Shown here in pieces: positions 1 through 64,000 of a stretch of 64,000 bases of DNA. The position numbers were made by a program, and so were the translations under genes. Location: positions 1-64,000 of the forward strand of contig DASXNK010000024.1 in assembly GCA_036495095.1 (NCBI GenBank), given 5' to 3'. The DNA is from Candidatus Dormiibacterota bacterium. GTDB lineage: Bacteria; Chloroflexota; Dormibacteria; Aeolococcales; Aeolococcaceae. Under the pieces are notes generated by a model that saw only the letters and a list, made by a program, of their open reading frames with translations, ran no database searches and was not told where the DNA came from. Within the stretch, counting starts at the first letter, position 1. Every line of letters begins with the position of its first letter.

Positions 1-70
1 CGCAGGCGAGCGCGAAGCGGAGCGACTCCCTCAGGTTGGCGTCGTCGTCCACCACCAGGAGCCTGGGCAC
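1..70 (-). CDS. Response regulator, N-terminal fragment (cut by window edge)
   Basis: The minus strand from 70 reads MPRLLVVDDDANLRESLRFA, the start of a CheY-like receiver domain: a hydrophobic first strand followed by the acidic DDD cluster that holds the metal-binding aspartates. The gene runs off the left edge after 23 codons, so the phosphoacceptor and any output domain are not visible. I chose the GTG at 70 because receiver domains usually begin 3-6 residues before this strand. There is no Shine-Dalgarno sequence, but a TACGCT hexamer sits six bases upstream, which fits a leaderless message. Whether it is a DNA-binding regulator or a lone receiver cannot be said. Confidence 0.7.
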   Translation of the reverse strand, partial: MPRLLVVDDDANLRESLRFALAC

Positions 71-387
71 GAGAAGAGCGTACCCGAGGCCGACGGGGCG
101 GCCGTGCGGGGAACGGCGCTCCCCGAGCGTTGAACGGTCACCGTGCCCCCCGCCGACCTGCCCGCCACCGGCCGCTGCCCGCCATAACTGTTCGATGGCC
201 AGCTGTTGCTCGGTGCACAACCCCGGGGCGCTGCGGCGGGGGTAGCATGGGCCCCGAGACCGGTGGCGAGAGGGGCCGTGGGCCCCGTGCGCACGCGAGT
301 GCGCCCCGCCGCGCTCCGGTACTCGTACAGGCAGCACAAGCGCCGCCCCCCGCGCGGCCGTGGCGCGGAAGCACGAAGGGACCTGAG
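71..387. other. Intergenic region between divergent genes
   Basis: About 317 bases without a supported gene. It must hold the promoter of the leftward response regulator and of the small rightward gene at 388. A TAGCAT hexamer at 243-248 is a possible -10 for the rightward gene. An in-frame ATG at 247 could extend that gene upstream, but the hexamer overlaps it and the added residues are low-complexity Arg/Ala/Pro, so I did not use it. Confidence 0.4.
77..82 (-). promoter_or_regulatory. -10-like TACGCT before the response regulator
   Basis: TACGCT on the minus strand, six bases before the GTG at 70. Position and TAnnnT form match the other leaderless-type promoters in this window. No convincing -35 is visible. 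Confidence 0.4.
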
Positions 388-654
388 ATGAGCCCAGCCG
401 ACCTCCTCGACCGCGCGCCCGCCGGTCCCGACCACCGCGCCGTCACCGTGGTCGAGCGTGCCGTGGAGGAGCTGCTCCGGGCCCGGCCGAGAACCGAGGG
501 CGACGAGCTGGTCGCCCTCGACGCCGTCGCCCGGGCCGCGGCCCGGCTCGCCGCCGAGCGGCGGCCGCGGCGGCGGGAGCATGACCCCGACGGCCCGGTC
601 CCGATGGCGGGGTGGTGGACGTTCGCCGCCCAGCTCCCCGAGGTGGCCCTCTAG
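388..654 (+). CDS. Small hypothetical protein, 88 aa
   Basis: An 88-residue soluble protein beginning MSPADLLDRAP. It is rich in Ala, Arg and Glu, with a predicted helical middle (residues about 18-60) and a short hydrophobic tail (MAGWWTFAAQLPEVAL). No signal peptide, membrane segment or known motif is visible. The ATG at 388 follows a purine-rich GAAGGGACC stretch that could serve as ribosome-binding site. It is divergent from the response regulator and convergent with the secreted protein at 677. I do not recognise a family. Confidence 0.5.
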   Translation: MSPADLLDRAPAGPDHRAVTVVERAVEELLRARPRTEGDELVALDAVARAAARLAAERRPRRREHDPDGPVPMAGWWTFAAQLPEVAL

Positions 655-676
655 CCGCCTGGTCCGGGGACGCCGG

Positions 677-1141
677 TCAGCCCAGGCCGAGGAGCTGGGT
701 GAGCGGGTCGAGCGGGCTCGTGTGGGTGCCGCAGCTGGTCTGGATGCCGGCGCCGCTGCTGATCGGGAAGCCCACCAGCGGCAGCATGGTGCCGACGTTC
801 TGGAGCAGCGTCTGGCAGCGGCCGAGGATCGGCGTGGCCGGGAGCGGCGGGAGGGTCAGCAGGTTGGTGCCGTAGCCGGCGCCGAGCCTGGTGTCGCTGC
901 AGCCGACGCCGAACTGCCTGCCGCTGCCGATCAGGTTGATGCCACCGGCGTGGAGGATGTTCGCGCAGGCGAGCAGGCCCCCGGGGTTGAGCGGCATCAG
1001 GCCGCCCGCCTGGAGGAGTCGGTGGCTGTTCTGGCCGCCGCCGAGGCCGAGCAGGCCACCGGAGGCGTGGGTGGTCGTGGTGACCGCGACGCCGGCCAGC
1101 AACGCGGCACAGCCGGTGGCGGCCATGGCGATGGTGCGCAT
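677..1141 (-). CDS. Secreted Gly/Leu-rich hypothetical protein
   Basis: A 154-residue exported protein. The start at 1141 is supported by GGGAGAG just upstream; an in-frame GTG 13 codons earlier lacks one. Residues 1-26 form a signal peptide (MRTIAMAATGCAALLAGVAV, then THA as cleavage site). The mature part is rich in Gly, Leu and Pro, with several Cys residues that could form disulfides (ACANI, VGCSD, GRCQT, TSCGT). Nothing in it looks catalytic. A 7-bp inverted repeat at 1204-1223 lies in its upstream region. It is divergent from the S53 peptidase, which may share regulation. Family unknown. Confidence 0.6.
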   Translation of the reverse strand: MRTIAMAATGCAALLAGVAVTTTTHASGGLLGLGGGQNSHRLLQAGGLMPLNPGGLLACANILHAGGINLIGSGRQFGVGCSDTRLGAGYGTNLLTLPPLPATPILGRCQTLLQNVGTMLPLVGFPISSGAGIQTSCGTHTSPLDPLTQLLGLG

Positions 1142-1203
1142 GGTTCTCTCCCTTCCCCGCGCGCGAGGCCCAGTGCTCACCGCGGACAGTCACACAACGA
1201 CCA

Positions 1204-1223
1204 AACGCAAGAAATGTTGCGTT
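1204..1223. promoter_or_regulatory. Inverted repeat AACGCAA-N6-TTGCGTT
   Basis: A perfect 7-bp inverted repeat with a 6-base spacer in the divergent intergenic region between the secreted protein (start 1141) and the S53 peptidase (start 1415). It is AT-richer than its surroundings and lies where an operator would be expected. No regulator gene is adjacent. Confidence 0.4.
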
Positions 1224-1414
1224 CATCCCAGACGGAGCACCGCGCCACGCCCCCCGGCCTGGTCGCGGGCTCGCGCCCCCGGCGGGGTTCGCGATCGTCG
1301 TGTAGCAAGACGCCGCGGGCTTGGATACCCTGTCGGCGGGGCGGCATCTTCCGGCGCTGTCGGTCGCCCACGACGCCGCGCGGGGGTGCGGCGGGTCACA
1401 AGGGAGGTTGATCG

Positions 1415-3667
1415 GTGCATCGGTTCCCATTTCCCGTGCGGCACGGGCGCCCGCTCCGGGCGCTCCTGGCCCTGCTCACCGGCTCCGCCGCCGCCCTCAC
1501 GGGTGGGGGAGCCGCCTCCGCCGCGGGGATGTCGCCGCTGCTCCCCGGCCTCCCGGGCCTCCCCGGTCTCCCCGGCCTCGGTCTGCCCGCGCCCGCCCTT
1601 CCCCGGCTCGGAGTCGACACCTCGGCGCTGCGCGTCCTCAGCAGCGGGGTCCTCCCCGGGATCTCCGGGCTCACCGGCGCCGGCGCACCCGACCCCGGCA
1701 CGGTCATCCACGTCGGCGTCGGCCTCGCCCATCCCGACCCCGGCGCCGAGACGGCGACGCTCCGGGCCCTGTACGACCCGGCCAGCCCCCTCTTCCATCG
1801 CTTCCTCACCCCCGAGCAGGTCGCCCGGCGCTTCGGCGTCGCCCCGGCGGTGCGCGACGCGCTCACCGGCTGGCTGCGCGGCGGCGGGCTGACCGTCGCC
1901 CACGTCGGCGGGGCGGGCGACTACGTCCAGGCCGCCGGCACCGTTGCCCAGGTCGAGCGGCTCTTCCACACCACCCTGGCGACGTACACCGCCCGGGGCG
2001 AGACCTTCTACGCCAACCGTGTCGGTCCCAGCGTCCCGGCGGGGCTGCCGGTGATCTCGGTGATGGGGCTCAACAGCCTGCAGCGCTTCCACACCTTCAC
2101 CCGCACCGCGGTCACACCGGCGGCGAGCGGCCTCAAGACCGGCCAGCTCGGTCCCCAGGACCTGTGGTCGGTGTACCACCAGCCCTCCGAGAACCTCGGC
2201 GACGGCACCACGATGGCGATCTTCGGCGCCGGCCAGGTGGAGACGGTGATCAACGACCTGCGCACCTTCGAGACGCGGCACAAGTTCCCCCCGACGGTGA
2301 CCCGGGTGCACTTCGTCGGCGCCGGCCCCCACGACGACAGCAGCGGCCTCGCCGAGTGGGACCTCGACAGCCAGGCCTCGACCGGGATGGCGCCGCTGGC
2401 GCGCGAGCTGCACTTCTACTTCGCGTCGTCGCTCGCCGACTCCGACGTGGCCGCCGGCTTCTCCTCGTGGGTGAGCGACCCCCGCGGCCCGCTGCAGGCC
2501 AACGCCTCCTTCGGCGAGTGCGAGACCGGGCCGCTGAACCCGGTCATCTCCAACCCCGCCCTCGATCCGGTCAACCCCGACCAGAACCCGAAGGCGCAGT
2601 ACGGCACCGAGCTGGGCAACAACCTCCAGCCGGTGGCCGAGCAGATCCTCGCCCAGGGCGTGCTCGAGGGCCGGACCCTGTTCGTCTCCACCGGTGACAC
2701 CGGGTCGTCCTGCCCCGCCGTGGTGCTGCCCGCGGCCGGCGCCGGCAACGGGGTGCTCAACCAGGTGGTGCCCTTCACCAACTACCCGGCGTCGAGCCAG
2801 TACGCGGTCGGCGTCGGCGGCACCGTGCTCTACACCGACGGCGCCGCCAATGCCCAGCGTTCGCTCGAGTACGCCTGGCCGTTCACCGGCGGCGGCTCGG
2901 CGCTGCTCATCCCCGCCCCGGCGTGGCAGCGGTCGACCCACAACAACGTCGTCCCCTGCGTCGCCGACCCCGCGGGCACGCCGGCCAACACCGGCCAGCC
3001 CTGCCGCGGCATCCCCGACGTCGCCGCGATCTCCGGCGACGCGGTGAGCAACGGGTACACGGTGGTGGTCAACGGCCGCGACTTCTCCGGCGGCGGCACC
3101 AGCCTCTCCTCGCCGCTGTGGATGGGGATGTGGGCCCGCATCCAGGCGGCCTCGACCAATCCGCAGGGCAACGGCTTCGCCAACCCCGCCCTGTACCCGA
3201 TCGGCAACGACCCGGCGCGTGCGGCCCGCGACTTCCACGACATCACCGTGGGCGCCAACGGCGTCTACGCGGCCACCGCAGGCTGGGACTACGTGTCCGG
3301 GTTCGGCAGCCCGGACGTCACCAACCTGATGCGCGACATCGACGGCCGCACCCTGCCGGTGATCGCCGCGCCGGCCACCGCCGGGCCGCCCCCGGGCAGC
3401 GTGGCGCCGCCCTCCGAGGGCGTGGCCGCGATCACCGACCAGGTGGCCGGGGTGGTCGCCCAGCTGCCCACCCCGCCCGGTGCGGTGGCCCGCCCGGCGG
3501 CCGTCGCCGCGCGGCCGTCCGCCGCCGCCACCGGCGCCCGGATGAGCGCCCCGGCACTCGTCCCCGCGGCCGCCCTCCTCCTCGTGGTCGCCCTCGCCGG
3601 CGCTCTGCGGCTGCGCGCCCGGCGTCCCCGGCTTCGCCGCATCCCGGTGTCCTGGAGACGGCCGTAG
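1415..3667 (+). CDS. S53 (sedolisin/kumamolisin-type) serine-carboxyl peptidase, membrane-anchored
   Basis: A 750-residue secreted acid protease. It has a signal peptide (residues 1-37), a Gly/Leu/Pro-rich spacer, then a pro-kumamolisin activation domain (about 90-235, with the LYDPASPLFHRFLTPEQ motif that ends in cleavage). In the catalytic domain E314 and D318 sit in EWDLD, and S563 sits in GGGTS followed by P. These match the Glu-Asp-Ser catalytic set of the S53 family. A calcium-site-like segment follows (FHDIT, AGWDYVSGFGSPD). The C-terminus carries a Pro/Ala linker and one membrane helix (about 714-731) with an Arg-rich tail, so the enzyme is probably tethered outside the cell. The GTG start at 1415 follows AGGGAGG. 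Likely role: extracellular peptide digestion at low pH, inferred from the family. Confidence 0.9.
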   Translation: MHRFPFPVRHGRPLRALLALLTGSAAALTGGGAASAAGMSPLLPGLPGLPGLPGLGLPAPALPRLGVDTSALRVLSSGVLPGISGLTGAGAPDPGTVIHVGVGLAHPDPGAETATLRALYDPASPLFHRFLTPEQVARRFGVAPAVRDALTGWLRGGGLTVAHVGGAGDYVQAAGTVAQVERLFHTTLATYTARGETFYANRVGPSVPAGLPVISVMGLNSLQRFHTFTRTAVTPAASGLKTGQLGPQDLWSVYHQPSENLGDGTTMAIFGAGQVETVINDLRTFETRHKFPPTVTRVHFVGAGPHDDSSGLAEWDLDSQASTGMAPLARELHFYFASSLADSDVAAGFSSWVSDPRGPLQANASFGECETGPLNPVISNPALDPVNPDQNPKAQYGTELGNNLQPVAEQILAQGVLEGRTLFVSTGDTGSSCPAVVLPAAGAGNGVLNQVVPFTNYPASSQYAVGVGGTVLYTDGAANAQRSLEYAWPFTGGGSALLIPAPAWQRSTHNNVVPCVADPAGTPANTGQPCRGIPDVAAISGDAVSNGYTVVVNGRDFSGGGTSLSSPLWMGMWARIQAASTNPQGNGFANPALYPIGNDPARAARDFHDITVGANGVYAATAGWDYVSGFGSPDVTNLMRDIDGRTLPVIAAPATAGPPPGSVAPPSEGVAAITDQVAGVVAQLPTPPGAVARPAAVAARPSAAATGARMSAPALVPAAALLLVVALAGALRLRARRPRLRRIPVSWRRP

Positions 3668-3719
3668 CAGTCACACGGATATGCTGCGGCCAGCCACCAC
3701 CGCAGTGAGGGAGAGGACC

Positions 3720-4364
3720 ATGGACCGCGCACTCCTCGAGCGTGAGCTCGGCGGCGTCATCGCCGGCCGGCGCCTGCTCGACCACCCCTTCTACCAGCGT
3801 TGGGAGCGGGGCGAGCTCGAGGCCGCAGAGCTGGCCGCATACGCCGCCCAGTACCGCCACCTCGAGGCCGCGCTCCCCGAGCTGCTCGGCGGCGTCGCCG
3901 CGGGCATGGACCCCGGCCCCGGTCGCGACGCGGTGCTGCGCACCCTCGCCGACGAGGTCGGCCCGCCCACCCATCTCGAGCTCTTCGACGGGTTCGCGGT
4001 CGCGGTCGGCGCCGACTTCGCACCCCCCACCCCGGCCACCGCCGCCCTCCTCGAGCTGCAGCGGCGGCAGGTCGCCGAGGGCGCCGCGACCGGTCTCGCC
4101 GCCCTCCTCGCCTACGAGCTGCAGGTGCCCGAGGTGGCCGCCTCGAAGGCCGAGGGGCTGCGTGCCCACCACGGCCTCGACGCCGGCGACACCCGCTTCT
4201 GGGACCTCCATGCCGGCCTCGACGTCGAGCACGCCGCCTGGTCGCTCGACGCCCTCGCCGCCCTCGACGCCGACCCCGCCCGGGTGGTCGACTCGGCCCG
4301 CCAGGTCGCCGGCGGCTGGTGGGCGTTCCTCGACGAGCGCGAGGCGGTCACCCCCGGAGGTTGA
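3720..4364 (+). CDS. TenA/PqqC-family (heme-oxygenase-like fold) protein
   Basis: A 214-residue all-helical protein resembling the TenA/THI-4/PqqC group of heme-oxygenase-fold enzymes, many of which are diiron or cofactor-free oxidases. Visible signs are the early HPFYQRWERGEL segment, a long series of amphipathic helices, a LADEVG segment and conserved acidic and histidine residues (EYELQVPEVAASK-like and HAGLDVEHA regions). The start at 3720 follows GGGAGAGG, preferred over an earlier GTG. There is no thiamine or PQQ gene next to it, so the substrate is unknown. Chlamydia CADD-type enzymes that make p-aminobenzoate, and other iron-containing redox enzymes, belong to the same broad group. 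Confidence 0.65.
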   Translation: MDRALLERELGGVIAGRRLLDHPFYQRWERGELEAAELAAYAAQYRHLEAALPELLGGVAAGMDPGPGRDAVLRTLADEVGPPTHLELFDGFAVAVGADFAPPTPATAALLELQRRQVAEGAATGLAALLAYELQVPEVAASKAEGLRAHHGLDAGDTRFWDLHAGLDVEHAAWSLDALAALDADPARVVDSARQVAGGWWAFLDEREAVTPGG

Positions 4365-4376
4365 ACCGGACCGTCC

Positions 4377-4607
4377 TCAGTGGACGGGCCGGCGGCGGCG
4401 CAGCACCTGCTGCTGGTGGGCGAGCTCCTCGGTCAGGCGCTCGACGGCGGCGATCGCCTCCTCGAGGAGGCGGCGCACCGATGGCTCCGCCTCGGCGGCG
4501 CTCGCGGTCAGCCGGTCGAGGCGGCGCAGCGTCGAGCGGGCCTCGCGCATCAGCATGTCGGTGCGGCGGACGGCGGAGAGGAGGTCGGCGGGATCGGTGG
4601 GGGTCAT
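4377..4607 (-). CDS. Small coiled-coil hypothetical protein
   Basis: A 76-residue, Arg/Glu/Leu-rich helical protein (MTPTDPADLLSAVRR...). The heptad-like pattern in residues 10-65 suggests a coiled coil. Its ATG overlaps the TGA of the esterase gene by four bases, so the two are almost certainly co-translated. No motif points to a function. It is convergent with the TenA-like gene. Confidence 0.55.
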   Translation of the reverse strand: MTPTDPADLLSAVRRTDMLMREARSTLRRLDRLTASAAEAEPSVRRLLEEAIAAVERLTEELAHQQQVLRRRRPVH

Positions 4608-5551
4608 CGCCGCTCCAGGGCCTCGCGGATCCTGGCGCCGATCTCGTCGAGGGTGGTGGACGCCTCGTCGACGGCGCCGCCCCAGCGCAGGAAGCCGTGC
4701 ACCATGCCGGCGCGGCGGCGGCAGTCGACGGCCACGCCGGCGTCGCGCAGCCGCTCCGCGTAGGCCTCGCCCTCATCGCGCAGCGGGTCGTACTCGGCGG
4801 TGAGCACCAGCGCCGGCGGCAGGCCCCCCAGGTCGGCGGCTCGCAGCGGCGAGGCGTCGGGGTCGAGGGGGTCGGCGCCGCCCAGGTAGTGTCCCCAGTA
4901 CCACTCCATGTCGGCGCGGGTCAGGTAGAGCCCCTCCCCGTTCTCGGTGTACGACGGGGTGTCCATGGCGGCGTCGGTGATCGGGTAGACGAGCACCTGG
5001 AGGGCGAGCGGCGGGCTGCCGGCGGCGTCGCGGTCGCGGCGGGCGAGGACGGCGGCGAGGTTCGCCCCGGCGCTGTCGCCCGCCACCGCGAGCCGGGCCG
5101 GGTCGACGCCGACCGCGGCGGCGTGGGTGCGGCTCCAGGCGAGCGCGGCGAGGGCGTCCTCGAGCCCGGCCGGGAACGGGTGCTCGGGGGCGAGCCGGTA
5201 GTCGGCGGCGATCACCGCGGCGCCGCTGCGGTTGGCGAGCCCTCGGCAGATCCGGTCGTGGGTGTCGAGGTCGCCGGTCACCCAGCCGCCGCCGTGGAGG
5301 TAGAGCACCCCGCCGAGGGCCTGCCCGGCGGGGGCGCCGAGCGGGCGGTGGATGCGCAGCCGCACCCCGCCGGCGGGGGAGGGGGCGGCGGTGATGTCGA
5401 CGGTGCCCGACACCGGCTCGACCTTCCCGCCCAGCGCCTCCGTGGAGGCACGCTGCGCGGCTCGTGCCCCGGCCACGGTCATGGTGTCGAGCGGTGCGCC
5501 CGGGCGGCGCATGGAGTCGAGGAGAGCGCTCACCTGGGGGTGGAGCGGCAT
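4604..5551 (-). CDS. Alpha/beta hydrolase, hormone-sensitive-lipase-type esterase
   Basis: A 315-residue carboxylesterase of the HSL family (alpha/beta hydrolase fold 3). The oxyanion-hole motif HGGGW spans residues 86-90. The nucleophile is S160 in GDSAG, with acid D255 (EYDPLRDE) and H285 (MVHGF). Length is typical for the family, and there is no signal peptide, so it is cytoplasmic. It should hydrolyse short- to medium-chain acyl esters; the natural substrate is unknown. It overlaps the small downstream coiled-coil gene by four bases. No Shine-Dalgarno sequence precedes the ATG, but TATCCT lies eight bases upstream, suggesting a leaderless message. Confidence 0.9.
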   Translation of the reverse strand: MPLHPQVSALLDSMRRPGAPLDTMTVAGARAAQRASTEALGGKVEPVSGTVDITAAPSPAGGVRLRIHRPLGAPAGQALGGVLYLHGGGWVTGDLDTHDRICRGLANRSGAAVIAADYRLAPEHPFPAGLEDALAALAWSRTHAAAVGVDPARLAVAGDSAGANLAAVLARRDRDAAGSPPLALQVLVYPITDAAMDTPSYTENGEGLYLTRADMEWYWGHYLGGADPLDPDASPLRAADLGGLPPALVLTAEYDPLRDEGEAYAERLRDAGVAVDCRRRAGMVHGFLRWGGAVDEASTTLDEIGARIREALERR

Positions 5552-5559
5552 GGTCGCTG

Positions 5560-5565
5560 AGGATA
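5560..5565 (-). promoter_or_regulatory. -10-like TATCCT before the esterase
   Basis: TATCCT on the minus strand, eight bases before the ATG at 5551. It has the same geometry as the other leaderless-type promoters here. Confidence 0.45.
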
Positions 5566-5575
5566 GGCGATGCGC

Positions 5576-6268
5576 TCAGCCCGCCGGAGGCGCCGCCGGG
5601 CCGGCCTCCTGACCGGGCTCCGGCGGCGGGCCGGCGTGGTCGAGCACGGCGAGCTGCAGCAGCGGCGGGAGCCGGTCGAAGACCTGCTGGGGAAGCCGGG
5701 CGGTGCGGCGGCGGCGCCCCGGCGTCCACCCCCGGGGGCGCCGGACCGGTGCCAGGGCCACGCTCGCCCGCGCCGGCGGCGTCTCCGGCGCGCGGCGAGG
5801 GCGGAGCAGGGCGAAGAGCAGGACGGCCCCGCTTCCCACCGCGGCGAGCAGGCCCGCGGTCGCGGCGAGGAGCAGCGCGGCGGCGTCGCCGGTGCTGCTC
5901 CGCGGCTCGGGAGGCACGTAGGCGGTGGGACCGGCGGGCCCGGCGCCGGGCAGGCCGAGCAGGAAGCCCTCCTCGACGGCGTTGCGAGCCCGGAGCCGGC
6001 GGCGGCCCGCGGCGGAGGCGTCGCCGGGAGTGGGGAACGGCGTCGGCGACGCGGTGGGGCGGGGCGCGGCCGCCGCCGGGCGCCGCGGCGCCGGCACCGG
6101 GACCGCCGCCACGGAGGGCGTGGCGGCGCGGGCGCTGGGCGACGGGACCGCGCGCGCGGTGGGCGCGGCGGGCGCGGCGGGCGCGGTGACCGCCGCGGCG
6201 GGCTCGACGGCGGTCAGCGCCGCGCCGAGCGCGAGCAGCCCCGCCGCCATCCGCCACCGATCCGGCAT
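5576..6268 (-). CDS. Exported Pro/Ala-rich single-pass membrane protein
   Basis: A 230-residue protein with an N-terminal signal sequence (MPDRWRMAAGLLALGAALTA...). A long Ala/Pro/Thr/Ser low-complexity stretch (about 27-90) of cell-wall-spanning type follows, then a short ordered region with VEEGFLLGLPGAG, a membrane helix (about 125-150, ALLLAATAGLLAAVGSGAVLLFALL) and a basic/proline-rich tail. No enzyme motif is seen. The start is uncertain: the upstream frame at 6470 has a much better ribosome-binding site but is out of frame with this one, so the two may be one gene broken by a frameshift. Confidence 0.5.
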   Translation of the reverse strand: MPDRWRMAAGLLALGAALTAVEPAAAVTAPAAPAAPTARAVPSPSARAATPSVAAVPVPAPRRPAAAAPRPTASPTPFPTPGDASAAGRRRLRARNAVEEGFLLGLPGAGPAGPTAYVPPEPRSSTGDAAALLLAATAGLLAAVGSGAVLLFALLRPRRAPETPPARASVALAPVRRPRGWTPGRRRRTARLPQQVFDRLPPLLQLAVLDHAGPPPEPGQEAGPAAPPAG

Positions 6269-6269
6269 G

Positions 6270-6470
6270 CCCGCCCCGCCCCGCCAACCCGGATGCCCGG
6301 TGGCGGAGGTCGTGGACCAGCAGGATCGCCGCCGCGATCGCGATGACGCTTCCCACGCCCACCTCCTGGGCCAGCTCCGAGGTGCTGATCCGGCCCTCGA
6401 AGGCCGGCCCCACCGCGATCCACACGCCGACGAGCAGGACCGCCAGCGTGAGCAGCGCGCGTCGGCGCAT
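6270..6470 (-). CDS. Two-helix membrane protein with no proper stop (possible frameshift)
   Basis: The ATG at 6470 follows a strong GAGGGAGGTGG site. Its first 60 residues make a convincing small membrane protein: a hydrophobic helix (LLTLAVLLVGVWIAVGPAF), a polar loop (EGRISTSELAQEVGVG) and a second helix (VIAIAAAILLVHDL). After about residue 62 the frame has no stop for another 1.5 kb and turns into Gly/Arg low-complexity sequence, clearly not coding. The right-hand coordinate is the start codon. The left-hand one is my estimate of where coding quality ends. A one-base indel, real or in assembly, that joins it to the protein starting at 6268 is the likeliest explanation. Confidence 0.4.
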
Positions 6471-6685
6471 CGATCACCACCTCCCTCTGCCGGACCCCGC
6501 GGACGGGTGTCCGTGTCCGTGACAGAACCATTGTACGGTGCGCCCGCCCCGACATCGCGCCAGGCTCGGCCGGAACTCGAGTCCGCCGGCCGACACCGAG
6601 CCTCAGCACCGCCGTCACCCATCCGTGATCGGCGCGACCCCGGCGGGCCGCATGCTGACCCGGCGCCACCACCTGTCGAGGGCCC

Positions 6686-8404
6686 ATGGACGACACCGTC
6701 AGCAGCCTGCCCGTGCCCGCCGCCGGCCCGGATCCGGGCGGATCGGCCCGCGGCCGCCGCCGCCGCGGGCTCCGCGTCGTCCTCGGCGCGCTCGCCGCGG
6801 TGGTCATCGTCGGCGTGCCCGTGGGCACCGCGCTGTTCATGGGGCTGGCCCGCGGCACCGGCGACGTGGTCGACCGCATGGTCCCCAACGACGCCGACGT
6901 CTACGCCACCCTCCTCCTCGACCCCTCGCTCTCCCAGAAGCGGAACATCCAGGGGCTGCTAAGTCACCTCCCGGCGCTGCACACCCAGAACGACCTCCAG
7001 TCGAAGATCGACCAGGGCATGGACCTGGCGCTGAAGCCGGAGGGTCTCTCGTTCGGGACCGACGTGCGCCCCTGGCTGGGAACCCAGGTGGCGGTGGCGC
7101 TCCGCCTCGGCGACGGCACCCCGACGGCGGTGATCATCGCGTCGAAGGACGACGCCCGGGCGGCCGCGACCCTCGCCCGCATCCGCACCACCGATGCCGG
7201 CCGCAAGGACCGCTGGAGCGAGCGGCAGCACGGCGGCGTCGCCGTCTCGGTGGGCACCCCCGCCGCGGGCGGCGACGGCACCCCGATCGCGTACGCGTAC
7301 GTCGACCACGCCGCGGTGGTGGGCAACTCGGCGTCGATGATCGAGGCGGTGATCGACACCGACCAGGGCAGGCGGCCGCCGCTGCGCAGCTCGGCGGCGT
7401 ACACCGCGACGATCCAGCGCCTCCCCTCCGACCGGGTCGCCCTGGCCTACGCCAGCGGGCCCGGGGTCACCGGCGCGATCCGCGGGGCGCTGAGCGGCGG
7501 CGGCCTTCTCGAGCCCGGCCTGCTCAGGGCCCTCGACCAGGGCGCCGGCGTCTTCCGCAGCGCCGGGCTGGCGGTGACCGCCCAGCCGGACGGTCTCGCC
7601 ACCGACGTCGCCGTGGTCACCGACACCTCCAGGCTGACCCCTGCAGAGCGCTCCGCGCTCCAGGCCTCCACGACCCCGAACCGGGCCCTGGACTGGGTCC
7701 CCGCCGACGCCGCCGGCCTGCTCGCCGTCGGCGGGCTCCACGACAGCCTCCAGTCGCTCCTCCAGGGGGTCGCCTCGGGCGCCCGCGCCACCGGCCTCGA
7801 CCTCAGCGGGCCGCTCCACGACCTGGGGCTGAGCGACCCCCACGGCGTCCTCTCCCATCTCACCGGCGACCTCGCCCTCGAGGTGCGCGCCGGGGGCGCC
7901 TCGACCATCCCCGGCGGCGCCCTCCTGGTGGGGACCGACGACGCCGCCGCGGTGCGCTCCTTCCTCGACCAGCTGGTCGGGGGCTTCGCGGCGCTCGCCC
8001 CGGCGCACACCGAGACCTACCGGGGCGCGGTCATCACCTCGCTGGCGATCCCGGGCCTGTCCGGCGCCGGGTTCGCTCCCGCCTACGCGGTCAGCGACGG
8101 CATGGCCGTGCTCGGCAGCGGCCCCGCCGAGGTGCGCGCCGTCCTCGACGCCCACGCCTCGGGAGCGCGGCTCACCTCCACCCCGAGGTTCACCGCCGGG
8201 GGTGGGTGGTCGGTCGCCGACCCGGTCCTCTACCTCGACCTGGACCGCATCCGTGCGGCGGTGGTGACGGCGCTCCCCGACGACCTGAAGCACAGCTACG
8301 ACACCGACCTGCGCCCCGACCTCGAGCACCTCCACGGCCTGCGCATCACCGCCCAGGGCTCCGCAGACCGTGTCACCGAGCGGATCTTCCTCGCCGCCGG
8401 CTGA
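6686..8404 (+). CDS. DUF3352 membrane-anchored protein
   Basis: A 572-residue protein with a short cytoplasmic N-terminus, a basic stop (RGRRRRG) and one membrane helix (about 28-52). A large extracytoplasmic region then begins VVDRMVPNDADVYATLLLDPS, the usual opening of DUF3352 proteins. Two related alpha/beta halves can be seen, each with paired ...YVDHAAVVGNSASMIEAVID and ...YAVSDGMAVLGSGPAEVRAVLD segments, as in that family. Function of DUF3352 is unknown. The weak ribosome-binding site is GAGGG four bases before ATG. It is divergent from the membrane proteins upstream. Confidence 0.75.
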   Translation: MDDTVSSLPVPAAGPDPGGSARGRRRRGLRVVLGALAAVVIVGVPVGTALFMGLARGTGDVVDRMVPNDADVYATLLLDPSLSQKRNIQGLLSHLPALHTQNDLQSKIDQGMDLALKPEGLSFGTDVRPWLGTQVAVALRLGDGTPTAVIIASKDDARAAATLARIRTTDAGRKDRWSERQHGGVAVSVGTPAAGGDGTPIAYAYVDHAAVVGNSASMIEAVIDTDQGRRPPLRSSAAYTATIQRLPSDRVALAYASGPGVTGAIRGALSGGGLLEPGLLRALDQGAGVFRSAGLAVTAQPDGLATDVAVVTDTSRLTPAERSALQASTTPNRALDWVPADAAGLLAVGGLHDSLQSLLQGVASGARATGLDLSGPLHDLGLSDPHGVLSHLTGDLALEVRAGGASTIPGGALLVGTDDAAAVRSFLDQLVGGFAALAPAHTETYRGAVITSLAIPGLSGAGFAPAYAVSDGMAVLGSGPAEVRAVLDAHASGARLTSTPRFTAGGGWSVADPVLYLDLDRIRAAVVTALPDDLKHSYDTDLRPDLEHLHGLRITAQGSADRVTERIFLAAG

Positions 8405-8483
8405 ACGGGAGCCGATCGGCGCTTGCCGCAGAGCCGGATCGGGCGTACTGTCAGTCTTTACCCACCCGTGTGGAGGGGCAGCA

Positions 8484-8870
8484 ATGAATGTCCGCCATGC
8501 CATGTCGGCCGTGGTCCTGGTCGTGGGTCCCCACCACACCCTGGTGGACGCGGCCCGGGCGATGCTGCAGCGACGGGTCGGCGCCGCCATCGTCGTCGAC
8601 GGCGACCTCGCCGGTCCGGGCATCCTCACCGAGCGCGACGTGATGCGCGCCGTCGCCGAGGGCGTCGACTGCGCGGTCACCCTGGTCAGCGAGTACATGA
8701 CCTACGACGCGCGCACCGCCAGCGTCGCCTGGGACCTCGACACCGCGGCGACGGAGATGTGCAGGGGCAACTTCCGCCACCTCATCGTGGTCGACGACGA
8801 CCAGATGGTCGGCGTGGTCTCGATGCGCGACATCGTCGGTGCCCGGGTGCGGGAGGCCGCCGGGGTCTGA
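8484..8870 (+). CDS. CBS-domain pair protein
   Basis: A 128-residue protein made almost entirely of two CBS domains (residues about 5-62 and 70-125), which form a Bateman module. Typical features are VRHAMSAVVLVV at the start of the first and VSEYMT... at the start of the second, plus GILTERDVMR and GVVSMRDIV. Such stand-alone pairs bind adenine nucleotides or related ligands and act as sensors. The ATG at 8484 follows GGAGGGGC. A small two-helix membrane protein follows after 13 bases and may be its partner. Confidence 0.85.
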   Translation: MNVRHAMSAVVLVVGPHHTLVDAARAMLQRRVGAAIVVDGDLAGPGILTERDVMRAVAEGVDCAVTLVSEYMTYDARTASVAWDLDTAATEMCRGNFRHLIVVDDDQMVGVVSMRDIVGARVREAAGV

Positions 8871-8883
8871 CATCCTTGGAGCC

Positions 8884-9072
8884 ATGGACGGGTTCCCGCG
8901 GTTCACCGGTCTCTGGATCCTCACCAGCCTCACCCTGGTGATCGCCGTGTTCGGCATGGTGGTCCAGCTCCAGAGCGGCCAGCACACCGGCGCGGTGCTC
9001 TTCGCGATCTGGGTGGTGGTGATGGGTGGCGGGGTGGTCTCCGTCGCCCTGCTGCGCCGCCGCCTGCGCTGA
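8884..9072 (+). CDS. Small two-helix membrane protein
   Basis: A 62-residue protein with two membrane helices (about 10-27, LWILTSLTLVIAVFGMVV, and 36-55, AVLFAIWVVVMGGGVVSVAL) and a basic C-terminus (RRRLR). It starts 13 bases after the CBS-domain gene and is probably co-transcribed. No family recognised. Confidence 0.6.
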   Translation: MDGFPRFTGLWILTSLTLVIAVFGMVVQLQSGQHTGAVLFAIWVVVMGGGVVSVALLRRRLR

Positions 9073-9087
9073 GGGGCCGAGGGGCCA

Positions 9088-10296
9088 TCAGGGTCTCCTC
9101 GACACCCCACCCCCGCCCGCGATGGCACCGCCGCGTCCCAGCTCTCCCCGGCGCAGCTTGCCCAGGGCGGTGCGCGGAAGCTCGTCGACGATCCGCAGCT
9201 CCCGGGGCGCGCGGTGCCGGCCGGTCCGCCCCCCGGCGTGGTCGCGCAGCTGCTCGAGGCTGGGCGGCGCGGCCGGGTCGACCGGGACCACCAGGGCGAC
9301 GACCCGCTCCCCCCAGACCGGGTCGGGCGCACCGGTGACGGCCACGTCGGCGACCCCGGGGTGGTCGCGGAGCACCGCCTCGAGTGCGGCCGGCCAGATC
9401 TTCACCCCGCCGGAGACGATCACCTCGCCGACCCGGCCCTCCACCCGGAGGCGGCCGGCGGCGTCGAGATGGCCGGCGTCGCCGGTGCGCAGCCGGCCGC
9501 CGGCGAGCGCCGCCGCGGTCGCCTCGTGGTCGCCGCGATAGCCGCGCATCAGGGTGGGGCCGGTCAGCTCGATCTCGCCGCCGTCGACGTGCACGGCGAC
9601 GCCGGGGAGGGGGACGCCGTCGTAGACGACCCCGCCGCAGCTCTCGGTCAGCCCGTAGGTGCCGACCGCCACCGCGCCGGCGGCGGCGGCGCGCTCGGCG
9701 AGGCCGGGTGGCATCGACGAGCCGCCCACCAGGATGGCGCGGAAGCGGCGGAGGTCAACGCCGGCGTCGAGCAGCCGCACCAGCATGGTCGCGGCCACCG
9801 AGGTGTAGGCGCTGCCCCGCTCGGCGGCGATCGCCTCGACGTCGAAGCGCTCGTGCACCCGCAGCGGGCAGCCCAGCACCACGGCGCGGTACAGCACCAG
9901 CAGGCCGCCGACGTGGGCCGGGGTGAGGCAGCTCAGCCAGCCCTGGTCGGCCGATGCCCCCAGCGCCGCCGCCGAGGCGGTCACCGCGGCGGTCACCGCG
10001 GCGCGGTCGAGCTCGACCAGGCGGGGCTCGCCCGAGCTGCCGGAGGTGGCCACGACCGCCGCCACCGCCGGGTCGCAGGCCACGCCGCCGTCGAGCCGGC
10101 GCTCGCCCCCGGCGTCGACCAGCGCGGTGGGCCGGGCCCGCTCCAGGAGGGCGTGGACCGCGGGCGGGGGCAGCCGGTGGTCGACGGGCAGCAGCGCCGC
10201 CCCCGCCTCCCAGAGCCGGGCCACCAGCGGCGCCCAGGCGGGGCCCGGGGGCAGCGCCGCGGCCACCAGGTCACCCCGACGCAGATCCGTCAGCAT
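9088..10296 (-). CDS. menE: o-Succinylbenzoate-CoA ligase
   Basis: A 402-residue ANL-superfamily adenylate-forming enzyme that activates o-succinylbenzoate to its CoA thioester in menaquinone synthesis. The phosphate-binding loop is VATSGSSGEPRLV. YGLTESCGGV is the A5-type motif, RLRTGDAGHLD carries the conserved Asp, and the C-terminal catalytic lysine lies in LGKLRRGEL. It is shorter than typical acyl-CoA ligases because the N-terminal region is compact, as in other actinobacterial MenE. An in-frame GTG at 10329 exists, but the ATG at 10296 with TAGCGT seven bases upstream is the more natural start. It is divergent from menB, forming the left arm of the men locus. Confidence 0.88.
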   Translation of the reverse strand: MLTDLRRGDLVAAALPPGPAWAPLVARLWEAGAALLPVDHRLPPPAVHALLERARPTALVDAGGERRLDGGVACDPAVAAVVATSGSSGEPRLVELDRAAVTAAVTASAAALGASADQGWLSCLTPAHVGGLLVLYRAVVLGCPLRVHERFDVEAIAAERGSAYTSVAATMLVRLLDAGVDLRRFRAILVGGSSMPPGLAERAAAAGAVAVGTYGLTESCGGVVYDGVPLPGVAVHVDGGEIELTGPTLMRGYRGDHEATAAALAGGRLRTGDAGHLDAAGRLRVEGRVGEVIVSGGVKIWPAALEAVLRDHPGVADVAVTGAPDPVWGERVVALVVPVDPAAPPSLEQLRDHAGGRTGRHRAPRELRIVDELPRTALGKLRRGELGRGGAIAGGGGVSRRP

Positions 10297-10302
10297 GTCG
10301 GC

Positions 10303-10309
10303 TACGCTA
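10303..10309. promoter_or_regulatory. Overlapping divergent -10 elements of menE and menB
   Basis: TACGCT on the plus strand (10303-10308) and TAGCGT on the minus strand (10304-10309) overlap inside the palindrome CGCTAGCG. The minus element lies seven bases before the menE ATG. The plus element would give menB a leader of about 35 bases that includes its AGGAG site. The two promoters should compete for polymerase. Confidence 0.5.
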
Positions 10310-10348
10310 GCGCAACACTGTGAGTTCACGCTCTAGGAGTTGCTGCTC

Positions 10349-11161
10349 GTGGAATGGACGGCGCCCGCCGAGTTCGAGGACATCCGCTACGAGACCGCCG
10401 CCGGGGTCGCCCGGATCACCATCTGCCGGCCGGAGGTGCGCAACGCCTTCCGGCCGACCACCCTCTTCGAGCTCTCCCGCGCCTTCGACATGGGCCGGGA
10501 CGATCCCACCGTCGGGGTCATCATCCTCACCGGCGAGGGACCCGACGCCTTCTGCTCCGGGGGCGACCAGCGGATCCGCGGCGACGACGGCTACAAGGAC
10601 GCCCACGGGGTGGGCCGGCTCAACGTCCTCGACCTCCAGGTCCAGATCCGCCGCCTCCCCAAGCCGGTGATCGCGATGGTCGCGGGCTATGCGATCGGCG
10701 GCGGCCACGTGCTCCACCTGGTCTGCGACCTCACCGTCGCCGCCGACAACGCCCGCTTCGGGCAGACCGGCCCGCGGGTCGGCAGCTTCGACGCCGGCTA
10801 CGGCTCCGGGCTGCTCGCCCGCACCGTGGGGCTGAAGCGGGCCAAGCAGGTGTGGATGCTCTGCGAGCAGTACGACGCCGCCACCGCCGAGCGCTGGGGG
10901 CTGGTGAACTGGGTGGTGCCGCTCGCCGACCTCGAGGACAGGACCCTGGAGGTCTGCCGGCGCATCCTGGAGATGAGCCCGATGGCGCTGCGGCTGCTCA
11001 AGGCGGGCTTCAACGCCGACCAGGACGGCCTCGCCGGCATCCAGCAGCTCGCCGGGGACGCCACCCTCCTCTACTACATGGGCGAGGAGGCCCAGGAGGG
11101 CCGCGACGCCTACCTGGAGAAGCGTCCCCCGGACTTCTCGCGCTTCCCGCGCAGGCCGTGA
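10349..11161 (+). CDS. menB: 1,4-Dihydroxy-2-naphthoyl-CoA synthase
   Basis: A 270-residue crotonase-fold enzyme that closes the second ring of the naphthoquinone. Diagnostic segments are DAFCSGGDQ (oxyanion hole), [21 protein letters not shown], and [16 protein letters not shown], which carries the MenB-specific catalytic Asp. The C-terminal [16 protein letters not shown] is also typical. I chose the GTG at 10349, nine bases after AGGAG; the TTG at 10340 touches the ribosome-binding site. First gene of menB-menA-menC-menD, overlapping menA by four bases. Confidence 0.95.
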
Positions 11162-12060
11162 CCGGTCCGGCCCAGCTGCGCCGCCCGGGCCCGCTGGCGC
11201 TCTGGTGGCAGGGGGCGCGGCCCCGCACCCTGGCGATCTCGGCGGTGCCGGTGGCGGTGGGCGCCGCCGCCGCCGCGCCCCACCTCAGCGCCTGGCGGAC
11301 CGTGGCCGCCGCGGTGACCGCGCTCGGCCTCCAGGTGGGGGTGAACTACGCCAACGACTTCTTCGACGGCGTCCGCGGCGTCGACACCGCCGCCCGGGTG
11401 GGCCCCACCCGGCTGGTGGCCTCCGGGCTGGCCTCGCCCCGGGCGGTGGCCGCCGCCGCCGCGGCCGCGATCGCCGTCGCCGCGGCCGCGGGCATCGCCC
11501 TCGCCGTCGCGGTCGGCCCCGCCCTGCTGCTGGTGGGGGCGGCCGCGATCGTCGCCACCGTCCTCTACTCCGGCGGTCCCCGCCCCTACGCCGCCGCCGG
11601 CCTCGGAGAGGTGGCGGTGTTCGCGTTCTTCGGGCCGGTGGCGACGGTGGGCACCGCCCTGGTCGAGACCGGCGGTGCCATCCCCGCGGCGGCGTGGTGG
11701 GCCTCGCCGTCCTGCGGGCTGCTCGCCGTGGCCGTGCTGCTGGTCAACAACCTCCGGGACATCCCCACCGACGCCGCCACCGGCAAGCGCACCCTGGCGG
11801 TGCGGATCGGCGACCCCGCCAGCCGCCGCCTCTACGCGGTCGTGGTCGCCGCCGCCTATGCCAGCGTGGCGCTGGGGGTGGCGGTGCGCGCCCTCCCCGT
11901 CCCCGCGCTGCTGGCGCTGCTGGCGCTGCCGCTGGCGCGCACCCCGCTGACCCTGGTCGCCCGGGCCCGGGGCCGCGAGCTGGTCGCCGGGCTGATCGCC
12001 ACCACCCGCCTCCACCTGGTCACCGGGGTGCTGCTCACCGTGGGCCTGGCGCTGCGGTGA
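11158..12060 (+). CDS. menA: 1,4-Dihydroxy-2-naphthoate polyprenyltransferase
   Basis: A 300-residue UbiA-family membrane enzyme that attaches the isoprenoid chain to dihydroxynaphthoate. The first Asp motif is NYANDFFD (residues 63-70) and the second is NNLRDIPTD, both needed for Mg-diphosphate binding. About eight hydrophobic helices are visible, and [10 protein letters not shown] after the second motif is typical of MenA. The GTG start overlaps the menB stop (GTGA), and its own stop overlaps menC in the same way. Confidence 0.93.
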
Positions 12061-12923
12061 GCGCCGCCGCCCGGGTGGAGGTCACCGTCCGGCTGCGCGT
12101 GCCCGTGGGCGGCGTGGTCGAGCGCCGCGCCCGCCTCGTCGAGGGTCCGGCGGGGTGGGGCGAGTGGTCGCCGCTGCCCTCCTGGTCGGTGGCCGAGCTG
12201 GCCGCCGCCGAGGAGGCGTCGGAGGAGGCCGCCCGGCACCCCTTCCCGGCGCCGCGGCGAGCCCGGGTGGCGGTCAACGCGATGGTGCCGCGGGTCGAGC
12301 CGGCGCTCGCCGCCCGCCTCGCGCTCGAGTCGGGGTGCGGCACGGTGAAGGTGAAGGTCGGCGACGCCGCCGGGGAGGCGCGGGTGGCGGCGGTGCGCGC
12401 CGCCGTCGGCCCCGGGGTGCGGCTGCGCCTCGACGCCAACAGCGCCTGGGACGTCGACACCGCGCTCGCCGAGCTGCGGCGCCTGGCCGTCCACGGCGTC
12501 GAGCTGGTCGAGGACCCGGTGGGCACCCTGGAGGAGCTGGCCGCGGTCCGCCGCCGCTCGCCGGTGCCGGTCGCCGCCGAGATGTCGGTGCGCAGCGTCG
12601 CCGACGCCGGCCGGCTGCGCGCCCTCGACGCCGCCGACGCGGTGGTGCTGAAGCCGCAGCGGATCGGCGGGGTCGCCGCCGCCCTCGCCGCCGCCGCCGC
12701 CGCGGGGGTGCCGGCGATCGCCTCCAGCGCCCTGGAGACCTCGGTGGGGCTCGCCGCGGTGCTCGCCCTCGCCGCCGCCCTGCCCGGCTCGCCGTTCGCC
12801 CACGGCGCCGGCACCGCGCTGCTGCTCGAGGAGGACGTCACCAGCGACCCGCTCCTCCCCGAGGCCGGCGAGCTGCGCGTCCGCCGGGTGGCGCCGGACC
12901 TCGTGGTGCGCGGCCATGGGTGA
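12057..12923 (+). CDS. menC: o-Succinylbenzoate synthase
   Basis: A 288-residue enolase-superfamily enzyme that dehydrates SHCHC to o-succinylbenzoate. The catalytic pair K98 and K100 sits in VKVKVGD. The metal ligands are D126 (RLDAN), E152 (LVEDPV) and E175 (AAEMS). The second-side lysine is K199 (VLKPQRIGG). The order matches characterised MenC enzymes. It is rather short because the N-terminal capping domain is reduced. The GTG start overlaps the menA stop, and its 3' end overlaps menD by eight bases. Confidence 0.92.
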
Positions 12924-14649
12924 CGCCGACGTCTCCCTCGCCTGCTGCCAGCTGCTCGTCGACGAGCTGGTGCGGGCGGGGATGAGCGATGCCTGCCTCT
13001 CGCCGGGGTCGCGCTCGACGCCGCTGGCGCTGGCGCTGGCGCGGCATCCGGACCTGCGCCTCCACGTCCACCTCGACGAGCGCTCCGCCGCCTACGTCGC
13101 CCTGGGGATCGCCCGCATCCAGGAGCGCCCGGTGGCGGTGGTCTGCACCTCGGGCACCGCCGCCGCCGGCTGGCTGCCCGCCGCGGTGGAGGCGCGGCTC
13201 TCCCAGCTCCCCCTGGTGCTGCTGAGCGCCGACCGTCCGCCCGAGCTGCGCGACACCGGCGCCAACCAGTCGATCGACCAGCAGCGCCTGTTCGGCGGCC
13301 ACGTCCGCTGGTTCGCCGACAGCGGGGTGCCCGAGGCGCGGCCGGGGGCGGCCCGCTACTGGCGCTCCCTGGGCAGCCGGGCCGCCGCCGCCGCGCTGGG
13401 GCCGCCGGCGGGCCCGGTGCACCTCAACCTGCCGCTGCGCGAGCCGCTGGTGCCCTCGGGGGCGGCCGTCGACCTCGGCCCCGAGGCCGCCGGGCGGGAG
13501 CAGGGAGCGCCCTGGGAGCGGGTCTCGGCCGAGCTCCGGCGCCCCGCCGCCGCCGATGTGACCGCGCTCGCCGCGGAGATCGCCGGGACCGCCGGCGGGC
13601 TGGTGGTCGCCGGAGCGCTTCCCGGCGGGCGAGGCGAGGCGATCGCCGCGCTGGCGCGGCAGGCCGGCTGGCCGCTGCTCGCCGAGCCCACCTCCGGCCT
13701 GCGCACCGGGCCGCCGGCGCTGAGCGCCGGCGCGCTGCTGCTCTCCGACCCGGGGTTCCGCGCCGGCCACCCCGTCGACCTCGTCGTGCAGGTGGGCACC
13801 CCCCCGACCAGCCGGGCCCTGCTCGCCACCGTCGCGGCGGCGCGGCGGACGGTGGTGGTGGCTCCCGAGGAGGTCCACCCCGATCCCGCCCGGGGAGCGG
13901 CGTGGACGCTGCGCTGCGACCCCGGCGCGCTCGCGGCCGCGGTGCTGCCGCGGCTGGGTGATCTCCCCCGCCCCGCCGGCGGCGGCGCCTGGCTCGAGGC
14001 CGACGCCGCCGCCCGGGACGCCACCGACCGCTGCCTCGACGGCTGGGCCGAGCCCTCCGAGCCGCGCACCGCCCGCGACCTCGCCGCCGTCCTGCCGGAG
14101 GGGGCGGTGCTGCTCGCCGGGTCGAGCATGCCGATCCGCGACCTCGACGCCTTCATGGCGCCCCGCCGCGGCCTGCGGGTGGTCGCCAACCGTGGCGCCA
14201 GCGGCATCGACGGGCTGGTGTCCACGGCGCTCGGCACCGCCGCGGTGGCGCGGCCCGCCTACGCGCTGCTCGGCGACCTCACCCTGCTCCACGACGCCGG
14301 GGCGCTGCTCTGGGGCGCCCGCCGCGGCCTCGACCTGGTGCTCGTGGTGGTGAACAACGACGGTGGCGGGGTGTTCTCGCTGCTCGGCCAGCGCGACCTC
14401 CCCGCGGCCGAGCAGGAGGCGCTCTTCGGCACCCCCCACGGACTCGACCTCGGCGCCCTCGCCGCCGCCGCCGGGGCCGGGTACCGGAGGCTGGTCGACC
14501 CCGCCGGGCTCGGCGAGGCGGTGGCCGCGGCGGCGTCGGAGGGCGGGGTGCAGCTGGTCGAGGTGCCCACCGACCGGCGGCGCAACGTCGAGCACCACGC
14601 CGAGGTGGCGGCGCGGGTGGGGGAGGCCCTCAGCCGCCGAGGGCGGTGA
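12916..14649 (+). CDS. menD: SEPHCHC synthase
   Basis: A 577-residue thiamine-diphosphate enzyme that condenses 2-oxoglutarate with isochorismate. The N-terminal half has [11 protein letters not shown] and [15 protein letters not shown] (with the ThDP-activating Glu) and the MenD signature [16 protein letters not shown]. The C-terminal half carries the ThDP/Mg motif [10 protein letters not shown]...NNDGGGVFS. Full length for the family. Its last 20 bases overlap the convergent menF gene, so the two transcripts are complementary at their ends. Confidence 0.96.
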
Positions 14650-15841
14650 GCAGGGCGGTGAACTTCGCCTCGGTCTCGGCCACCTCGAGGGCGGGCACCG
14701 AGCCCTCGACGATCCCCGCGCCGGCGTGGAGCCGGGCGCGCCGGCCGGAGAGGGCGGCGCAGCGCAGCGCCACCACCCACTCGCCGTCGCCGGCGGCGTC
14801 GACCCATCCCACCAGGCCGGAGTAGAGGCCGCGGGGCACCGGCTCGAGCTCGTGGATGGTGTCGAGGGCCGCGGCGGTGGGGGTGCCGCAGACCGCCGGG
14901 GTGGGCTGCAGCGCCGCCGCCAGCCCGAGCGCGCCGGGCGCGTCCGCGACCAGCCGGCCGCGCATCGTGGTGGTCAGGTGCCAGAGGCTGGCGGTCGCGG
15001 TCAGCCGGGGCTCGGGGTCGACCTCGAGGGTCTCGCAGAAGGGGGCGAGGGCGTCGCTCATCGCCTCGACCACGAGGCGGTGCTCGCGGTGGTCCTTCTG
15101 CGAGGCGAGCAGCCGCCGGGCCGCGGCCGCGTCCTCGTCGGGGCTGGGCGAGCGCGGCGCCGAGCCCGCCATCGGCCCGCAGGTCACGGTGCGGCCGCGG
15201 CGGCGGAGCAGCGTCTCCGGGGTGGCGCCGAGGAGGACGCGGCCGTCGGCGCCGTGCACCGCGAAGGTGTGGCAGCCGGGGTCGCGGCTGCGGAGCCGGC
15301 GCAGCACCGTGGCGGCGTCGATCTCCCCGGCGAGCTCGAGCTCCAGGGTGCGGGCCAGCACCACCTTGCGCAGCGCGCCGCGGCGGATGCGTTCGACCGC
15401 CTCGGCGACCGCCGCCGCGTAGACCGAGGGGTCCGGCTCGGGCCGGGCGGAGACCCCGCCCCAGACCTCGGTGCCGGCGGCGGTGCGGCGCACCGGCGGG
15501 GGAGGGCCCTCGGCGGACCCGTCGCCGCCGTCGCCGAGCAGGTCGGAGCGGACCCCGCCCGCGGGGGTGGTGCGGAGGATGCGCGCCGGCACCCAGAGCC
15601 GCGCCGGCACCCCGCCGTCGAAGGCGAGAGCGCCGACCACCACCGCCGACCCGGCGTCGAGGTCGCGGAGCAGCTCCCCGGCCACCTCGCCCGCCTCGGC
15701 ACCCTGGTCGGGGCCGGGCTGCACCACCGCCGCCCGGGTGGTCCCCGCGGCGGCGAGACCGGCCCCCTCACGCTCCAGCAGGAAGCCGTCCTCCGGGTCC
15801 CACACGTCGAGCAGGTCGGGGGCGGCGGCGGTGCGCTCCAT
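14630..15841 (-). CDS. menF: Isochorismate synthase
   Basis: A 403-residue chorismate-utilising enzyme that converts chorismate to isochorismate, the first step toward menaquinone. Conserved chorismate-binding segments are [19 protein letters not shown]-like [29 protein letters not shown] and [18 protein letters not shown]. The ATG at 15841 is preferred over one two codons earlier because AGGAGG then lies at proper spacing. Third gene of the leftward merR-menG-menF set. A salicylate- or siderophore-type isochorismate synthase is excluded by context. Confidence 0.93.
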
Positions 15842-15851
15842 CCTCATCCTC

Positions 15852-16553
15852 CTACCCCGACCGGGTGCCGGTGAGCAGCTGGGCGGCGCCGCCGCCGAGG
15901 CTGTGGCGCTCCACCGCGGTGAAGCCGGCGTCGCGCGCCATGGCGACGAGCTCGGTGGGGGAGGGCAGCCACGCCGTCGACGCGGGCAGGTAGCGGTAGG
16001 CCTCGCGGTCGCTGAGCAGCCCGCCGACGAAGGGCACGACCCGCCGGAAGTAGAGGGCGTGGCCGCGGCGCAGCAGCGGGTTGGCGGGCTCCGCCACCTC
16101 GAGGAAACCGATGCGGCCGCCGGGACGCAGCACCCGCGCGGTCTCCCGGAAGCAGCCGGGGATGTCCACCACGTTGCGCAGCGCGAACCCGCAGACCGCC
16201 CCGTCCGCGGTGCCCGCCGCGAGCGGCAGGGTGAGGATGTCGGCGCGGACCAGCGGCGCGGAGGTGTGGCTGTGGGCGAGCATGCGGGCGGCGACGTCGA
16301 CGCCGACGCAGCGCAGCCCGGCGCGCTGGGTCTCGCGGCACAGGTCGCCGGTGCCGCAGGCGAGGTCGACCACCAGCGAGCCCGGGGACAGCCCCAGGGC
16401 GGCGACGCTGCGGCGCCGCCAGCGGGCGTCGAGGCCGAGGGTGAGGACCCGGTTCAGCCGGTCGTACCGGGGGGCGATGCGGTCGAACATCGCCCGGTTG
16501 GCGTCGGCGCGGTCGCGCGCGTCCGCCGGGCGGGGCGGGCTCAGGCGGGCCAC
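15852..16553 (-). CDS. menG: Demethylmenaquinone methyltransferase (UbiE/MenG)
   Basis: A 233-residue SAM-dependent methyltransferase that performs the last step of menaquinone synthesis. It has the MenG opening MFDRIAPRYDRLNRVLTLGLDARWRRR, the SAM loop VVDLACGTGD, VGVDVAARML, and the UbiE-specific GFALRNVVDIPGCFRETARVLRPGG and FLEVAEP. The GTG at 16553 follows GGAGG and lies inside the end of merR (13-base overlap), so the genes are coupled. It is followed by menF after 10 bases. Confidence 0.93.
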   Translation of the reverse strand: MARLSPPRPADARDRADANRAMFDRIAPRYDRLNRVLTLGLDARWRRRSVAALGLSPGSLVVDLACGTGDLCRETQRAGLRCVGVDVAARMLAHSHTSAPLVRADILTLPLAAGTADGAVCGFALRNVVDIPGCFRETARVLRPGGRIGFLEVAEPANPLLRRGHALYFRRVVPFVGGLLSDREAYRYLPASTAWLPSPTELVAMARDAGFTAVERHSLGGGAAQLLTGTRSG

Positions 16554-17314
16554 GCCACCTCCACCCCGCGCCGCGCCTCGGCGTGAGCGGCGGCCACCTC
16601 GGCGCGGTCGCCCACCTTCTCGATGTGCTCCTCGGCGACGTCGAGGAGCACCCCCCGGAAGTGATGGGAGACGAGCAGGGTGACCGCGGGGAAGATCTCG
16701 CGGAAGGCGGTGACCAGCCGCAGCGCCGCCTCGGTGTCGTCGGTGGCGGTGGCGCGCACCCGGCCGCGCACGTGCTCGTCGAAGAGCTCGACGGCGCGCT
16801 CGGCGACGGCGCGGACGTGCTCGTCGTGGTCGCGGGCGAGGGCGAGCAGCTCGGGGAGGGGCAGGCCGCTGTCGAGCAGCCGCAGCCCCAGACGCACCAT
16901 CTCGACGTCGGCGCTGCTGTAGCGGTGCACGCCGTCGACGCTGCGCCCCAGGCGCAGCCCGGCGCGCTCGAAGGCCTGGAGCAGCGGGGCGGCGACCCCG
17001 CTGCGCTGGGCCAGCTCGTCGAGCCCGAGCAGCTCCTCGGTCTCCTCCTCGGCCCGGACCGCGGCAACCGCGGCGGCGAGGTCCTGGTCGGCGGCGCCGA
17101 GACGGCCCTCGAGCACCCGGCGAACCGCCGCCAGGGTGAGGCCCTTGCGCTGCAGCGCCCGCACCTCGCGGATGCGGTCGACGTGCTCCTCGCCGTAGAG
17201 GGCGAGCCGTCCCTGGCGCCGTGGCGGGGGCAGCAGCCGCTGCGACTGGTAGTAGCGGACGGTGTCGACCGAGACCTCCGCCGCGGCCGCCAGCTGCTCG
17301 ACCCGGTACGTCAT
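16541..17314 (-). CDS. MerR-family regulator with two MerR-like modules
   Basis: A 257-residue regulator. The N-terminal winged helix (VEQLAAAAEVSVDTVRYYQSQRLLPPPRR... LYGEEHVDRI) is a normal MerR DNA-binding domain. A second, weaker MerR-like unit follows at about 95-165 (LDELAQRSGVAAPLLQAFERAGL... HRYSSADVEMVRLGLRLL). The C-terminal helical part (about 170-257) carries HDEHVRAVAERAVELFDEHV and may bind a ligand or partner. No metal-binding Cys cluster is visible. It heads the operon that encodes MenG and MenF, so control of menaquinone supply is a reasonable guess. Its own promoter carries repeated GAGTC/GACTC arms, suggesting autoregulation. Confidence 0.85.
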   Translation of the reverse strand: MTYRVEQLAAAAEVSVDTVRYYQSQRLLPPPRRQGRLALYGEEHVDRIREVRALQRKGLTLAAVRRVLEGRLGAADQDLAAAVAAVRAEEETEELLGLDELAQRSGVAAPLLQAFERAGLRLGRSVDGVHRYSSADVEMVRLGLRLLDSGLPLPELLALARDHDEHVRAVAERAVELFDEHVRGRVRATATDDTEAALRLVTAFREIFPAVTLLVSHHFRGVLLDVAEEHIEKVGDRAEVAAAHAEARRGVEVAWPA

Positions 17315-17334
17315 GAGTACTGACTCTACGAGTC
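17315..17334. promoter_or_regulatory. MerR-gene promoter with overlapping inverted repeats
   Basis: On the minus strand TAGAGT (17323-17328) lies eight bases before the merR ATG, with no Shine-Dalgarno sequence. The same stretch holds two overlapping inverted repeats: GACTC-TAC-GAGTC (17322-17334) and GAGT-ACTG-ACTC (17315-17326). A regulator bound there would cover the -10 and start site, as expected for autorepression. Confidence 0.5.
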
Positions 17335-17362
17335 TTTGCTGGGAACGTGCGCTCCGGCGACC

Positions 17363-17869
17363 TCAGACGGTGAGCGGCCACTCGAAGTGACGCACCCCGG
17401 GCCAGCCGCCGGGCCCGGAACGGGCGCCGCGATGGACGAGCATGGCGACCATGCGCCGGTTGTCGTCGAGCACGTCCGCGGAGAGCCGCTCCACCCCCTC
17501 GGCGCGGGCGCGCTCGGCGAGCCGTGCGAGCAGCAGCCCGCCCAGCCCGCGGCCCTGGGCGGCGTCGACCACCACGATCGCGCTGTCCGCGGCGCGCGGG
17601 TCGCCGCGGTCGCGGATGTAGCGGGCCACCGCCAGCCCCCGGCCCGTGACCGCGTCGACGGCGACCAGCGCCTCGTGGTCGTGGTGGTCGACCTCGAGGA
17701 AGTAGCGCACCTCGGCGTCGGTCAGCCCCCGCTTGGGGCCGAGGAACCGCCGCTGGCGGGACTCGGGACCGATCCGCTGGAAGACGTCGAGGTAGGTCTC
17801 GCGGTCGCTGGGCTCGAGCGGCCGGATCACCACCACCGTGCCGTCCCTCAGCCGGATAGCAGGTTGCAT
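17363..17869 (-). CDS. GNAT-family N-acetyltransferase
   Basis: A 168-residue acetyltransferase. It begins IRLRDGTVVVIRPLEPSDRE, the start of the GNAT domain in many actinobacterial proteins. The acetyl-CoA-binding segment is VVDAAQGRGLGGLLLARLAERAR (Q/R-x-x-G-x-G/A type), followed by a final beta strand. The acceptor is unknown. The ATG at 17869 has no Shine-Dalgarno sequence but a TATATT hexamer ten bases upstream. It is divergent from the lone receiver gene. Confidence 0.8.
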   Translation of the reverse strand: MQPAIRLRDGTVVVIRPLEPSDRETYLDVFQRIGPESRQRRFLGPKRGLTDAEVRYFLEVDHHDHEALVAVDAVTGRGLAVARYIRDRGDPRAADSAIVVVDAAQGRGLGGLLLARLAERARAEGVERLSADVLDDNRRMVAMLVHRGARSGPGGWPGVRHFEWPLTV

Positions 17870-17879
17870 GACGCAACCA

Positions 17880-17885
17880 AATATA
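17880..17885 (-). promoter_or_regulatory. -10 element TATATT before the GNAT gene
   Basis: TATATT on the minus strand, ten bases before the ATG at 17869 and standing out in GC-rich sequence. A weak -35 (CGGACG, sharing GAC with the consensus) lies 17 bases upstream. The predicted transcript start is within about three bases of the ATG. Confidence 0.6.
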
Positions 17886-17984
17886 CGCCGGTCGCGGGCG
17901 CACGTCCGGCGACCGGGGTTGTGCACACACCTCTTCACAGCACTTGTTTGGCGGGGCCCCGGATCCGCGCGAGCATCCCCGTCC

Positions 17985-18440
17985 ATGACCGGTCACGCCG
18001 CCGCCAGGGTCCTCATCGTCGACGACGACGCCGCCAACCGCTCGGTGCTGCGCCTCGCCTGCGAGACCGTCGGCGTCGACGTCGTCGAGGCCGGCACCGG
18101 GGCGGTCGCGCTGGAGCGGGCCGGTGCCGGCGGCCTCGCCCTCATCCTCCTCGACCTCGGCCTCCCGGACATCAGCGGCCTCGAGGTCTGCCGGCGTCTT
18201 CGCCGCGCGGGTGTGGCGACCCCGATCATCGTCGTCAGCGCGTACAGCGGACCGGACCAGGTGGAGATCGGGCTCGCGGCGGGCGCGGACGACTACATCG
18301 GCAAGCCCTACCGGCTGGCGACGCTGCTGGCCCGGATCCAGGTGCACGCGCGACCCGTGGACGACCGGGTGCAGCTGCCCGGGGTGCCGGCGCTGCGCCG
18401 GCCCGCCCGGAGGCCCCGGCGGCACGAGCTCATCCCCTGA
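17985..18440 (+). CDS. Stand-alone receiver-domain protein
   Basis: A 151-residue CheY-like protein. The receiver domain spans residues 8-125, with acidic residues D13-D15, phosphoacceptor D57 (LLDLGLPD), the switch Ser in IIVVSAYS and the conserved Lys in YIGKPY. After it comes only a short basic tail (RRPARRPRRHE), with no DNA-binding domain. It could be a phosphorelay shuttle or a truncated OmpR-type regulator; the cognate kinase is not nearby. Start chosen as the first ATG before the receiver strand. No good ribosome-binding site is seen. Confidence 0.8.
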   Translation: MTGHAAARVLIVDDDAANRSVLRLACETVGVDVVEAGTGAVALERAGAGGLALILLDLGLPDISGLEVCRRLRRAGVATPIIVVSAYSGPDQVEIGLAAGADDYIGKPYRLATLLARIQVHARPVDDRVQLPGVPALRRPARRPRRHELIP

Positions 18441-18723
18441 GCGCGGTCAGGCGCGGCGGAGCGATGCCGCATCGGGTGCTCGCTTCGCCTCCATCCGCGG
18501 CTCGCGCGACCGGCGCCCGTCCCTGATCTCGGTCGCGTCCCGACTCGAGCAGGAGCAGGAGCGACCTGTCCACGGTGACGCTCCTCTCGCGCGGCCGGTC
18601 CCCGCCGGCCGATCGCACCCAAGAGTAACAGAAGTGTAATTTTGGTCCACTCACAGGCAGGGGTACGCAGCTGGCGCGATCGTGGATCCACCGGCGGCCA
18701 CGCGGGCGTAGCATGGTGGTGCC
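18441..18723. other. Intergenic region, AT-rich island
   Basis: About 283 bases. A rare AT-rich stretch at 18620-18650 contains TGTAAT (18635-18640), a near-consensus -10, on the plus strand. The minus strand holds short open frames, the best being about 50-60 codons starting near 18615 or 18580, but without convincing protein character, so I did not call one. Confidence 0.35.
18709..18714 (+). promoter_or_regulatory. -10-like TAGCAT before the gene at 18724
   Basis: TAGCAT nine bases before the GTG at 18724, which has no Shine-Dalgarno sequence. Leaderless geometry. Confidence 0.45.
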
Positions 18724-19449
18724 GTGCAGCCTCTGGTGGTCGCCGCCCTGGCGGCGCTGATCCTGCTCTCGGCGCCGCCGGCCGTGCTGGCGGCGAGGCT
18801 GGTGCGCGACCTCCGCGGGGCGCGGCGTCCGCTGCCCACACATCCCCGCCTCGCCCGGCTCGCGCTGCTGCTGAACGTGGAGAGGGCCGACACCCCGGCG
18901 CGCTGCCGGCTGGCGCGGCTGCGCCGGGACCTCTTCGAGAGCTGCGAGAGGGCGCTCGCGGTGGTGTCCGCGGGCGACGACCCCCACGCGCGGTGGCTGC
19001 TCGCCGGCGCGCTGCGGCAGGCACGCCGGGTCGACGACCAGCTCCGCGACCTCTGGACCTTTGCCGGCCCCGCTCCCGAGCTGCTGGAGCGCGCCGCGCT
19101 GCGGGCCGGAGTGGTCCGGGGAGCCCTGGAACGGCTGTGCGAGGCGGTCTGGATCCGCGCCGCGCAGGGCGGCGACCAGCTCCTCGGCGACCTGGTCGAC
19201 CGGGTCGAGAGCGAGCACGCGGTGCGGCGGCAGGTGCGGGGCCTGCTCGAGCGCCGCCGCCACTCTTCACCCCCTTGCGACATCTCGGAGAGGGCCGCCC
19301 GGGAGGATGGGCATATCCTGAGATCGGGCGCGCCCGCGCCCCGAGGAGAACCATGGCAGGTCACGTCGTCGACAGCGACGACCACAGCGTCGTCGGCAAG
19401 GTCGGTCGTGTCACCGGCGGCATCGGACCGGGCCGGACCGGCGAGGTGA
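18724..19449 (+). CDS. Hypothetical single-pass membrane protein
   Basis: A protein of up to 241 residues. It has an N-terminal membrane helix (about 3-24, LVVAALAALILLSAPPAVLAA) followed by a helical, Arg/Leu-rich cytoplasmic domain (about 30-180) with three Cys residues. The reading frame continues 97 bases into the following NfeD-like gene. Its last 60 residues look non-coding, so the true C-terminus may be nearer residue 185, with a lost stop or a frameshift. It precedes the NfeD/flotillin/PspA set and may belong to it. No family recognised. Confidence 0.5.
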   Translation: MQPLVVAALAALILLSAPPAVLAARLVRDLRGARRPLPTHPRLARLALLLNVERADTPARCRLARLRRDLFESCERALAVVSAGDDPHARWLLAGALRQARRVDDQLRDLWTFAGPAPELLERAALRAGVVRGALERLCEAVWIRAAQGGDQLLGDLVDRVESEHAVRRQVRGLLERRRHSSPPCDISERAAREDGHILRSGAPAPRGEPWQVTSSTATTTASSARSVVSPAASDRAGPAR

Positions 19450-19583
19450 TGCTTCCGGTCCGCGGCGGCACCGAGGCCTTCCTCGCCCATGCGGCAGAGG
19501 CGGGAGAGGCCATCGGCGCGGGCAGCCGGGTGGTGGTCGTGGAGTACTTCGCGCCGCGAACCGTGTACGTCAGCCCCGCATAG
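19353..19583 (+). CDS. NfeD-like OB-fold protein
   Basis: A 76-residue protein equivalent to the C-terminal OB-fold domain of NfeD: VGKVGRVTGGIGPGRTGEVMLPVRGGTEAF... GSRVVVVEYFAPRTVYVSP. NfeD proteins are genetic and physical partners of flotillins. Here the membrane and protease parts are absent, as in other short actinobacterial versions. The ATG at 19353 follows GAGGAG. The flotillin gene starts 20 bases after its stop. Confidence 0.75.
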   Translation: MAGHVVDSDDHSVVGKVGRVTGGIGPGRTGEVMLPVRGGTEAFLAHAAEAGEAIGAGSRVVVVEYFAPRTVYVSPA

Positions 19584-19603
19584 GTGGCTGAGAGGGGGTT
19601 GTC

Positions 19604-21106
19604 ATGAACGCCGTCCTGGGTCTGGCCATCGCCGCGATCGGCGGCCTGCTCGGTCTGCTGCTGCTGATCGTCCTGTTCCTGCGATCGATCTGGCGGGTCG
19701 CGGAGCCCAACGAGGCGCTGATCATCTCCGGGTTCAAGCACCAGCCCGTCGAGGGTGTGGGCGAGAGCATGGGCTTCAACATCGTCACCGGGAAGGGTGT
19801 CTTCGTGTTCCCGGGCTTCCAGAAGGTGCGCAACCTGTCGCTCGACGCCAACGAGACCGAGCTGGACATCACCTGCGTCACCACCCAGGGCATCCCGGTG
19901 GTGGTGAAGGCCGTGGTGATCTACAAGGTGGGAGACGACTTCGTCTCCATCTCCAACGCCGCGCGGCGCTTCCTCGACAAGGCGCCGGCGGAGGTCGAGC
20001 AGAAGATCAAGAACGTCTTCGAGGGCCACCTGCGCTCGATCGTGGGCGGGCTCACCGTCGAGCAGATGATCCGCGACCGCGAGGCGCTCACCGAGCGCAC
20101 CCGCTCGCACTCCGCAGAGGAGATGCAGAAGCTCGGCCTGGTCATCGACACCCTCCAGATCAAGGAGATCGACGACCCCACCGGCTACATCAAGAGCCTG
20201 GCCGCGCCCCACGCCGCCGCGGTGCAGAAGGAGGCGCGCATCGCCCAGTCCTCGGCGGACCGCGAGGCCACCGAGCAGGAGCAGGCCTCCGAGGCGCTGA
20301 AGGCGGCCGCCCGCCGCGAGGCGGAGATCAAGAAGGCCGGCTACCAGGCGGAGATCGACCGCGCCCAGCGCGACGCCGCCCAGGCCGGGCCGCTCGCCGA
20401 GCAGATCGCCCGCCAGCGGGTCGTCGAGGAGCAGACCAAGGTCGCCGAGCTCGAGGCGCAGCGCACCGAGCAGTCGCTGCAGGCGGAGGTGCGCAGGCCG
20501 GCCGACGCCGAGGCCTACCGGCAGCGCACCCTGGCCGAGGCCGAGCGGGACGTGCGCATCTCCCGCGCCGAGGCGAACGCCAGGGAGACCCAGCTCGCCG
20601 CGGTGGCCAACGCCGAGCGGGTGAAGATCGAGGCGTCGGCGTCGGCGGAGAAGATCCGCGTCGAGGCCGAGGCGCAGGCGGACTCGACCCGGGCGATCGG
20701 CACCGCCCAGGCCGACGCAACCCAGGCGCGCGGCCTCGCCGAGGCGAGGTCCACCGAGGCGCGCGGCCTCGCCGAGGCCTCCGCCATCAAGGCGCGGGCC
20801 GAGGCGCTCGCCGTCAACCAGGAGGCGGTGATCGCCCAGCAGCTCGCCGAGCAGGCGGTGAACATCGTCGCCGCCGCGGCCAAGCCGATCGGTGACATCG
20901 ACAACCTGGTGGTGCTCAACGGCACCGACGGCGTCCAGGAGGCGGTCCTCGGCTCCATCGCCCGCGGGTTCACCGCGCTGCAGGCGCTGCGCCAGAGCCT
21001 GGCCCCGAGCCCGGCGGTGCCGGTGGCGCAGAACGGCCACGCCGAGGCGGTGCCCGACGAGCCGTCCGCTCCGGAGCGGATCCGCCGCAGCGGCGGGCAG
21101 GGATAG
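19604..21106 (+). CDS. Flotillin-like SPFH-domain membrane protein
   Basis: A 500-residue flotillin homologue. One N-terminal membrane helix (about 5-27) is followed by an SPFH/Band 7 domain (about 30-205; VAEPNEALIISG at its start). A long Ala/Glu-rich coiled coil (about 210-420) contains the repeated EA/AE patterns of the flotillin domain, including direct ARGLAEA repeats near 380-395. The C-terminus is polar. Flotillins form membrane microdomains that organise signalling and secretion complexes. GAGAGGGGG precedes the ATG. The context NfeD-flotillin-PspA is the usual one. Confidence 0.92.
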   Translation: MNAVLGLAIAAIGGLLGLLLLIVLFLRSIWRVAEPNEALIISGFKHQPVEGVGESMGFNIVTGKGVFVFPGFQKVRNLSLDANETELDITCVTTQGIPVVVKAVVIYKVGDDFVSISNAARRFLDKAPAEVEQKIKNVFEGHLRSIVGGLTVEQMIRDREALTERTRSHSAEEMQKLGLVIDTLQIKEIDDPTGYIKSLAAPHAAAVQKEARIAQSSADREATEQEQASEALKAAARREAEIKKAGYQAEIDRAQRDAAQAGPLAEQIARQRVVEEQTKVAELEAQRTEQSLQAEVRRPADAEAYRQRTLAEAERDVRISRAEANARETQLAAVANAERVKIEASASAEKIRVEAEAQADSTRAIGTAQADATQARGLAEARSTEARGLAEASAIKARAEALAVNQEAVIAQQLAEQAVNIVAAAAKPIGDIDNLVVLNGTDGVQEAVLGSIARGFTALQALRQSLAPSPAVPVAQNGHAEAVPDEPSAPERIRRSGGQG

Positions 21107-21111
21107 CGCCG

Positions 21112-21804
21112 GTGGGGCTGCGCCGGCGTCTCGGGCGGCTGCTGCGCGCCCGGGCACGCCGGCTGCGGGGCCCCGACGACCCGATCGCCATGCTCGAGCT
21201 CGCCTACTCCCGGCAGCTGGCCACCGCCGACGCGATCCGCCAGGGGATCGCCGGGCTGGTCACCGCCCGCACCCGGCTGCGGCTGCAGCGCCGGTCGCTG
21301 GAGCGGGAGCGGGGGGGTCTGGAGGAGAGCGCTCGCGGCCACCTGCGCGGGGGGCGTGAGGACCTCGCCGCCGCCGCCCTCACCCAGGCGGAGCTGCTTC
21401 GCGGCCAGGTCGAGATCCTCGCCGGCCAGGAGCGGCGCCTCGGCGCCGACCACGACGCCCTCGACGCCGCGGGGCGCCGTCACCAGGCCGGGCTGGCGCT
21501 GCTGCGCACCCAGAAGGAGGCGCTCGGCGCCCAGCACGCCGCCGACCGGGCCCGGCTCGGCGCCGCCGAGGCGCTGGCGGGGCTGGGGGCCGACGACACC
21601 GCCGTCCGCGTCCTGCTCGACCGGGCCCGTGAGCGCATGCTCGCGGTGGCGGCCCGTGCCGACGCGCTCGCCGAGCTGACCCGCCGCCCCGCCCTCACCG
21701 ACACCTCCGGCCTGGAGGCGGAGCTCGCCACCGCCGCGGTCGCCGGCGGGGTGCAGCGCCGCCTCGCCGCGCTCCGGGGCGAGCTGGGGCTGCCCCCGGG
21801 CTGA
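21112..21804 (+). CDS. PspA/IM30-like protein
   Basis: A 230-residue, almost wholly helical protein with the PspA/Vipp1 layout: an amphipathic N-terminal helix (MGLRRRLGRLLRARARRL), then DPIAMLELAYSRQLATADAIRQGIAGLVTARTRL resembling the family start, then long coiled-coil helices to about residue 225. Members coat and stabilise stressed membranes. The gene starts five bases after the flotillin stop, so it is certainly in the same operon. Similarity is by architecture rather than strong motif, so this is a moderate call. Confidence 0.65.
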   Translation: MGLRRRLGRLLRARARRLRGPDDPIAMLELAYSRQLATADAIRQGIAGLVTARTRLRLQRRSLERERGGLEESARGHLRGGREDLAAAALTQAELLRGQVEILAGQERRLGADHDALDAAGRRHQAGLALLRTQKEALGAQHAADRARLGAAEALAGLGADDTAVRVLLDRARERMLAVAARADALAELTRRPALTDTSGLEAELATAAVAGGVQRRLAALRGELGLPPG

Positions 21805-21819
21805 GCTCGCCGCCCGGCG

Positions 21820-22680
21820 TCAGTTCGGGGGAGGCTCCTCGCCGGCCGGGGCCGGCAGCTCCGCGGTCTGCTCCGCCTGCTCGTTGCGCTGGGCGAGGGC
21901 CGCCCAGAAGCCGGCCCGCGCCGACCTTCGCAGCTCGGGGCGCTCGCGCAGCTCGCCCAGGGCGCGCACCGCCGCGCGGATCAGCTCGGAGTCGATCTCG
22001 GCGGGCAGCTCCCAGGGGCGCAGGCCGTGGAGGCTGCGCAGCTGCTCGGGGGTGGCCCGGGCCAGCCAGGCGGTGCCGAAGTCGACCCCCACCTGCATCG
22101 CGAACTGCTCGGTGGAGGGCGCCTCGCCGACGATCTCCTCACCGCGCGGGGTCGGTGCCACCCGGCTGAGGTGGGGGCTCCAGAAGTCGGCGGGGAGGAC
22201 CACGTGCTCGTCGGACTCCCAGATCAGCGTGTGCGCCTGGTTGTTCCCGGGGACGCCGACCAGCACCGCCCGCACCCCCAGGTCCTGGGCCTGGGTCATG
22301 CCCTCGCGGATGTCGTCGTCGCCGGTGACCAGGAAGGCGGTGACCATCCCCCGCGCCTGGGCGAGGGTCATGAGGTCGCGCACCATCAGCGAGTCCACGC
22401 CCTTCTGGCGCCCCTGGACCATCCGGCCCAGGCGCACCTTGACGCCGTCCAGCACCGCGAGCTGGCGGTGGTGCTCGGTGGGGATCCCGCCGGAGGCGGC
22501 GTCGTACCAGTAGGAGCGGAGCAGGGGCAGCTCGCAGTGCCCGGTGAGCAGCCTGGCGAGCGACCCCGCCAGCCCCTCGTAGTCGCAGTCCATCTGCGGC
22601 CGCAGGCTGGTGCCGAGGCAGAGCTCGCCCGCGGCGGCGAGCACGTAGCCGAGGTCGACGAAGATGGCGCAGCGATCCAC
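21820..22680 (-). CDS. NYN-domain protein (PIN-like nuclease fold)
   Basis: A 286-residue protein with a NYN domain in residues 1-160. The early Asp is in CAIFVDLGYV, with VDSLMVRDLMTLAQ in the middle and TGDDDIREGMTQAQDLGVRAVLVG for the last acidic site. These acidic residues line the metal site of the PIN/NYN RNase fold. The C-terminal 120 residues are specific to actinobacterial-type homologues. The likely role is RNA processing or decay, inferred from the fold. The GTG at 22680 has no Shine-Dalgarno sequence, but TACCCT lies six bases upstream. Confidence 0.82.
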   Translation of the reverse strand: MDRCAIFVDLGYVLAAAGELCLGTSLRPQMDCDYEGLAGSLARLLTGHCELPLLRSYWYDAASGGIPTEHHRQLAVLDGVKVRLGRMVQGRQKGVDSLMVRDLMTLAQARGMVTAFLVTGDDDIREGMTQAQDLGVRAVLVGVPGNNQAHTLIWESDEHVVLPADFWSPHLSRVAPTPRGEEIVGEAPSTEQFAMQVGVDFGTAWLARATPEQLRSLHGLRPWELPAEIDSELIRAAVRALGELRERPELRRSARAGFWAALAQRNEQAEQTAELPAPAGEEPPPN

Positions 22681-22686
22681 CCGCGC

Positions 22687-22692
22687 AGGGTA
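22687..22692 (-). promoter_or_regulatory. -10-like TACCCT before the NYN gene
   Basis: TACCCT on the minus strand, six bases before the GTG at 22680. Same leaderless arrangement as elsewhere in the window. Confidence 0.4.
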
Positions 22693-22800
22693 GGCGTCGA
22701 GGGCATCAGCCCGCCACCGACGCCCTCCGGACCGGCGAAGGCAACCGGCGGGTTCGTCCGTTGACCTGTAGAGTCGACGGAGGTCGTGGGGGGGTTCGGG

Positions 22801-22992
22801 ATGAGCAGTGCGGCGCCCGATCGGGTGGACGACGACGCGTCCGCGGCCCCGGCGTCGGCGCCTCCCCGCGGGATCTCGGAGCACTGGTGCCGGTGGTGTC
22901 ACGCCGTCCACGGTTTCGGGTACTGTGCCCACGCGTCGTGGCTCACCCATGACGCGCTGGCGCGCCGGGGGGCGCACTTCAACTGGAGATAG
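22801..22992 (+). CDS. Small Cys/His-rich protein
   Basis: A 63-residue protein. Its first 25 residues are disordered and rich in Ala, Asp and Pro; the rest has a compact CRWCHAVHGFGYCAH motif and another His downstream (WLTHD). Three Cys and several His suggest a small zinc site. The start is ambiguous: a GTG at 22786 sits too close to GGAGG, while the ATG at 22801 follows GGGGGG at good spacing. It immediately precedes the cupin fragment. Confidence 0.5.
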   Translation: MSSAAPDRVDDDASAAPASAPPRGISEHWCRWCHAVHGFGYCAHASWLTHDALARRGAHFNWR

Positions 22993-23008
22993 GCGGTCGG
23001 CGATCCAC

Positions 23009-23230
23009 ATGATCAGCGGCGACGCGGTGGTCTGGTCGGGGGAGGGACTGAGCCTGCGCCTCGAGGCCCACGTCGGCGACTTCGTGTACATCCCGGCCGG
23101 AACTCCCCATCTCCCCGTCAACGCGAGCGACGCCGAGCCCTGCGTCGCGCTGGTGGCGCGCACCGACCCCAACGAGCAGGAGAGCGTGGTGCTGCTCCCC
23201 GAGCTCGACGCGCTGCCCCACCTGCGGTAG
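23009..23230 (+). pseudogene. Truncated cupin-domain protein (C-terminal half only)
   Basis: 73 residues matching the second half of small single-domain cupins: VGDFVYIPAGTPHLPVNASDAEPCVALVARTDPNEQESVVLLPEL. This includes motif 2 (G-D-x-x-x-I-P-x-x-x-x-H) and the characteristic RTDPNEQE segment. Motif 1, with its two His and the Glu that bind metal, would lie before residue 1 and is absent; the upstream sequence in this frame is non-coding. The ATG at 23009 has no clear ribosome-binding site. It is either a decayed gene or a remnant translated by readthrough. The LOG gene begins a few bases after its stop. Confidence 0.55.
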
Positions 23231-23235
23231 ACGCG

Positions 23236-23811
23236 CTGCACACCGTCTGCGTCTTCTGCGGCTCCTCCGCGGGCGACCGTCCCGAGTACCGGCGGGCCGC
23301 CGTCGACCTCGGCGAGGCGCTGGTGGCCCGGGGCACCCGGCTCGTCTACGGGGGCGGCCGGATCGGTCTCATGGGGGTGATCGCCGACGCCGCGCTCGCC
23401 GCCGGCGGCGAGGTGGTCGGCGTCATCCCCGCCCACCTCAGCTCGCGGGAGGTGGCCCACTCGGGCCTGACCGAGCTGCGGGTGGTGGGCTCGATGCACG
23501 AGCGCAAGCAGCTCATGTTCGAGCTCTCCGAGGCGTTCATCGCCCTCCCCGGCGGCCTGGGGACGCTCGAGGAGCTGCTCGAGATCACCACCTGGGCGCA
23601 GCTCGGGCTGCACCGCAAGCCCATCGGCGTCCTCGACGTGCTCGACTACTTCGACGGCCTCGTCACCCTGCTCGACCACGCCGTCCTCAGCGGCTTCCTC
23701 TCCCCGCGGAACCGCGGGCTGATCCTCCGCGACCTCGACCCCTCCGCCCTGCTCGACCGGCTCGAGGCGCACCTCGCCCCCTCGCCCCCGGTCGACCCCG
23801 GGCTCGTCTAG
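23236..23811 (+). CDS. LOG-family phosphoribohydrolase (TIGR00730 type)
   Basis: A protein of about 191 residues with the lysine-decarboxylase-like Rossmann fold of the LOG family, which cleaves cytokinin-type nucleoside monophosphates to base and ribose 5-phosphate. The N-terminal strand HTVCVFCGSSAG, the loop YGGGRIGLMGVIADA and the signature PGGLGTLEE are all present. No ATG, GTG or TTG fits before the first strand. A CTG at 23236 is the nearest possible start; the next, GTG at 23323, would remove the first strand. Coupling to the preceding gene, whose stop lies five bases upstream, may supply initiation. Confidence 0.8.
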   Translation: MHTVCVFCGSSAGDRPEYRRAAVDLGEALVARGTRLVYGGGRIGLMGVIADAALAAGGEVVGVIPAHLSSREVAHSGLTELRVVGSMHERKQLMFELSEAFIALPGGLGTLEELLEITTWAQLGLHRKPIGVLDVLDYFDGLVTLLDHAVLSGFLSPRNRGLILRDLDPSALLDRLEAHLAPSPPVDPGLV

Positions 23812-23835
23812 GCTCGGTCCCGGCGAGCCGCCTGG

Positions 23836-24594
23836 CTACCCCTTGAAGATCCCCCGCATCACCCCGGCGGCCACCCCGGCGGCGGCGCCGCCCTCCGCCG
23901 CTCCCACCGCGCCGTACTCGGCGAGGGCGTGGGCGAGGCGGGAGAGCGGCAGCGACTGCAGCCACACCCGTCCCGGGCCGGTCAGCGTCGCCAGGAAGAT
24001 GCCGTCACCGCCGAAGAGCTTGTTCCTGATGCCCTTGACGGTGGTGATGCCGAAGTCGACCGTCTCCTGGAAGAGCCCGACGTGGCCGGGGTGCACCCGC
24101 ATCGTCTGGCCGGGGGCGAGGTCGTAGACCACGATCTCGCCGCTGAGCTCGATCCAGGCCCGTCCCTGGCCGCTGATCGCCTGGAGCCGGAAGCCGTCGC
24201 CGCCGAAGATGCCGGCGCCGAGCCGCTGCTGGAAGCCGAGCGACAGCTGGATCCCGTGGGTGCCGGCGACGAAGGCGTGGCGGTGGGCCCGGAAGCCCGC
24301 CCCCGGCTGGGGTGCGACGTCGACGGGGAAGATCTGCCCGGGGAGCCTGGCGGCGAAGGCGACCATCCCCGCGGAGCCCTCCGCCATGTAGGCGGTCATG
24401 AACAGGCTGCTGCCGCCGGCCATGCGCTTCAGCGCGCCGAGCGCGCCGCCCGCCCCCCCGGTCTGGGTGGTGGTCGCCATCCGGATGCTCTCGGTCATCC
24501 AGGACAGCTCGCCGGACTCGGCGAAGATGCTCTCGCCCGGATCGAGGGTGAGCTCCAGCACCGGCATCACCGTTCCGACGATCTTCTCGTGCAT
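23836..24594 (-). CDS. AIM24/TIGR00266-family protein
   Basis: A 252-residue beta-rich protein of the AIM24 family: LELTLDPGESIFAESGELSWMTESI at the start, then GGAGGALGALKRMAGGSSLFMTAYMAEGSAGMVAFAARLPGQIFPVDV, and GGDGIFLATLTGPGRVWLQSLPLSRLA near the end. The C-terminal tail is Gly/Ala-rich. Function is poorly known; homologues associate with membranes. GAGGAG precedes the ATG at 24594. Divergent from a GNAT gene 66 bases away. Confidence 0.85.
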   Translation of the reverse strand: MHEKIVGTVMPVLELTLDPGESIFAESGELSWMTESIRMATTTQTGGAGGALGALKRMAGGSSLFMTAYMAEGSAGMVAFAARLPGQIFPVDVAPQPGAGFRAHRHAFVAGTHGIQLSLGFQQRLGAGIFGGDGFRLQAISGQGRAWIELSGEIVVYDLAPGQTMRVHPGHVGLFQETVDFGITTVKGIRNKLFGGDGIFLATLTGPGRVWLQSLPLSRLAHALAEYGAVGAAEGGAAAGVAAGVMRGIFKG

Positions 24595-24660
24595 GCTGTC
24601 TCCTCGTGCCCGGTTGCGGTGACGGTGATTGTGCGGGTTCCCGGGGCTCGGCCCGCCACA

Positions 24661-25125
24661 ATGCACGCCGTGCCGATCCATGAGCTGGGACCCGAGCAGA
24701 CCGTCCTCGGCCACCGCGCCATGCTGGCGCTGCGGCCGCGCATCGGCGACGCGGCGGTCTTCGCTGCGCACCTGAACGCGGTGCAGCGGCCCGAGGGATA
24801 CCGGCTGGCGGCGTCGGTGGAGGAGGGGGAGGAGGAGGCCTCGGCGGTGGCCGGCTTCCGGATCCTCCACCTGCTGGCGTGGGGCCGGGTCCTCTACGTC
24901 GACGACCTGTCCACCCTGCCCGAGCGGCGCGGCCGCGGCCACGCCGGCGGGCTGATCCGCTGGCTGCTGGAGGAGGCGGCCCGGCTCGGCTGCGCCCAGC
25001 TCCACCTCGACTCCGGGGTGGGCCCCGAGCGCGCCGACGCGCACCGGCTCTACCTCGGCCACCACCTGCGCATCACCGCCCACCACTTCGCGATCGAGGT
25101 GGGGGCTCAGCCCTCCAGCCGGTAG
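24661..25125 (+). CDS. GNAT-family N-acetyltransferase
   Basis: A 154-residue acetyltransferase with core GNAT features: LYVDDLSTLPERRGRGHAGGLIRWLLEEAARLGCAQLHLDSGVG. R-R-G-R-G-H-A binds the acetyl-CoA pyrophosphate, and ADAHRLYLGHHLRITAHHFA is the final helix and strand. The substrate is unknown. Its 3' end overlaps the convergent amidohydrolase gene by 19 bases. No ribosome-binding site is evident. Confidence 0.85.
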   Translation: MHAVPIHELGPEQTVLGHRAMLALRPRIGDAAVFAAHLNAVQRPEGYRLAASVEEGEEEASAVAGFRILHLLAWGRVLYVDDLSTLPERRGRGHAGGLIRWLLEEAARLGCAQLHLDSGVGPERADAHRLYLGHHLRITAHHFAIEVGAQPSSR

Positions 25126-26252
25126 AGCACGGCGGCGTTGCCGGCGAGCACCCGGCGGCCCACCTCCACGGCCTCGCCCTCGTCGAGGGTCGCGGCCGCC
25201 ACCAGCTCGGCGAGCGCTCCGGCGAGGGCCTCGCGGTGGCGCTCGGCGGCCACCAGGTAGGCCTCGGGCAGGGCGGTGGCGTCGGTGGCGTAGAGCAGCT
25301 TGGTCCAGGGGCAGAGGCCGAGCGTCTCGCGCATCGCCCGGGAGCCGTCGAGGCCGGCCTGGGGGAGGGCGAGGGAGAGGTCCATGTGGACGTCGGCGTG
25401 GACCGCGCAGAGGTAGGCGGCCTCGCGGTGGTACGGGTAGCAGTGGAGGAGGACGATCCGCAGGCCGGCGACCCGGCCGCCGCCGAGCAGCGGCCGCAGC
25501 CCCAGCGGGCTGGTCTCGGCGAGGTCGGCGTCGGCGTCGCCGATGCCGCAGTGCACCTGCAGCGGGAGCTCGAGCCGGCGCACCTCCTCGGCGGCCTCGA
25601 GGAGCAGGGTGTGGCAGAGGGGATCGCCCTGGAGGCGCACCTCGCCACGGCCGGCGAGGCGGCGCAGCTCGGCGTAGTCGGCGGCGGCGGCGGCCCGGTC
25701 CGGAGGTCGCAGGCGCAGGCTGGCGCGGTAGGCGGCGATGGTCTTCACCGCCACCGCCCGGCGGGCCACGACCTCGCGGCGCAGCTCGGTGCGCACCGCC
25801 CCCAGCCACTCGCCGACGCTGGCGCAGTGCGGCACCAGCGCCTCGGCGAGGGTCTCGAGCCGGATCACCTCGCGCTGCGGCACCGGTACGGTGCGGGCGT
25901 GCTCCTCGGGGTCCATGGCGCCGAGCCCGACGCCGCGGTCGAGGAGCATCGCCCCGGTGCCGCTGCGGAGCAGCAGGGCGCCGAGGTGGACGGCCGGGTC
26001 GCGCCGGCTGCGCGCCTCCAGCACCGCCGCCTCGGTGGGGTCGCAGGCCAGCTCGGCGGCGAGGCGGCGGAGGGCGTCGCGGTACACCGCGGTGTGGGGG
26101 ACGTGCTCGGCGATCTGCCGCGGCTCGAGGCTCTCGGAGAACACCGACCGCAGCTCCGCGGCGCCGATCCGGCGCTGCGGCCGGCGCAGCGGATGGCAGT
26201 GGTGGTCGACCGCGGCGACCCCGGCCCAGGCGGCGAGCAGCCGCTCCCGCAT
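25107..26252 (-). CDS. Amidohydrolase-family metalloenzyme
   Basis: A 381-residue TIM-barrel hydrolase of the amidohydrolase-2 type. Metal ligands are H18 and H20 in VDHHCH, a His in LPLQVHCGIGD, another in LLHCYPYHREA and the Asp of YATDATALPEAY. AVKTIAAYR may hold a Lys. The HPLR...FSESLEPRQIAEHV N-terminal region resembles the FluG/glutamine-synthetase-associated amidohydrolases. The reaction is unknown. It lies 64 bases downstream of gnd, probably in the same transcript. The start codon lacks an obvious ribosome-binding site. Confidence 0.8.
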   Translation of the reverse strand: MRERLLAAWAGVAAVDHHCHPLRRPQRRIGAAELRSVFSESLEPRQIAEHVPHTAVYRDALRRLAAELACDPTEAAVLEARSRRDPAVHLGALLLRSGTGAMLLDRGVGLGAMDPEEHARTVPVPQREVIRLETLAEALVPHCASVGEWLGAVRTELRREVVARRAVAVKTIAAYRASLRLRPPDRAAAAADYAELRRLAGRGEVRLQGDPLCHTLLLEAAEEVRRLELPLQVHCGIGDADADLAETSPLGLRPLLGGGRVAGLRIVLLHCYPYHREAAYLCAVHADVHMDLSLALPQAGLDGSRAMRETLGLCPWTKLLYATDATALPEAYLVAAERHREALAGALAELVAAATLDEGEAVEVGRRVLAGNAAVLYRLEG

Positions 26253-26316
26253 CAGTGGCGCAGCCGGTGCTGCCGGAACTCGAAGTCGGCGGTCCCGCGC
26301 GCTGGCCGGGGCGTCC

Positions 26317-27759
26317 TCAGCCGTCGATGCGCACCTCGACGCCGTCCTGGTCCCAGCGGGTGTGGAAGACGCCCTCGCGGTCGGTGCGCCGGTAGGTGTG
26401 GGCCCCGAAGAGGTCGCGCAGCCCCTGGATCAGGTTGGCGGGGCCGCGCTCGCGGCGCAGCCCGTCGTAGTACGACAGCGAGGAGGCGAAGGCGGGCACC
26501 GGCACGCCCAGCTCGACGGCGTCGCGCACCACCCGGCGCCAGGCGTCCTGCCGGGTGGCGAGGGCCTCGCGGAAGAAGGGGGCCAGCATCAGGCTGCGCA
26601 GCGTCGGGTGCTCCTCGTAGGCCTCGCGGATGCGGTCGAGGAAGCGCGCCCGGATGATGCATCCGCCCCGCCAGATGGTGGCGATGGCGCCGAGGTGGAG
26701 GTCCCACCCGTAGGTCTCGGCGGCGGCGATCATCTGGTCGAACCCCTGCGCGTAGCTGACGATCTTCGAGGCGTAGAGGGCGTCGCGGACGTCGTCGACG
26801 AGGCGGTGGTCGGCGCCGTCGCCGAGGAAGCCGTCGGTGGGGCCGGCGAGCAGCGAGGCCGCCTCGGCGCGCTCGTCGCGGCGCGCCGAGAGGGTGCGTG
26901 CGAACACCGCCTCGGTGATCGAGGTGAGCGGGACCCCGAGCTCGAGCGCGTTCTGGCTGGTCCACCGCCCCGTGCCCTTCTGCTCGGCCTGGTCGACGAT
27001 GGAGTTGACCAGGGCGCCGCCGGTGTCGTCGGTCTTCGCCAGCACCCGTGCGGTGATCTCGATCAGGTACGACTCCAGCTCGCCGCCGTTCCAGGTGGCG
27101 AAGATCCCGGCGAGCTCGGCGTCGCTGAGGCGCAGCGCATGGCGGAGGAGGTCGTAGGCCTCGGCGATGAGCTGCATGTCCGAGTACTCGATGCCGTTGT
27201 GCACCATCTTCACGTAGTGCCCGGCGCCGTCGGTGCCGATGTGGGTGCAGCAGGGGGTGCCGTCGACCTGGGCGGCGATGCGGGTGAGCACCGGCGCGAC
27301 CGCCTCGTACGCCTCCGCCGAGCCCCCGGGCATGATGCTCGGTCCCTCGAGCGCGCCGGTCTCGCCGCCGGAGACGCCGGTGCCGATGTAGCGGAACCCC
27401 CTGGCCTCGATCTCGGCGGCGCGGCGGCGGGTGTCGGTGAAGAGCGAGTTGCCGCCGTCGATGAGGATGTCGCCGGCGTCGAGGTGGGGGAGGAGCTCGG
27501 CGATCGCGGCGTCGACGGGATCGCCCGCCTTCACCATCAGCAGGATCGGTCGCGGCCGCTCGATCGCGACCACCAGCTCCTCGGGCGAGTAGGCGGGGGT
27601 GATGTCGCCCTCGGCGCCGTGGGCGTCGGCGAACTCCCGGGTGCGCGCCGCGGTGCGGTTGAACACCGCGACCGGGACGTCGTGGTGGGCCAGGTTGCGG
27701 GCCAGGTTCTGGCCCATCACGGCCATGCCCACCACCCCGAAGCGGCTGGCTGCGGTCAT
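26317..27759 (-). CDS. gnd: 6-Phosphogluconate dehydrogenase (decarboxylating)
   Basis: A 480-residue pentose-phosphate-pathway enzyme that converts 6-phosphogluconate to ribulose 5-phosphate, CO2 and a reduced nicotinamide cofactor. The Rossmann motif is FGVVGMAVMGQNLARN. It has GVSGGETGALEGPSIMPGG, the catalytic KMVHNGIEYSDMQLIAEAY, and GTGRWTSQNALELGVP. The length is canonical for the long form. VFNRTAART at the cofactor site is the NADP-type pattern. GAGGGAGA precedes the ATG at 27759. A TACAGT near 27801-27806 on the same strand is a possible -10. No zwf or other pentose-phosphate gene is adjacent. Confidence 0.96.
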   Translation of the reverse strand: MTAASRFGVVGMAVMGQNLARNLAHHDVPVAVFNRTAARTREFADAHGAEGDITPAYSPEELVVAIERPRPILLMVKAGDPVDAAIAELLPHLDAGDILIDGGNSLFTDTRRRAAEIEARGFRYIGTGVSGGETGALEGPSIMPGGSAEAYEAVAPVLTRIAAQVDGTPCCTHIGTDGAGHYVKMVHNGIEYSDMQLIAEAYDLLRHALRLSDAELAGIFATWNGGELESYLIEITARVLAKTDDTGGALVNSIVDQAEQKGTGRWTSQNALELGVPLTSITEAVFARTLSARRDERAEAASLLAGPTDGFLGDGADHRLVDDVRDALYASKIVSYAQGFDQMIAAAETYGWDLHLGAIATIWRGGCIIRARFLDRIREAYEEHPTLRSLMLAPFFREALATRQDAWRRVVRDAVELGVPVPAFASSLSYYDGLRRERGPANLIQGLRDLFGAHTYRRTDREGVFHTRWDQDGVEVRIDG

Positions 27760-27864
27760 CGGCGACGGTCTCCCTCGGCGGTGCCGGATGGTGCTGGGAA
27801 GCACTGTAACCCGCTCCCCGGGCGGCCGTTCCACCCCTGGAGCAACGCAGCTGGGGGATGGGTC

Positions 27865-28029
27865 ATGACCTACGTCACGGTGGCCGGCCTGGTGGTCCTG
27901 GTGATGCTCGCCCTGCTCCAGTGGGTGGGCCAGCTGCGGCGCAACCTCTTCCAGACCCGCTCCTTCCGCCACGGGCACGACTCCGAGTGGGAGTGCAGCT
28001 CGCAGCGCCGGGTGCGCCTCCGCCGCTGA
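27865..28029 (+). CDS. Small single-pass membrane protein
   Basis: A 54-residue protein with one N-terminal membrane helix (about 5-24, TVAGLVVLVMLALLQWVGQL) and a basic, polar tail containing one Cys. The ATG at 27865 follows GGGGGA. It sits between divergent gnd and the convergent LPG-synthase-like gene. No family known. Confidence 0.5.
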   Translation: MTYVTVAGLVVLVMLALLQWVGQLRRNLFQTRSFRHGHDSEWECSSQRRVRLRR

Positions 28030-28041
28030 CCCGCCGCCGCC

Positions 28042-29106
28042 TCAGGCCGCCTCGGGGACCATCACCGGGGCCGTGGGTGCCGCCTCCGGCTCCAACTCGG
28101 GGGCAGGACGGCCGCGGCGGCGAAGTCCCCAGAGGATCGCGCCGGCGACCGCGAACGGCACCATCTGCAGGTCGACGAGCAGCGAGACCGAGGCCGCCTG
28201 GGTGGTGCCGATGCCGTCGTGGGCGAGCAGGCCGACGAGGATCCCCTCGCGGAGCCCGAGGCCGTTGACCGAGAAGGGCGCGAGGGTGCCGAGCAGGGAG
28301 ATCGGGATCACCAGCGCGAACACCTCCGGGTCGGTGCTGATCCCCACCGCGTGCGCCATCGTGGTGAGCGCGAGCAGGTTGAAGCCCCAGCTGACCACCC
28401 CGCTGGCGAGCGACGCGACCAGCAGGCGGGGGTGGTGGGCGTAGCCGTCGAAGGTGCCGGTGAAGGGGCGGATCGCGGCCAGCAGACGGCGCACCGGCCC
28501 GGCCCCGGCGCCGAGGCGGCGGACCAGGCTGTCGGAGGTCAGCAGAGCCGCCAGCAGCACCAGGATGAGGAGCGCCAGCGAGGCCGCCACCGCCGCGGGC
28601 ATCAGGCCGAGCCGGGCGTCGAGGCGGTCGCGCATCATCAGGGCGGCGAGCGCCCCCCAGAGGGCGATGCCGAGGGCCCCGGCGAGCCGGCCGCCCACCA
28701 CCGCGGCGAGCGCCGGGCCGCTGCCGATCCGCCGTCCCGTCTCCACCACCCGCACCGCGTCGCCGCCGACGCCGCCGGGGAGCAGCTGGCCGACGAAGAG
28801 GGCGCGGAGGTAGAGGGAGATCAGCGCGGGCCAGCCGGGGCACGGGCCGGGGCCGCGCAGCAGCACCGCCCAGGACACCATGCCGAGGAGCACGGAGATC
28901 CCGGTGAGGGCGACCCCGGCGGCCACCCATCCCGGGCTGACGTCGGCGAGCCGCCGCCCCGCCTCGGGGATGTTGACGGCTCGGACCAGCAGGAGCAGGC
29001 CCACCGCCGTCCCCAGCGCGCGCACCGGGGTGGAGCAGAGCAACCCCGCGACTGCCCTCCGGCGTCGGGGACACCCGGCTGCTGTGGACTCCGGCACCGT
29101 CAGCAT
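28042..29106 (-). CDS. YbhN/LPG-synthase-type integral membrane protein (UPF0104)
   Basis: A 354-residue protein with about eight membrane helices and the family hallmark LPGGVGGDAVRVVETGRR near residue 105. The N-terminal region lacks the cytoplasmic acyltransferase domain of MprF, so this is the stand-alone membrane form, related to MprF flippase domains. Such proteins are thought to move or modify lipids. The C-terminus is Pro/Ala-rich. The ATG at 29106 has no Shine-Dalgarno sequence, but TATCAT (29119-29124) lies 12 bases upstream. A six-codon frame (29116-29096) overlaps the start and could couple translation. Confidence 0.85.
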   Translation of the reverse strand: MLTVPESTAAGCPRRRRAVAGLLCSTPVRALGTAVGLLLLVRAVNIPEAGRRLADVSPGWVAAGVALTGISVLLGMVSWAVLLRGPGPCPGWPALISLYLRALFVGQLLPGGVGGDAVRVVETGRRIGSGPALAAVVGGRLAGALGIALWGALAALMMRDRLDARLGLMPAAVAASLALLILVLLAALLTSDSLVRRLGAGAGPVRRLLAAIRPFTGTFDGYAHHPRLLVASLASGVVSWGFNLLALTTMAHAVGISTDPEVFALVIPISLLGTLAPFSVNGLGLREGILVGLLAHDGIGTTQAASVSLLVDLQMVPFAVAGAILWGLRRRGRPAPELEPEAAPTAPVMVPEAA

Positions 29107-29125
29107 CGTTCGGCGTTCATGATAT

Positions 29126-29143
29126 CAGGGCTATACAAAAGCC
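29126..29143. promoter_or_regulatory. Inverted repeat upstream of the YbhN-like gene
   Basis: GGGCT-ATACAAA-AGCCC (29128-29144 region) in an unusually AT-rich patch just upstream of the -10-like TATCAT. It could be an operator or a short hairpin. There is no T-run for a terminator. Confidence 0.35.
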
Positions 29144-29303
29144 CATCACTCATCCCTTCACCTCGGCCCCGTCCTCACCGGCCTATGAGGTCACCGTCAC
29201 CCGCGGCCGCACCGGGCCCTGCCGGTACAACGATCCTCGCGGACCGATGATTGCTCGCCGCCGCCGCGAAGCCGGTGGCGGCGGGCTCACGCTGTGGTGA
29301 CGC

Positions 29304-29522
29304 TCAGGCCGCGGGCGGGCGGAGCCGCCGCTCGACGTCGCGCGACCCCATCGTGGCGCTGCCCCAGGTGACCGTCCCGTTGGGCCACACCGTCGCCGAG
29401 GCGCCCTTGGGTTTCACCAGCAGAACCTCGCCGCCGGCCACGAAGACGGGGGCTCTGCGCTGCTGTGCCAGCCGCCTGGCGTGGTCGAAGGGACGGAAGG
29501 GGCGATCGAGGGGTGCGCTCAT
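29304..29522 (-). CDS. Small hypothetical protein
   Basis: A 72-residue protein starting MSAPLDRPFRPFDHARRLAQ. The middle part, APVFVAGGEVLLVKPKGASATVWPNGTVTWGSATMG, looks like a small beta structure. No motif recognised. I chose the ATG at 29522 because GGAAGA lies nine bases upstream; a GTG two codons earlier is possible. Divergent from the winged-helix gene at 29613. Confidence 0.5.
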   Translation of the reverse strand: MSAPLDRPFRPFDHARRLAQQRRAPVFVAGGEVLLVKPKGASATVWPNGTVTWGSATMGSRDVERRLRPPAA

Positions 29523-29596
29523 GGTCACAGTCTTCCACGGTTTCGGCCACCTGAAAAGACGTTGCGCCGGCCACCGGTGTTCTCCACCGTCGGCGA

Positions 29597-29602
29597 TATA
29601 CT
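29597..29602 (+). promoter_or_regulatory. -10 element TATACT before the winged-helix gene
   Basis: TATACT ten bases before the ATG at 29613, with no Shine-Dalgarno sequence between. It is in the same position as the TATATT of the GNAT gene at 17869, consistent with a leaderless transcript. Confidence 0.6.
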
Positions 29603-29612
29603 CGGGTCGCCC

Positions 29613-29930
29613 ATGGATACCGACTCAGGGCGCGGCGCGCCCCCGCCACCGACCGAACGTCCGGCCTGGACCCTGCTCAGCAACCACGGCCTGGTGCTGC
29701 TGTGCATCGCCAACGAACCGACCACGCGGGTCCGGGACATCGCCACCACCGTCGGCATCACCGAGCGTGCGGCGCAGCGCATCGTCGGCGAGCTGATCAC
29801 CGGCGGCTACATCAGCCGCCGCCGTGAGGGGCGGCGCAACGTCTACGAGGTGCATCGCAACGCCCCGCTGCGGCACCCCGCCTGGGGCGAGCGCGAGGTG
29901 CGCCACCTGCTGGTGATGGCCCGGGCCTGA
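29613..29930 (+). CDS. Small winged-helix transcriptional regulator
   Basis: A 105-residue protein. After a disordered Pro-rich start (residues 1-17) comes a MarR-like winged helix: WTLLSNHGLVLLCIANEPTTRVRDIATTVGITERAAQRIVGELITGGYISRRREGRRNVYEVH. The second and third helices form the helix-turn-helix and the RRREGRR segment the wing. It has no ligand-binding domain. The target is unknown; the neighbouring gene at 29304 or the exported protein at 30046 are candidates. Confidence 0.8.
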   Translation: MDTDSGRGAPPPPTERPAWTLLSNHGLVLLCIANEPTTRVRDIATTVGITERAAQRIVGELITGGYISRRREGRRNVYEVHRNAPLRHPAWGEREVRHLLVMARA

Positions 29931-30045
29931 TCTCGCTGACGCGCTGCGAGCCGCGGTGCGTCATGATGTCCACGGGACGGAGCGGCCGTCTCGCGGAAGG
30001 ATCAGGGAGGGGTGCCCCGGCGCCCCCAAGGAAGGGAAGTCGCGC

Positions 30046-31554
30046 ATGTGGGCCCACCGGACCCGCGCGTGTCAACGTCGCCGGTCGGCGCTCGTGCTCA
30101 CCGTCACGCTGCTCGCTGTCACCTCGCTGCTGAGCGCACGGCCGGCGCAGGCCGCCTCACCGGACGCCGTCGTCCGGGCCGTGCTCGACGAGATCACCAC
30201 CCATGGCTGGAACGCCGGGGTCGGCGGCCTGTACATCAACTGGTCGGTCGACGACCCGACCCAGGTGAACCAGCCCGGCGGGGTGGTCACCCGCCACGAC
30301 GGGCTCACCGAGCTGCGCGACCTCGCGAACATGCTCTGGTACCAGCGCCGGCATCCCGGCGACCGCTCGCAGGCGGCGGCGATCGCCCGGCTGCAGCCGG
30401 TGGTGCAGGGCGAGTTCCAGCGCTACGGCTCGGACAAGGGCTGGGTCTACTGGGAGCTGCTGCGGATCGCCGACCTCGGCGGCGGCCGCGCGTTCAGCGA
30501 CGAGGCGCGGGCCCTCGCCGCCCACCTCGCCACCATCGTCGACCCCGCCACCGGGGTCTCCCATGGCCCCCTGAGCGCGTCGACCGCCGAGGCCGCGGCC
30601 ACCTGCCCCGACGGCTACCGCGTCGACCACGACCTCGAGAGCGGCCTCGCCCTCGCCGACGCCGGCGCCCGCTTCGGCGACCCGTCGTGGGCCGCGCTGG
30701 GGGCGCGCGAGGTCGACGTGGTCGTCGCCCAGACCTTCGACACCGCCCACCACCTCTTCAACCGGATCGTCTGCCAGGGGGCGGTCTGGGACCGGCACGC
30801 CAAGATCGGCGAGCAGGCCGACGACATCACCGCGCTGCTCGACGCCGGCGCCGCCACCCACAACGGCGCCTACATCGCCCGCGCCCAGGAGATGCTCGAC
30901 ACCCTCGCCGGTCCCGCCGGGGGCCTTCACGACACCGCCCGCGGCGGCTACTACTTCACCCTCGACATGGGCACCGGCGCGGTCGACGGCAGCTACAAGG
31001 AGACCCGGCAGCTGGCCATGCTCGGCGCCTTCCACCACGCCGACGCGCTCCTCGGCGGCCGCTACGCCGCCGCCGAGGCGGAGATGGTGCGGGTGGCGCT
31101 GCAGATGTTCACGCCGGCGCCGCTGTCCGGCTATCCCTACCGCGAGGCCCCCCAGTTCGGCTTCTTCGGCCGGGAGAGGTGGATCACCACCGAGTCGGCG
31201 GGGATCGCCCTCGAGGCCCTCCAGGCCACCCTCGGCGACATCGTGCCCTCGCCGGTGCGGCTGCCGGCCGCCGTGCGTCCGGCCGCCCCGGTCGCCGCCG
31301 CACCGGCACCGCCGCCGCCGCCCGCGCCCGCCACCCCCGAGCCGGCGGTGGCCACGCCCGAGCCGTCGGCGCAGCCGGTGCTGCCCACGGCTCCGCCGGA
31401 GCGGTTCGCGAGGCCTCCGATCACCGCCGTCCGGGCGCCCGCCGGGACCTTTCCCTGGGGGTTGCTGGCCCTGGCCGTCGCCATCGCCATCGCCGCCGCC
31501 TACTCGGCCCGGCGCCTGATGCTCCGCGTCGCCCGGGGAGGCCGAGCTCTCTAG
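30046..31554 (+). CDS. Exported six-hairpin-like protein with C-terminal membrane anchor
   Basis: A 502-residue protein. Residues 1-37 form a signal peptide ending ARPAQA. The main domain (about 40-390) is a series of paired helices with W/Y/G-rich loops (WVYWELLRIADLGGGRAF, YRVDHDLESGLALADAG, GGYYFTLDMGTGAVDGSYKETRQLAMLGAF). This is the pattern of alpha/alpha-barrel six-hairpin glycosidases, and several conserved-looking Asp/Glu could be catalytic. A Pro/Ala linker (about 400-455) and a membrane helix with an Arg tail follow, so it is displayed on the cell surface. I cannot name the substrate. GAAGGGAAG precedes the ATG at 30046. Confidence 0.65.
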   Translation: MWAHRTRACQRRRSALVLTVTLLAVTSLLSARPAQAASPDAVVRAVLDEITTHGWNAGVGGLYINWSVDDPTQVNQPGGVVTRHDGLTELRDLANMLWYQRRHPGDRSQAAAIARLQPVVQGEFQRYGSDKGWVYWELLRIADLGGGRAFSDEARALAAHLATIVDPATGVSHGPLSASTAEAAATCPDGYRVDHDLESGLALADAGARFGDPSWAALGAREVDVVVAQTFDTAHHLFNRIVCQGAVWDRHAKIGEQADDITALLDAGAATHNGAYIARAQEMLDTLAGPAGGLHDTARGGYYFTLDMGTGAVDGSYKETRQLAMLGAFHHADALLGGRYAAAEAEMVRVALQMFTPAPLSGYPYREAPQFGFFGRERWITTESAGIALEALQATLGDIVPSPVRLPAAVRPAAPVAAAPAPPPPPAPATPEPAVATPEPSAQPVLPTAPPERFARPPITAVRAPAGTFPWGLLALAVAIAIAAAYSARRLMLRVARGGRAL

Positions 31555-32003
31555 ATCGCGGCGGGCCGGCCGGAGACGGCGGTGGCGAGCCGCGCGAGCA
31601 TGTCCGCGTACACCCGGCTCAGCGCCCGTGGCGCGAAGGTGCGCTCGAAGAAGCCACCCATGCCGGAGGCGCCCTGCCACTCGGTCTCGATGCGCACCCG
31701 GCTGCCCGCGTCCGCGGGCTTCACCCGCCAGGTGGTCACCAGGGTCGAGGTCTCGTCGCGCTCCACCAGGCTGGCGCCGTCGGGAGTCTCGGCGCGCACC
31801 CGGTAGTCGCGCTCCCGCGGACCCGCCTTGAAGCGATAGGCGACCACGGTGCCGGCGCCGACGCCGCCCTCGACGACGCGGTAGTCCTGGTAGTTGACGG
31901 GCAGGATCTCGGGACGCCGGCGGTAGTCGGTGAGGAAGGCGTGGACCTCGGCGGGGGGAGCGGGGACCGTTCCCTCGGCCTCGGCGTGGACGGGACCGGG
32001 CAT
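31551..32003 (-). CDS. SRPBCC/polyketide-cyclase-like protein
   Basis: A 150-residue helix-grip protein of the START/SRPBCC superfamily. It opens VHAEAEGTVPAPPAEVHAFLTDYRRRPEILP, followed by a run of beta strands (YRFKAGPRERDYRVRAETPDGASLVERDE; SRVRIETEWQGASG), and ends with a long helix (FAPRALSRVYADMLARLATAV). It probably binds a hydrophobic ligand. AGGAGG lies upstream of its ATG. Its stop overlaps the end of the convergent exported protein by four bases. Confidence 0.8.
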   Translation of the reverse strand: MPGPVHAEAEGTVPAPPAEVHAFLTDYRRRPEILPVNYQDYRVVEGGVGAGTVVAYRFKAGPRERDYRVRAETPDGASLVERDETSTLVTTWRVKPADAGSRVRIETEWQGASGMGGFFERTFAPRALSRVYADMLARLATAVSGRPAAI

Positions 32004-32196
32004 CGACGTGACCTCCTGGTGTTCTGGGTGAGCCGACGATATCCGGGAGGTCCCCGGCGACGGCGGCGAACGGGTCCGTCCCCGCCGGTGAGGAGGCTGT
32101 CACGGTGCTGTGGCCTCTGCAGGTTTCGAGGCTTTCCCGTCGTTCTCTTCAGTGCGTGGGTGCCGGGGGGCCGGCGCCATCGGGAGGTCAGGTCGG

Positions 32197-34836
32197 GTGC
32201 GCACAGGGATCCGGCGCCGCGGCGCCGTCGCTACCCTCGCCGCCCTTGCCGTGCTCGGCGCCGCCGCTCCGGCGACGCCGGTCGCCGCGATCGCCGCTCC
32301 GGTGTCGATCTGGGTCCAGACTCTCGACTCCTGCCGCCAGACCATCGGCGGCGCCGGCCTCGGCCTCACCGCCTCCGGGGTGTCGACGGTGCGCACCGTG
32401 CCCACCGGCACCTCCCGGAGCGTCGGCGCTCCCGGCGGCGGCTGCCCGGCCGAGCGCGGCGACTGCAGCGGCGCCGCCCCGGCGGGCTGCGCGGTCTTCA
32501 GCATCACCCCGCCCACCGCCGGGACCCGGACCTACCGCCTGGAACAGCTCACCGTCCCCGCCGGCTACGTCGGCTGCACCGGGGGCAGCGCCTGCCTCGG
32601 GGAGGTCGCCGGCCTCACCCTCGACTCCACCGGCGCGGTGCTCGGCGCCACGGTGACGAACAACCTCCCCGACGGCGTGGTCACCACCGCGCCGGCATCC
32701 GGCGCGTCCTTCCGGGCCACCGCGGACGACCCGATCGTGCTCCACGACGACGCCATCGGCCCCGGCGTCTGCGACGGCGACGGCGATTCCGACGACCAGC
32801 TCTCGGCGCCTGCCGGCCCCCACTGCGACGACCACTCCGACGGATCGCTCGCCCACCTCACCGTCGCCGGCGCCGCGCTCGCCGACGGCGGCCCGGTCGC
32901 CGCCGCGGGCTTCCAGCCGCTCACCTCCGCGGGGGCTCCGGCGGGCCGCCGGCTGGTGGCCAGCCCGGCGGTGATCGCGGGCACCGCCCTCGACCCCGCG
33001 CTGGAGATCGGCACCTTCGACGACGGCGGTCTCTATGTCCGCTCCGACGCGCTGGGGTGGCGACCGCTGTGGAGCGCCGCTCCCGGCTTCACCTGCGTCG
33101 ACAATCCCGCCGCCCACCTCGACCACGCGTCGGCCACCCTCTGGGTCGCCTGCCAGGGCGCCGACCACGTCCTCCGCTACGCCACCGGCGACCTCCCCGC
33201 CAGCTCGTTCCAGCTGCCCACCCTCGATCGCTGGCGGACCCTGCCCGGGCTGCGGCTCGCCGCCGGCCCCGCGCTCGCCCCCGCCGGGGCCGGGGCCGGT
33301 GACGACCCCACCTTCTTCGCCGTCGACGCCGCCGGTGCGCTCTGGAGCGCCACCAGCTCGTCGCCCTGGGTGTCGCGGGGGGGCACCTGCCAGGGCCACC
33401 CGGCGGCCGCACTCGGGAACACCGGGGGCACCCCGGCGACGGTGGTCGCCTGCCGCGCACCCGACGGCTCGCTGCTCTACGGGGTGGTCGGCTCCGACGG
33501 AGGGGTCGGTCTCATCCAGGCGACCGCGACCACCCCGCGCAGCGGCGGCGCCTGCCTGCTCAACGGTCCGCTGATCGACGGCCCGGGCATCGCCGCCACC
33601 GCCGCCGGGGTGCTGGTGCTGGTCACCGGTGCCGCCGACCACCTCGCCTACGCCAAGTCGATCAGCTTCAGCGGCGCTCCGGGGAGCGGACCGGTGGCGA
33701 TCTCGCCCTACCAGGCGCTCTCCTTCGAGAGCGGTCCGCTGCCGGGCACCTGCGCCGCCCCCTCCGCCGCCAACCCGGCCACCCCCCTCGCCTCCGGCCC
33801 GGCGGCGGCGACCTGGTTCGGCGCCGCCCTCACCGTGGGGACGGTCACCCCGACCATCCTGGCGGCGCCGCACTCCAGCTCGACCGCGGTCGCCCACCTC
33901 GTCGACGCCGCCGGCAACCCGGTGTCGGGTCAGACCGTGACCTTCTCCACCAGCGCGCTGGCGACCGCGGCGGCCACCCACCCGTCGGGGGGAGGCGTGT
34001 ACACCGCCACCGTCACCACCGGCACCTCGCCCGGCCCCGCGCGGATCGGCGCCGCCACCTCCGCCGCCCAGGGCGCCATGGCGATGCGCCTCTACCGCGG
34101 AGGCTACGTGCTGGACGGCTCGGGCGGCGTCCACCCGTTCGGCGGCGCCCCGGCCCTCGTCGCCAGCGCCTACTGGCCGGGGTGGACCATCGCCCGCGGC
34201 ATCGAGCTGCGCCCCGACGGCGCCGGCGGATACGTGCTCGACGGCTTCGGAGGCCTGCATCCCTTCGGCGACGCCCCGCCGGTCCAGACCTCCGCCTACT
34301 GGCCGAGCTGGGACATCGCCCGGGGGGTCGCGCTGCGCACCGACGGGGTCAGCGGCTACGTGCTCGACGGCTTCGGCGGCGTCCACTCGTTCGGCGGAGC
34401 CCCCGAGGTGCACACCAGCGCCTACTGGCCGGACTGGGACGTCGCCCGCGGCATCGCCCTGCGCAGCGATGGTGGCGGGTACGTGCTCGACGCCTTCGGC
34501 GGCCTCCACCCCTTCGGTGACGCACCCCCGGTCACCGGCAGCGCCTACTGGCCGGGCTGGGACATCGCCCGCGCCCTCGCCGTGCGCCCCGAGGGCGGCG
34601 GCTACGTGCTCGACGGCTACGGCGGCATCCATCCGTTCGGCGGCGCCCCCGAGCTGCACAGCAGTGCCGGCTGGCCGGGTTTCGACATCGCCCGCGGGCT
34701 GTGCCTCGGCACCGGCGGCAGCGGGGCGGTGCTCGACGGCTACGGCGGCCTCGCCACCCTGGGCTCGGGGCCGCCGCTGAGCACCGGCGCCTACTGGCCG
34801 GGGAGCGACATCGCCCGCGGGGTCACCGGCGGCTAA
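32197..34836 (+). CDS. Large secreted repeat protein with Ig-like domain
   Basis: An 879-residue exported protein. A signal peptide (residues about 1-35) is followed by a disulfide-rich N-terminal part that includes a Cna-B/SpaA-like YRLEQLTVPAGYVGC segment. A large Gly/Ala/Asp-rich region (about 170-540) has repeated short strands. Next is a Big-1-type Ig domain (about 555-630; VAHLVDAAGNPVSGQTVTFS), then six tandem 41-42-residue repeats to the C-terminus. There is no sorting signal or membrane anchor, so it is probably released or held non-covalently. Likely role is surface structure or adhesion. The GTG at 32197 follows GGGAGG and gives a proper signal peptide. Confidence 0.75.
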   Translation: MRTGIRRRGAVATLAALAVLGAAAPATPVAAIAAPVSIWVQTLDSCRQTIGGAGLGLTASGVSTVRTVPTGTSRSVGAPGGGCPAERGDCSGAAPAGCAVFSITPPTAGTRTYRLEQLTVPAGYVGCTGGSACLGEVAGLTLDSTGAVLGATVTNNLPDGVVTTAPASGASFRATADDPIVLHDDAIGPGVCDGDGDSDDQLSAPAGPHCDDHSDGSLAHLTVAGAALADGGPVAAAGFQPLTSAGAPAGRRLVASPAVIAGTALDPALEIGTFDDGGLYVRSDALGWRPLWSAAPGFTCVDNPAAHLDHASATLWVACQGADHVLRYATGDLPASSFQLPTLDRWRTLPGLRLAAGPALAPAGAGAGDDPTFFAVDAAGALWSATSSSPWVSRGGTCQGHPAAALGNTGGTPATVVACRAPDGSLLYGVVGSDGGVGLIQATATTPRSGGACLLNGPLIDGPGIAATAAGVLVLVTGAADHLAYAKSISFSGAPGSGPVAISPYQALSFESGPLPGTCAAPSAANPATPLASGPAAATWFGAALTVGTVTPTILAAPHSSSTAVAHLVDAAGNPVSGQTVTFSTSALATAAATHPSGGGVYTATVTTGTSPGPARIGAATSAAQGAMAMRLYRGGYVLDGSGGVHPFGGAPALVASAYWPGWTIARGIELRPDGAGGYVLDGFGGLHPFGDAPPVQTSAYWPSWDIARGVALRTDGVSGYVLDGFGGVHSFGGAPEVHTSAYWPDWDVARGIALRSDGGGYVLDAFGGLHPFGDAPPVTGSAYWPGWDIARALAVRPEGGGYVLDGYGGIHPFGGAPELHSSAGWPGFDIARGLCLGTGGSGAVLDGYGGLATLGSGPPLSTGAYWPGSDIARGVTGG
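34102..34833 (+). repeat. Six tandem repeats of 41-42 codons
   Basis: Six in-frame units of about 123-126 bases. Each has the pattern GYVLDGFGGLHPFG-x-AP, then SAYWP-x-WDIARG-x-x-LR. Units 1-5 are well conserved; unit 6 has degenerated (GAVLDGYGGLATLGSG). They resemble the GGYWL/GDAxFxG-type repeats found on actinobacterial surface proteins and may form blades of a beta-propeller-like fold. This is a coding repeat, not a CRISPR. Confidence 0.85.
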
Positions 34837-34839
34837 CCT
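34834..34839 (+). promoter_or_regulatory. -10-like TAACCT before the acyl-CoA ligase
   Basis: TAACCT seven bases before the ATG at 34847; its first three bases are the stop codon of the preceding gene. This is the weakest of the twelve such elements because of that overlap. Confidence 0.35.
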
Positions 34840-34846
34840 GCCTCCC

Positions 34847-36355
34847 ATGCCACCGGCCTGGGCCGTCCACCTCCGCCCCGGCAGCGAGATCCCCGCGGAG
34901 CCCGAGGCGGCGCGCCGCTGGCTGCGCCGGGGCAGCCTTCCCGGGTCGCTGCTCCATGCCGGCGCCGGCGCGGCGCTCCGCTGCGGCAGCGTCGAGCTCG
35001 ACCACCAGGCCCTGGCCGCCGCGGTCGAGGAGGTGGCCGCCGGGCTCGGCGGGCTCGGGGTCGGGCCCGGCGACCGGGTGCTGCTCCACGCCGCCGCGTC
35101 CTGCGAGTGGGTGCTCGCCTGCCTGGGGGCGCTCCGCGCCGGGGCGGTGGTGGTGCCGGTGAACCCCGACTACGGCGACGCCGAGATGGCCCACATCCTC
35201 GGCGACGCCGAGCCGGCGGTGATGGTGGCCGACGCCGGCCGCCTCGCCGGCGCCGCCCGGCTGCGGCGCGCCCATCCCAGCGTCCGCCGGGTGCTCGAGG
35301 TCGAGGACCTGCCGCGCCCGGCCACGCCGGCGCCGGCGGCCGGGCTCGGCCCGGAGAGCCCGGCGGTGGTCATCTACACGTCCGGCACCACCGGCCGGCC
35401 CAAGGGTGCCCTCCTCGACCACGGCAACCTGCTCGCCCAGGGCCGCGGGGTGGTGGAGGCGTGGCGCTGGGAGCGCTCCGACCACCTCGCCCTGGCGCTG
35501 CCGCTCCACCATCTCCACGGCCTCGCGATGGGCCTGGTGGGCACCCTTCTCGCCGGCGCCTCGGCGACCCTGCTGCGCTTCTCGCCGGAGGCGGTGGTCG
35601 CCGAGCTGCGCGGCGGCGCCAGCCTGTTCTTCGGGGTGCCGGCGATGTACCAGCGCCTCGCCGAGCACCTCGAGGCCGATCCCACCGACCTCTCCGGGGT
35701 GCGCCTCTTCGTGTGCGGCTCGGCGCCCCTGCCCCCGGCCCTCTTCGAGCGCTGCGCCGCCCTGCTCGGCCAGCCGCCGCTGGAGCGCTATGGCATCACC
35801 GAGGGTGGGGTGGTGGTGTCCACCCCGTACGCGGGTCCCCGCCTGCCCGGGCGGGTCGGCCACCCCCTGCCCGGGGTCGATGTCCGCCTCGGCGACGAGG
35901 CCGAGGTGCTGCTCCGCGGCGGCCAGGTGTTCGGCGGCTACTGGCGCAACCCGGCCGCCACCGCGGAGGTGCTCGAGGGCGGCTGGCTGCGCACCGGCGA
36001 CGCCGGGGAGATCGGCGAGGACGGCTCGCTCGCCATCCGCGGCCGGCTCAAGGAGATGATCATCACCGGCGGGCTCAACGTGTATCCCCGCGAGGTGGAG
36101 GCCGTCCTCGAGGAGCATCCCGCGGTCGCCGAGGTCGCGGTCGCGGGGCTGCCCTCGGAGCGGTGGGGCGAGCAGGTGACCGCCTTCGTGGTGGCGCGCG
36201 CGCCGGTCACCGAGGCCGACCTGGTGGCCCACGCCCGCGCCCGGCTGGCGCCCTACAAGTGCCCGCGGTCGGTGCGCTTCGTCGCCGCGCTGCCCCGCAA
36301 CCCGCTCGGGAAGGTGCGCCGGGCCGAGCTCGTCGAGGGTGCGCGGGAGCGGTAG
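34847..36355 (+). CDS. Acyl-CoA ligase (AMP-forming)
   Basis: A 502-residue ANL-superfamily enzyme. The P-loop is YTSGTTGRPKGALLDHGNLL, with LPLHHLHGL, YGITEGGVVVSTPY, GWLRTGDAGEI, KEMIITGGLNVYPREVE and the catalytic Lys in NPLGKVRR. HHLHGLAMGL and the short N-terminal part recall malonyl-CoA synthetases (MatB), but a medium-chain or aryl substrate is equally possible. It starts a rightward set with the DinB-like and acyl-CoA dehydrogenase genes. Confidence 0.88.
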   Translation: MPPAWAVHLRPGSEIPAEPEAARRWLRRGSLPGSLLHAGAGAALRCGSVELDHQALAAAVEEVAAGLGGLGVGPGDRVLLHAAASCEWVLACLGALRAGAVVVPVNPDYGDAEMAHILGDAEPAVMVADAGRLAGAARLRRAHPSVRRVLEVEDLPRPATPAPAAGLGPESPAVVIYTSGTTGRPKGALLDHGNLLAQGRGVVEAWRWERSDHLALALPLHHLHGLAMGLVGTLLAGASATLLRFSPEAVVAELRGGASLFFGVPAMYQRLAEHLEADPTDLSGVRLFVCGSAPLPPALFERCAALLGQPPLERYGITEGGVVVSTPYAGPRLPGRVGHPLPGVDVRLGDEAEVLLRGGQVFGGYWRNPAATAEVLEGGWLRTGDAGEIGEDGSLAIRGRLKEMIITGGLNVYPREVEAVLEEHPAVAEVAVAGLPSERWGEQVTAFVVARAPVTEADLVAHARARLAPYKCPRSVRFVAALPRNPLGKVRRAELVEGARER

Positions 36356-36429
36356 GGGAGCGGTTTTCGGCCGGCTTCTCCCGGGCGGCGTACCATCCGA
36401 GCGCAGCAGCCGACCCGAGGAGATCGAGG

Positions 36430-37257
36430 ATGTCGCTCCGCCAGGGGGCGCCGGTGCGGCTCGAGGTCGACCTCTCCAGCCTGCTGGACTCGCTGGAGGG
36501 CCTGCTCCGGCGGCTGACCGGCTCGCTCGAGGAGCTGAGCCCCGCTGAGTGGCGCGCCCCCAGCCGCTGCGCGGGCTGGTCGGCCGCCGACGTCACCGGG
36601 CATCTCTGCTGGGGAGTCGAGGCCGGCCTCGAGCTGCTCCGGCGGGCGGCCCGGGGGTCGAGCGAGCGGCTCTTCGAGGGCTTCGACCCGCGGGTCACCC
36701 CCGGTCTCGCCCTCGAGCCGGTGCGCGGGCGTGACCCGTCCGCGCACCTCGCGGCGCTGACCGCGGGCACCGCGACCCTGCTCGCCGAGGCCCGCCGCCT
36801 CGCCGGCCGCGGCCTGGAGGCCGAGGCCGACACCCCGCTGGGGTGGGTGCCCTGGCCGCTCGCCCTCAACCACCTGCTCTGGGACGCCTGGCTGCACGAG
36901 CGGGACATCCTCGTCGCCCTCGGCCGCGATGCTCCCGCCGACCCGGTGGAGACGGGGCTGGTGGCCGCCTACCAGCTGGTGCCGCTGGGCGGGATCATGC
37001 TGCGGGCGGGGATGCCCGGCCTCGTCGACCTCCGGCTCGAGGGGACGGGCGGCGGCGCCCACCGGCTGCGGGCCGGTGACGAGATCGCCATCGACCACCC
37101 GGACCAGCCGCCCGGAGAGGAGGGCTGCCTCCGCGGCGACGCCGTCGCCGTGATCGAGGCGATCAGCGGCCGCGACGATCTCGCGGCCGCCGCCACCGGC
37201 CCCGAGCCGATGCGTCAGCGCGCCCGCCTGCTCGCCGGGAGGCTCTCCGGGGCGTGA
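36430..37257 (+). CDS. DinB/mycothiol-dependent maleylpyruvate-isomerase-like protein
   Basis: A 275-residue protein. The N-terminal helical bundle (about 10-170) matches the DinB/MDMPI fold: L...LSPAEWRAPSRCAGWSAADVTGHLCWGVEAGLELL, with metal-binding His residues in VTGHL and in NHLLWDAWLHERDIL. A C-terminal SCP-2-like small domain (about 190-270) follows. Many such proteins use mycothiol, consistent with an actinobacterial-type thiol system. GAGGAG precedes the ATG. Function beyond the fold is unknown. Confidence 0.75.
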   Translation: MSLRQGAPVRLEVDLSSLLDSLEGLLRRLTGSLEELSPAEWRAPSRCAGWSAADVTGHLCWGVEAGLELLRRAARGSSERLFEGFDPRVTPGLALEPVRGRDPSAHLAALTAGTATLLAEARRLAGRGLEAEADTPLGWVPWPLALNHLLWDAWLHERDILVALGRDAPADPVETGLVAAYQLVPLGGIMLRAGMPGLVDLRLEGTGGGAHRLRAGDEIAIDHPDQPPGEEGCLRGDAVAVIEAISGRDDLAAAATGPEPMRQRARLLAGRLSGA

Positions 37258-37269
37258 ACCACGGTTCAC
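37254..37269. promoter_or_regulatory. Inverted repeat GTGAACC-AC-GGTTCAC
   Basis: A perfect 7-bp inverted repeat with a 2-base centre. It covers the stop codon of the DinB-like gene and lies 98 bases before the acyl-CoA dehydrogenase. It is too tight for a terminator and looks like a dimer-binding operator. A TACGCT at about 37301-37306 downstream could be the regulated -10. Confidence 0.5.
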
Positions 37270-37367
37270 GCGCGGCAGGCCGCGGCGGGGTTGCGTGAAG
37301 TACGCTCTGGAGGCGCGCGCATCGCAATCGGGCGGTCACACCGCCGGCGCACCGAGCGAGGGATGGC

Positions 37368-38522
37368 ATGGACTTCCACGAGAGCGACGAGCAGCTGATG
37401 CTGCGCCAGGCGGCGGCGGGGATCGCCCGCGGCTTCGGTCACGAGTGGTTCGTGCGCACGGCGCGCGCCGGGGAGCGGTGCGACGAGCTCTGGCAGGCGC
37501 TCGCGAAGCAGGGGTTCATCGGCGTCAACACTCCCGAGGCCTACGGCGGCGGCGGGATGGGGATCTCCGAGCTCTCGATCGTCTGCGAGGAGATGGCGGC
37601 GGCCGGCTGCCCGCTGCTGCTGATGCTGGTGTCGCCGGCAATCTGCGCCTCGATCATCGCCAAGCACGGGAGCGAGGAGCAGCGCGAGCGCTGGCTGCCG
37701 CCGATGTCGAGCGGGGCGATCAAGATGGCCTTCGCCATCACCGAGCCCGACGCCGGCTCCAACTCCCACCGGATCTCGACCACCGCCACCCGCGACGGCG
37801 ACGGCTGGGTGCTGCGCGGCACCAAGTACTACATCAGCGGCGTCGACGAGTCCGCGGCCATCCTGGTGGTGGCGCGCACCGGCGGCGACCCGGCGTCCGG
37901 CCGCGGCGAGCTCTCGCTGTTCATCGTCGACGTCGAGTCGGCGGGGCTGGAGCGCAGCATCATCCCGGTCGAGATCGTCGCCCCGGAGAAGCAGTTCACC
38001 CTCTTCTTCGACGGCGTCCGGGTCGGCGCCGACCGGCTGATCGGCACCGAGGGCAACGGCCTGCGGCAGGTCTTCGTCGGCCTCAACCCGGAGCGGATCA
38101 TGACCGCGGCGATCAGCAACGGGATCGGCCGCTATGCCCTCGCCAAGGCGGCCGCCTACGCCAACCAGCGCAACGTCTGGGGGGTGCCGGTGGGCGCCTA
38201 CCAGGGCCTCGCCCATCCCCTCGCGAAGGCGAAGGTCGAGGTCGAGCTGGCCCGGCTGATGACCCAGAAGGCGGCCTGGCTCTACGACCAGGGCCTGGAG
38301 GCGGGCGAGTCCGCGAACATGGCGAAGTACGCCGCCGGCGAGGCCGCCATCGCCGCCCTCGACCAGGCGATCCAGATCCACGGCGGCAACGGCATCGCCT
38401 CCGAGTTCGGCCTCGCCGACATGTGGGGCCTCGCCCGCCTGCTGCGGATCGCCCCGGTGAGCCGTGAGATGGTCCTCAACTACGTCTCCCAGCACAGCCT
38501 CGGCCTGCCCAAGAGCTACTGA
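37368..38522 (+). CDS. Acyl-CoA dehydrogenase
   Basis: A 384-residue flavoprotein that introduces the alpha-beta double bond into an acyl-CoA. Signatures: MAFAITEPDAGSNSHRISTTATRDGDGWVLRGTKYYISG (FAD and substrate contacts), and DQAIQIHGGNGIASEFGLADMWGLARLLRIAPVSREMVLNY at the C-terminus. Full length for the family. The catalytic Glu position cannot be fixed by eye. It stands alone behind the palindrome at 37254. No electron-transfer flavoprotein genes lie in the window. Confidence 0.93.
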   Translation: MDFHESDEQLMLRQAAAGIARGFGHEWFVRTARAGERCDELWQALAKQGFIGVNTPEAYGGGGMGISELSIVCEEMAAAGCPLLLMLVSPAICASIIAKHGSEEQRERWLPPMSSGAIKMAFAITEPDAGSNSHRISTTATRDGDGWVLRGTKYYISGVDESAAILVVARTGGDPASGRGELSLFIVDVESAGLERSIIPVEIVAPEKQFTLFFDGVRVGADRLIGTEGNGLRQVFVGLNPERIMTAAISNGIGRYALAKAAAYANQRNVWGVPVGAYQGLAHPLAKAKVEVELARLMTQKAAWLYDQGLEAGESANMAKYAAGEAAIAALDQAIQIHGGNGIASEFGLADMWGLARLLRIAPVSREMVLNYVSQHSLGLPKSY

Positions 38523-38589
38523 GCCCGGAGCCGGGTCACGCGCCGGTCATGGGAAGGTGGTCTCATAGGGGGGTGATCAGGAGGTCCCG

Positions 38590-38991
38590 ATGAGCACAGA
38601 CGTCCAGAAGACCGAGCAGCAGTGGCGCGAGGAGCTCTCGCCCGCCGAATACGACGTGCTCCGGCGCAAGGGCACCGAGAGGCCGTTCACCGGCGAGTAC
38701 GTGAACTGCCACGACGACGGCATCTACCGGTGCCGGGCCTGCGGCGCCGAGCTCTTCAGCTCCGGGGCGAAGTTCAACTCCGGGACGGGCTGGCCGAGCT
38801 TCACCGAGCCCGCCATCGCCGAGGCGGTGGAGCTCCACACCGACCGCAGTCACGGGATGGAGCGCACCGAGGTCACCTGCCGGCGCTGCGGCTCGCACCT
38901 CGGCCACGTCTTCGAGGACGGCCCCGCCCCGACCGGGCAGCGCTTCTGCATCAACTCCGTCTGCCTCCGCCTCGACCCCGAGAAGGGCTGA
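38590..38991 (+). CDS. msrB: Peptide-methionine (R)-S-oxide reductase
   Basis: A 133-residue MsrB that repairs oxidised methionine. The zinc site is formed by C48 and C51 (CRAC) and C97 and C100 (CRRC). The catalytic Cys is C120 in RFCINSVCL, and the second Cys may resolve it. GTGWPSFTEP and GSHLGHVFEDGP are typical. AGGAGG precedes the ATG. No signal peptide, so it acts in the cytoplasm. Confidence 0.97.
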   Translation: MSTDVQKTEQQWREELSPAEYDVLRRKGTERPFTGEYVNCHDDGIYRCRACGAELFSSGAKFNSGTGWPSFTEPAIAEAVELHTDRSHGMERTEVTCRRCGSHLGHVFEDGPAPTGQRFCINSVCLRLDPEKG

Positions 38992-39138
38992 CTCGCGGGG
39001 TCATAGCAGGTTGGCGGGGGGCTGTCACCACCCGGCCGGGGGTCGGCACGGGTGGCCGGGATCACCCGGATTGGGGATTTGTCCGGGGCTGGCGGGCGGA
39101 GCGCTCCCCACGGGCCCCCGTCCCATCACAATGTGCCG

Positions 39139-41307
39139 ATGCTCATCGGACGCGCCGGCGTGCCGGCGGAGGGACGTTCGCGGGGGCTGAGTGACGGCAC
39201 CGCCGACATCGAGCGGGCGGTCAGCGATCTCAGCCTGCGCCTGCCGTCCCGGCTCGCCGGTCTCGCCCGCCTCGCCTGCAACTACCGCTGGTCGTGGACC
39301 CCCGGGGGCGCCGACCTCTTCGCGCAGCTCGACCAGCGCCGCTGGGACGCCTGCGGCGAGAACCCCGTGCGCATGCTCCAGGAGGTGTCGCCCTCGGTTC
39401 TCGAGCACGCCGCCCACGACGACGGCTACGTCGCCCGGGTGGCGGCGGCGACCCGCGACCTCCACGGCTACGTCTCGGCGCCGCCGCGTCCCGGCCCGCT
39501 CACCCCCGAGCACCCGGTCGCCTTCTTCTGCTCGGAGTACGGCGTGCACCGGTCGCTGCCGATCTACTCGGGCGGCCTGGGGGTGCTCGCCGGCGACATC
39601 CTCAAGGAGGCGAGCGACCAGGCGGTGCCGCTGGTGGCGGTCGGCCTGCTCTACCGCCAGGGCTATTGCCGGCAGCGCATCGACCGGAGCGGCTGGCAGC
39701 AGGAGTACTGGGTCGACACCGACCCCGACCGGCTTCCCGGGGCGCTGGTCACCCGCGCCAACCGCCCGCTCACGGTGGCCGTCACCCTCGCCGGCCGCGA
39801 CGTGGTGGCGCAGATCTGGCGCGTCGACATCGGCCGGGTGCCCCTCTACCTGCTCGACACCGACATCCCCGAGAACCATCCCGTCGACCGCTGGATCGCC
39901 AACCGGCTCTACGTCGGCGAGCACCGGATGCGGCTCTCCCAGTACGTGATGCTCGGGATCGGCGGGCTGCGGGCGCTGCGGGCGATGGGGATCGAGCCGG
40001 GCATGCTCCACCTCAACGAGGGCCATCCCGCCTTCGCCCCGCTGGAGATGGCCCGCGGCGCGGTCGAGGGCGGCGCATCGCTCGACGACGCCCTCGCGAT
40101 GGCGAAAGGGCGCACGATCTTCACCACCCACACCCCGGTGCCGGCGGGCAACGAGGCCTACGGTCCCGGCGAGATCCTCGAGGTGCTCGGCAACTTCCAC
40201 GAGCGGCTGGGCACCGACGTCACCGGCCTGCTCGAGCTCGGCAGGGTGCGTCGCGGCGACCTCAGCGAGCCCTTCGGCATCACCCCGCTGGCGCTCCGGC
40301 TCAGCGCCGCCGCCAACGGGGTGAGCCAGCGCCACGGCCAGGTCGCCCGCGACATGTGGGCGGAGCTCGACATCCCCATCGGCCACGTCACCAACGGGGT
40401 GCACGTCCCCACCTGGATGGCGGGGCCGATGCGCGAGCTGCTCGACCGCCACCTCGGCAAGGGCTGGCAGTCGCGCGCCGCCGACCCGCGCACCTGGCAG
40501 CCGGTGGCGAAGATCCCCGACGGCGAGATCTGGGAGGTGCGCCAGCAGCTGCGCGCCGGCCTCATCGAGGCGGTGCGGCTGCGGGTCGTCGCCGACCGGC
40601 TGTCGCGCGGCGAGCCGGCCCACCTCGCCGACCGCGCCGCCCAGGTCTTCGACCCCGACCTGCTGACCGTGGGGCTGGCCCGCCGCCTGGCCACCTACAA
40701 GCGCACCGCGCTGGTCGTCCGCGACCGCGGGCGGCTGCTCCACCTGCTGGCCAGCGACCGGCCCATCCAGCTGCTGGTCGCGGGCAAGGCGCACCCGTCC
40801 GACGACGGCGGCAAGCGCGTCGGCCAGGAGATCATGGAGACCCAGGCGGGCCCGGACAGCACCGGGCGCCTCGTCTTCCTCGCCGACTACGACATGGGCC
40901 TGGCCGCCCACCTCGTCGCCGGCGCCGACATCTGGCTCAACGTCCCCCGTCCCCCGCTCGAGGCGAGCGGCACCAGCGGGATGAAGGCCGCGATGAACGG
41001 CGGCCTCAACCTCTCGGTGCTCGACGGCTGGTGGGAGGAGGGGTGCAACGACGAGAACGGCTGGGGCATCGGCAGCCGCGGTGGCGACGACTACGCGCAG
41101 GACGAGCGCGACGCCGACGCCCTCTACGGCCTGCTCGAGAACGAGGTGGTGCCGCTCTTCTACGACCGCGACGAGCAGGGCGTGCCCACCGGGATGGTGC
41201 GGCGCATCAAGGCCTCGCTGATGACCGTCGGGCCTCAGTTCAGCGCCACCCGGATGGTCCACGACTACCTGGAGCGCTACGCCGAGGTCCTCGGCAGGAA
41301 GGGCTGA
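39139..41307 (+). CDS. glgP: Alpha-glucan (glycogen) phosphorylase
   Basis: A 722-residue GT35 enzyme that releases glucose 1-phosphate from alpha-1,4-glucans. It has FCSEYGVHRSLPIYSGGLGVLAGDILKEASD near the start, HLNEGHPAFAPLEMARG, HVTNGVHVPTW, RLATYKRTALV and the PLP lysine K616 in SGTSGMKAAMNG. It is of the short class (about 700-850 residues, lacking plant-type inserts), common in Actinobacteria and thermophiles. Start chosen at the ATG at 39139. CACAAT lies six bases upstream and no Shine-Dalgarno sequence is seen. No other glg gene is adjacent. Confidence 0.94.
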   Translation: MLIGRAGVPAEGRSRGLSDGTADIERAVSDLSLRLPSRLAGLARLACNYRWSWTPGGADLFAQLDQRRWDACGENPVRMLQEVSPSVLEHAAHDDGYVARVAAATRDLHGYVSAPPRPGPLTPEHPVAFFCSEYGVHRSLPIYSGGLGVLAGDILKEASDQAVPLVAVGLLYRQGYCRQRIDRSGWQQEYWVDTDPDRLPGALVTRANRPLTVAVTLAGRDVVAQIWRVDIGRVPLYLLDTDIPENHPVDRWIANRLYVGEHRMRLSQYVMLGIGGLRALRAMGIEPGMLHLNEGHPAFAPLEMARGAVEGGASLDDALAMAKGRTIFTTHTPVPAGNEAYGPGEILEVLGNFHERLGTDVTGLLELGRVRRGDLSEPFGITPLALRLSAAANGVSQRHGQVARDMWAELDIPIGHVTNGVHVPTWMAGPMRELLDRHLGKGWQSRAADPRTWQPVAKIPDGEIWEVRQQLRAGLIEAVRLRVVADRLSRGEPAHLADRAAQVFDPDLLTVGLARRLATYKRTALVVRDRGRLLHLLASDRPIQLLVAGKAHPSDDGGKRVGQEIMETQAGPDSTGRLVFLADYDMGLAAHLVAGADIWLNVPRPPLEASGTSGMKAAMNGGLNLSVLDGWWEEGCNDENGWGIGSRGGDDYAQDERDADALYGLLENEVVPLFYDRDEQGVPTGMVRRIKASLMTVGPQFSATRMVHDYLERYAEVLGRKG

Positions 41308-41352
41308 CCGGCCGCCCCGGATCACGGATCACCGGCGGACCTGTCGCGGGAC

Positions 41353-41421
41353 GGTGACCGCGCGGAATCGCCGTCAGCGGACCGTGACAATGGCGGCACA
41401 CGGTCACCCCGACCCGTGACC
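41353..41421. promoter_or_regulatory. Cluster of GTGAC half-sites
   Basis: GGTGACC (41353-41359), CCGTGAC (41382-41388), GGTCACC (41402-41408) and GTGACC (41416-41421) lie within 70 bases, upstream of the small zinc-ribbon gene at 41442. Several pair as inverted repeats, suggesting a multi-site operator. The GC-rich background makes some of this possible by chance. Confidence 0.3.
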
Positions 41422-41441
41422 ACCATGAGGAGCGACCCGCG

Positions 41442-41648
41442 TTGTTCGACGGCTTCCTTCGGCTCACCCCGTGCCCGGTCTGCAGCGGGCTCGACCTCCC
41501 CGCCGAGCTCATCGGCGGCGCCGCGGCACCGCGCTGCCCCGCCTGCGGTGAGGAGTTCGTCGAGCGTCCCGTCGCCGGCCGCGTGGTGGTGAGCGTGGGC
41601 CGCGCCGGCCAGCGCCGCTCGGTCCGCGAGCTGTCCGGCCGCCGGTAG
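41442..41648 (+). CDS. Small zinc-ribbon protein
   Basis: A 68-residue protein with two Cys pairs, CPVC (residues 11-14) and CPAC (about 32-35), forming a treble-clef/zinc-ribbon site, then a basic tail. It starts with TTG at 41442, ten bases after AGGAG; no ATG or GTG fits the frame. Function unknown; possibly RNA- or protein-binding. Confidence 0.6.
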   Translation: MFDGFLRLTPCPVCSGLDLPAELIGGAAAPRCPACGEEFVERPVAGRVVVSVGRAGQRRSVRELSGRR

Positions 41649-41652
41649 ACGG

Positions 41653-42426
41653 CTAGCCGGCGTCCGCCCCGGCCTCGACCGCGGTTGCGGCAGCGGCGGT
41701 GCTCCGCGGTGCGGTGAGCCGCGACCAGATCAGGTCGCCGGCGGGCACCCCGGTCAGCTCCATCTCGGTCTCGACGGTGGTGTGCACGTCGATCTCGGCG
41801 TCCGGCGCGGCGGCGAGGCCGAAGAGCACCTCGGGGTCGTCGAGCTCGGGTAGCCTGCCGCTGTAGGCGCCGAGCACCACGCCGTCGCGCAGCAGCACGA
41901 CGCCGACGTCGCCGGCGCCGATGATCCGCACCGCCCCGCTGGCGCGCTCGCGGCCGAGATGGGCGAGCAGCCCGGAGAAGTCGACGAAGGTGGCGGGCAG
42001 GCCGCGGAAGCGCTCCGGGAGGTTGATCATCCGGGCGATCGCCACGGCGATCTCGGGCCGGTAGGTCGACACCGTGATGTCGTGGATGTCCTGCGACGCC
42101 GGGGTGGGCATGCTCAGCGTGTCCAGCCGGTGGGTGCCCGTCTCGTCGACCGCCACCAGTGCCACAATCGCGCCCTGGTGAAGAATCGCAACCTGGACCC
42201 GCTCGCCCCCGGCCTCGATGAGAGCGCCGGTGTGCCGCCGCTCGGCGAGGTGGCTGAGCAGGCGCGGACCGTCGACGAAGGACGAGGTGAGCTGTCCGAG
42301 GGCGGACACGCCGGCGGGCAGGGGACAGGGGCCGACCGGGCCCGCGGGGGGGAGCGCAGAGCGCTCGACGGACGCCGACCACACCACGGAGTTGACCGTG
42401 GAGGGGTCGGAGGTACGCACGATCAT
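41653..42426 (-). CDS. Two-domain protein resembling DUF4388
   Basis: A 257-residue protein with two similar halves: LTSSFVDGPRLLSHLAERRHTGALIEAGGERVQVAILHQGAIVALVAV (about 47-95) and LPATFVDFSGLLAHLGRERASGAVRIIGAGDVGVVLLRDGVVLGAYSG (about 142-190). Both have the DUF4388 look (small effector domains linked to gliding and signalling). The tail is Thr/Ala-rich. The duplication is visible by eye. A GGAGGAG site precedes its ATG. Function unknown. Confidence 0.6.
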   Translation of the reverse strand: MIVRTSDPSTVNSVVWSASVERSALPPAGPVGPCPLPAGVSALGQLTSSFVDGPRLLSHLAERRHTGALIEAGGERVQVAILHQGAIVALVAVDETGTHRLDTLSMPTPASQDIHDITVSTYRPEIAVAIARMINLPERFRGLPATFVDFSGLLAHLGRERASGAVRIIGAGDVGVVLLRDGVVLGAYSGRLPELDDPEVLFGLAAAPDAEIDVHTTVETEMELTGVPAGDLIWSRLTAPRSTAAAATAVEAGADAG

Positions 42427-42491
42427 GGTCTCCTCCGCATCGCCTTCCCCTTCGCAGCCCTCCCCGCCCGAGAGTGCCTGAAGGAGGGCAA

Positions 42492-42878
42492 ATGTATCAC
42501 GTGAACGAGTTCGCCGGGAAAGAGTGGATGGTGATCTGCTCCTCGCAGGCGCCGCCCTACGACGTCACCGGGATGTACCTGCTCTGGTCCGACGACCGCG
42601 ACCGGCTGCTGGAGATCGCGCGCACCGAGATCGGCTCCGGAGTGTTCCACGAAGCCCGGCTCAGCGTGCTGCCGGGGAAGAAACCGGCCGAGCACGTGCT
42701 CTGCCTCTTCGCCCCCGACGGCTCGAGGAAGGTGGAGCTCTCCCACCGCGTGCGCGACAGCGGTGGCGGCATCACCTACCTGTACTGGCGGGACGGCACC
42801 ACCCTCCCGGTGCGCCGCGAGCTCAACGTCAGCGGCCTCATCGGCGACGGCGCCGCCGAGGACGCCGGCACCTCCTGA
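42492..42878 (+). CDS. Hypothetical protein, 128 aa
   Basis: A soluble alpha/beta protein starting MYHVNEFAGKEWMVICSSQAP. It has no Cys pair or nucleotide motif. SSQAPPYDVTGMYLLWSDDRDRLLEIARTEIGSG suggests a small globular domain. AGGAGGG precedes the ATG. It is divergent from the DUF4388-like gene and 41 bases upstream of the BadH-like gene, with which it may be co-transcribed. Confidence 0.6.
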   Translation: MYHVNEFAGKEWMVICSSQAPPYDVTGMYLLWSDDRDRLLEIARTEIGSGVFHEARLSVLPGKKPAEHVLCLFAPDGSRKVELSHRVRDSGGGITYLYWRDGTTLPVRRELNVSGLIGDGAAEDAGTS

Positions 42879-42919
42879 ATCTGCCGAACCCGGCAGGAAG
42901 ACGCATCGGGGAGCGAGGC

Positions 42920-43672
42920 ATGACGGTGATGGGAGAGGGGCGGGTCGCCCTGGTGACGGGCGGCTCCGGCGGCGTCGGCGCGGCGATCTGCGAGAGCCTG
43001 GCGGAGGCGGGCTGCCGGGTGGCGGTCGCCGACATCGACGAGGCGGGAGCGGAGCGGGTCGCCGCCCGTGTGGGCGGCCTCGGGGTGCGCCTCGACGTCA
43101 CCAGCCCGGAGGCGGTGGCGGCCGCGGTCGGCCGGGTGCGCGCCGAGCTCGGCACCATCGGCGTGTGCGTGAACTGCGCCGGCTGGGACGAGCTCAAGCC
43201 CTTCCTCGACACCGACGAGGAGTTCATGCGGCGGATCATCGACATCAACCTGATGGGGCCGATGCGGGTGGTGCGGGCGTGCCTGCCCGGGATGATCGAG
43301 ATGGCCCGGGGCCGGGTGATCGCCATCGCCTCCGACGCCGGACGGGTGGGCTCGTCGATGGAGGCGGTCTACTCCGGGGCCAAGGGCGGGGTGATCGCCT
43401 TCACCAAGACGATCGCCCGGGAGATGGCGCGGCACGGCATCACCGCCAACACCATCTGCCCCGGGCCCACCGACACCCCACTGCTCACCGGCATGCTCGG
43501 CGAGGGCACGGCGTCCGCCAGGGTGCTCGACGCGATGGTCAAATCGGTGCCGATGCGCCGCCTCGGCAGGCCCGAGGACATCGCCCCCGCGGTGGCGTTC
43601 CTGGCGTCGGACCACGCGGGATACATCACCGGCCAGACGTTGTCGGTCTCGGGTGGTCTGACGATGGCGTAG
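42920..43672 (+). CDS. BadH-like short-chain dehydrogenase
   Basis: A 250-residue SDR. It has TGGSGGVG (cofactor), NCAG, and the catalytic Y151 and K155 in VYSGAKGG. The segments CAGWDELKPFLDT, AIASDAGRVGSSMEAVYSGAKGGVIAFTKT, ITANTICPGPTDTPLL and GYITGQTLSVSGGLTM closely follow what I recall of BadH, the 2-hydroxycyclohexanecarboxyl-CoA dehydrogenase of alicyclic acid degradation. The exact substrate is inferred. GGGGAG precedes the ATG. Confidence 0.88.
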   Translation: MTVMGEGRVALVTGGSGGVGAAICESLAEAGCRVAVADIDEAGAERVAARVGGLGVRLDVTSPEAVAAAVGRVRAELGTIGVCVNCAGWDELKPFLDTDEEFMRRIIDINLMGPMRVVRACLPGMIEMARGRVIAIASDAGRVGSSMEAVYSGAKGGVIAFTKTIAREMARHGITANTICPGPTDTPLLTGMLGEGTASARVLDAMVKSVPMRRLGRPEDIAPAVAFLASDHAGYITGQTLSVSGGLTMA

Positions 43673-43735
43673 GCGCCGGGATGTTCCGGGTGTGCTGCGG
43701 TCACCACCACGCGCTGCGACGGGGGCAGGCCCCGG

Positions 43736-44806
43736 TCAACAGAAGCTGCGCTTGCACAGCCAGGCGGCGACGGCGTCGCGGGTGAACGGGGCGGAGCGCT
43801 CGAGGCTCAGGGCGTGGCCGGTGTCGAGGACGGTGAGGGCGGTGACGTCCTTGGTCCCGGTGTACATGCTCTTCTGCCGGTCCTGCGAGGGCGGCGGGAA
43901 GATCGCGTCGTCGGCGCCGATCGCCAGCAGCACGGGCACCTGGATCGATGCCACCCTCTGCTCGTCGGTGGCGATGGCGGCGGGGATGGAGCTGTCGTCG
44001 CCGCAGGGGTCGGCGTTGCGCAGGCGGGTCGCCTCGCCCTCGACCGCCGGGTCGGCGTCGTGGAACATCAGCGCCTTGAACTCGTCCTTGCTCTGGCCGA
44101 GCGGGGCGTAGCCGGGAGGGTTGCCGCCGCTGGCGCAGACCGCGCCGGTCTGGGCGAAGTCGGCGAGCACCTTGGGGGAGGCGCCGGTGTCGGCCCAGGC
44201 GAGGACGATCAGCGCGTCGACGTCGTGGAAGGAGTAGGCCTCGGCCTGGGCGATGGCCCCGCCCGCGGAGTGGCCGGTCAGTCCGACCCGCACGAAGCCG
44301 AGCCCGGCCGCGCCGTCCATCGCGTACGCGCCGGTGCGCAGCGCCTGGACGACCTGGTGGGCGATGTCGGCCTGCGCGCCCATGCAGCTCTGCATCCCCG
44401 GAGGATGGCTGCTCACCCCATAGCCGAGCCGGTCGATGATCAGCGAGGCGACTCCGTGCGAGGCCACCGCCTCCGACCAGTCGTACCCGGGGATGATCTC
44501 GAAGTCCCAGAAGAACTGGCCGTAGCCGAGCCCGTGGAGGTCGAGCACCACCGAGCGGCCCGGGTTCAGCGGGTCGAGCTGGTTGGCGGGGCCGACCAGC
44601 CGGCCGTGGATGGTGTAGGAGGCGCCGTCGCTCTGACAGGGCACCGCCGAGGTGTTGGAGTTCTTGACCTGGAAGCTGACCATGTGGCTGACCAGCGCGG
44701 CGGCGGCCGGGGCGGCGACGGTGCGCGGCGCCGGGCCCACCGCCAGCGCGGTCAGCGCCGCCAGCCCGGCGACGGCTGCGGCCGCGGCGCGACGGATACG
44801 TGGCAT
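43736..44806 (-). CDS. Secreted alpha/beta hydrolase
   Basis: A 356-residue exported hydrolase. Signal peptide residues about 1-38. HGLGYGQFFWDFEIIPGYDWSEAVASHGVA covers the oxyanion region. The nucleophile is Ser in GLTGHSAGGAIAQ (G-H-S-A-G), with acid Asp in AIGADDAIFPPP and His in LDTGHALSLE. Several Cys suggest disulfides. Lipase or PHB-depolymerase-like esterases have this layout. The ATG at 44806 follows GAGGAGG; an in-frame GTG at 44824 overlaps the stop of the upstream gene by four bases. Confidence 0.8.
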   Translation of the reverse strand: MPRIRRAAAAAVAGLAALTALAVGPAPRTVAAPAAAALVSHMVSFQVKNSNTSAVPCQSDGASYTIHGRLVGPANQLDPLNPGRSVVLDLHGLGYGQFFWDFEIIPGYDWSEAVASHGVASLIIDRLGYGVSSHPPGMQSCMGAQADIAHQVVQALRTGAYAMDGAAGLGFVRVGLTGHSAGGAIAQAEAYSFHDVDALIVLAWADTGASPKVLADFAQTGAVCASGGNPPGYAPLGQSKDEFKALMFHDADPAVEGEATRLRNADPCGDDSSIPAAIATDEQRVASIQVPVLLAIGADDAIFPPPSQDRQKSMYTGTKDVTALTVLDTGHALSLERSAPFTRDAVAAWLCKRSFC

Positions 44807-44820
44807 CCTCCTGGCCCTCC

Positions 44821-45846
44821 TCACGTCCCGCTGCGTGCGGTGCCGCGGCGCAGCCCGTCAACGATGCGCGCCCACCCGCCGGTACCCCCGCCGGGGAACG
44901 CGTAGAAGCTGACTCGGTCGACGATATCGCCATAGCGCGCCAGCAGGCGCTCCGGGATCTCGTCGGGGGCCCCCTGGACGGCGAAGGCGTCGAGCACCGA
45001 GCCGTCGATCAGCTCCGCCATCTCCGTCCAGCGTCCCTGCTTGGAGAGGCCGTTGAGCTCTGCCTGCAGGTCGCCCCAGCCGTGGACGTCCAGAGCGCCA
45101 CGGTAGGCGGGGGTGGACCCGTAGAAGGAGATCTGGGCGCGCACCGCCGAGCGGAGCGCGTCGACGTCCGCCGGCTCCTCGCCGGTGACCACGAAGCAGG
45201 GCAGGGAGACCTCGAAGTCCTCGCGGCGGCGGCCGGCCCGGGCGAGCCCGCGCTCGACCGCGGGGAGGGTGACCTCGCGGAGGTAGCGCTCGTTGGTGAA
45301 GGCGTGGAGGATGACCCCGTCGGCCACCTCGGCGGCCACCTCGGTCATCGCCTCGCCGACCGCGGCGAGGAAGATGCGGGGGGTGCCGTGAGGGTTGGGC
45401 CCGGGGTTGAAGAACGGCGTCATCAGGGTGTGGGTGTAGAAGTCGCCGCGGAAGTCGAGCTTCGACCCGGTGTCCCACGCCTCCCAGATCGCCCGGATGG
45501 CGCTGATCATCTCGCGCATCCGCGGGGCCGGGTGCGACCAGGTCATGCTGAAGCGCTTCTCGATGTGGGGCCGGATCTGCGACCCCAGGCCGAGGATGAA
45601 GCGGCCCTTCGAGTACGCCTGCAGATCGTGGCCGGTGTGGGCCAGGGTCATCGGGTTGCGGGCGAACCCGACCGCGATCCCGGTGATCAGGTCGACCCGC
45701 CGGGTGTGCTCGGCGGCGACGGCGAGGGGGAGGAACGGGTCGTGCTGGGTCTCGATGCTCATCAGCCCGTCGAAGCCCGCCTCCTCGAGCGCCACCGCGC
45801 GCTCCGCCGCGCCGGTCAGGTCGCCGAGGTGGGTGTCGATCTTCAC
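44821..45846 (-). CDS. F420-dependent luciferase-like oxidoreductase
   Basis: A 341-residue TIM-barrel oxidoreductase of the LLM class (TIGR03617-like): EEAGFDGLMSIETQHDPFLPLAVAAEHT, ITGIAVGFARNPMTLAHTGHDLQAYSKGRFILGLGSQIRPHIEKRFS, FFNPGPNPHGTPRIFLAAVG. Those proteins usually use coenzyme F420, which supports an actinobacterial-like host. The GTG at 45846 follows GGAGGAG. It is in an operon with the secreted hydrolase. Substrate unknown. Confidence 0.85.
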   Translation of the reverse strand: MKIDTHLGDLTGAAERAVALEEAGFDGLMSIETQHDPFLPLAVAAEHTRRVDLITGIAVGFARNPMTLAHTGHDLQAYSKGRFILGLGSQIRPHIEKRFSMTWSHPAPRMREMISAIRAIWEAWDTGSKLDFRGDFYTHTLMTPFFNPGPNPHGTPRIFLAAVGEAMTEVAAEVADGVILHAFTNERYLREVTLPAVERGLARAGRRREDFEVSLPCFVVTGEEPADVDALRSAVRAQISFYGSTPAYRGALDVHGWGDLQAELNGLSKQGRWTEMAELIDGSVLDAFAVQGAPDEIPERLLARYGDIVDRVSFYAFPGGGTGGWARIVDGLRRGTARSGT

Positions 45847-46108
45847 CCTGCTCACTCCTCCGTTCCTCGCTCGGGGAGTCGCGACCGGGATCCCCGGCGG
45901 ACAGGATTGCACGTCGCCCTCCATCGCCGCCCGCGGCTGACCCGGCCCCCCGTTTCCGCCGACTCCGCCACCGAGAAAGGGGGAGCCCGGTTCCCCCGTT
46001 CGTGCGATTGTTCGGCAGCTATCGGGGATGCCAGACTTCCCACCGCTGGCCGGTCCGTCCCGTCGGGAGGGAGGGCGGAGGGCGCCACCACCAGGGGGAG
46101 GTCCGGCG
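45847..46108. other. Upstream region of the mce operon
   Basis: About 260 bases between the luciferase-like gene and the mce operon, presumably holding both divergent promoters. It contains a hairpin-like GGGGGA-N7-TCCCCC (45979-45997). No clear -10 for the mce operon was found; TATCGG near 46020 is the nearest candidate. Confidence 0.4.
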
Positions 46109-46144
46109 ATGGCGGCTGTGACGGAGGCCGGCGGTGGCGTCTGA
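46109..46144 (+). CDS. Leader mini-ORF overlapping the first permease gene
   Basis: An 11-codon frame (MAAVTEAGGGV) with an excellent GGGGGAGG site seven bases before its ATG. It ends 11 bases inside the GTG-started permease gene in a different frame. It may couple or attenuate translation of the mce operon. An alternative is that a frameshift once joined it to the permease. Confidence 0.35.
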   Translation: MAAVTEAGGGV

Positions 46145-46985
46145 GGGCGTCTACGAGGGGCCGCTGAACCCACCGCTGACCGACGAGCTCGGCCAGATCA
46201 TCGTCCGCGGCCTCCGGCCCGGCCGGAAGGGGCTCGAGGCGCTCGGCGAGATGGTGCTGCTCGGGGGCGCGGTCTTCACGTCGCTCCGCACCGGGGTCGT
46301 CTGGGAGGAGTTCATCCACCAGTGCGACATCTTCTTCAAGCGGATGATCATCCCGGTCCTGCTCATCGGCCTGGGGTGGGGGACGATGGTCTCGCTGGAG
46401 GCGGGGAACCTGCTCCAGCTCGCCCAGGCCTCCTGGCGTCTGGGCGGGTTCGAGGCGATGTCCCACATCCGTGAGTTCGACGCCTTCGTCATGGGTGACA
46501 TCGCCATGGGGGTGGCGGGCACCGCGATCGTCGCCGACATGGGCGCCCGCAAGGTGCGCGACGAGCTGGCGGCGATGAGCACCCTGGGCATCGACGTGGT
46601 CCGCGAGATGGTCACCCCGCGGGTGCTCTCGATGATCGTCATGACCAGCGCGATGCTCTTCCCGATGATGGTGAGCAGCCTCTTCACCGGCTGGCTCGCC
46701 GCCGTCTACCTGCGCGGCGCCAGCACCGGCGGCTACTGGCACGACTTCTTCAACCAGACCACCTCGGTGGACGTGCTCATCGGGGTGGTGAAGTGCGCCT
46801 GCTTCGGGATGTTCGGCGGGATCATCGCCTGCTACAAGGGGATGAGCGCCGCCGGCGGCGGCCGGGGCGTCGGCCGCGCCGTGAACGAGGCGGTGGTGAT
46901 GTCGATCATCATGGCGATGAGCGTCAACTACCTGGTCACCTCGATCCTGATGGCGCTCAACAGCTCCGTGAACGTGCTCAAGTGA
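46134..46985 (+). CDS. YrbE/MlaE-family lipid ABC permease, first copy
   Basis: A 283-residue membrane permease with about five or six helices. The region GTAIVADMGARKVRDELAAMSTLGIDVVREMVTPRVLSMIVMTSAML is the MlaE/YrbE signature (the E-x-x-A-x-x-x-L-G-x-D motif that contacts the ATPase). It forms the inner-membrane channel of an Mce importer with the second copy. The GTG at 46134 follows GGAGG. First of two permeases in the operon. Confidence 0.93.
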   Translation: MASEGVYEGPLNPPLTDELGQIIVRGLRPGRKGLEALGEMVLLGGAVFTSLRTGVVWEEFIHQCDIFFKRMIIPVLLIGLGWGTMVSLEAGNLLQLAQASWRLGGFEAMSHIREFDAFVMGDIAMGVAGTAIVADMGARKVRDELAAMSTLGIDVVREMVTPRVLSMIVMTSAMLFPMMVSSLFTGWLAAVYLRGASTGGYWHDFFNQTTSVDVLIGVVKCACFGMFGGIIACYKGMSAAGGGRGVGRAVNEAVVMSIIMAMSVNYLVTSILMALNSSVNVLK

Positions 46986-47000
46986 GCGGCGCCGCACAGC

Positions 47001-47828
47001 ATGGCTGAGGTCGCGGTCGCCCCCGCGAGTGTGGGCCCGCTGAGCGTCGCCGCTCGCAAGACCACCGGCGCGGTGCGCGAGCTGGGCGAGATCTTCCTCT
47101 TCTTCGGCCGGGCGCTCTGGGGCATGCGCACCGTGCCCAAGCACCAGGAGGAGTTCTTCCGGTTCGCCGCCTACGTCGCCCTCTCCACCCTGCCGATCGT
47201 GGTCTGCATCGCCTACTTCATGGGCGCGGAGTGCGGGCTGGAGTCCTGGTACTCGCTGAAGATCATCGGCGTCCAGGACCTCGGCGGCGTCTTCAACGCC
47301 TTCTGCGACCTGCGCGAGTGCATCCCCATCTACTTCGGCTTCGCGGTGGGCGCCAAGGTGGGCTGCGGGCTCGCCGCCGAGCTGGGGACGATGCGCATCT
47401 CCCAGGAGATCGACGCCCTCGAGACCCTCGGGGTGAACACCATCCACTACCTGGTGAGCACCCGCATCCTCGCCTGCCTGATCGTGCTGCCGCTGCTCCA
47501 CGTGGCCGCGCTGACCAGCGGCTTCATCGCCTCCTACGTGGTGCAGATCTTCCAGATCCACCAGCTGTCCCAGGGCATCTACCTGGACTACTTCTGGCGG
47601 TTCATGAACCCGCTCGACTTCGTGTACTCGCTGATCAAGGCGATGAGCTTCGCGCTGTGCACGATCATGACCGGGGTCTTCTACGGCTACAACGTGCGCG
47701 GGGGCTCGGCAGGGGTTGGCCGGGCCGCCGCCAAGACCACCGGCATCAGCATGATCTTCGTGATCATCGCGAACGCGGTCTTCACCCAGCTCTTCTGGGG
47801 CGTGAACCCGCGGGCGCCGATCCCGTGA
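47001..47828 (+). CDS. YrbE/MlaE-family lipid ABC permease, second copy
   Basis: A 275-residue permease paired with the preceding one. It carries AELGTMRISQEIDALETLGVNTIHYLVSTRILACLIVLPLL, the coupling-helix signature with E-I-D-A-L-E-T-L-G-V. About six helices. The two copies are clearly divergent in sequence, as in mycobacterial yrbEA/yrbEB, implying a heterodimer. It has only a weak ribosome-binding site 15 bases after the previous stop. Confidence 0.93.
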   Translation: MAEVAVAPASVGPLSVAARKTTGAVRELGEIFLFFGRALWGMRTVPKHQEEFFRFAAYVALSTLPIVVCIAYFMGAECGLESWYSLKIIGVQDLGGVFNAFCDLRECIPIYFGFAVGAKVGCGLAAELGTMRISQEIDALETLGVNTIHYLVSTRILACLIVLPLLHVAALTSGFIASYVVQIFQIHQLSQGIYLDYFWRFMNPLDFVYSLIKAMSFALCTIMTGVFYGYNVRGGSAGVGRAAAKTTGISMIFVIIANAVFTQLFWGVNPRAPIP

Positions 47829-47853
47829 CCACACCGAGATAGGGAGCCCGCCG

Positions 47854-48603
47854 ATGCAGGTCGTCGCCGACCACCTCCGCAAGCAGTTCGACCAGAACGT
47901 GGTGCTGAGCGACGTCTGCCTGGAGATCCCCGAGGGCGAGGTCACCATCATCATGGGTCCCTCGGGAACCGGGAAGAGCGTCTTCCTCTCCCACATCATC
48001 GGGCTGCTCATGCCCGACGGCGGCAGCCTGATGGTCGACGGTCGTCCCGTGGCCGATCGCAACCAGCGAGAGCTGAACGAGATGCGCAAGCGCATGGGCA
48101 TGCTCTTCCAGGACGGCGCGCTGTTCAGCTCCATCAACGTCTTCGACAACATCGCGCTGCCGCTGCGCAAGCACACCGACCTCAGCGAGACCAAGATCCG
48201 CGAGATCGTGCGCGCCCGGCTCAAGGACGTCGGCCTCTCCGGAACCGAGAGCAGGATGCCCAACCAGCTCAGCGGCGGCATGCGCAAGCGCGCCGGCCTC
48301 GCCCGGGCCCTGGTCATGGACCCGGAGCTGCTGCTCTTCGACGAGCCCGACTCCGGCCTCGACCCGGTGCGCACCCGGCTGCTCTGCGACCTCATCGAGG
48401 ACACCTGGAAGGCCAAGGGCGGCACCTACGTGATCGTCTCCCACGACGTCACCGAGGTGGCCAAGACCGGCCACCGGATCGCCATCCTGTGGCAGGGCGA
48501 GGTGCGCCAGTTCGGCCCCCGCGACGAGGTCTACAAGTCCCAGGACCCCTTCGTCCACCAGTTCATGCACGGGACCGCCGACGGCCCGCTCACGATGGAC
48601 TGA
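47854..48603 (+). CDS. MlaF/MceG-type ABC ATPase
   Basis: A 249-residue ATPase that should energise the lipid importer. Walker A GPSGTGKS is at residues 35-42, with LFQDGALFSSINVFDNIALPLR (MlaF-type Q-loop), signature LSGGMRKRAGLARAL, and Walker B LLLFDEPDSGLDPV with the switch in IVSHDVTEV. In mycobacteria the equivalent MceG is encoded far from the mce operons; here it sits between the permeases and the MCE genes, as in proteobacterial mla. Confidence 0.95.
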   Translation: MQVVADHLRKQFDQNVVLSDVCLEIPEGEVTIIMGPSGTGKSVFLSHIIGLLMPDGGSLMVDGRPVADRNQRELNEMRKRMGMLFQDGALFSSINVFDNIALPLRKHTDLSETKIREIVRARLKDVGLSGTESRMPNQLSGGMRKRAGLARALVMDPELLLFDEPDSGLDPVRTRLLCDLIEDTWKAKGGTYVIVSHDVTEVAKTGHRIAILWQGEVRQFGPRDEVYKSQDPFVHQFMHGTADGPLTMD

Positions 48604-48615
48604 GGAGGGGAGGAG

Positions 48616-49689
48616 ATGCGACCTCGTCAGATCGGCATCGCGCTCGTCGGCGGCGTGCTCGGGCTGTCGCTCGCGCTCACCGGGTTCGTGGTCGCGAAGA
48701 ACGGGCTCACCGGCACCTGGGACTACCACGTCAAGGTGCGGGTCACCGACGCCGACGGGCTGATCCAGGGCAACCGCGTGGCTGTCGCCGGGGTGCCCGC
48801 CGGGCGCATCCTCGACCTCCAGATCGGCGACCACTCGGCGATCCTCACCCTGGGCATCACCGGCGACGTCCGCCCGCTGCGCAGCGACACCACCACCAGC
48901 ATCCGTCCCAAGGGGCTGGCCGGCGAGCGCTTCATCGAGCTGGTGCCGGGACAGCACGGCGCCCCGGTCGCCGACTACGGCATGCTCGCCAGCACCACCG
49001 CCAACCCGGTCGAGGTGGAGGACGTCCTCAACGCCTTCGACGCCCCCACCCGCGCCGGCCTGCAGAGCTTCCTCACCGACCTCGGCGCCGGCATGGCGGG
49101 CAACGGCGCGACCGCCAACCACGATCTCGCCGAGCTGCTCAGCCTCGTCGACCAGGCCCAGGGGCTGGCCACCACCCTGCAGTCGCGGGACGACAGCATC
49201 GGACCGCTGCTCAGCAACCTCGACACGGTGGTGTCGACCCTCGCCACCCTCCAGAGCAGCGGGGTCATCGACCAGTTCACCGGCAACGCCGCGACCGTGA
49301 CCGCCGCGGTGGCCGCCCGCGACGCCCAGCTCCGCGACATGCTGTCGAGGCTGGGCACCGTGCTCGGCGAGCTGAACAGCGCCTTCAGCGGCCACGAGGG
49401 ACAGTTCCGCGACGTGCTCGCCCGCCTCCCCGCGCTGGAGGCGAAGCTGCAGGGCCTGCTCCGGGCCACCGATCCCACGCTCACCACCATCGAGTCCAGC
49501 CTGCCGGACATCCAGCGGGTGCTCATCCAGCTCGCCGACGGGGTGTGGGCCCCCTTCTCCGACGCCAACCGGCTGATGGTGTCGGCGACCGCCGCGATGC
49601 AGGACCTGAGCCTGCCTCCGGGCACTCCGGCGCCGCCGGGCACGGCCACCAGGACGCAGGTGATGCAGTTCCTCACCGGGGGGCGCTGA
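48616..49689 (+). CDS. MCE/MlaD-family substrate-binding protein 1
   Basis: A 357-residue protein. N-terminal membrane helix (about 8-27) and MCE domain (about 35-115; VRVTDADGLIQGNRVAVAGVPAGRILDL). The helical C-terminal region (about 125-330) has repeated VDQAQ/STLATL heptads that build the hydrophobic tube of Mce complexes. It ends in a Pro/Gly stretch. First of six, starting 12 bases after the ATPase; only two bases separate it from the next. Confidence 0.92.
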   Translation: MRPRQIGIALVGGVLGLSLALTGFVVAKNGLTGTWDYHVKVRVTDADGLIQGNRVAVAGVPAGRILDLQIGDHSAILTLGITGDVRPLRSDTTTSIRPKGLAGERFIELVPGQHGAPVADYGMLASTTANPVEVEDVLNAFDAPTRAGLQSFLTDLGAGMAGNGATANHDLAELLSLVDQAQGLATTLQSRDDSIGPLLSNLDTVVSTLATLQSSGVIDQFTGNAATVTAAVAARDAQLRDMLSRLGTVLGELNSAFSGHEGQFRDVLARLPALEAKLQGLLRATDPTLTTIESSLPDIQRVLIQLADGVWAPFSDANRLMVSATAAMQDLSLPPGTPAPPGTATRTQVMQFLTGGR

Positions 49690-49691
49690 CG

Positions 49692-50741
49692 ATGCGACCC
49701 GACCTCAAGCACGTCCTCCAGTTCGGCGGCTTCACCGCCGGGCTCACCGGCCTGGCGATGTTCCTCGCCTCGAACATGAACAGCAGCGGGCTGCCGTGGT
49801 CGCCCCGCTACCTGGTCAAGGCGGAGTTCAGCAACGCCGACCTGCTGCTGAAGGACCAGGACGTGCGCATCAGCGGCGTCCAGGCGGGCAAGGTCACCGA
49901 GGTCGACCCCGCCGACGGCGGCCACGTCGTCGTCACCATGGTGATCGACAAGAGGTACGCGCCGATCCACGCCGACGGGAGCGCCCGGGTGCGCCCGTTC
50001 ACGCTGATCGGCGACAAGTACGTGGACATCGACCCGGGCAGCGCCGCCGCACCCGGGCTGCCCGACGGGGCGACCATCCCGATCGGCCACACCACCGTCC
50101 CGGTCGAGCTCGAGCAGGTGCTCCGCATCCTCGACACCGACACCCGGACGAAGATGAACCAGCTGCTCACCCAGGGCGGCGCGGCGCTCGCGGGCCGGGG
50201 CGAGACCCTCAACCAGCTGCTCCAGCGGCTGCCGCAGCTGGAGCGATCGCTGACCGCCACCCTGCTGGTCACCGACGCCAAGGTGCAGACCATCGACCAC
50301 CTGCTGAGCGGCGCCGACAGCCTGCTCACCAGCCTGGCCCAGCGCCAGGCGCGGATCGAGAGCGCGGTGAACTCCTCCGACCAGCTGCTGGCGGCGCTCG
50401 CCGGCGACCGCGACGTCATCACCCAGACGATCACCACCGCCGACCAGAGCCTGGCGACGCTGGCGCGGGCGATCGCCGGCGAGGGCGCCGACGGCCGCGC
50501 CCTGGTGGCCAACGCCCCGGCGCTGCTCGACGAGATGCGCGGCTTCCTGCACACCGCCGACACCGACACCGTGGGGGTGAGCCCGCAGGCCGCCCAGCTC
50601 CGCGGTCTGCTGGCGCAGCTGCGCAGCTCGTTCAGCGCCCGCGACTCGCTCGGCTACTACGTCCGGGCCTTCGGCCGTGACGACTGCGCGACCACGGTCG
50701 CGGGAGGCCTGCCCCCGTGCAGCTTCCCGCGCGGGCACTGA
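49692..50741 (+). CDS. MCE/MlaD-family protein 2
   Basis: A 349-residue protein. One membrane helix (about 9-28), an MCE domain (FSNADLLLKDQDVRISGVQAGKVTEVDPADGGHVVVTMVIDKRYAPIHADGSARVRPFTLIGDKYVDIDPG) and long helices with Q/L heptads. The C-terminus carries Cys pairs (CATTVAGGLPPCSF) absent from the other five, so it may form a disulfide. Confidence 0.9.
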   Translation: MRPDLKHVLQFGGFTAGLTGLAMFLASNMNSSGLPWSPRYLVKAEFSNADLLLKDQDVRISGVQAGKVTEVDPADGGHVVVTMVIDKRYAPIHADGSARVRPFTLIGDKYVDIDPGSAAAPGLPDGATIPIGHTTVPVELEQVLRILDTDTRTKMNQLLTQGGAALAGRGETLNQLLQRLPQLERSLTATLLVTDAKVQTIDHLLSGADSLLTSLAQRQARIESAVNSSDQLLAALAGDRDVITQTITTADQSLATLARAIAGEGADGRALVANAPALLDEMRGFLHTADTDTVGVSPQAAQLRGLLAQLRSSFSARDSLGYYVRAFGRDDCATTVAGGLPPCSFPRGH

Positions 50742-50752
50742 GGAGGCCGGCG

Positions 50753-51979
50753 ATGGCACCGTCTCAGGAGCCCCGCAACAGCCAGACCTGGTTCGACGAG
50801 CGGATCCACCTCACCCTCGCCGGCAAGACCGCGCTGATCGCGTGCTTCGTCGCCACCTGCTTCGCCGGCATCCTCGGGACCATCCACCTGATCGGCGCCC
50901 CGCTGCCGCTCACCTCCCAGTACCACGTCTCCGCGATCTTCGCCGACGCCGAGGGGGTGATCCCCGACAGCACCGTGACCATCGGCGGTGCCACCGCGGG
51001 CCGGGTCGAGGAGGTGAGCCTGACCCCGCAGGGGGCGAGGGTCACGATGCGGCTGCTCGACCGCTGGCAGAGCACCGTCCACCGCGACGCCACCGCGTCG
51101 ATCCGCATCAAGAGCCTGCTCGGCGAGCACTTCGTGAACATCGATCCCGGGACCCCGGGGCAGCCCCTGCTCGCCTCGGACAGCACCCTCGCCCAGCGCG
51201 GCACCATGAGCGTGGAGCTCAACGACGTGCTCGGGATGCTCGACCAGCCCACCCGGGCGAGCATGGGCGCGCTGCTCGGCTCGCTGGGAACGGCGACGAA
51301 CGGGCGCGGGGGCGACGTCAACACCGCCATCCGCGACCTGCGCACCCTGGTCACCGACATGCAGCCGCTGACCGGCGCCGTCGCCCATCGCTCCGATGAC
51401 GTTCGCCACCTCATCGCATCGGCGGACGCGGTCACCCGCGACCTCGCCGCGCAGCAGGGCGACCTCGGCGGCCTGGTCACCAACGCAAGCGCCGCGTTCG
51501 GCACCCTCGACCGCGACAGGGGCTCGCTCCGTACCCTGATCGACAGCGGCGACACCCTCGCGAAGGAGTTCAGCAGCGTGCTCGACCCCCGCACCCAGGC
51601 GGGACTGCGCGACACCCTGCAGGGCGCCGGCCCGGCGCTCGGCCAGACCGCGGCGCTGGGCTCGACGCTCGCGCCCACGGTGGAGAAGCTGCGGCCCGGG
51701 CTGCCGAGCTACGTGGCCCTGCTCCCCGAGCTGCGCAGCACCTGGAGCGCGGTCGACGGCAACAACCACTACGTTCGCGTGCTCGTGCTCACCGGCTCGG
51801 ATGCGATGAGCCAGCAGCAGAACGGCGATCGCCGTCCGGAGGCGGTGGTGACGCCGCCCGGCGGCCAGCCGGCCGCGCCCGGCTTCCCGCCCCGGCCCTC
51901 GGGGGCGCCGGCCGGCTCCGCCGTGGATCTCCTGCTCAGCGACTCTCCGCTGTGGGCGCTGCTCTTCGGAGGGATGTGA
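50753..51979 (+). CDS. MCE/MlaD-family protein 3
   Basis: A 408-residue protein: a cytoplasmic N-terminus of about 25 residues, a membrane helix (about 29-49, ALIACFVATCFAGILGTIHLI), an MCE domain (IFADAEGVIPDSTVTIGGATAGRVEEV), helical repeats and a Pro/Gly-rich tail. The ATG at 50753 follows AGGAGG. Confidence 0.9.
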   Translation: MAPSQEPRNSQTWFDERIHLTLAGKTALIACFVATCFAGILGTIHLIGAPLPLTSQYHVSAIFADAEGVIPDSTVTIGGATAGRVEEVSLTPQGARVTMRLLDRWQSTVHRDATASIRIKSLLGEHFVNIDPGTPGQPLLASDSTLAQRGTMSVELNDVLGMLDQPTRASMGALLGSLGTATNGRGGDVNTAIRDLRTLVTDMQPLTGAVAHRSDDVRHLIASADAVTRDLAAQQGDLGGLVTNASAAFGTLDRDRGSLRTLIDSGDTLAKEFSSVLDPRTQAGLRDTLQGAGPALGQTAALGSTLAPTVEKLRPGLPSYVALLPELRSTWSAVDGNNHYVRVLVLTGSDAMSQQQNGDRRPEAVVTPPGGQPAAPGFPPRPSGAPAGSAVDLLLSDSPLWALLFGGM

Positions 51980-51981
51980 GG

Positions 51982-53127
51982 GTGCGCACCCTGCTCCGCT
52001 CCTCCTGGGGACAGGTCGTCCTGGTGCTCGGCGGCTTCGCGCTGCTGCTGGTGGCGGTGGGCGCGGTGATCGAGCTGATCTCGGTGCACGACCAGGGCGG
52101 CTACCGGGTCACCGCCACCATCGGCGACGTCAACGGCCTCTTCGACCACCAGACCGTGCGCCTGCACGGGGTCGAGGTGGGACAGGTCGACGACATCAGC
52201 CCCAACCCCAGCCGCGGCGTCGACGTCCGGCTGTCCCTCGACCCCACGTACGCGCCGCTGCACCAGGGGGCGCAGATCAGCGTGCGCTCGCTCGGGCTGT
52301 TCGCGGAGCAGTACGTGCGGATCGTCGACGGGCCCTCGTCGGCCGCACCGCTGCCCGACGGCGCGGGCGTGCCGATGTCGCAGACGGCGTCGGCGATCGG
52401 TCTCGACAGCGTCGTCGACACCCTCGACACCGCCACCCGCGCCGAGATCCGGACGCTCATCACCCAGGCGCAGACCGGGCTCGCCGGCGGCTCCGCGGCC
52501 GACCTCAACGCCGCCCTGCAGCAGCTGCACCTCGCCGTCGAGGCGCTCGACCCGGCGATGGCCAGCCTCTCCCAGCGCACCGCCGCGCTCGACACCATGA
52601 TCTCCGACTACGACCAGCTCGCCACCAAGGCGGCGAGCGACCGCGCCGGCGTCGCCCGTGCGGTCGCCGACCTCAACCAGGGCCTGGCGACCTTCGACAG
52701 CCACGGCGGCCAGGTCGACCGGGCGCTGCAGCAGGCGGCGACCTCGATGACCACGGGCACGGCGATCGTGGGCCAGCGCATCCCCGAGCTGCGCGGCCTG
52801 TTCACCGAGCTGCCGGGCACGCTGCGCACGCTCGACTCGCTGCTCAGCGAGGTCAACCCGTTCCTCGCCAACCTCGAGCCGCTGGCGCCGCAGATCCGGC
52901 AGCTGCTGGTGGGGCTGCAGCGCACCGCGGCGGGCGCCGACCAGAACGGCAACTACATCCGGGTGCTGCCGCAGATGGGCGAGGCGAGCCTCGTCGAGAA
53001 CATCCCCGGCGAGCAGTTCCCCGACCAGCCGTTCCCGCCGGGGACGGTGCCGTCGCCGCCGTCGCGCACCCCGGCGCCGCCGGGGGGCGACCCCAACGCC
53101 CGGCTGTGGGGGGAACTGTTCAAGTGA
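51982..53127 (+). CDS. MCE/MlaD-family protein 4
   Basis: A 381-residue protein. Membrane helix (about 11-31), MCE domain (IGDVNGLFDHQTVRLHGVEVGQVDDI) and helical repeats (VEALDPAMASLSQRTAALDTM...). The tail is Pro-rich. Start chosen as the GTG at 51982, eight bases after GGAGGG and two bases after the previous stop. Confidence 0.9.
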   Translation: MRTLLRSSWGQVVLVLGGFALLLVAVGAVIELISVHDQGGYRVTATIGDVNGLFDHQTVRLHGVEVGQVDDISPNPSRGVDVRLSLDPTYAPLHQGAQISVRSLGLFAEQYVRIVDGPSSAAPLPDGAGVPMSQTASAIGLDSVVDTLDTATRAEIRTLITQAQTGLAGGSAADLNAALQQLHLAVEALDPAMASLSQRTAALDTMISDYDQLATKAASDRAGVARAVADLNQGLATFDSHGGQVDRALQQAATSMTTGTAIVGQRIPELRGLFTELPGTLRTLDSLLSEVNPFLANLEPLAPQIRQLLVGLQRTAAGADQNGNYIRVLPQMGEASLVENIPGEQFPDQPFPPGTVPSPPSRTPAPPGGDPNARLWGELFK

Positions 53128-54326
53128 TCACCGCACCCGCGCCGCGCGGCCCCCGGATCAGGACCCGGCTCTACCCGGTGCTGCTCACCCGCATCCCGCC
53201 GCTCTGGGCCGGCGTGGTCGGCGCCGTCATCATCGTGTTCGTCCTCTACCTCGTCTTCGCGGTGAGCCTGGCCCAGGGCAACCCCTACGCGCACCGCTAC
53301 TCGGTGCACGCGCGCTTCGCCAACACGATCAACCTCGGCACCAACGACTTCGTGGAGATCCACGGGGTGCGGGTCGGCCGGGTGGGCGACCTCACCCCCG
53401 TCGACGGTCTCGCCGACGCGGTGCTGCGCATCGACGACTCCGGGATCCGGCTGCACGACGACGCCACCGCGACGGTGCGGCTGAAGAGCCTGGTGGGGGA
53501 GAGCTACGTCGAGGTGAACCCGGGCACCGCCTCGCGGCCGGAGCTCGCCGACGGGGCGCTGCTGCCGCCGGGGCGGACGGCCACGCCGGTCCAGCTCGAC
53601 CAGGTGCTGAACACCCTCGACCCGGCGACGCGGTCGGCGCTGGCCGGCTTCCTCACCCAGCTCGGGAGCGGGGTGAGAGGACGCGCGGGCGACATCGCCG
53701 GCCTGATCCGGCAGTCGGAGCCGACCCTGGGCTCGACCGGGGCGAGCTTCCACGCGTTCGACTCGCCGCAGCTGGGCGAGCTGCTCGCCACCCTGCGCAC
53801 CGACACCGGGGTGCTCGCGGACCGGTCGGCGGCCCTCGCCGGCATCTTCCGCAGCGGCAACGGCTTCCTCGGTGCGCTCGCGCCCGACACCGCCAACCTG
53901 CAGGCGGTGATCGGCGACGCCGCCGACACATTCGGCCGTCTCGACAGCGTGCTCCACGACCGCACCCAGGGGTTGGGCAGCACCCTCGCCGAGCTCGACG
54001 CGGTGACCCGCAACACCGATGCCCTCGTCGACCAGGCGCGTCCGATCGTCGACGCCCTGACCCCGCAGCTGCCCAGCTTCGCGACCTGGATGAAGGAGCT
54101 CGCCTCGGCCACCTCGCAGCCCGACGCCAACGGCTACTTCCTGCGCCTGCTGCCCCTGTTCGGGCCGGACTCGCCGAGCGGGATCGCCGGCGCCCAGGGG
54201 TCGCAGTCGCGCGCCGCCAGCCGCGGCGCCGCCGCGCCCGCGGCGCCGCCGGCGCCGCTGCCGGGGACGCCCCCGGTGCCGAGCAGCGTGCTCATGGGCA
54301 TGCTCGACCTGGTCTACGGAGGCTGA
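53124..54326 (+). CDS. MCE/MlaD-family protein 5
   Basis: A 400-residue protein with a longer cytoplasmic N-terminus (about 30 residues), a membrane helix (about 30-51, AGVVGAVIIVFVLYLVFAVSL) and an MCE domain (FANTINLGTNDFVEIHGVRVGRVGDL). Helical repeats and an Ala/Pro tail follow. Its GTG overlaps the preceding stop by four bases. In mycobacterial operons this position is usually a lipoprotein (MceE); I see no lipobox here or in the other five. Confidence 0.9.
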   Translation: MITAPAPRGPRIRTRLYPVLLTRIPPLWAGVVGAVIIVFVLYLVFAVSLAQGNPYAHRYSVHARFANTINLGTNDFVEIHGVRVGRVGDLTPVDGLADAVLRIDDSGIRLHDDATATVRLKSLVGESYVEVNPGTASRPELADGALLPPGRTATPVQLDQVLNTLDPATRSALAGFLTQLGSGVRGRAGDIAGLIRQSEPTLGSTGASFHAFDSPQLGELLATLRTDTGVLADRSAALAGIFRSGNGFLGALAPDTANLQAVIGDAADTFGRLDSVLHDRTQGLGSTLAELDAVTRNTDALVDQARPIVDALTPQLPSFATWMKELASATSQPDANGYFLRLLPLFGPDSPSGIAGAQGSQSRAASRGAAAPAAPPAPLPGTPPVPSSVLMGMLDLVYGG

Positions 54327-54328
54327 GC

Positions 54329-55459
54329 ATGCAGACCGGCAGCCGCTCCTACCGCACCGCCGCCACCGTCGCCGGGGCGGTGTTCATCGTGATCGCCGGC
54401 ATCTTCCTGGTGCAGGTGTTCATCGCCGCGCTGGGGATGCGGGTGGTGCCGCCGCTCCAGGCGCCGTACCGGCTGAGCGCGGACTTCCCCGACGCGGTCG
54501 GCGTGAGGGTCGGCCAGCAGGTGCTGGTCAACGGCGCGGTGGTGGGACAGGTCCAGGGCGTCGACGTCCAGGACGGCCATGCCCACGTGCGCATGGAGTT
54601 CGACAGCGGCCGAAGCCCGGTCCACCGGGGGGTGACCGCGACCATCACCCCGACCAGCTCGGTGGGCCACCCGGTGGTGGCGATCACCGACCCGGGGATC
54701 GGCCCGCTGCTGGCCAGCGACGGCAACGTGGGGCTCGCCAGCACCAGCTCGCCGGTCTACGTCGACGACATCGTCTCGGCGATGACCGCCGACCCCCGGG
54801 CCGGGTTCCAGACGATCATGCGCCAGCTCGGCGCCGGGGTCGACGGCCGCGGCCAGGACCTCCGCGCGGTGACCGCGGACACCCGAGCGTTCCTCGGCGG
54901 GCTGATCCCCATCAGCCAGCAGCTGAGCACCGACAGCGGCCGGATGGCCTCCATCCTCGACCACAGCCACGCGGTGATGGGCCAGCTCGCCGGCTCGCAC
55001 CTCGACGCCCTGATCGGCGACGCGGGGCGGTTCGGCAGCGTGGTCAGCGCCCAGTCGGCGCACCTCGGCCCCACCCTCGACTCTGCGATCGCCGACCTCA
55101 CCACCCTGAACCAGACCTTCGCCGGCAACGAGCCGAGCGCGCTGGCCTCGCTGAGCAAGCTGCCCCCGGCGCTCAGCCAGCTGAACCAGACCCTGACCGA
55201 CTTCCGGCCCTTCTTCGAGAGCGGCCTGCTGCCCGCGCAGGCGGACATCGACCAGCTGATCGTCGAGCTCCGGGACGGGTTCGGCCGCAGCACCGCCAAC
55301 GGCCTCGACTACTGGAAGGTGCAGTTCGGGCTCGGCGAGCGCAGCCTGCTCGGCGGGCCCACCGGTGCCGAGGCCCCCGGGGCCGGCTCGCCGCTGGCCG
55401 CGGGCGGCGGTGGTCGGTCGCGCCCGGACACGCTCTTCTCGGTGCTCTTCGGCGGCTAG
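54329..55459 (+). CDS. MCE/MlaD-family protein 6
   Basis: A 376-residue protein: membrane helix (about 13-35, VAGAVFIVIAGIFLVQVFIAAL), MCE domain (FPDAVGVRVGQQVLVNGAVVGQVQGVDVQDGHAHVRMEF), helical repeats (DSAIADLTTLNQTF...), and a Gly-rich end. It closes the set of six, matching the mceA-F number of actinobacterial operons. Confidence 0.9.
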   Translation: MQTGSRSYRTAATVAGAVFIVIAGIFLVQVFIAALGMRVVPPLQAPYRLSADFPDAVGVRVGQQVLVNGAVVGQVQGVDVQDGHAHVRMEFDSGRSPVHRGVTATITPTSSVGHPVVAITDPGIGPLLASDGNVGLASTSSPVYVDDIVSAMTADPRAGFQTIMRQLGAGVDGRGQDLRAVTADTRAFLGGLIPISQQLSTDSGRMASILDHSHAVMGQLAGSHLDALIGDAGRFGSVVSAQSAHLGPTLDSAIADLTTLNQTFAGNEPSALASLSKLPPALSQLNQTLTDFRPFFESGLLPAQADIDQLIVELRDGFGRSTANGLDYWKVQFGLGERSLLGGPTGAEAPGAGSPLAAGGGGRSRPDTLFSVLFGG

Positions 55460-55477
55460 CGGGGCCGACCGGCTGTG

Positions 55478-55483
55478 TACCCT
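55478..55483 (+). promoter_or_regulatory. -10-like TACCCT before the MMPL gene
   Basis: TACCCT nine bases before the ATG at 55493, which has no Shine-Dalgarno sequence. It suggests a leaderless internal promoter, in addition to read-through from the mce genes 33 bases upstream. Confidence 0.4.
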
Positions 55484-55492
55484 GGGCCACCC

Positions 55493-57916
55493 ATGACCCG
55501 GATCCGTGGCCGCGTGGTCGCCGCCCTCCTGTTCAGCGTGCTCCTCGTGGCCGGGGCGATCGCGCTGGCACGGCACCTGGACCTCGACGCCGGGCCGCGC
55601 ACCCTGGCGCCGGCGTCGTCGGACTCGGCCGACGCCACCGCCGAGTACGCGCGGCAGTTCGGCGGCGACCCGGTGGTGATCCTGGTGCGGGGGCCGTGGG
55701 CGACCACCACCAACACCCAGAACATCGTCACCCTCACCGCCCTCGAGGGCGAGCTGCGGAAGCTGCCCGGGGTCAAGCTCATCCAGGGGCCGGGCGGCCT
55801 GGTGTACACGGCGGCGAACGCCGCGCTCGGCCCCGCCCTCCAGCAGCTGCGGATCGACGCCAGGGCGGCGGGCGACGCCGCCCGCGCCGCCGCGGTGAAG
55901 GCCGGGAAGACCGCCGCCGACGCCGACGCCGCCGCCCGCGCCGCCGAGGTGGACACGCTCCACCGGGAGACCGCGGCGCTGCTCGACCGCTACCCGGCGA
56001 TCCGCGAGACCGGGATCCCCAGCCTGGAGAACCCGCGCTTCGTCCACGCGTTCCTCTTCCGCTCCGACGGCGCGGTGAAGCCGCTGTTCCGGCCGCTCCT
56101 CCCCCGCCAGGGGGCGACCCTGGTGGTGGTGCGGCTCGAGGACGGCGCCTCGATGAACACCGTCCGCGCGGTCCGCGAGCGGGTGACCGGGTTCCTCGCC
56201 AGGTACCCGCTGAGCGGCGTCACCACCACCGTCGCGGGCGCCCCGGTGGTGTCCGAGGGGCTGGTCTCGGCGACGGTCACCGACCTGCGCGTCATCCTCC
56301 CGGTCGCCGCGGTGGCGATGCTGGTCATCCTGCTGCTGCTGCTCCCGGGGCTGCTCGGCCTCGTCCCCCTGCCGGTTGCCGCGATCGGCATCGCCTACAC
56401 CTTCGGCGCGCTGGTGCTGCTGCGCCGGCCCACCACCCTGGCGGCGATCGCGGCCATCCCCATCCTGCTGGGCCTGATCACCGACTACGTGGTCCAGGTG
56501 AGCGTCGGCGGTGCCGCCGCCGAGGGGGCGCGCACCCCGGCCGAGCTGCTCCGCCGGCTGCCCGCGCTGCTGCTCGCCGCCGCCGCGACCGTCGCCGGGT
56601 CGCTGATCCTGCTGGTCTCGCCGATCCCGGTGGTGGGCTCGCTCGGCACCGTCATGGCCATCGGCACGGTCTGCGGACTGCTCGCCCTGCTCCTCGCCGG
56701 GGTGCCCGGGCTGCTGCTCCGGCCCCACGCCGCGGCGGGTCAGACCCGGGCGCCGCTGCAGCGGCTCACCTCGCGGCTCGGCGGCTTCGGGCTCCGCCAC
56801 CGCGGCGCGGTCCTGGCCGTCGCCGCCGTCGCCGGGGTCGCCGGGCTGGCGCTGACCCCGCTGCAGCGCACCACCACCGACCTGCGCGACTTCGTCTCCG
56901 CGGGCCTGCCCGCGCTCCACGACCTCGACACCCTGGAGCGCGCCACCGGCGCCGGCGGCGAGGTGGACGTGCTCGTCGACTCCTCCGACAACGTGGCCGC
57001 GCCGGCGGTGGTGAGCTGGATGCTGGCGGCGGAGCGGCGGCTGCAGGCGCTTCTCCCCAAGGACGCTCCCCAGCCGGTCTCGCTCGCCGACCTGCTGGTC
57101 ACCGTCAACCGCGGCGCCCCGCCCGACGCCCAGACCACCAACCAGATCCTGCAGACGGTGCCCGCCTACCTGCTCCAGGGGCTGGTCACCCGCGACGCCA
57201 CCCACGCGGCGATCAGCATCGGCATCCCGCTGGCGCCGCTCCACGAGCAGGAGGCCCTGATCCAGCGGATGCGCGGCGCCCTGCGGCCGCCGCCGGGGGT
57301 GACCGCGCGCCTGGCCGGCGCCGCGGTGCTCGCCGCCGACGGTGAGGCCGGGGTGGCGCGGACCGGCCTGCTCGTCGACCTGCTCGCCCTCGGCGCGGTG
57401 GCGGTGGTGCTGCTGCTCACCACCCTGAGCGCCCGCCGGATGCTGGTCGCGCTGATCCCGATGGTGCTGGCCACCGGATGGACCACCCTGGCGGTGGTGG
57501 CGCTGCGCATCCAGGTCACCCCGATCACCGCGGTGCTCGGCGCCCTGGTCGTCGCTCTCGCGACCGAGTTCTCGGTGATCTGGTCGACGCGGTTCCGCGA
57601 GGCGCGCCGCGACGGGCTCGGCGCCGAGGAGGCGGCGGCGCAGACCTCGGCGCGCACCGGGTCGGCGATCGCCGTCTCCGGGCTCACCCTCTGCGCCGGG
57701 TTCCTCGCCCTCGCCGCGGGCAGCTCGCCGCTGCTGCGCGGCTTCGGGCTGGTGGCCGGGTGCGGCGTGGTCGCCGCGGTGGCGGCGGTGCTGCTGCTCT
57801 GCCCGCCACTGTGCGTTCGGCTGATCCGGGCCGAGCCGGCGGCGCAGGCACACCCGCTCCCCCAGGCCCAGCCCCCGGCGTTCACCCCGGCGCCCGCCGC
57901 CGAGCACGATGGCTGA
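55493..57916 (+). CDS. MMPL/RND-family lipid transporter
   Basis: An 807-residue transporter of the MMPL/HpnN type. N-terminal helix (about 9-28), a first extracytoplasmic domain (about 30-255), a helix cluster (about 260-440, including LRVILPVAAVAMLVILLLLLPGLLG and GLITDYVVQVSVGG with an in-membrane Asp as expected for proton coupling), then a second soluble domain (about 470-620) and second helix set (about 630-775; VALATEFSVIWSTRFREAR). Its position directly after six MCE genes suggests a shared lipid substrate, as for mycobacterial mce/mmpL. It overlaps the next gene by eight bases. Confidence 0.92.
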   Translation: MTRIRGRVVAALLFSVLLVAGAIALARHLDLDAGPRTLAPASSDSADATAEYARQFGGDPVVILVRGPWATTTNTQNIVTLTALEGELRKLPGVKLIQGPGGLVYTAANAALGPALQQLRIDARAAGDAARAAAVKAGKTAADADAAARAAEVDTLHRETAALLDRYPAIRETGIPSLENPRFVHAFLFRSDGAVKPLFRPLLPRQGATLVVVRLEDGASMNTVRAVRERVTGFLARYPLSGVTTTVAGAPVVSEGLVSATVTDLRVILPVAAVAMLVILLLLLPGLLGLVPLPVAAIGIAYTFGALVLLRRPTTLAAIAAIPILLGLITDYVVQVSVGGAAAEGARTPAELLRRLPALLLAAAATVAGSLILLVSPIPVVGSLGTVMAIGTVCGLLALLLAGVPGLLLRPHAAAGQTRAPLQRLTSRLGGFGLRHRGAVLAVAAVAGVAGLALTPLQRTTTDLRDFVSAGLPALHDLDTLERATGAGGEVDVLVDSSDNVAAPAVVSWMLAAERRLQALLPKDAPQPVSLADLLVTVNRGAPPDAQTTNQILQTVPAYLLQGLVTRDATHAAISIGIPLAPLHEQEALIQRMRGALRPPPGVTARLAGAAVLAADGEAGVARTGLLVDLLALGAVAVVLLLTTLSARRMLVALIPMVLATGWTTLAVVALRIQVTPITAVLGALVVALATEFSVIWSTRFREARRDGLGAEEAAAQTSARTGSAIAVSGLTLCAGFLALAAGSSPLLRGFGLVAGCGVVAAVAAVLLLCPPLCVRLIRAEPAAQAHPLPQAQPPAFTPAPAAEHDG

Positions 57917-58481
57917 GGCTCCGGAGCCCGCCGCCGCCGAGCCGCCGGCCGCCGCACAGCTGCGCTGGGACCTGGTGCTCCACGGCACCGCCGCCTACGT
58001 GCCCGCGTGCGTGGTGCTCACCCTGCTCACCTCCGGCGGCCGGCAGATCCCCCGGGTGCTGCTCCACTTCCTCACCCTCCCCGAGCCGATCACCGTGGCG
58101 GTCGGCTACGGGCTCGGCTACCTGGTGGTGCAGTACCGGATCCGCAACCGCCGGCCCAGCTTCCTGCAGTCGCAGGTCTTCGCCGGCTGCGTGTTCGTGG
58201 GCATGTACCTCGGCTTCGCGGCCTGCAGCGTGGCCTTCTCGCGCGGTCCGCTCAGCCACGCCTCGGAGACCGCGGTCGCGGCCGTGCTGGTCCCGGTCAA
58301 GATCCTCGCCGGCGGCCTTGCCGGGGCGGTCATGTACCCGTTCCTGGCGCGAAGGCGGTTGACCAGCCGCTTCTACAGTCCCACCCCGATTCCGCCCAGG
58401 TACGTCGCGCCCGCGGCGGACCCGAAACCGCGCAGCACCCCGGCGCGGAACCGCTCGAAGGCACGCTCGAGGAGGAGGTGA
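57909..58481 (+). CDS. Membrane protein of unknown family
   Basis: A 190-residue protein with about four membrane helices (VPACVVLTLLTSGG; ITVAVGYGLGYLVVQYRI; FAGCVFVGMYLGFAACSVAF; VLVPVKILAGGLAGAVMY) and a basic, Pro/Arg-rich cytoplasmic tail from about residue 148. It overlaps the MMPL gene by eight bases, so it is translationally coupled to it and may be a subunit. I do not recognise the family. Confidence 0.65.
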   Translation: MAEAPEPAAAEPPAAAQLRWDLVLHGTAAYVPACVVLTLLTSGGRQIPRVLLHFLTLPEPITVAVGYGLGYLVVQYRIRNRRPSFLQSQVFAGCVFVGMYLGFAACSVAFSRGPLSHASETAVAAVLVPVKILAGGLAGAVMYPFLARRRLTSRFYSPTPIPPRYVAPAADPKPRSTPARNRSKARSRRR

Positions 58482-58486
58482 CCGGA

Positions 58487-59389
58487 ATGGCCACGCTGAC
58501 CACGGACATCCGCCGCGTCCAGGCCAACGGGATCGACTTCGCCTACCTGGAGGCGGGCCCGGCGGACGGGCCGCTCGCCCTCTGCCTGCACGGCTTCCCC
58601 GACCACGCCCCCACCTGGCGCCACCTCCTCCCGGAGCTCGCGGCGGCGGGGTGGCACGCGGTGGCACCGTGGATGCGCGGCTACCATCCCACCGGCCTCG
58701 CCCCCGACGGCCAGTACCAGCTGGCCACCCTCTGCCTGGATGCGCTGGCGCTGCTCGACGCGCTCGGCGGCGACGAGCGCGCGGTGATCATCGGGCACGA
58801 CTGGGGTTCGCTCGCCGCCTGCGGCGCGGGCATGCTCGAGCCCGCGCGGATGGCCCGCCTGGTCTGCATGGCGGTTCCCCAGAACGCCCTGGCGTTCCAG
58901 AAGGTGATCTCCGACTGGGAGCAGATGAAGCGCTCCTGGTACATGTGGTTCTTCCAGCTGCCCGGCATCTACGAGATGGCGATCAGCGGCGACGACTGCG
59001 CCGCGGTCGAGAACATCTGGCGTGACTGGTCGCCGGGGCTGGCGATCGATCCCGAGGACATGAGCCAGATCCGGGCCACGCTGTCGCGGCCCGAGGTGTT
59101 CCAGGCGGCGATGGGGTACTACCGCAACACCGTCGACGCCACCACCCAGTCCGACGAGCTCAACCTCGCCCAGCTCACCGTCACCTCCGAGACCCTGGGG
59201 ACCCCGGTGCTGTTCGTCGCCGGCGCGGACGACGGCCTCTTCGTCCCCGAGGCCTTCCGCGAGGGGGCGGAGTACTGCACCGCCGAGTGCCGGGTCGAGG
59301 TGCTCGACGGCTGCGGGCACTTCATGCACCAGGAGAGGCCCGCCGAGGTCAACCGGCTGATCCTCGGCTTCATCGGCGGGGCGGGTTAG
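58487..59389 (+). CDS. Epoxide-hydrolase-type alpha/beta hydrolase
   Basis: A 300-residue cytoplasmic hydrolase with HGFPD (oxyanion hole), a nucleophile Asp D105 in GHDWGS, an acid at D248 or D249 (VAGADDGLF) and H278 (GCGHFMHQERP). An Asp nucleophile in GHDWGS is characteristic of epoxide hydrolases and haloalkane dehalogenases; HGFPD favours the former. GGAGGAGG precedes the ATG, five bases after the preceding stop, so it is part of the mce-MMPL transcript. It could open epoxide products of lipid or terpenoid oxidation. Confidence 0.85.
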   Translation: MATLTTDIRRVQANGIDFAYLEAGPADGPLALCLHGFPDHAPTWRHLLPELAAAGWHAVAPWMRGYHPTGLAPDGQYQLATLCLDALALLDALGGDERAVIIGHDWGSLAACGAGMLEPARMARLVCMAVPQNALAFQKVISDWEQMKRSWYMWFFQLPGIYEMAISGDDCAAVENIWRDWSPGLAIDPEDMSQIRATLSRPEVFQAAMGYYRNTVDATTQSDELNLAQLTVTSETLGTPVLFVAGADDGLFVPEAFREGAEYCTAECRVEVLDGCGHFMHQERPAEVNRLILGFIGGAG

Positions 59390-59685
59390 CCCCGGGCCCG
59401 CCTCCGGGCGGTGCGCAGCTCGCCGGCGAGCAGCACCAGCGCGATGAGCGCGATCCCTCCGCCGGCGACCCAGCAGAACACGGTGGCGCCGTGGCCGGTC
59501 AGGCCGCCCATGGTCATGCCCAGGTCGCCGTCCCGGAAGCCGCCCATGGTCATCGCGGCGTGGCTGTCGTGGATCCCGCCCATGCTCATGTCGCCGCCCA
59601 TCGCTCCCGGCGCGATGTACTGCCCCAGCGCAGTCCAGAGCCCCCCGAAGAGGATGAGCAGCAGCGGAACGACACGCCAGCGCAT
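59386..59685 (-). CDS. Met/His-rich two-helix membrane protein
   Basis: A 99-residue protein with two membrane helices (about 5-22 and 69-88). Between them is an extracytoplasmic loop with MGG-, MTMGG- and HDSH-type elements: about eight Met and three His in 40 residues. Such loops bind Cu(I) or Ag(I) in copper-handling proteins. No known family. Its stop overlaps that of the convergent hydrolase by four bases. TACAAT lies seven bases before the ATG. Confidence 0.6.
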   Translation of the reverse strand: MRWRVVPLLLILFGGLWTALGQYIAPGAMGGDMSMGGIHDSHAAMTMGGFRDGDLGMTMGGLTGHGATVFCWVAGGGIALIALVLLAGELRTARRRARG

Positions 59686-59692
59686 GCCGTCG

Positions 59693-59698
59693 ATTGTA
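59693..59698 (-). promoter_or_regulatory. -10 element TACAAT before the Met-rich gene
   Basis: TACAAT (one mismatch to TATAAT) on the minus strand, seven bases before the ATG at 59685. One of the strongest -10 matches in the window. Confidence 0.6.
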
Positions 59699-59793
59699 GT
59701 CGGGCGGGGCGGGCAGAACCGACTCCAAGCTCCACCCCCCACCCCCAACAACGGCGCCGAGATCGCGGGAGGACCGAAACCGGCTGCGCGCGG

Positions 59794-59799
59794 TACTGT
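59794..59799 (+). promoter_or_regulatory. -10-like TACTGT before the kinase
   Basis: TACTGT nine bases before the GTG at 59809. There is no Shine-Dalgarno sequence, so leaderless transcription of the kinase-regulator pair is likely. Confidence 0.45.
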
Positions 59800-59808
59800 C
59801 AGACGGCT

Positions 59809-60972
59809 GTGACCGCGCCACCAACCCCCAACGGCTCCGCCATGGAGACGGTGCGTCTGCTCGCGGGGATCCTGCGGCACCTGAACAGCGGGGAGACGGC
59901 GCCGGCGCGGGTGGTGGAGGAGGTGGTGCGGGTCGCCTCCGAGCACCTGGGGTTCTCCCGCACCGCGCTCTTTGCGGTCGACCGCGACGGATTCATCCGC
60001 GGGCTCTGCGGCTACGGCGTGTCCAGTGACCAGATCCGCGCCGTCGCCGAGGCGATCCCGGACATCCCGGTGATCGAGCAGGCGGTGGTCTGCGGGCACA
60101 CCGTCCACTCCGAGGACGTGCCCGCCGAGGGCTCGGTTCCCGAGCACCTCATCGAGACCTTCGAGCTGGCCTCGCTGACGGTGGCGCCGCTCTACTCGGA
60201 GCAGCGGCTGGTGGGCATCCTCTGCGCCGACCGCGGGGCCTCGGTCCACTACCCGCTCGGCGAGGACGAGCGGGTGATCGTCGACGCCTTCGCCAGCCAG
60301 GTGGCGCTGGCGCTGCGCATCGCCCAGCTGGTCGCGGAGGACACCGACGCGGCCCGGCAGAGCGAGCGCCTGCGCATCGCCGGCCGGCTGCACGACAGCG
60401 TCGCCCAGCTCTTCTACGTGATCGGCGCCGAGTGCGCGCGCGCCCGGGTGGGAGCGCCGCCGGAGCTGTCGCCGGTGATCTCACGCATCGAGCAGCTCGC
60501 CGCGCGAGGTGGCCGCGAGGTGCGCGGCGCCATCGACTCGATGGAGGGACTGGTGGCGGCCGACGGCGAGCCCCACCGGCTCGGCGAGCTGCTCGGCGGC
60601 CTGCGCGAGCTCTACCAGTGCGAGATCACCCTGGTCGGCGACTGGTCGCGGCTCGCCGTCGGCCAGGCGGTGTGGGACGTGGTGCTCGGCGCGGTGCGCG
60701 AGGGGGTGGCCAATGCGGTGCGGCACGGCTCGGCACGGCACGTCGTGCTCTGGCTGCAGGCCTCGCAGGACCGCCTGGTGGTCGAGGTGCGCGACGACGG
60801 CCAGGCGCGGCCGGTCGAGCCGCGCCCGGCTGGCGGCGGGTTCGGCCTGGCCGCGCTCCGTCGCCGCCTCGAGCCCCTCGACGGCGAGCTGCTCCTCGCC
60901 GAGAACGACGATGGCGGCCACACCCTGCGGATCGGGCTGCGGGGGACGCCCGCGGAGGCGGCGAAAGCGTGA
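59809..60972 (+). CDS. GAF-domain sensor histidine kinase (NarL-type)
   Basis: A 387-residue cytoplasmic kinase. GAF domain in residues about 30-180. A HisKA_3-type dimerisation segment has H195 in AGRLHDSVAQLFYVIGAECARA. The ATPase domain has VREGVANAVRHGSARHV (N box), VEVRDDGQARP (G1) and GGGFGLAALRRRLEPLDGEL (G2). No membrane helix, so it senses an internal signal; a GAF ligand or redox signal is possible. The GTG at 59809 is preferred because of the -10; an ATG at 59842 is the alternative. It overlaps its partner by four bases. Confidence 0.92.
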   Translation: MTAPPTPNGSAMETVRLLAGILRHLNSGETAPARVVEEVVRVASEHLGFSRTALFAVDRDGFIRGLCGYGVSSDQIRAVAEAIPDIPVIEQAVVCGHTVHSEDVPAEGSVPEHLIETFELASLTVAPLYSEQRLVGILCADRGASVHYPLGEDERVIVDAFASQVALALRIAQLVAEDTDAARQSERLRIAGRLHDSVAQLFYVIGAECARARVGAPPELSPVISRIEQLAARGGREVRGAIDSMEGLVAADGEPHRLGELLGGLRELYQCEITLVGDWSRLAVGQAVWDVVLGAVREGVANAVRHGSARHVVLWLQASQDRLVVEVRDDGQARPVEPRPAGGGFGLAALRRRLEPLDGELLLAENDDGGHTLRIGLRGTPAEAAKA

Positions 60973-61616
60973 CCGTGCGGATGGCGCCCCCCGGCGGCGT
61001 GATGGTCGTCGACGACCACGCCCTGGTGCGTGCCGGGGTGCGCAGCTTCCTGGAGGCGGACGGCCGCTTCCGGGTGGCGGCAGAGGCGGGGAGCGTCGCC
61101 GAGGTGCGTGCCCGGCTCGAGACCCTCCCCGAGTCGGTCTCCTTCCTGGTGGTCGACATCGAGCTGCGCGACGGCTCGGGGATCGACGTCATCCGCGAGG
61201 CGCGGCTGCGCCAGCCGCCGCTCGAGGTGGTGGTGCTCACCGCCTTCCCCGACGCCCGCACCCTGCACCGCGCCCTCGCCACCGGCGCGCGCGGCTTCGT
61301 GCTGAAGGAGGCGGGGGGCGACGCCCTGGTCACCGCGCTGGCCTGCGCCCGCGACGGCCAGCTGTACCTCGACCCGCGGCTCGGCGGCGCCATCGCCACC
61401 GTGCTCACCATCCCGGACGACATCGCCCGCCAGGCGAGTGACCAGCGGCTGCTGTCGCTGCTCGCCGAGGGCCTCACGGACAAGGACATCGCCCGCATCC
61501 TGGGCAGGACCCCGTCGGGGGTCAGCCGCGACATCGCCGCGCTGCTCCACCGCATGGGTGTGAGCAGCCGCGCGGCGGCGGTGAGCCAGGCGGTGCGCAC
61601 CGGGATCGTCGTGTGA
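60969..61616 (+). CDS. NarL/LuxR-family response regulator
   Basis: A 215-residue regulator. Receiver domain 15-130 with DD early, phosphoacceptor D63 (VVDIELRDGSG) and K in FVLKEAG. The C-terminal LuxR-type helix-turn-helix (about 155-210) reads LLSLLAEGLTDKDIARILGRTPSGVSRDIAALLHRMGVSSRAAAVSQA. It is the obvious partner of the preceding kinase. Its DNA target is unknown; the fatty-acyl-CoA ligase 73 bases downstream or the mce operon could be regulated. Confidence 0.93.
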   Translation: MTVRMAPPGGVMVVDDHALVRAGVRSFLEADGRFRVAAEAGSVAEVRARLETLPESVSFLVVDIELRDGSGIDVIREARLRQPPLEVVVLTAFPDARTLHRALATGARGFVLKEAGGDALVTALACARDGQLYLDPRLGGAIATVLTIPDDIARQASDQRLLSLLAEGLTDKDIARILGRTPSGVSRDIAALLHRMGVSSRAAAVSQAVRTGIVV

Positions 61617-61689
61617 ATCGGGTACCGTACTGGCCGGTCAGGCCGCGGCGCCGGGGGCGGCGAGGCGGCCGCGACGGGGAGGACGACTG

Positions 61690-63315
61690 ATGCAGAGCAC
61701 GATGCCGGGGCGCCCGCTGACCGTCGGCTCGCTGCTGGAGTACGGGCTCGCGGTCTACGCGGACAGCGAGGTGGTCACCTTCGACGGAGACCGCACCCGC
61801 CGCGCCACCTATCGCGAGGTGGGCGCCGGCGCCGCCCGTCTCGCCAACGCGCTGCGGCGCCTCGGTGTCGTCGAGGGTGACCGTGTCGGCACCCTGTGCT
61901 GGAACACCCAGGAACATTTCGAGGCGTACCTCGGGGTGCCCTCGATGGGCGCGGTCCTGCACACCCTCAATCTGCGGCTGTTCCCCGAGCAGCTCGCCTA
62001 CATCATCGACCACGCCGAGGACCGGGTGATCCTCGTCGACGACTCCCTGGTGCCGGTGCTGGCGCGCGTCCTGAAGGACCTGACCACCGTCGAGACGGTC
62101 ATCGTCATCGGCGACGGCGACGCCTCCGCGCTCGGCGACGTGCTGCGCCACTCGGAGCTGGTCGCGGCCGAGCCGGACACGTTCGCCTGGCCGGAGATGG
62201 ACGAGCGCAGCGCGGCGGCGATGTGCTACACGAGCGGCACCACCGGCAATCCCAAGGGTGTCGTCTACAGCCACCGCTCGACCTACCTGCACTCGATGGC
62301 GTCGGCGATGGGCAACTGCTTCGCGATGAGCCAGTACGACCGGGTGCTGCCCATCGTCCCGATGTTCCACGCCAACTGCTGGGGCCTTCCCTACACCTCG
62401 TGGATGGCGGGCGCCGACCTCATCCTGCCGGGCCGCTTCCTCCAGGCCGAGCCGATGGTCCGGCTGATGGAGGCGGAGCGGCCGACCATCGCGGGCGCGG
62501 TGCCGACCATCCTCAACGACATCCTCCGGTACCTCGAGACCCACCCCGCCGACCTGTCGTCGCTGCGGGTGGTGCTCAGCGGCGGGTCGGCGGTGCCGCT
62601 GACGCTGCAGCAGAAGTACCAGGAGCGGCACGGCATCACCATCATGCAGGCGTGGGGGATGACCGAGACCAGCCCGCTCGCCGCCGTCTCCCGCCCCCCC
62701 AAGAACGGCGCACCCGAGGACGCGTGGCGCTACCGCGGAAAGTCGGGCCGGCTCTCCGCCGGGGTCGAGGTGCGCCATGTCGCCGACGACGGCACCGTGC
62801 TGCCCTGGGACGGCGAGTCGGTGGGGGAGATCGAGGTGCGGGGCAACTGGATCACCGGCGCCTACCACCGCGATCCAGCGCCCGACCGTTTCGACGGCGG
62901 CTGGCTGCGCACCGGCGACGTCGGCACCATCGACGAGCGCGGCTTCATCCAGCTGACTGATCGTGCCAAGGATGTCATCAAGTCGGGCGGCGAGTGGATC
63001 TCCTCGATGGACCTCGAGGCCGCGATCATGGCCCACCCGGCGGTGGTCGAGGCGGCGGTGATCGCGGTGAAGGACGACCGCTGGGACGAGCGCCCGCTCG
63101 CCTGCGTGGTCGTCGAACCCGACCGCGCCGTGACCGTCGAGGAGCTGCGCTGCTTCCTCGAGGGCAGGGTGGCGCGATGGTGGGTGCCGGAGCGCTGGGC
63201 CTTCGTGAGCGAGGTCCCGAAGACCAGCGTCGGCAAGTTCGACAAGAAGGTGCTGCGCGCACGGCTGGGCGAGGGTGCACTCGACATCCTCGGGACAGAG
63301 GCCGTGGGTCGCTGA
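61690..63315 (+). CDS. Fatty-acyl-CoA ligase
   Basis: A 541-residue AMP-forming ligase. YTSGTTGNPKGVVYSHRSTYLHSM is the P-loop, followed by VPMFHANCWGLPYTSWMAGADLILPGRF, MQAWGMTETSPLAAV, GWLRTGDVGTI and SGGEWISSMDLEAAIMAHPAVVEAAVIAVKD. The catalytic Lys is near the C-terminus in KTSVGKFDKKVLR. The E-W-I-S-S motif is typical of medium/long-chain FadD-type enzymes. GGGGAGG precedes the ATG. Confidence 0.92.
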   Translation: MQSTMPGRPLTVGSLLEYGLAVYADSEVVTFDGDRTRRATYREVGAGAARLANALRRLGVVEGDRVGTLCWNTQEHFEAYLGVPSMGAVLHTLNLRLFPEQLAYIIDHAEDRVILVDDSLVPVLARVLKDLTTVETVIVIGDGDASALGDVLRHSELVAAEPDTFAWPEMDERSAAAMCYTSGTTGNPKGVVYSHRSTYLHSMASAMGNCFAMSQYDRVLPIVPMFHANCWGLPYTSWMAGADLILPGRFLQAEPMVRLMEAERPTIAGAVPTILNDILRYLETHPADLSSLRVVLSGGSAVPLTLQQKYQERHGITIMQAWGMTETSPLAAVSRPPKNGAPEDAWRYRGKSGRLSAGVEVRHVADDGTVLPWDGESVGEIEVRGNWITGAYHRDPAPDRFDGGWLRTGDVGTIDERGFIQLTDRAKDVIKSGGEWISSMDLEAAIMAHPAVVEAAVIAVKDDRWDERPLACVVVEPDRAVTVEELRCFLEGRVARWWVPERWAFVSEVPKTSVGKFDKKVLRARLGEGALDILGTEAVGR

Positions 63316-63343
63316 TGGCCGGGGGACGTGGAGGTCGCGATCG

Positions 63344-64000
63344 ATGAAGATGGAAGCCGCGGTCCTGTGGGGGCTGAACCAGCCGTGGAGCGTCGAGGAG
63401 GTCGAGCTCGACGGGCCCTCCGAGGGTGAGGTGCTGGTCCGGCTCGCCAGCTCCGGGCTGTGTCACTCCGACGAGCACCTGGTCACCGGCGACATCCCGA
63501 TCCCCTTCCCCGTGGTCGGAGGTCACGAGGGCGCCGGGGTGGTCGAGGAGGTCGGCCCCAACGTCCGCGAGGTCGCTCGCGGAGACCACGTCGTGCTCTC
63601 CTTCCTGCCCGCCTGCGGTCGCTGCACCTGGTGCGCGAGCGGCCACAGCAACCTCTGCGACCTCGGCGCCAACATCATCCTCGGGCCCCAGCTCGACGGC
63701 ACCTGCCGCTTCCACGCCCGTGGCGAGGACGTCGGGCAGATGTGCCTGCTCGGCACCTTCAGCCCCTACACCGTGGTGCCCGCGGCGTCGCTTGTGAAGA
63801 TCGACGACGACATCCCACTCAGGGTCGCGTCGCTGGTCGGCTGCGGCGTGACCACCGGCTTCGGCACCGCGGTGAACAGCGCCGGCGTGCGTCCCGGCGA
63901 CACCGTGGTGGTGATGGGCATCGGCGGCGTCGGCGCCAACGCGGTGCAGGGCGCGCGCTGCGCCGGCGCCCAGCACATCATCGCCCTCGACCCGGTGCCC
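63344..64000 (+). CDS. NDMA-dependent alcohol dehydrogenase (MDR), partial
   Basis: The first 219 residues of a zinc-dependent medium-chain dehydrogenase. CHSDEHLVTGD holds the catalytic Cys and DEH pair, VVGGHEGAGVVEEVGP follows, and the structural zinc Cys cluster lies in CGRCTWCASGHSNLC. DDIPLRVASLVGCGVTTGFGTAV and GDTVVVMGIGGVGANAVQGARCAGAQ begin the Rossmann fold. The wording SGLCHSDEHLVTGD and FLPACGRCTWC matches the NDMA-dependent group, which keeps its NAD bound. The gene runs off the right edge. Confidence 0.9.
   Translation, partial: MKMEAAVLWGLNQPWSVEEVELDGPSEGEVLVRLASSGLCHSDEHLVTGDIPIPFPVVGGHEGAGVVEEVGPNVREVARGDHVVLSFLPACGRCTWCASGHSNLCDLGANIILGPQLDGTCRFHARGEDVGQMCLLGTFSPYTVVPAASLVKIDDDIPLRVASLVGCGVTTGFGTAVNSAGVRPGDTVVVMGIGGVGANAVQGARCAGAQHIIALDPVP

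Follow-up and report, generated by a model that had tools for sequence, protein, structure and literature searches.

The window, a stretch of 64,000 nucleotides, belongs to a soil Chloroflexota MAG (G000), far from the tuberculosis group. Positions 46134-59389 hold a tight run of genes: a pair of YrbE permease genes is followed by those for an ATPase, six Mce proteins and an MMPL transporter, and then by those for a small membrane protein, named U, and a putative epoxide hydrolase (EH). The genes of this run and their neighbours are as follows.

44821..46017, minus strand: F420-dependent LLM oxidoreductase, divergent neighbour (TIGR03617, 497 bits, cut-off 278)
46134..46985, plus strand: YrbEA permease, MlaE family (Pfam MlaE, E 3e-45; best PDB match YrbE1A, 8fed_I, E 5e-31; with actinobacterial YrbEA, 100/100)
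47001..47828, plus strand: YrbEB permease, MlaE family (Pfam MlaE, E 3e-55; with actinobacterial YrbEB, 100/98)
47854..48603, plus strand: MceG/Mkl-type ABC ATPase, between permeases and mce genes (ABC_tran, E 2.5e-31; MlaF model 223 bits, below cut-off; motifs; tree)
48616..49689, plus strand: Mce protein 1, position A (MlaD domain, E 2.5e-12; no Cys)
49692..50741, plus strand: Mce protein 2, position B (MlaD domain, E 6e-17; best PDB match Mce1B, 8fed_B, E 7e-15)
50753..51979, plus strand: Mce protein 3, position C (MlaD domain, E 4e-13)
51982..53127, plus strand: Mce protein 4, position D (MlaD domain, E 5e-14; Mce4_CUP1, E 8e-8)
53124..54326, plus strand: Mce protein 5, position E, plain membrane anchor without lipobox (MlaD domain, E 9e-13; N-terminus without Cys)
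54329..55459, plus strand: Mce protein 6, position F (MlaD domain, E 6e-12)
55475..57916, start at 55475 or 55493, plus strand: MMPL/RND transporter resembling HAE3 (MMPL, E 1.8e-29; TIGR00921, 227 bits, below cut-off)
57909..58481, plus strand: U, 190-residue membrane protein of no known family (probably four transmembrane helices and a basic disordered tail)
58487..59389, plus strand: EH, EphA-like alpha/beta epoxide hydrolase (Pfam Abhydrolase, E 1.5e-21; best PDB match EphA, 5cw2)
59850..60972, start approximate, plus strand: GAF-type sensor histidine kinase, neighbour (ORF read by eye)
61059..61616, plus strand: LuxR-type response regulator, neighbour (Response_reg, GerE)
61690..63315, plus strand: acyl-CoA synthetase, neighbour (NF004837, 664 bits, cut-off 476)
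63275..64000, plus strand: NDMA-dependent alcohol dehydrogenase, continuing beyond the window end (TIGR03989, 581 bits, cut-off 440)

Open reading frames and Pfam matches confirmed the coordinates and gene content given to this run by the first-pass annotation, and Pfam supports its description of a complete importer operon with two permeases, one ATPase, six Mce proteins and MMPL. The genes had been described as overlapping or spaced by at most 33 bases; the measured gaps are 2-25 bp (33 bp should the ATG at 55493 be the MMPL start), and the overlapping pairs are mceD/mceE and MMPL/U. Likely starts lie at 49692 for mceB, 50753 for mceC, 51982 for mceD, 53124 for mceE and 58487 for EH. A scan of 45800-60200 for sigma-70-like promoters and intrinsic terminators returned no match, but such scans are weakly informative because the GC content is 74%.

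The operon had also been interpreted as a hybrid, with an embedded ATPase as in mla, and the phylogeny of its permeases and ATPase was analyzed for such an origin. Pfam and the permease tree both showed two distinct tandem YrbE permeases, the first grouping with YrbEA of Actinomycetes (100/100) and the second with their YrbEB (100/98). The ATPase, in which Walker A (GPSGTGKS), signature (LSGGMRKR), Walker B (LLLFDEP) and H-loop (SHD) motifs are intact, grouped with four mce-linked actinobacterial ATPases, in a tree whose sole outgroup was one Azospirillum protein. Both trees place the window proteins with Actinomycetes, and a mla/mce hybrid origin, being unsupported by them, was rejected. The gene order itself (yrbEA-yrbEB-ATPase-six mce-mmpL) is ordinary, being standard in mce-bearing members of this Chloroflexota class. 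A mce-linked ATPase is also known in non-mycobacterial Actinomycetales, upstream of yrbEA (PMC1810536), and it occupied that position in the Streptomyces and Nocardia mce operons examined. Within the importer trees, the window copy and its sister from the same genome, an operon on contig C196, form a separate, long-stemmed branch.

The closest known systems are mycobacterial Mce1 (YrbE1AB-MceG-Mce1A-F, PDB 8fed) and the actinobacterial mce operons, which share with the window the YrbEA/YrbEB pairing, an ATPase of the Mkl/MceG family (as judged with one outgroup sequence) and six single-MCE-domain proteins. However, the window ATPase lies between yrbEB and mceA, an MMPL gene is present where Actinomycetes have Mas/RDD genes downstream, no lipoprotein Mce is encoded, and the Mce proteins do not correspond as orthologues, position for position, to the actinobacterial A-F sampled (AU p 0.0006-0.013). 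Proteobacterial Mla (MlaFEDB) likewise has a MlaE-fold permease, a linked ATPase and a MlaD domain, but it is a diderm system with one permease and one MlaD. With two permeases, six Mce proteins and no Omp85 detected in the genome, the window operon was rejected as a Mla system. The search for Omp85 in the host genome was negative, whereas the same search was positive in 7 of 14 control genomes; the host cell is probably monoderm, with a single membrane. A survey of MlaDE recorded the system, its function being unknown there, among Actinobacteria that are monoderm, and did not mention Chloroflexi (PMC10665443).

Each of the six Mce proteins, all encoded in one operon, contains one MlaD domain (Pfam E 6e-17 to 6e-12). 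No proper lipobox was found in any of them: Cys is wholly absent from MceA, MceD, MceE and MceF, and the LIAC motif of MceC sits early within its membrane helix. This bears out the earlier statement that the usual lipoprotein MceE is missing. In seven actinobacterial operons the fifth Mce carries a lipobox Cys, which is absent from the window and from class-type Chloroflexota operons; the missing lipobox is a class-wide trait. Traces of the Mce4_CUP1 domain were detected in four of the window Mce proteins, the curated cut-off being just reached in only one. Tree tests, in which only Actinomycetes were sampled, rejected one-to-one pairing with actinobacterial A-F at all six positions (AU p: A 0.0041, B 0.013, C 0.0046, D 0.0008, E 0.0042, F 0.0006), and a tree of the MCE domain only neither supported nor rejected a single Chloroflexota clade. 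Because the six proteins lack one-to-one orthology with the actinobacterial set sampled, their six-fold expansion may have occurred independently of that in Actinobacteria. If the set did arise twice, hetero-hexamers would have come to assemble on a common YrbEA/YrbEB pair by a striking convergence.

The sister operon on C196 carries a gene of the same type as U (U'). There, U' starts 1 bp past the mceF stop and is followed after 9 bp by the alpha subunit of a complete soluble di-iron monooxygenase (SDIMO), a hydrocarbon-oxidising enzyme, then by the reductase, beta and coupling subunits. The alpha subunit contains the di-iron motifs DEVRH and DEARH (two E-x-x-H), and its best plasmid match is the SDIMO of Rhodococcus ruber YYL (pYYL1.1), with 53% identity. 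Gene order is the same in that plasmid (alpha-reductase-beta-coupling), but, unlike on C196, no mce operon was present within the 25-kb region examined. Among 108 genomes of the class, SDIMO was found only in G000, G008 and G084, corresponding to this genus and one other genome, and the window-type operon only in this genus. In this class, mce operons mostly have no SDIMO nearby, and this holds for the third mce operon of the host genome as well. Open-access literature, which lacks most subscription journals, yielded no paper that connects mce operons with either SDIMO or Chloroflexi. The mce-SDIMO fusion itself was observed in one MAG.

In the congener G009, the sequence joins window position 46164 to 57890, so that yrbEA through MMPL is lost, and a second deletion, joining 58613 to 61677, takes away the greater part of EH. 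U is retained despite the loss of the window-type mce operon, making this genome a ready comparison. No SDIMO was found in G009, which is weak evidence because this genome is only 68% complete.

Neither Pfam and NCBIfam nor searches of PDB sequences and plasmids assigned U to a recognised family. Among the genomes searched, its homologues occur only in three of this genus (G000, G008 and G009). Two AlphaFold models, built from 6-7 sequences, reached pLDDT values of 61 and 68. With these low-confidence models, Foldseek placed LucB (8fed_K), an accessory subunit of Mce1, at rank 3 and then at rank 1 among 350,542 PDB chains, with E about 1 and TM 0.21-0.28. Like LucB, U is a small membrane protein with a disordered tail and probably four helices. 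Comparison of U with LucB by hmmsearch, hhalign and shuffle tests gave no sequence support; the same PDB search with a Rhodococcus B-4DMT protein did recover LucB. Homology between the two was rejected on the negative sequence tests, despite the suggestive Foldseek rank. U probably acts as an accessory subunit in the membrane or has a regulatory role, and it may serve something other than mce import, since it persists in G009 without a window-type mce operon.

The best PDB match of EH is EphA (5cw2, E 2e-39). Alignments revealed HGFP, GHDWG and GCGH motifs and a cap Tyr, so that the HGxP oxyanion, Asp nucleophile, His and cap tyrosines predicted from sequence make the enzyme epoxide-hydrolase-like, of the alpha/beta type. 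EH follows U in G000 and G008, but it is absent from the C196 operon and truncated in G009, and a 79% identical paralogue lies instead on another contig of the host (C206), near SDIMO alpha and a sensor kinase. Conservation of U and the hydrolase with mce genes, which the first-pass annotation had put forward as a check, therefore holds only in part: U occurs with mce operons of two types (window and C196) and in two genomes (G000 and G008), but within one genus among those searched, and it survives the mce deletion in G009. Given this patchy association and the paralogue of EH close to SDIMO, both U and EH are part of a catabolic locus at the level of the genus and not of mce operons generally. 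The suggestion that the downstream genes point to a dedicated substrate is supported.

We propose that YrbEA and YrbEB would form a membrane channel powered by two copies of the embedded ATPase, and that the six Mce proteins, each anchored by one N-terminal helix, would assemble into a hetero-hexameric ring and a helical tube conveying a hydrophobic molecule through the thick wall of the monoderm Chloroflexota cell. MMPL would work alongside the importer on the same class of molecule, and U would probably be either an accessory subunit in the membrane or a regulator. Within the genus, the divergent branch comprising the window and C196 copies would be tied to oxidation of hydrocarbons or terpenoids: the cargo would be oxidised by SDIMO, alkene-type cargo would yield epoxides opened by EH, and the products could pass to an alcohol dehydrogenase and an acyl-CoA synthetase, both encoded downstream of the operon. 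Complex assembly, import direction, substrate class, the role of U and reaction order are all inferred here. Because the sister copy runs directly into SDIMO genes, these importers probably supply the cell with hydrocarbons and not with cholesterol. For the full model, in which hydrocarbons or terpenoids are imported for oxidation, the balance is close and tips slightly against it. The absence of EH from the SDIMO-fused operon and the retention of U in G009 count against the hydrocarbon reading, as does the fact that SDIMO substrates are often gases, such as propane, which need no importer; the occurrence of the fusion in a single MAG and the lack of a nearby SDIMO at the majority of the class's mce operons weigh on the same side. 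For the retention of Mce importers by monoderm bacteria, the SDIMO-joined operon supplies a concrete substrate hypothesis. A wider proposal, that the six-Mce importers of monoderm Chloroflexota reflect an independent six-fold expansion, one branch of which was recruited for uptake of SDIMO-oxidised hydrocarbons with U as a new accessory subunit, appears unlikely.

The operon might instead serve to import fatty acids or membrane lipids in general, the role put forward for mycobacterial Mce1, the oxidation genes being adjacent by chance or for fatty-acid use only. The nearest PDB relatives are indeed those of the M. smegmatis Mce1 fatty-acid importer, an acyl-CoA synthetase is close by, and class-typical operons have no matching catabolic genes. 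Against such a role stand the separate, long-stemmed branch confined to a SDIMO-bearing genus and the 1- and 9-bp gaps through which the C196 operon runs on into SDIMO, and we consider it somewhat unlikely. Cholesterol is taken up by Mce4-type systems, and the Mce4_CUP1 traces in four Mce proteins, together with the flanking EH and F420-dependent oxidoreductase, would fit an importer of terpenoids or sterol-like molecules, with these two enzymes in the same pathway and SDIMO only loosely related. However, only one protein just reached the CUP1 cut-off and no sterol-ring degradation genes were seen beside the operon, making this quite improbable. Outward movement of lipids or hydrophobes is known from relatives of MMPL and HAE3, and MMPL follows mceF in most operons across the class, as would be expected if MMPL exported a lipid that the Mce complex recycled or inserted during envelope building. 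On C196, however, MMPL is upstream and divergent rather than co-directional, the surroundings of the C37 operon yielded no MMPL homologue, and no lipid-biosynthesis genes were recognised within the operon; an envelope-building or efflux role is thus very improbable. The TIGR03617 oxidoreductase (44821..46017) is kept in both G008 and G009.

The window derives from a 4.38-Mb MAG (contig DASXNK010000024.1, completeness 96.6%). The genes at 46134-59389, found where the first-pass annotation had placed them, all lie on the + strand with intergenic gaps of at most 33 bp. They encode two permeases of the MlaE family, an ABC ATPase, six proteins with an MlaD domain, an MMPL protein, a small orphan membrane protein (U, 57909..58481) and an alpha/beta hydrolase (EH) that is epoxide-hydrolase-like, with EphA as its nearest relative. 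On the 3' side of the operon come a kinase and a response regulator, then an acyl-CoA synthetase and finally an NDMA-dependent alcohol dehydrogenase. This operon is real and complete, and is a previously undescribed variant of the two-YrbE, six-Mce importer. Its surprising points are the host phylum, the likely single membrane, the fusion to a soluble di-iron monooxygenase (SDIMO) in a sister operon and the possibility that the six-Mce set arose twice.

The permeases were placed in a tree of 43 sequences. Chloroflexota and actinobacterial YrbEA clustered together (100/100), as did YrbEB from the two groups (100/98). This pairing of A with A and B with B indicates that the YrbEA/YrbEB heterodimer is common to Chloroflexota and Actinomycetes. 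The window ATPase clustered with actinobacterial mce-linked ATPases, in a tree whose sole outgroup was one Azospirillum protein. Such ATPases were already reported in non-mycobacterial Actinomycetales, upstream of yrbEA (PMC1810536), a position also seen in our own actinobacterial examples. Among 400 sampled Chloroflexota genomes, MCE proteins occurred in 20, all of the window's class and mostly with six per operon. The ATPase sits between yrbEB and mceA in all readable operons of this class, and MMPL follows mceF in most. An exception is contig C196 of the same MAG, where MMPL is upstream and divergent; no MMPL homologue was found near the operons of C37 (same MAG), G009:C112 or G006:C122. 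The permease pairings, the ATPase grouping and the class-typical gene order reject the hybrid of mce and mla organisation proposed earlier, both trees falling on the actinobacterial side.

The MAG contains three six-Mce operons. That of C37 is class-typical; the other two, in the window and on C196, branch together from a long stem of their own in both permease and Mce trees. Each is accompanied by a copy of U, and their MMPL proteins are closely related. Two loci of this MAG concern SDIMOs:

C196, 15352-19475: complete SDIMO operon, directly 3' of the sister mce operon and U' (the counterpart of U)
C206, 4540-11491: EH paralogue (79% identity to window EH), sensor kinase and LuxR-type regulator

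On C196, U' starts 1 bp past mceF and SDIMO alpha 9 bp past U'; genes for the reductase, the beta subunit and the coupling subunit come next, in that order. Both E-x-x-H motifs are found in SDIMO alpha, which shares 53% identity with that of a Rhodococcus ruber YYL SDIMO whose genes are ordered alike. The MAGs are drafts, and this mce-SDIMO fusion is a single example. On C206, about 4.5 kb separates the EH paralogue from another SDIMO alpha, and the kinase and regulator are encoded within this interval. In the congener G008 (contig C50), an NDMA-dependent type alcohol dehydrogenase adjoins SDIMO alpha. SDIMO alpha was present in the window's MAG, G008 and one other of 108 genomes searched.

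Mce importers combine a YrbE-ATPase ABC core with a hetero-hexameric Mce tube (PMC9882608, PMC10517005). An Omp85 search gave no match in the window lineage while it was positive in 7 of 14 control genomes; this lineage is very probably monoderm. Alongside the observed parts, order, relationships and distribution of the operon, we propose that the Mce tube would span a monoderm cell wall. Its cargo may be a hydrocarbon or terpenoid that would be oxidized by SDIMO, EH, the alcohol dehydrogenase and the acyl-CoA synthetase, with U as a putative accessory component.

U was found only in the three genomes of the window's genus (32 family genomes, 85 class genomes and the 400-genome phylum sample searched); four other genomes of the phylum sample gave just weak partial matches inside long frames. 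In the congener G009 (contig C92, JAQBPI010000242.1), the DNA match to the window ends at 46164 and restarts at 57890. Thus yrbEA through MMPL are gone, the yrbEA start and U are still present, and a second jump (58613 to 61677) leaves EH truncated. These scars (yrbEA start, truncated EH) mark a deletion and rule out a pre-insertion site. SDIMO was not found in G009, a 68% complete MAG. The G009 U is intact and 84% identical to window U; its dN/dS (NG86) is about 0.24, compared with 0.28 for the adjacent LLM gene (44821..46017, minus strand). U may therefore be independent of the window-type operon, or the deletion may be recent. The expected conservation of U and the hydrolase with mce holds for U in the window and C196 operons, but not in G009, where U is kept and EH truncated without the operon.

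U resembles LucB, the accessory subunit of the mycobacterial Mce1 importer, in size and layout. LucB had been named for comparison before the Foldseek ranking. With models of U against the PDB, it ranked third, then first (E about 1, TM below 0.3), and sequence comparisons found no support for kinship. The predicted resemblance is a lead only. On Rhodococcus oxybenzonivorans pRB98 (23828-24442), a LucB homologue of the B-4DMT family (E 3e-17 against 8fed_K) follows an mce operon at a distance of a few genes, unlike M. smegmatis LucB (MSMEG_3032), whose gene is apart from mce1. Distant stand-alone relatives of U (C141 2295-2768 and C196 21312-21836 of the window's MAG; G008:C28 6470-6943) share a SQ(I/V)FA motif and have no adjoining mce genes. 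These sequences suggest that U belongs to a larger family whose roles extend beyond Mce systems.

The fifth Mce protein carries a lipobox Cys in the seven actinobacterial operons examined. The missing lipobox noted at first pass was confirmed, and extends to the class-type Chloroflexota operons examined, where no convincing lipobox was seen (the AGC of G080 lies within a longer hydrophobic stretch). A divergent mce cluster in G008 (contig C329) has a true lipobox and scores nearer to actinobacterial operons; because of these two features, it may represent transfer or MAG contamination.

In a full-length tree, for which Actinomycetes were the sole comparison group and which helical regions may mislead, all 48 Chloroflexota Mce proteins formed a single clade (100/100). 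Pairing by position with the Actinomycetes Mce proteins was rejected in all six cases (AU p 0.0006-0.013), and best PDB matches were off-position (Mce1B for both A and E, Mce1F for C). A tree on the MCE domain alone was uninformative. An independent six-fold Mce expansion in Chloroflexota is a hypothesis that survives the pairing and PDB tests. Unlike the six-Mce operons, two genomes of the window's class carry several MCE domains per open frame (G070:C53 2002-3051, G069:C82 554-1063), which are possibly PqiB-like or contamination.
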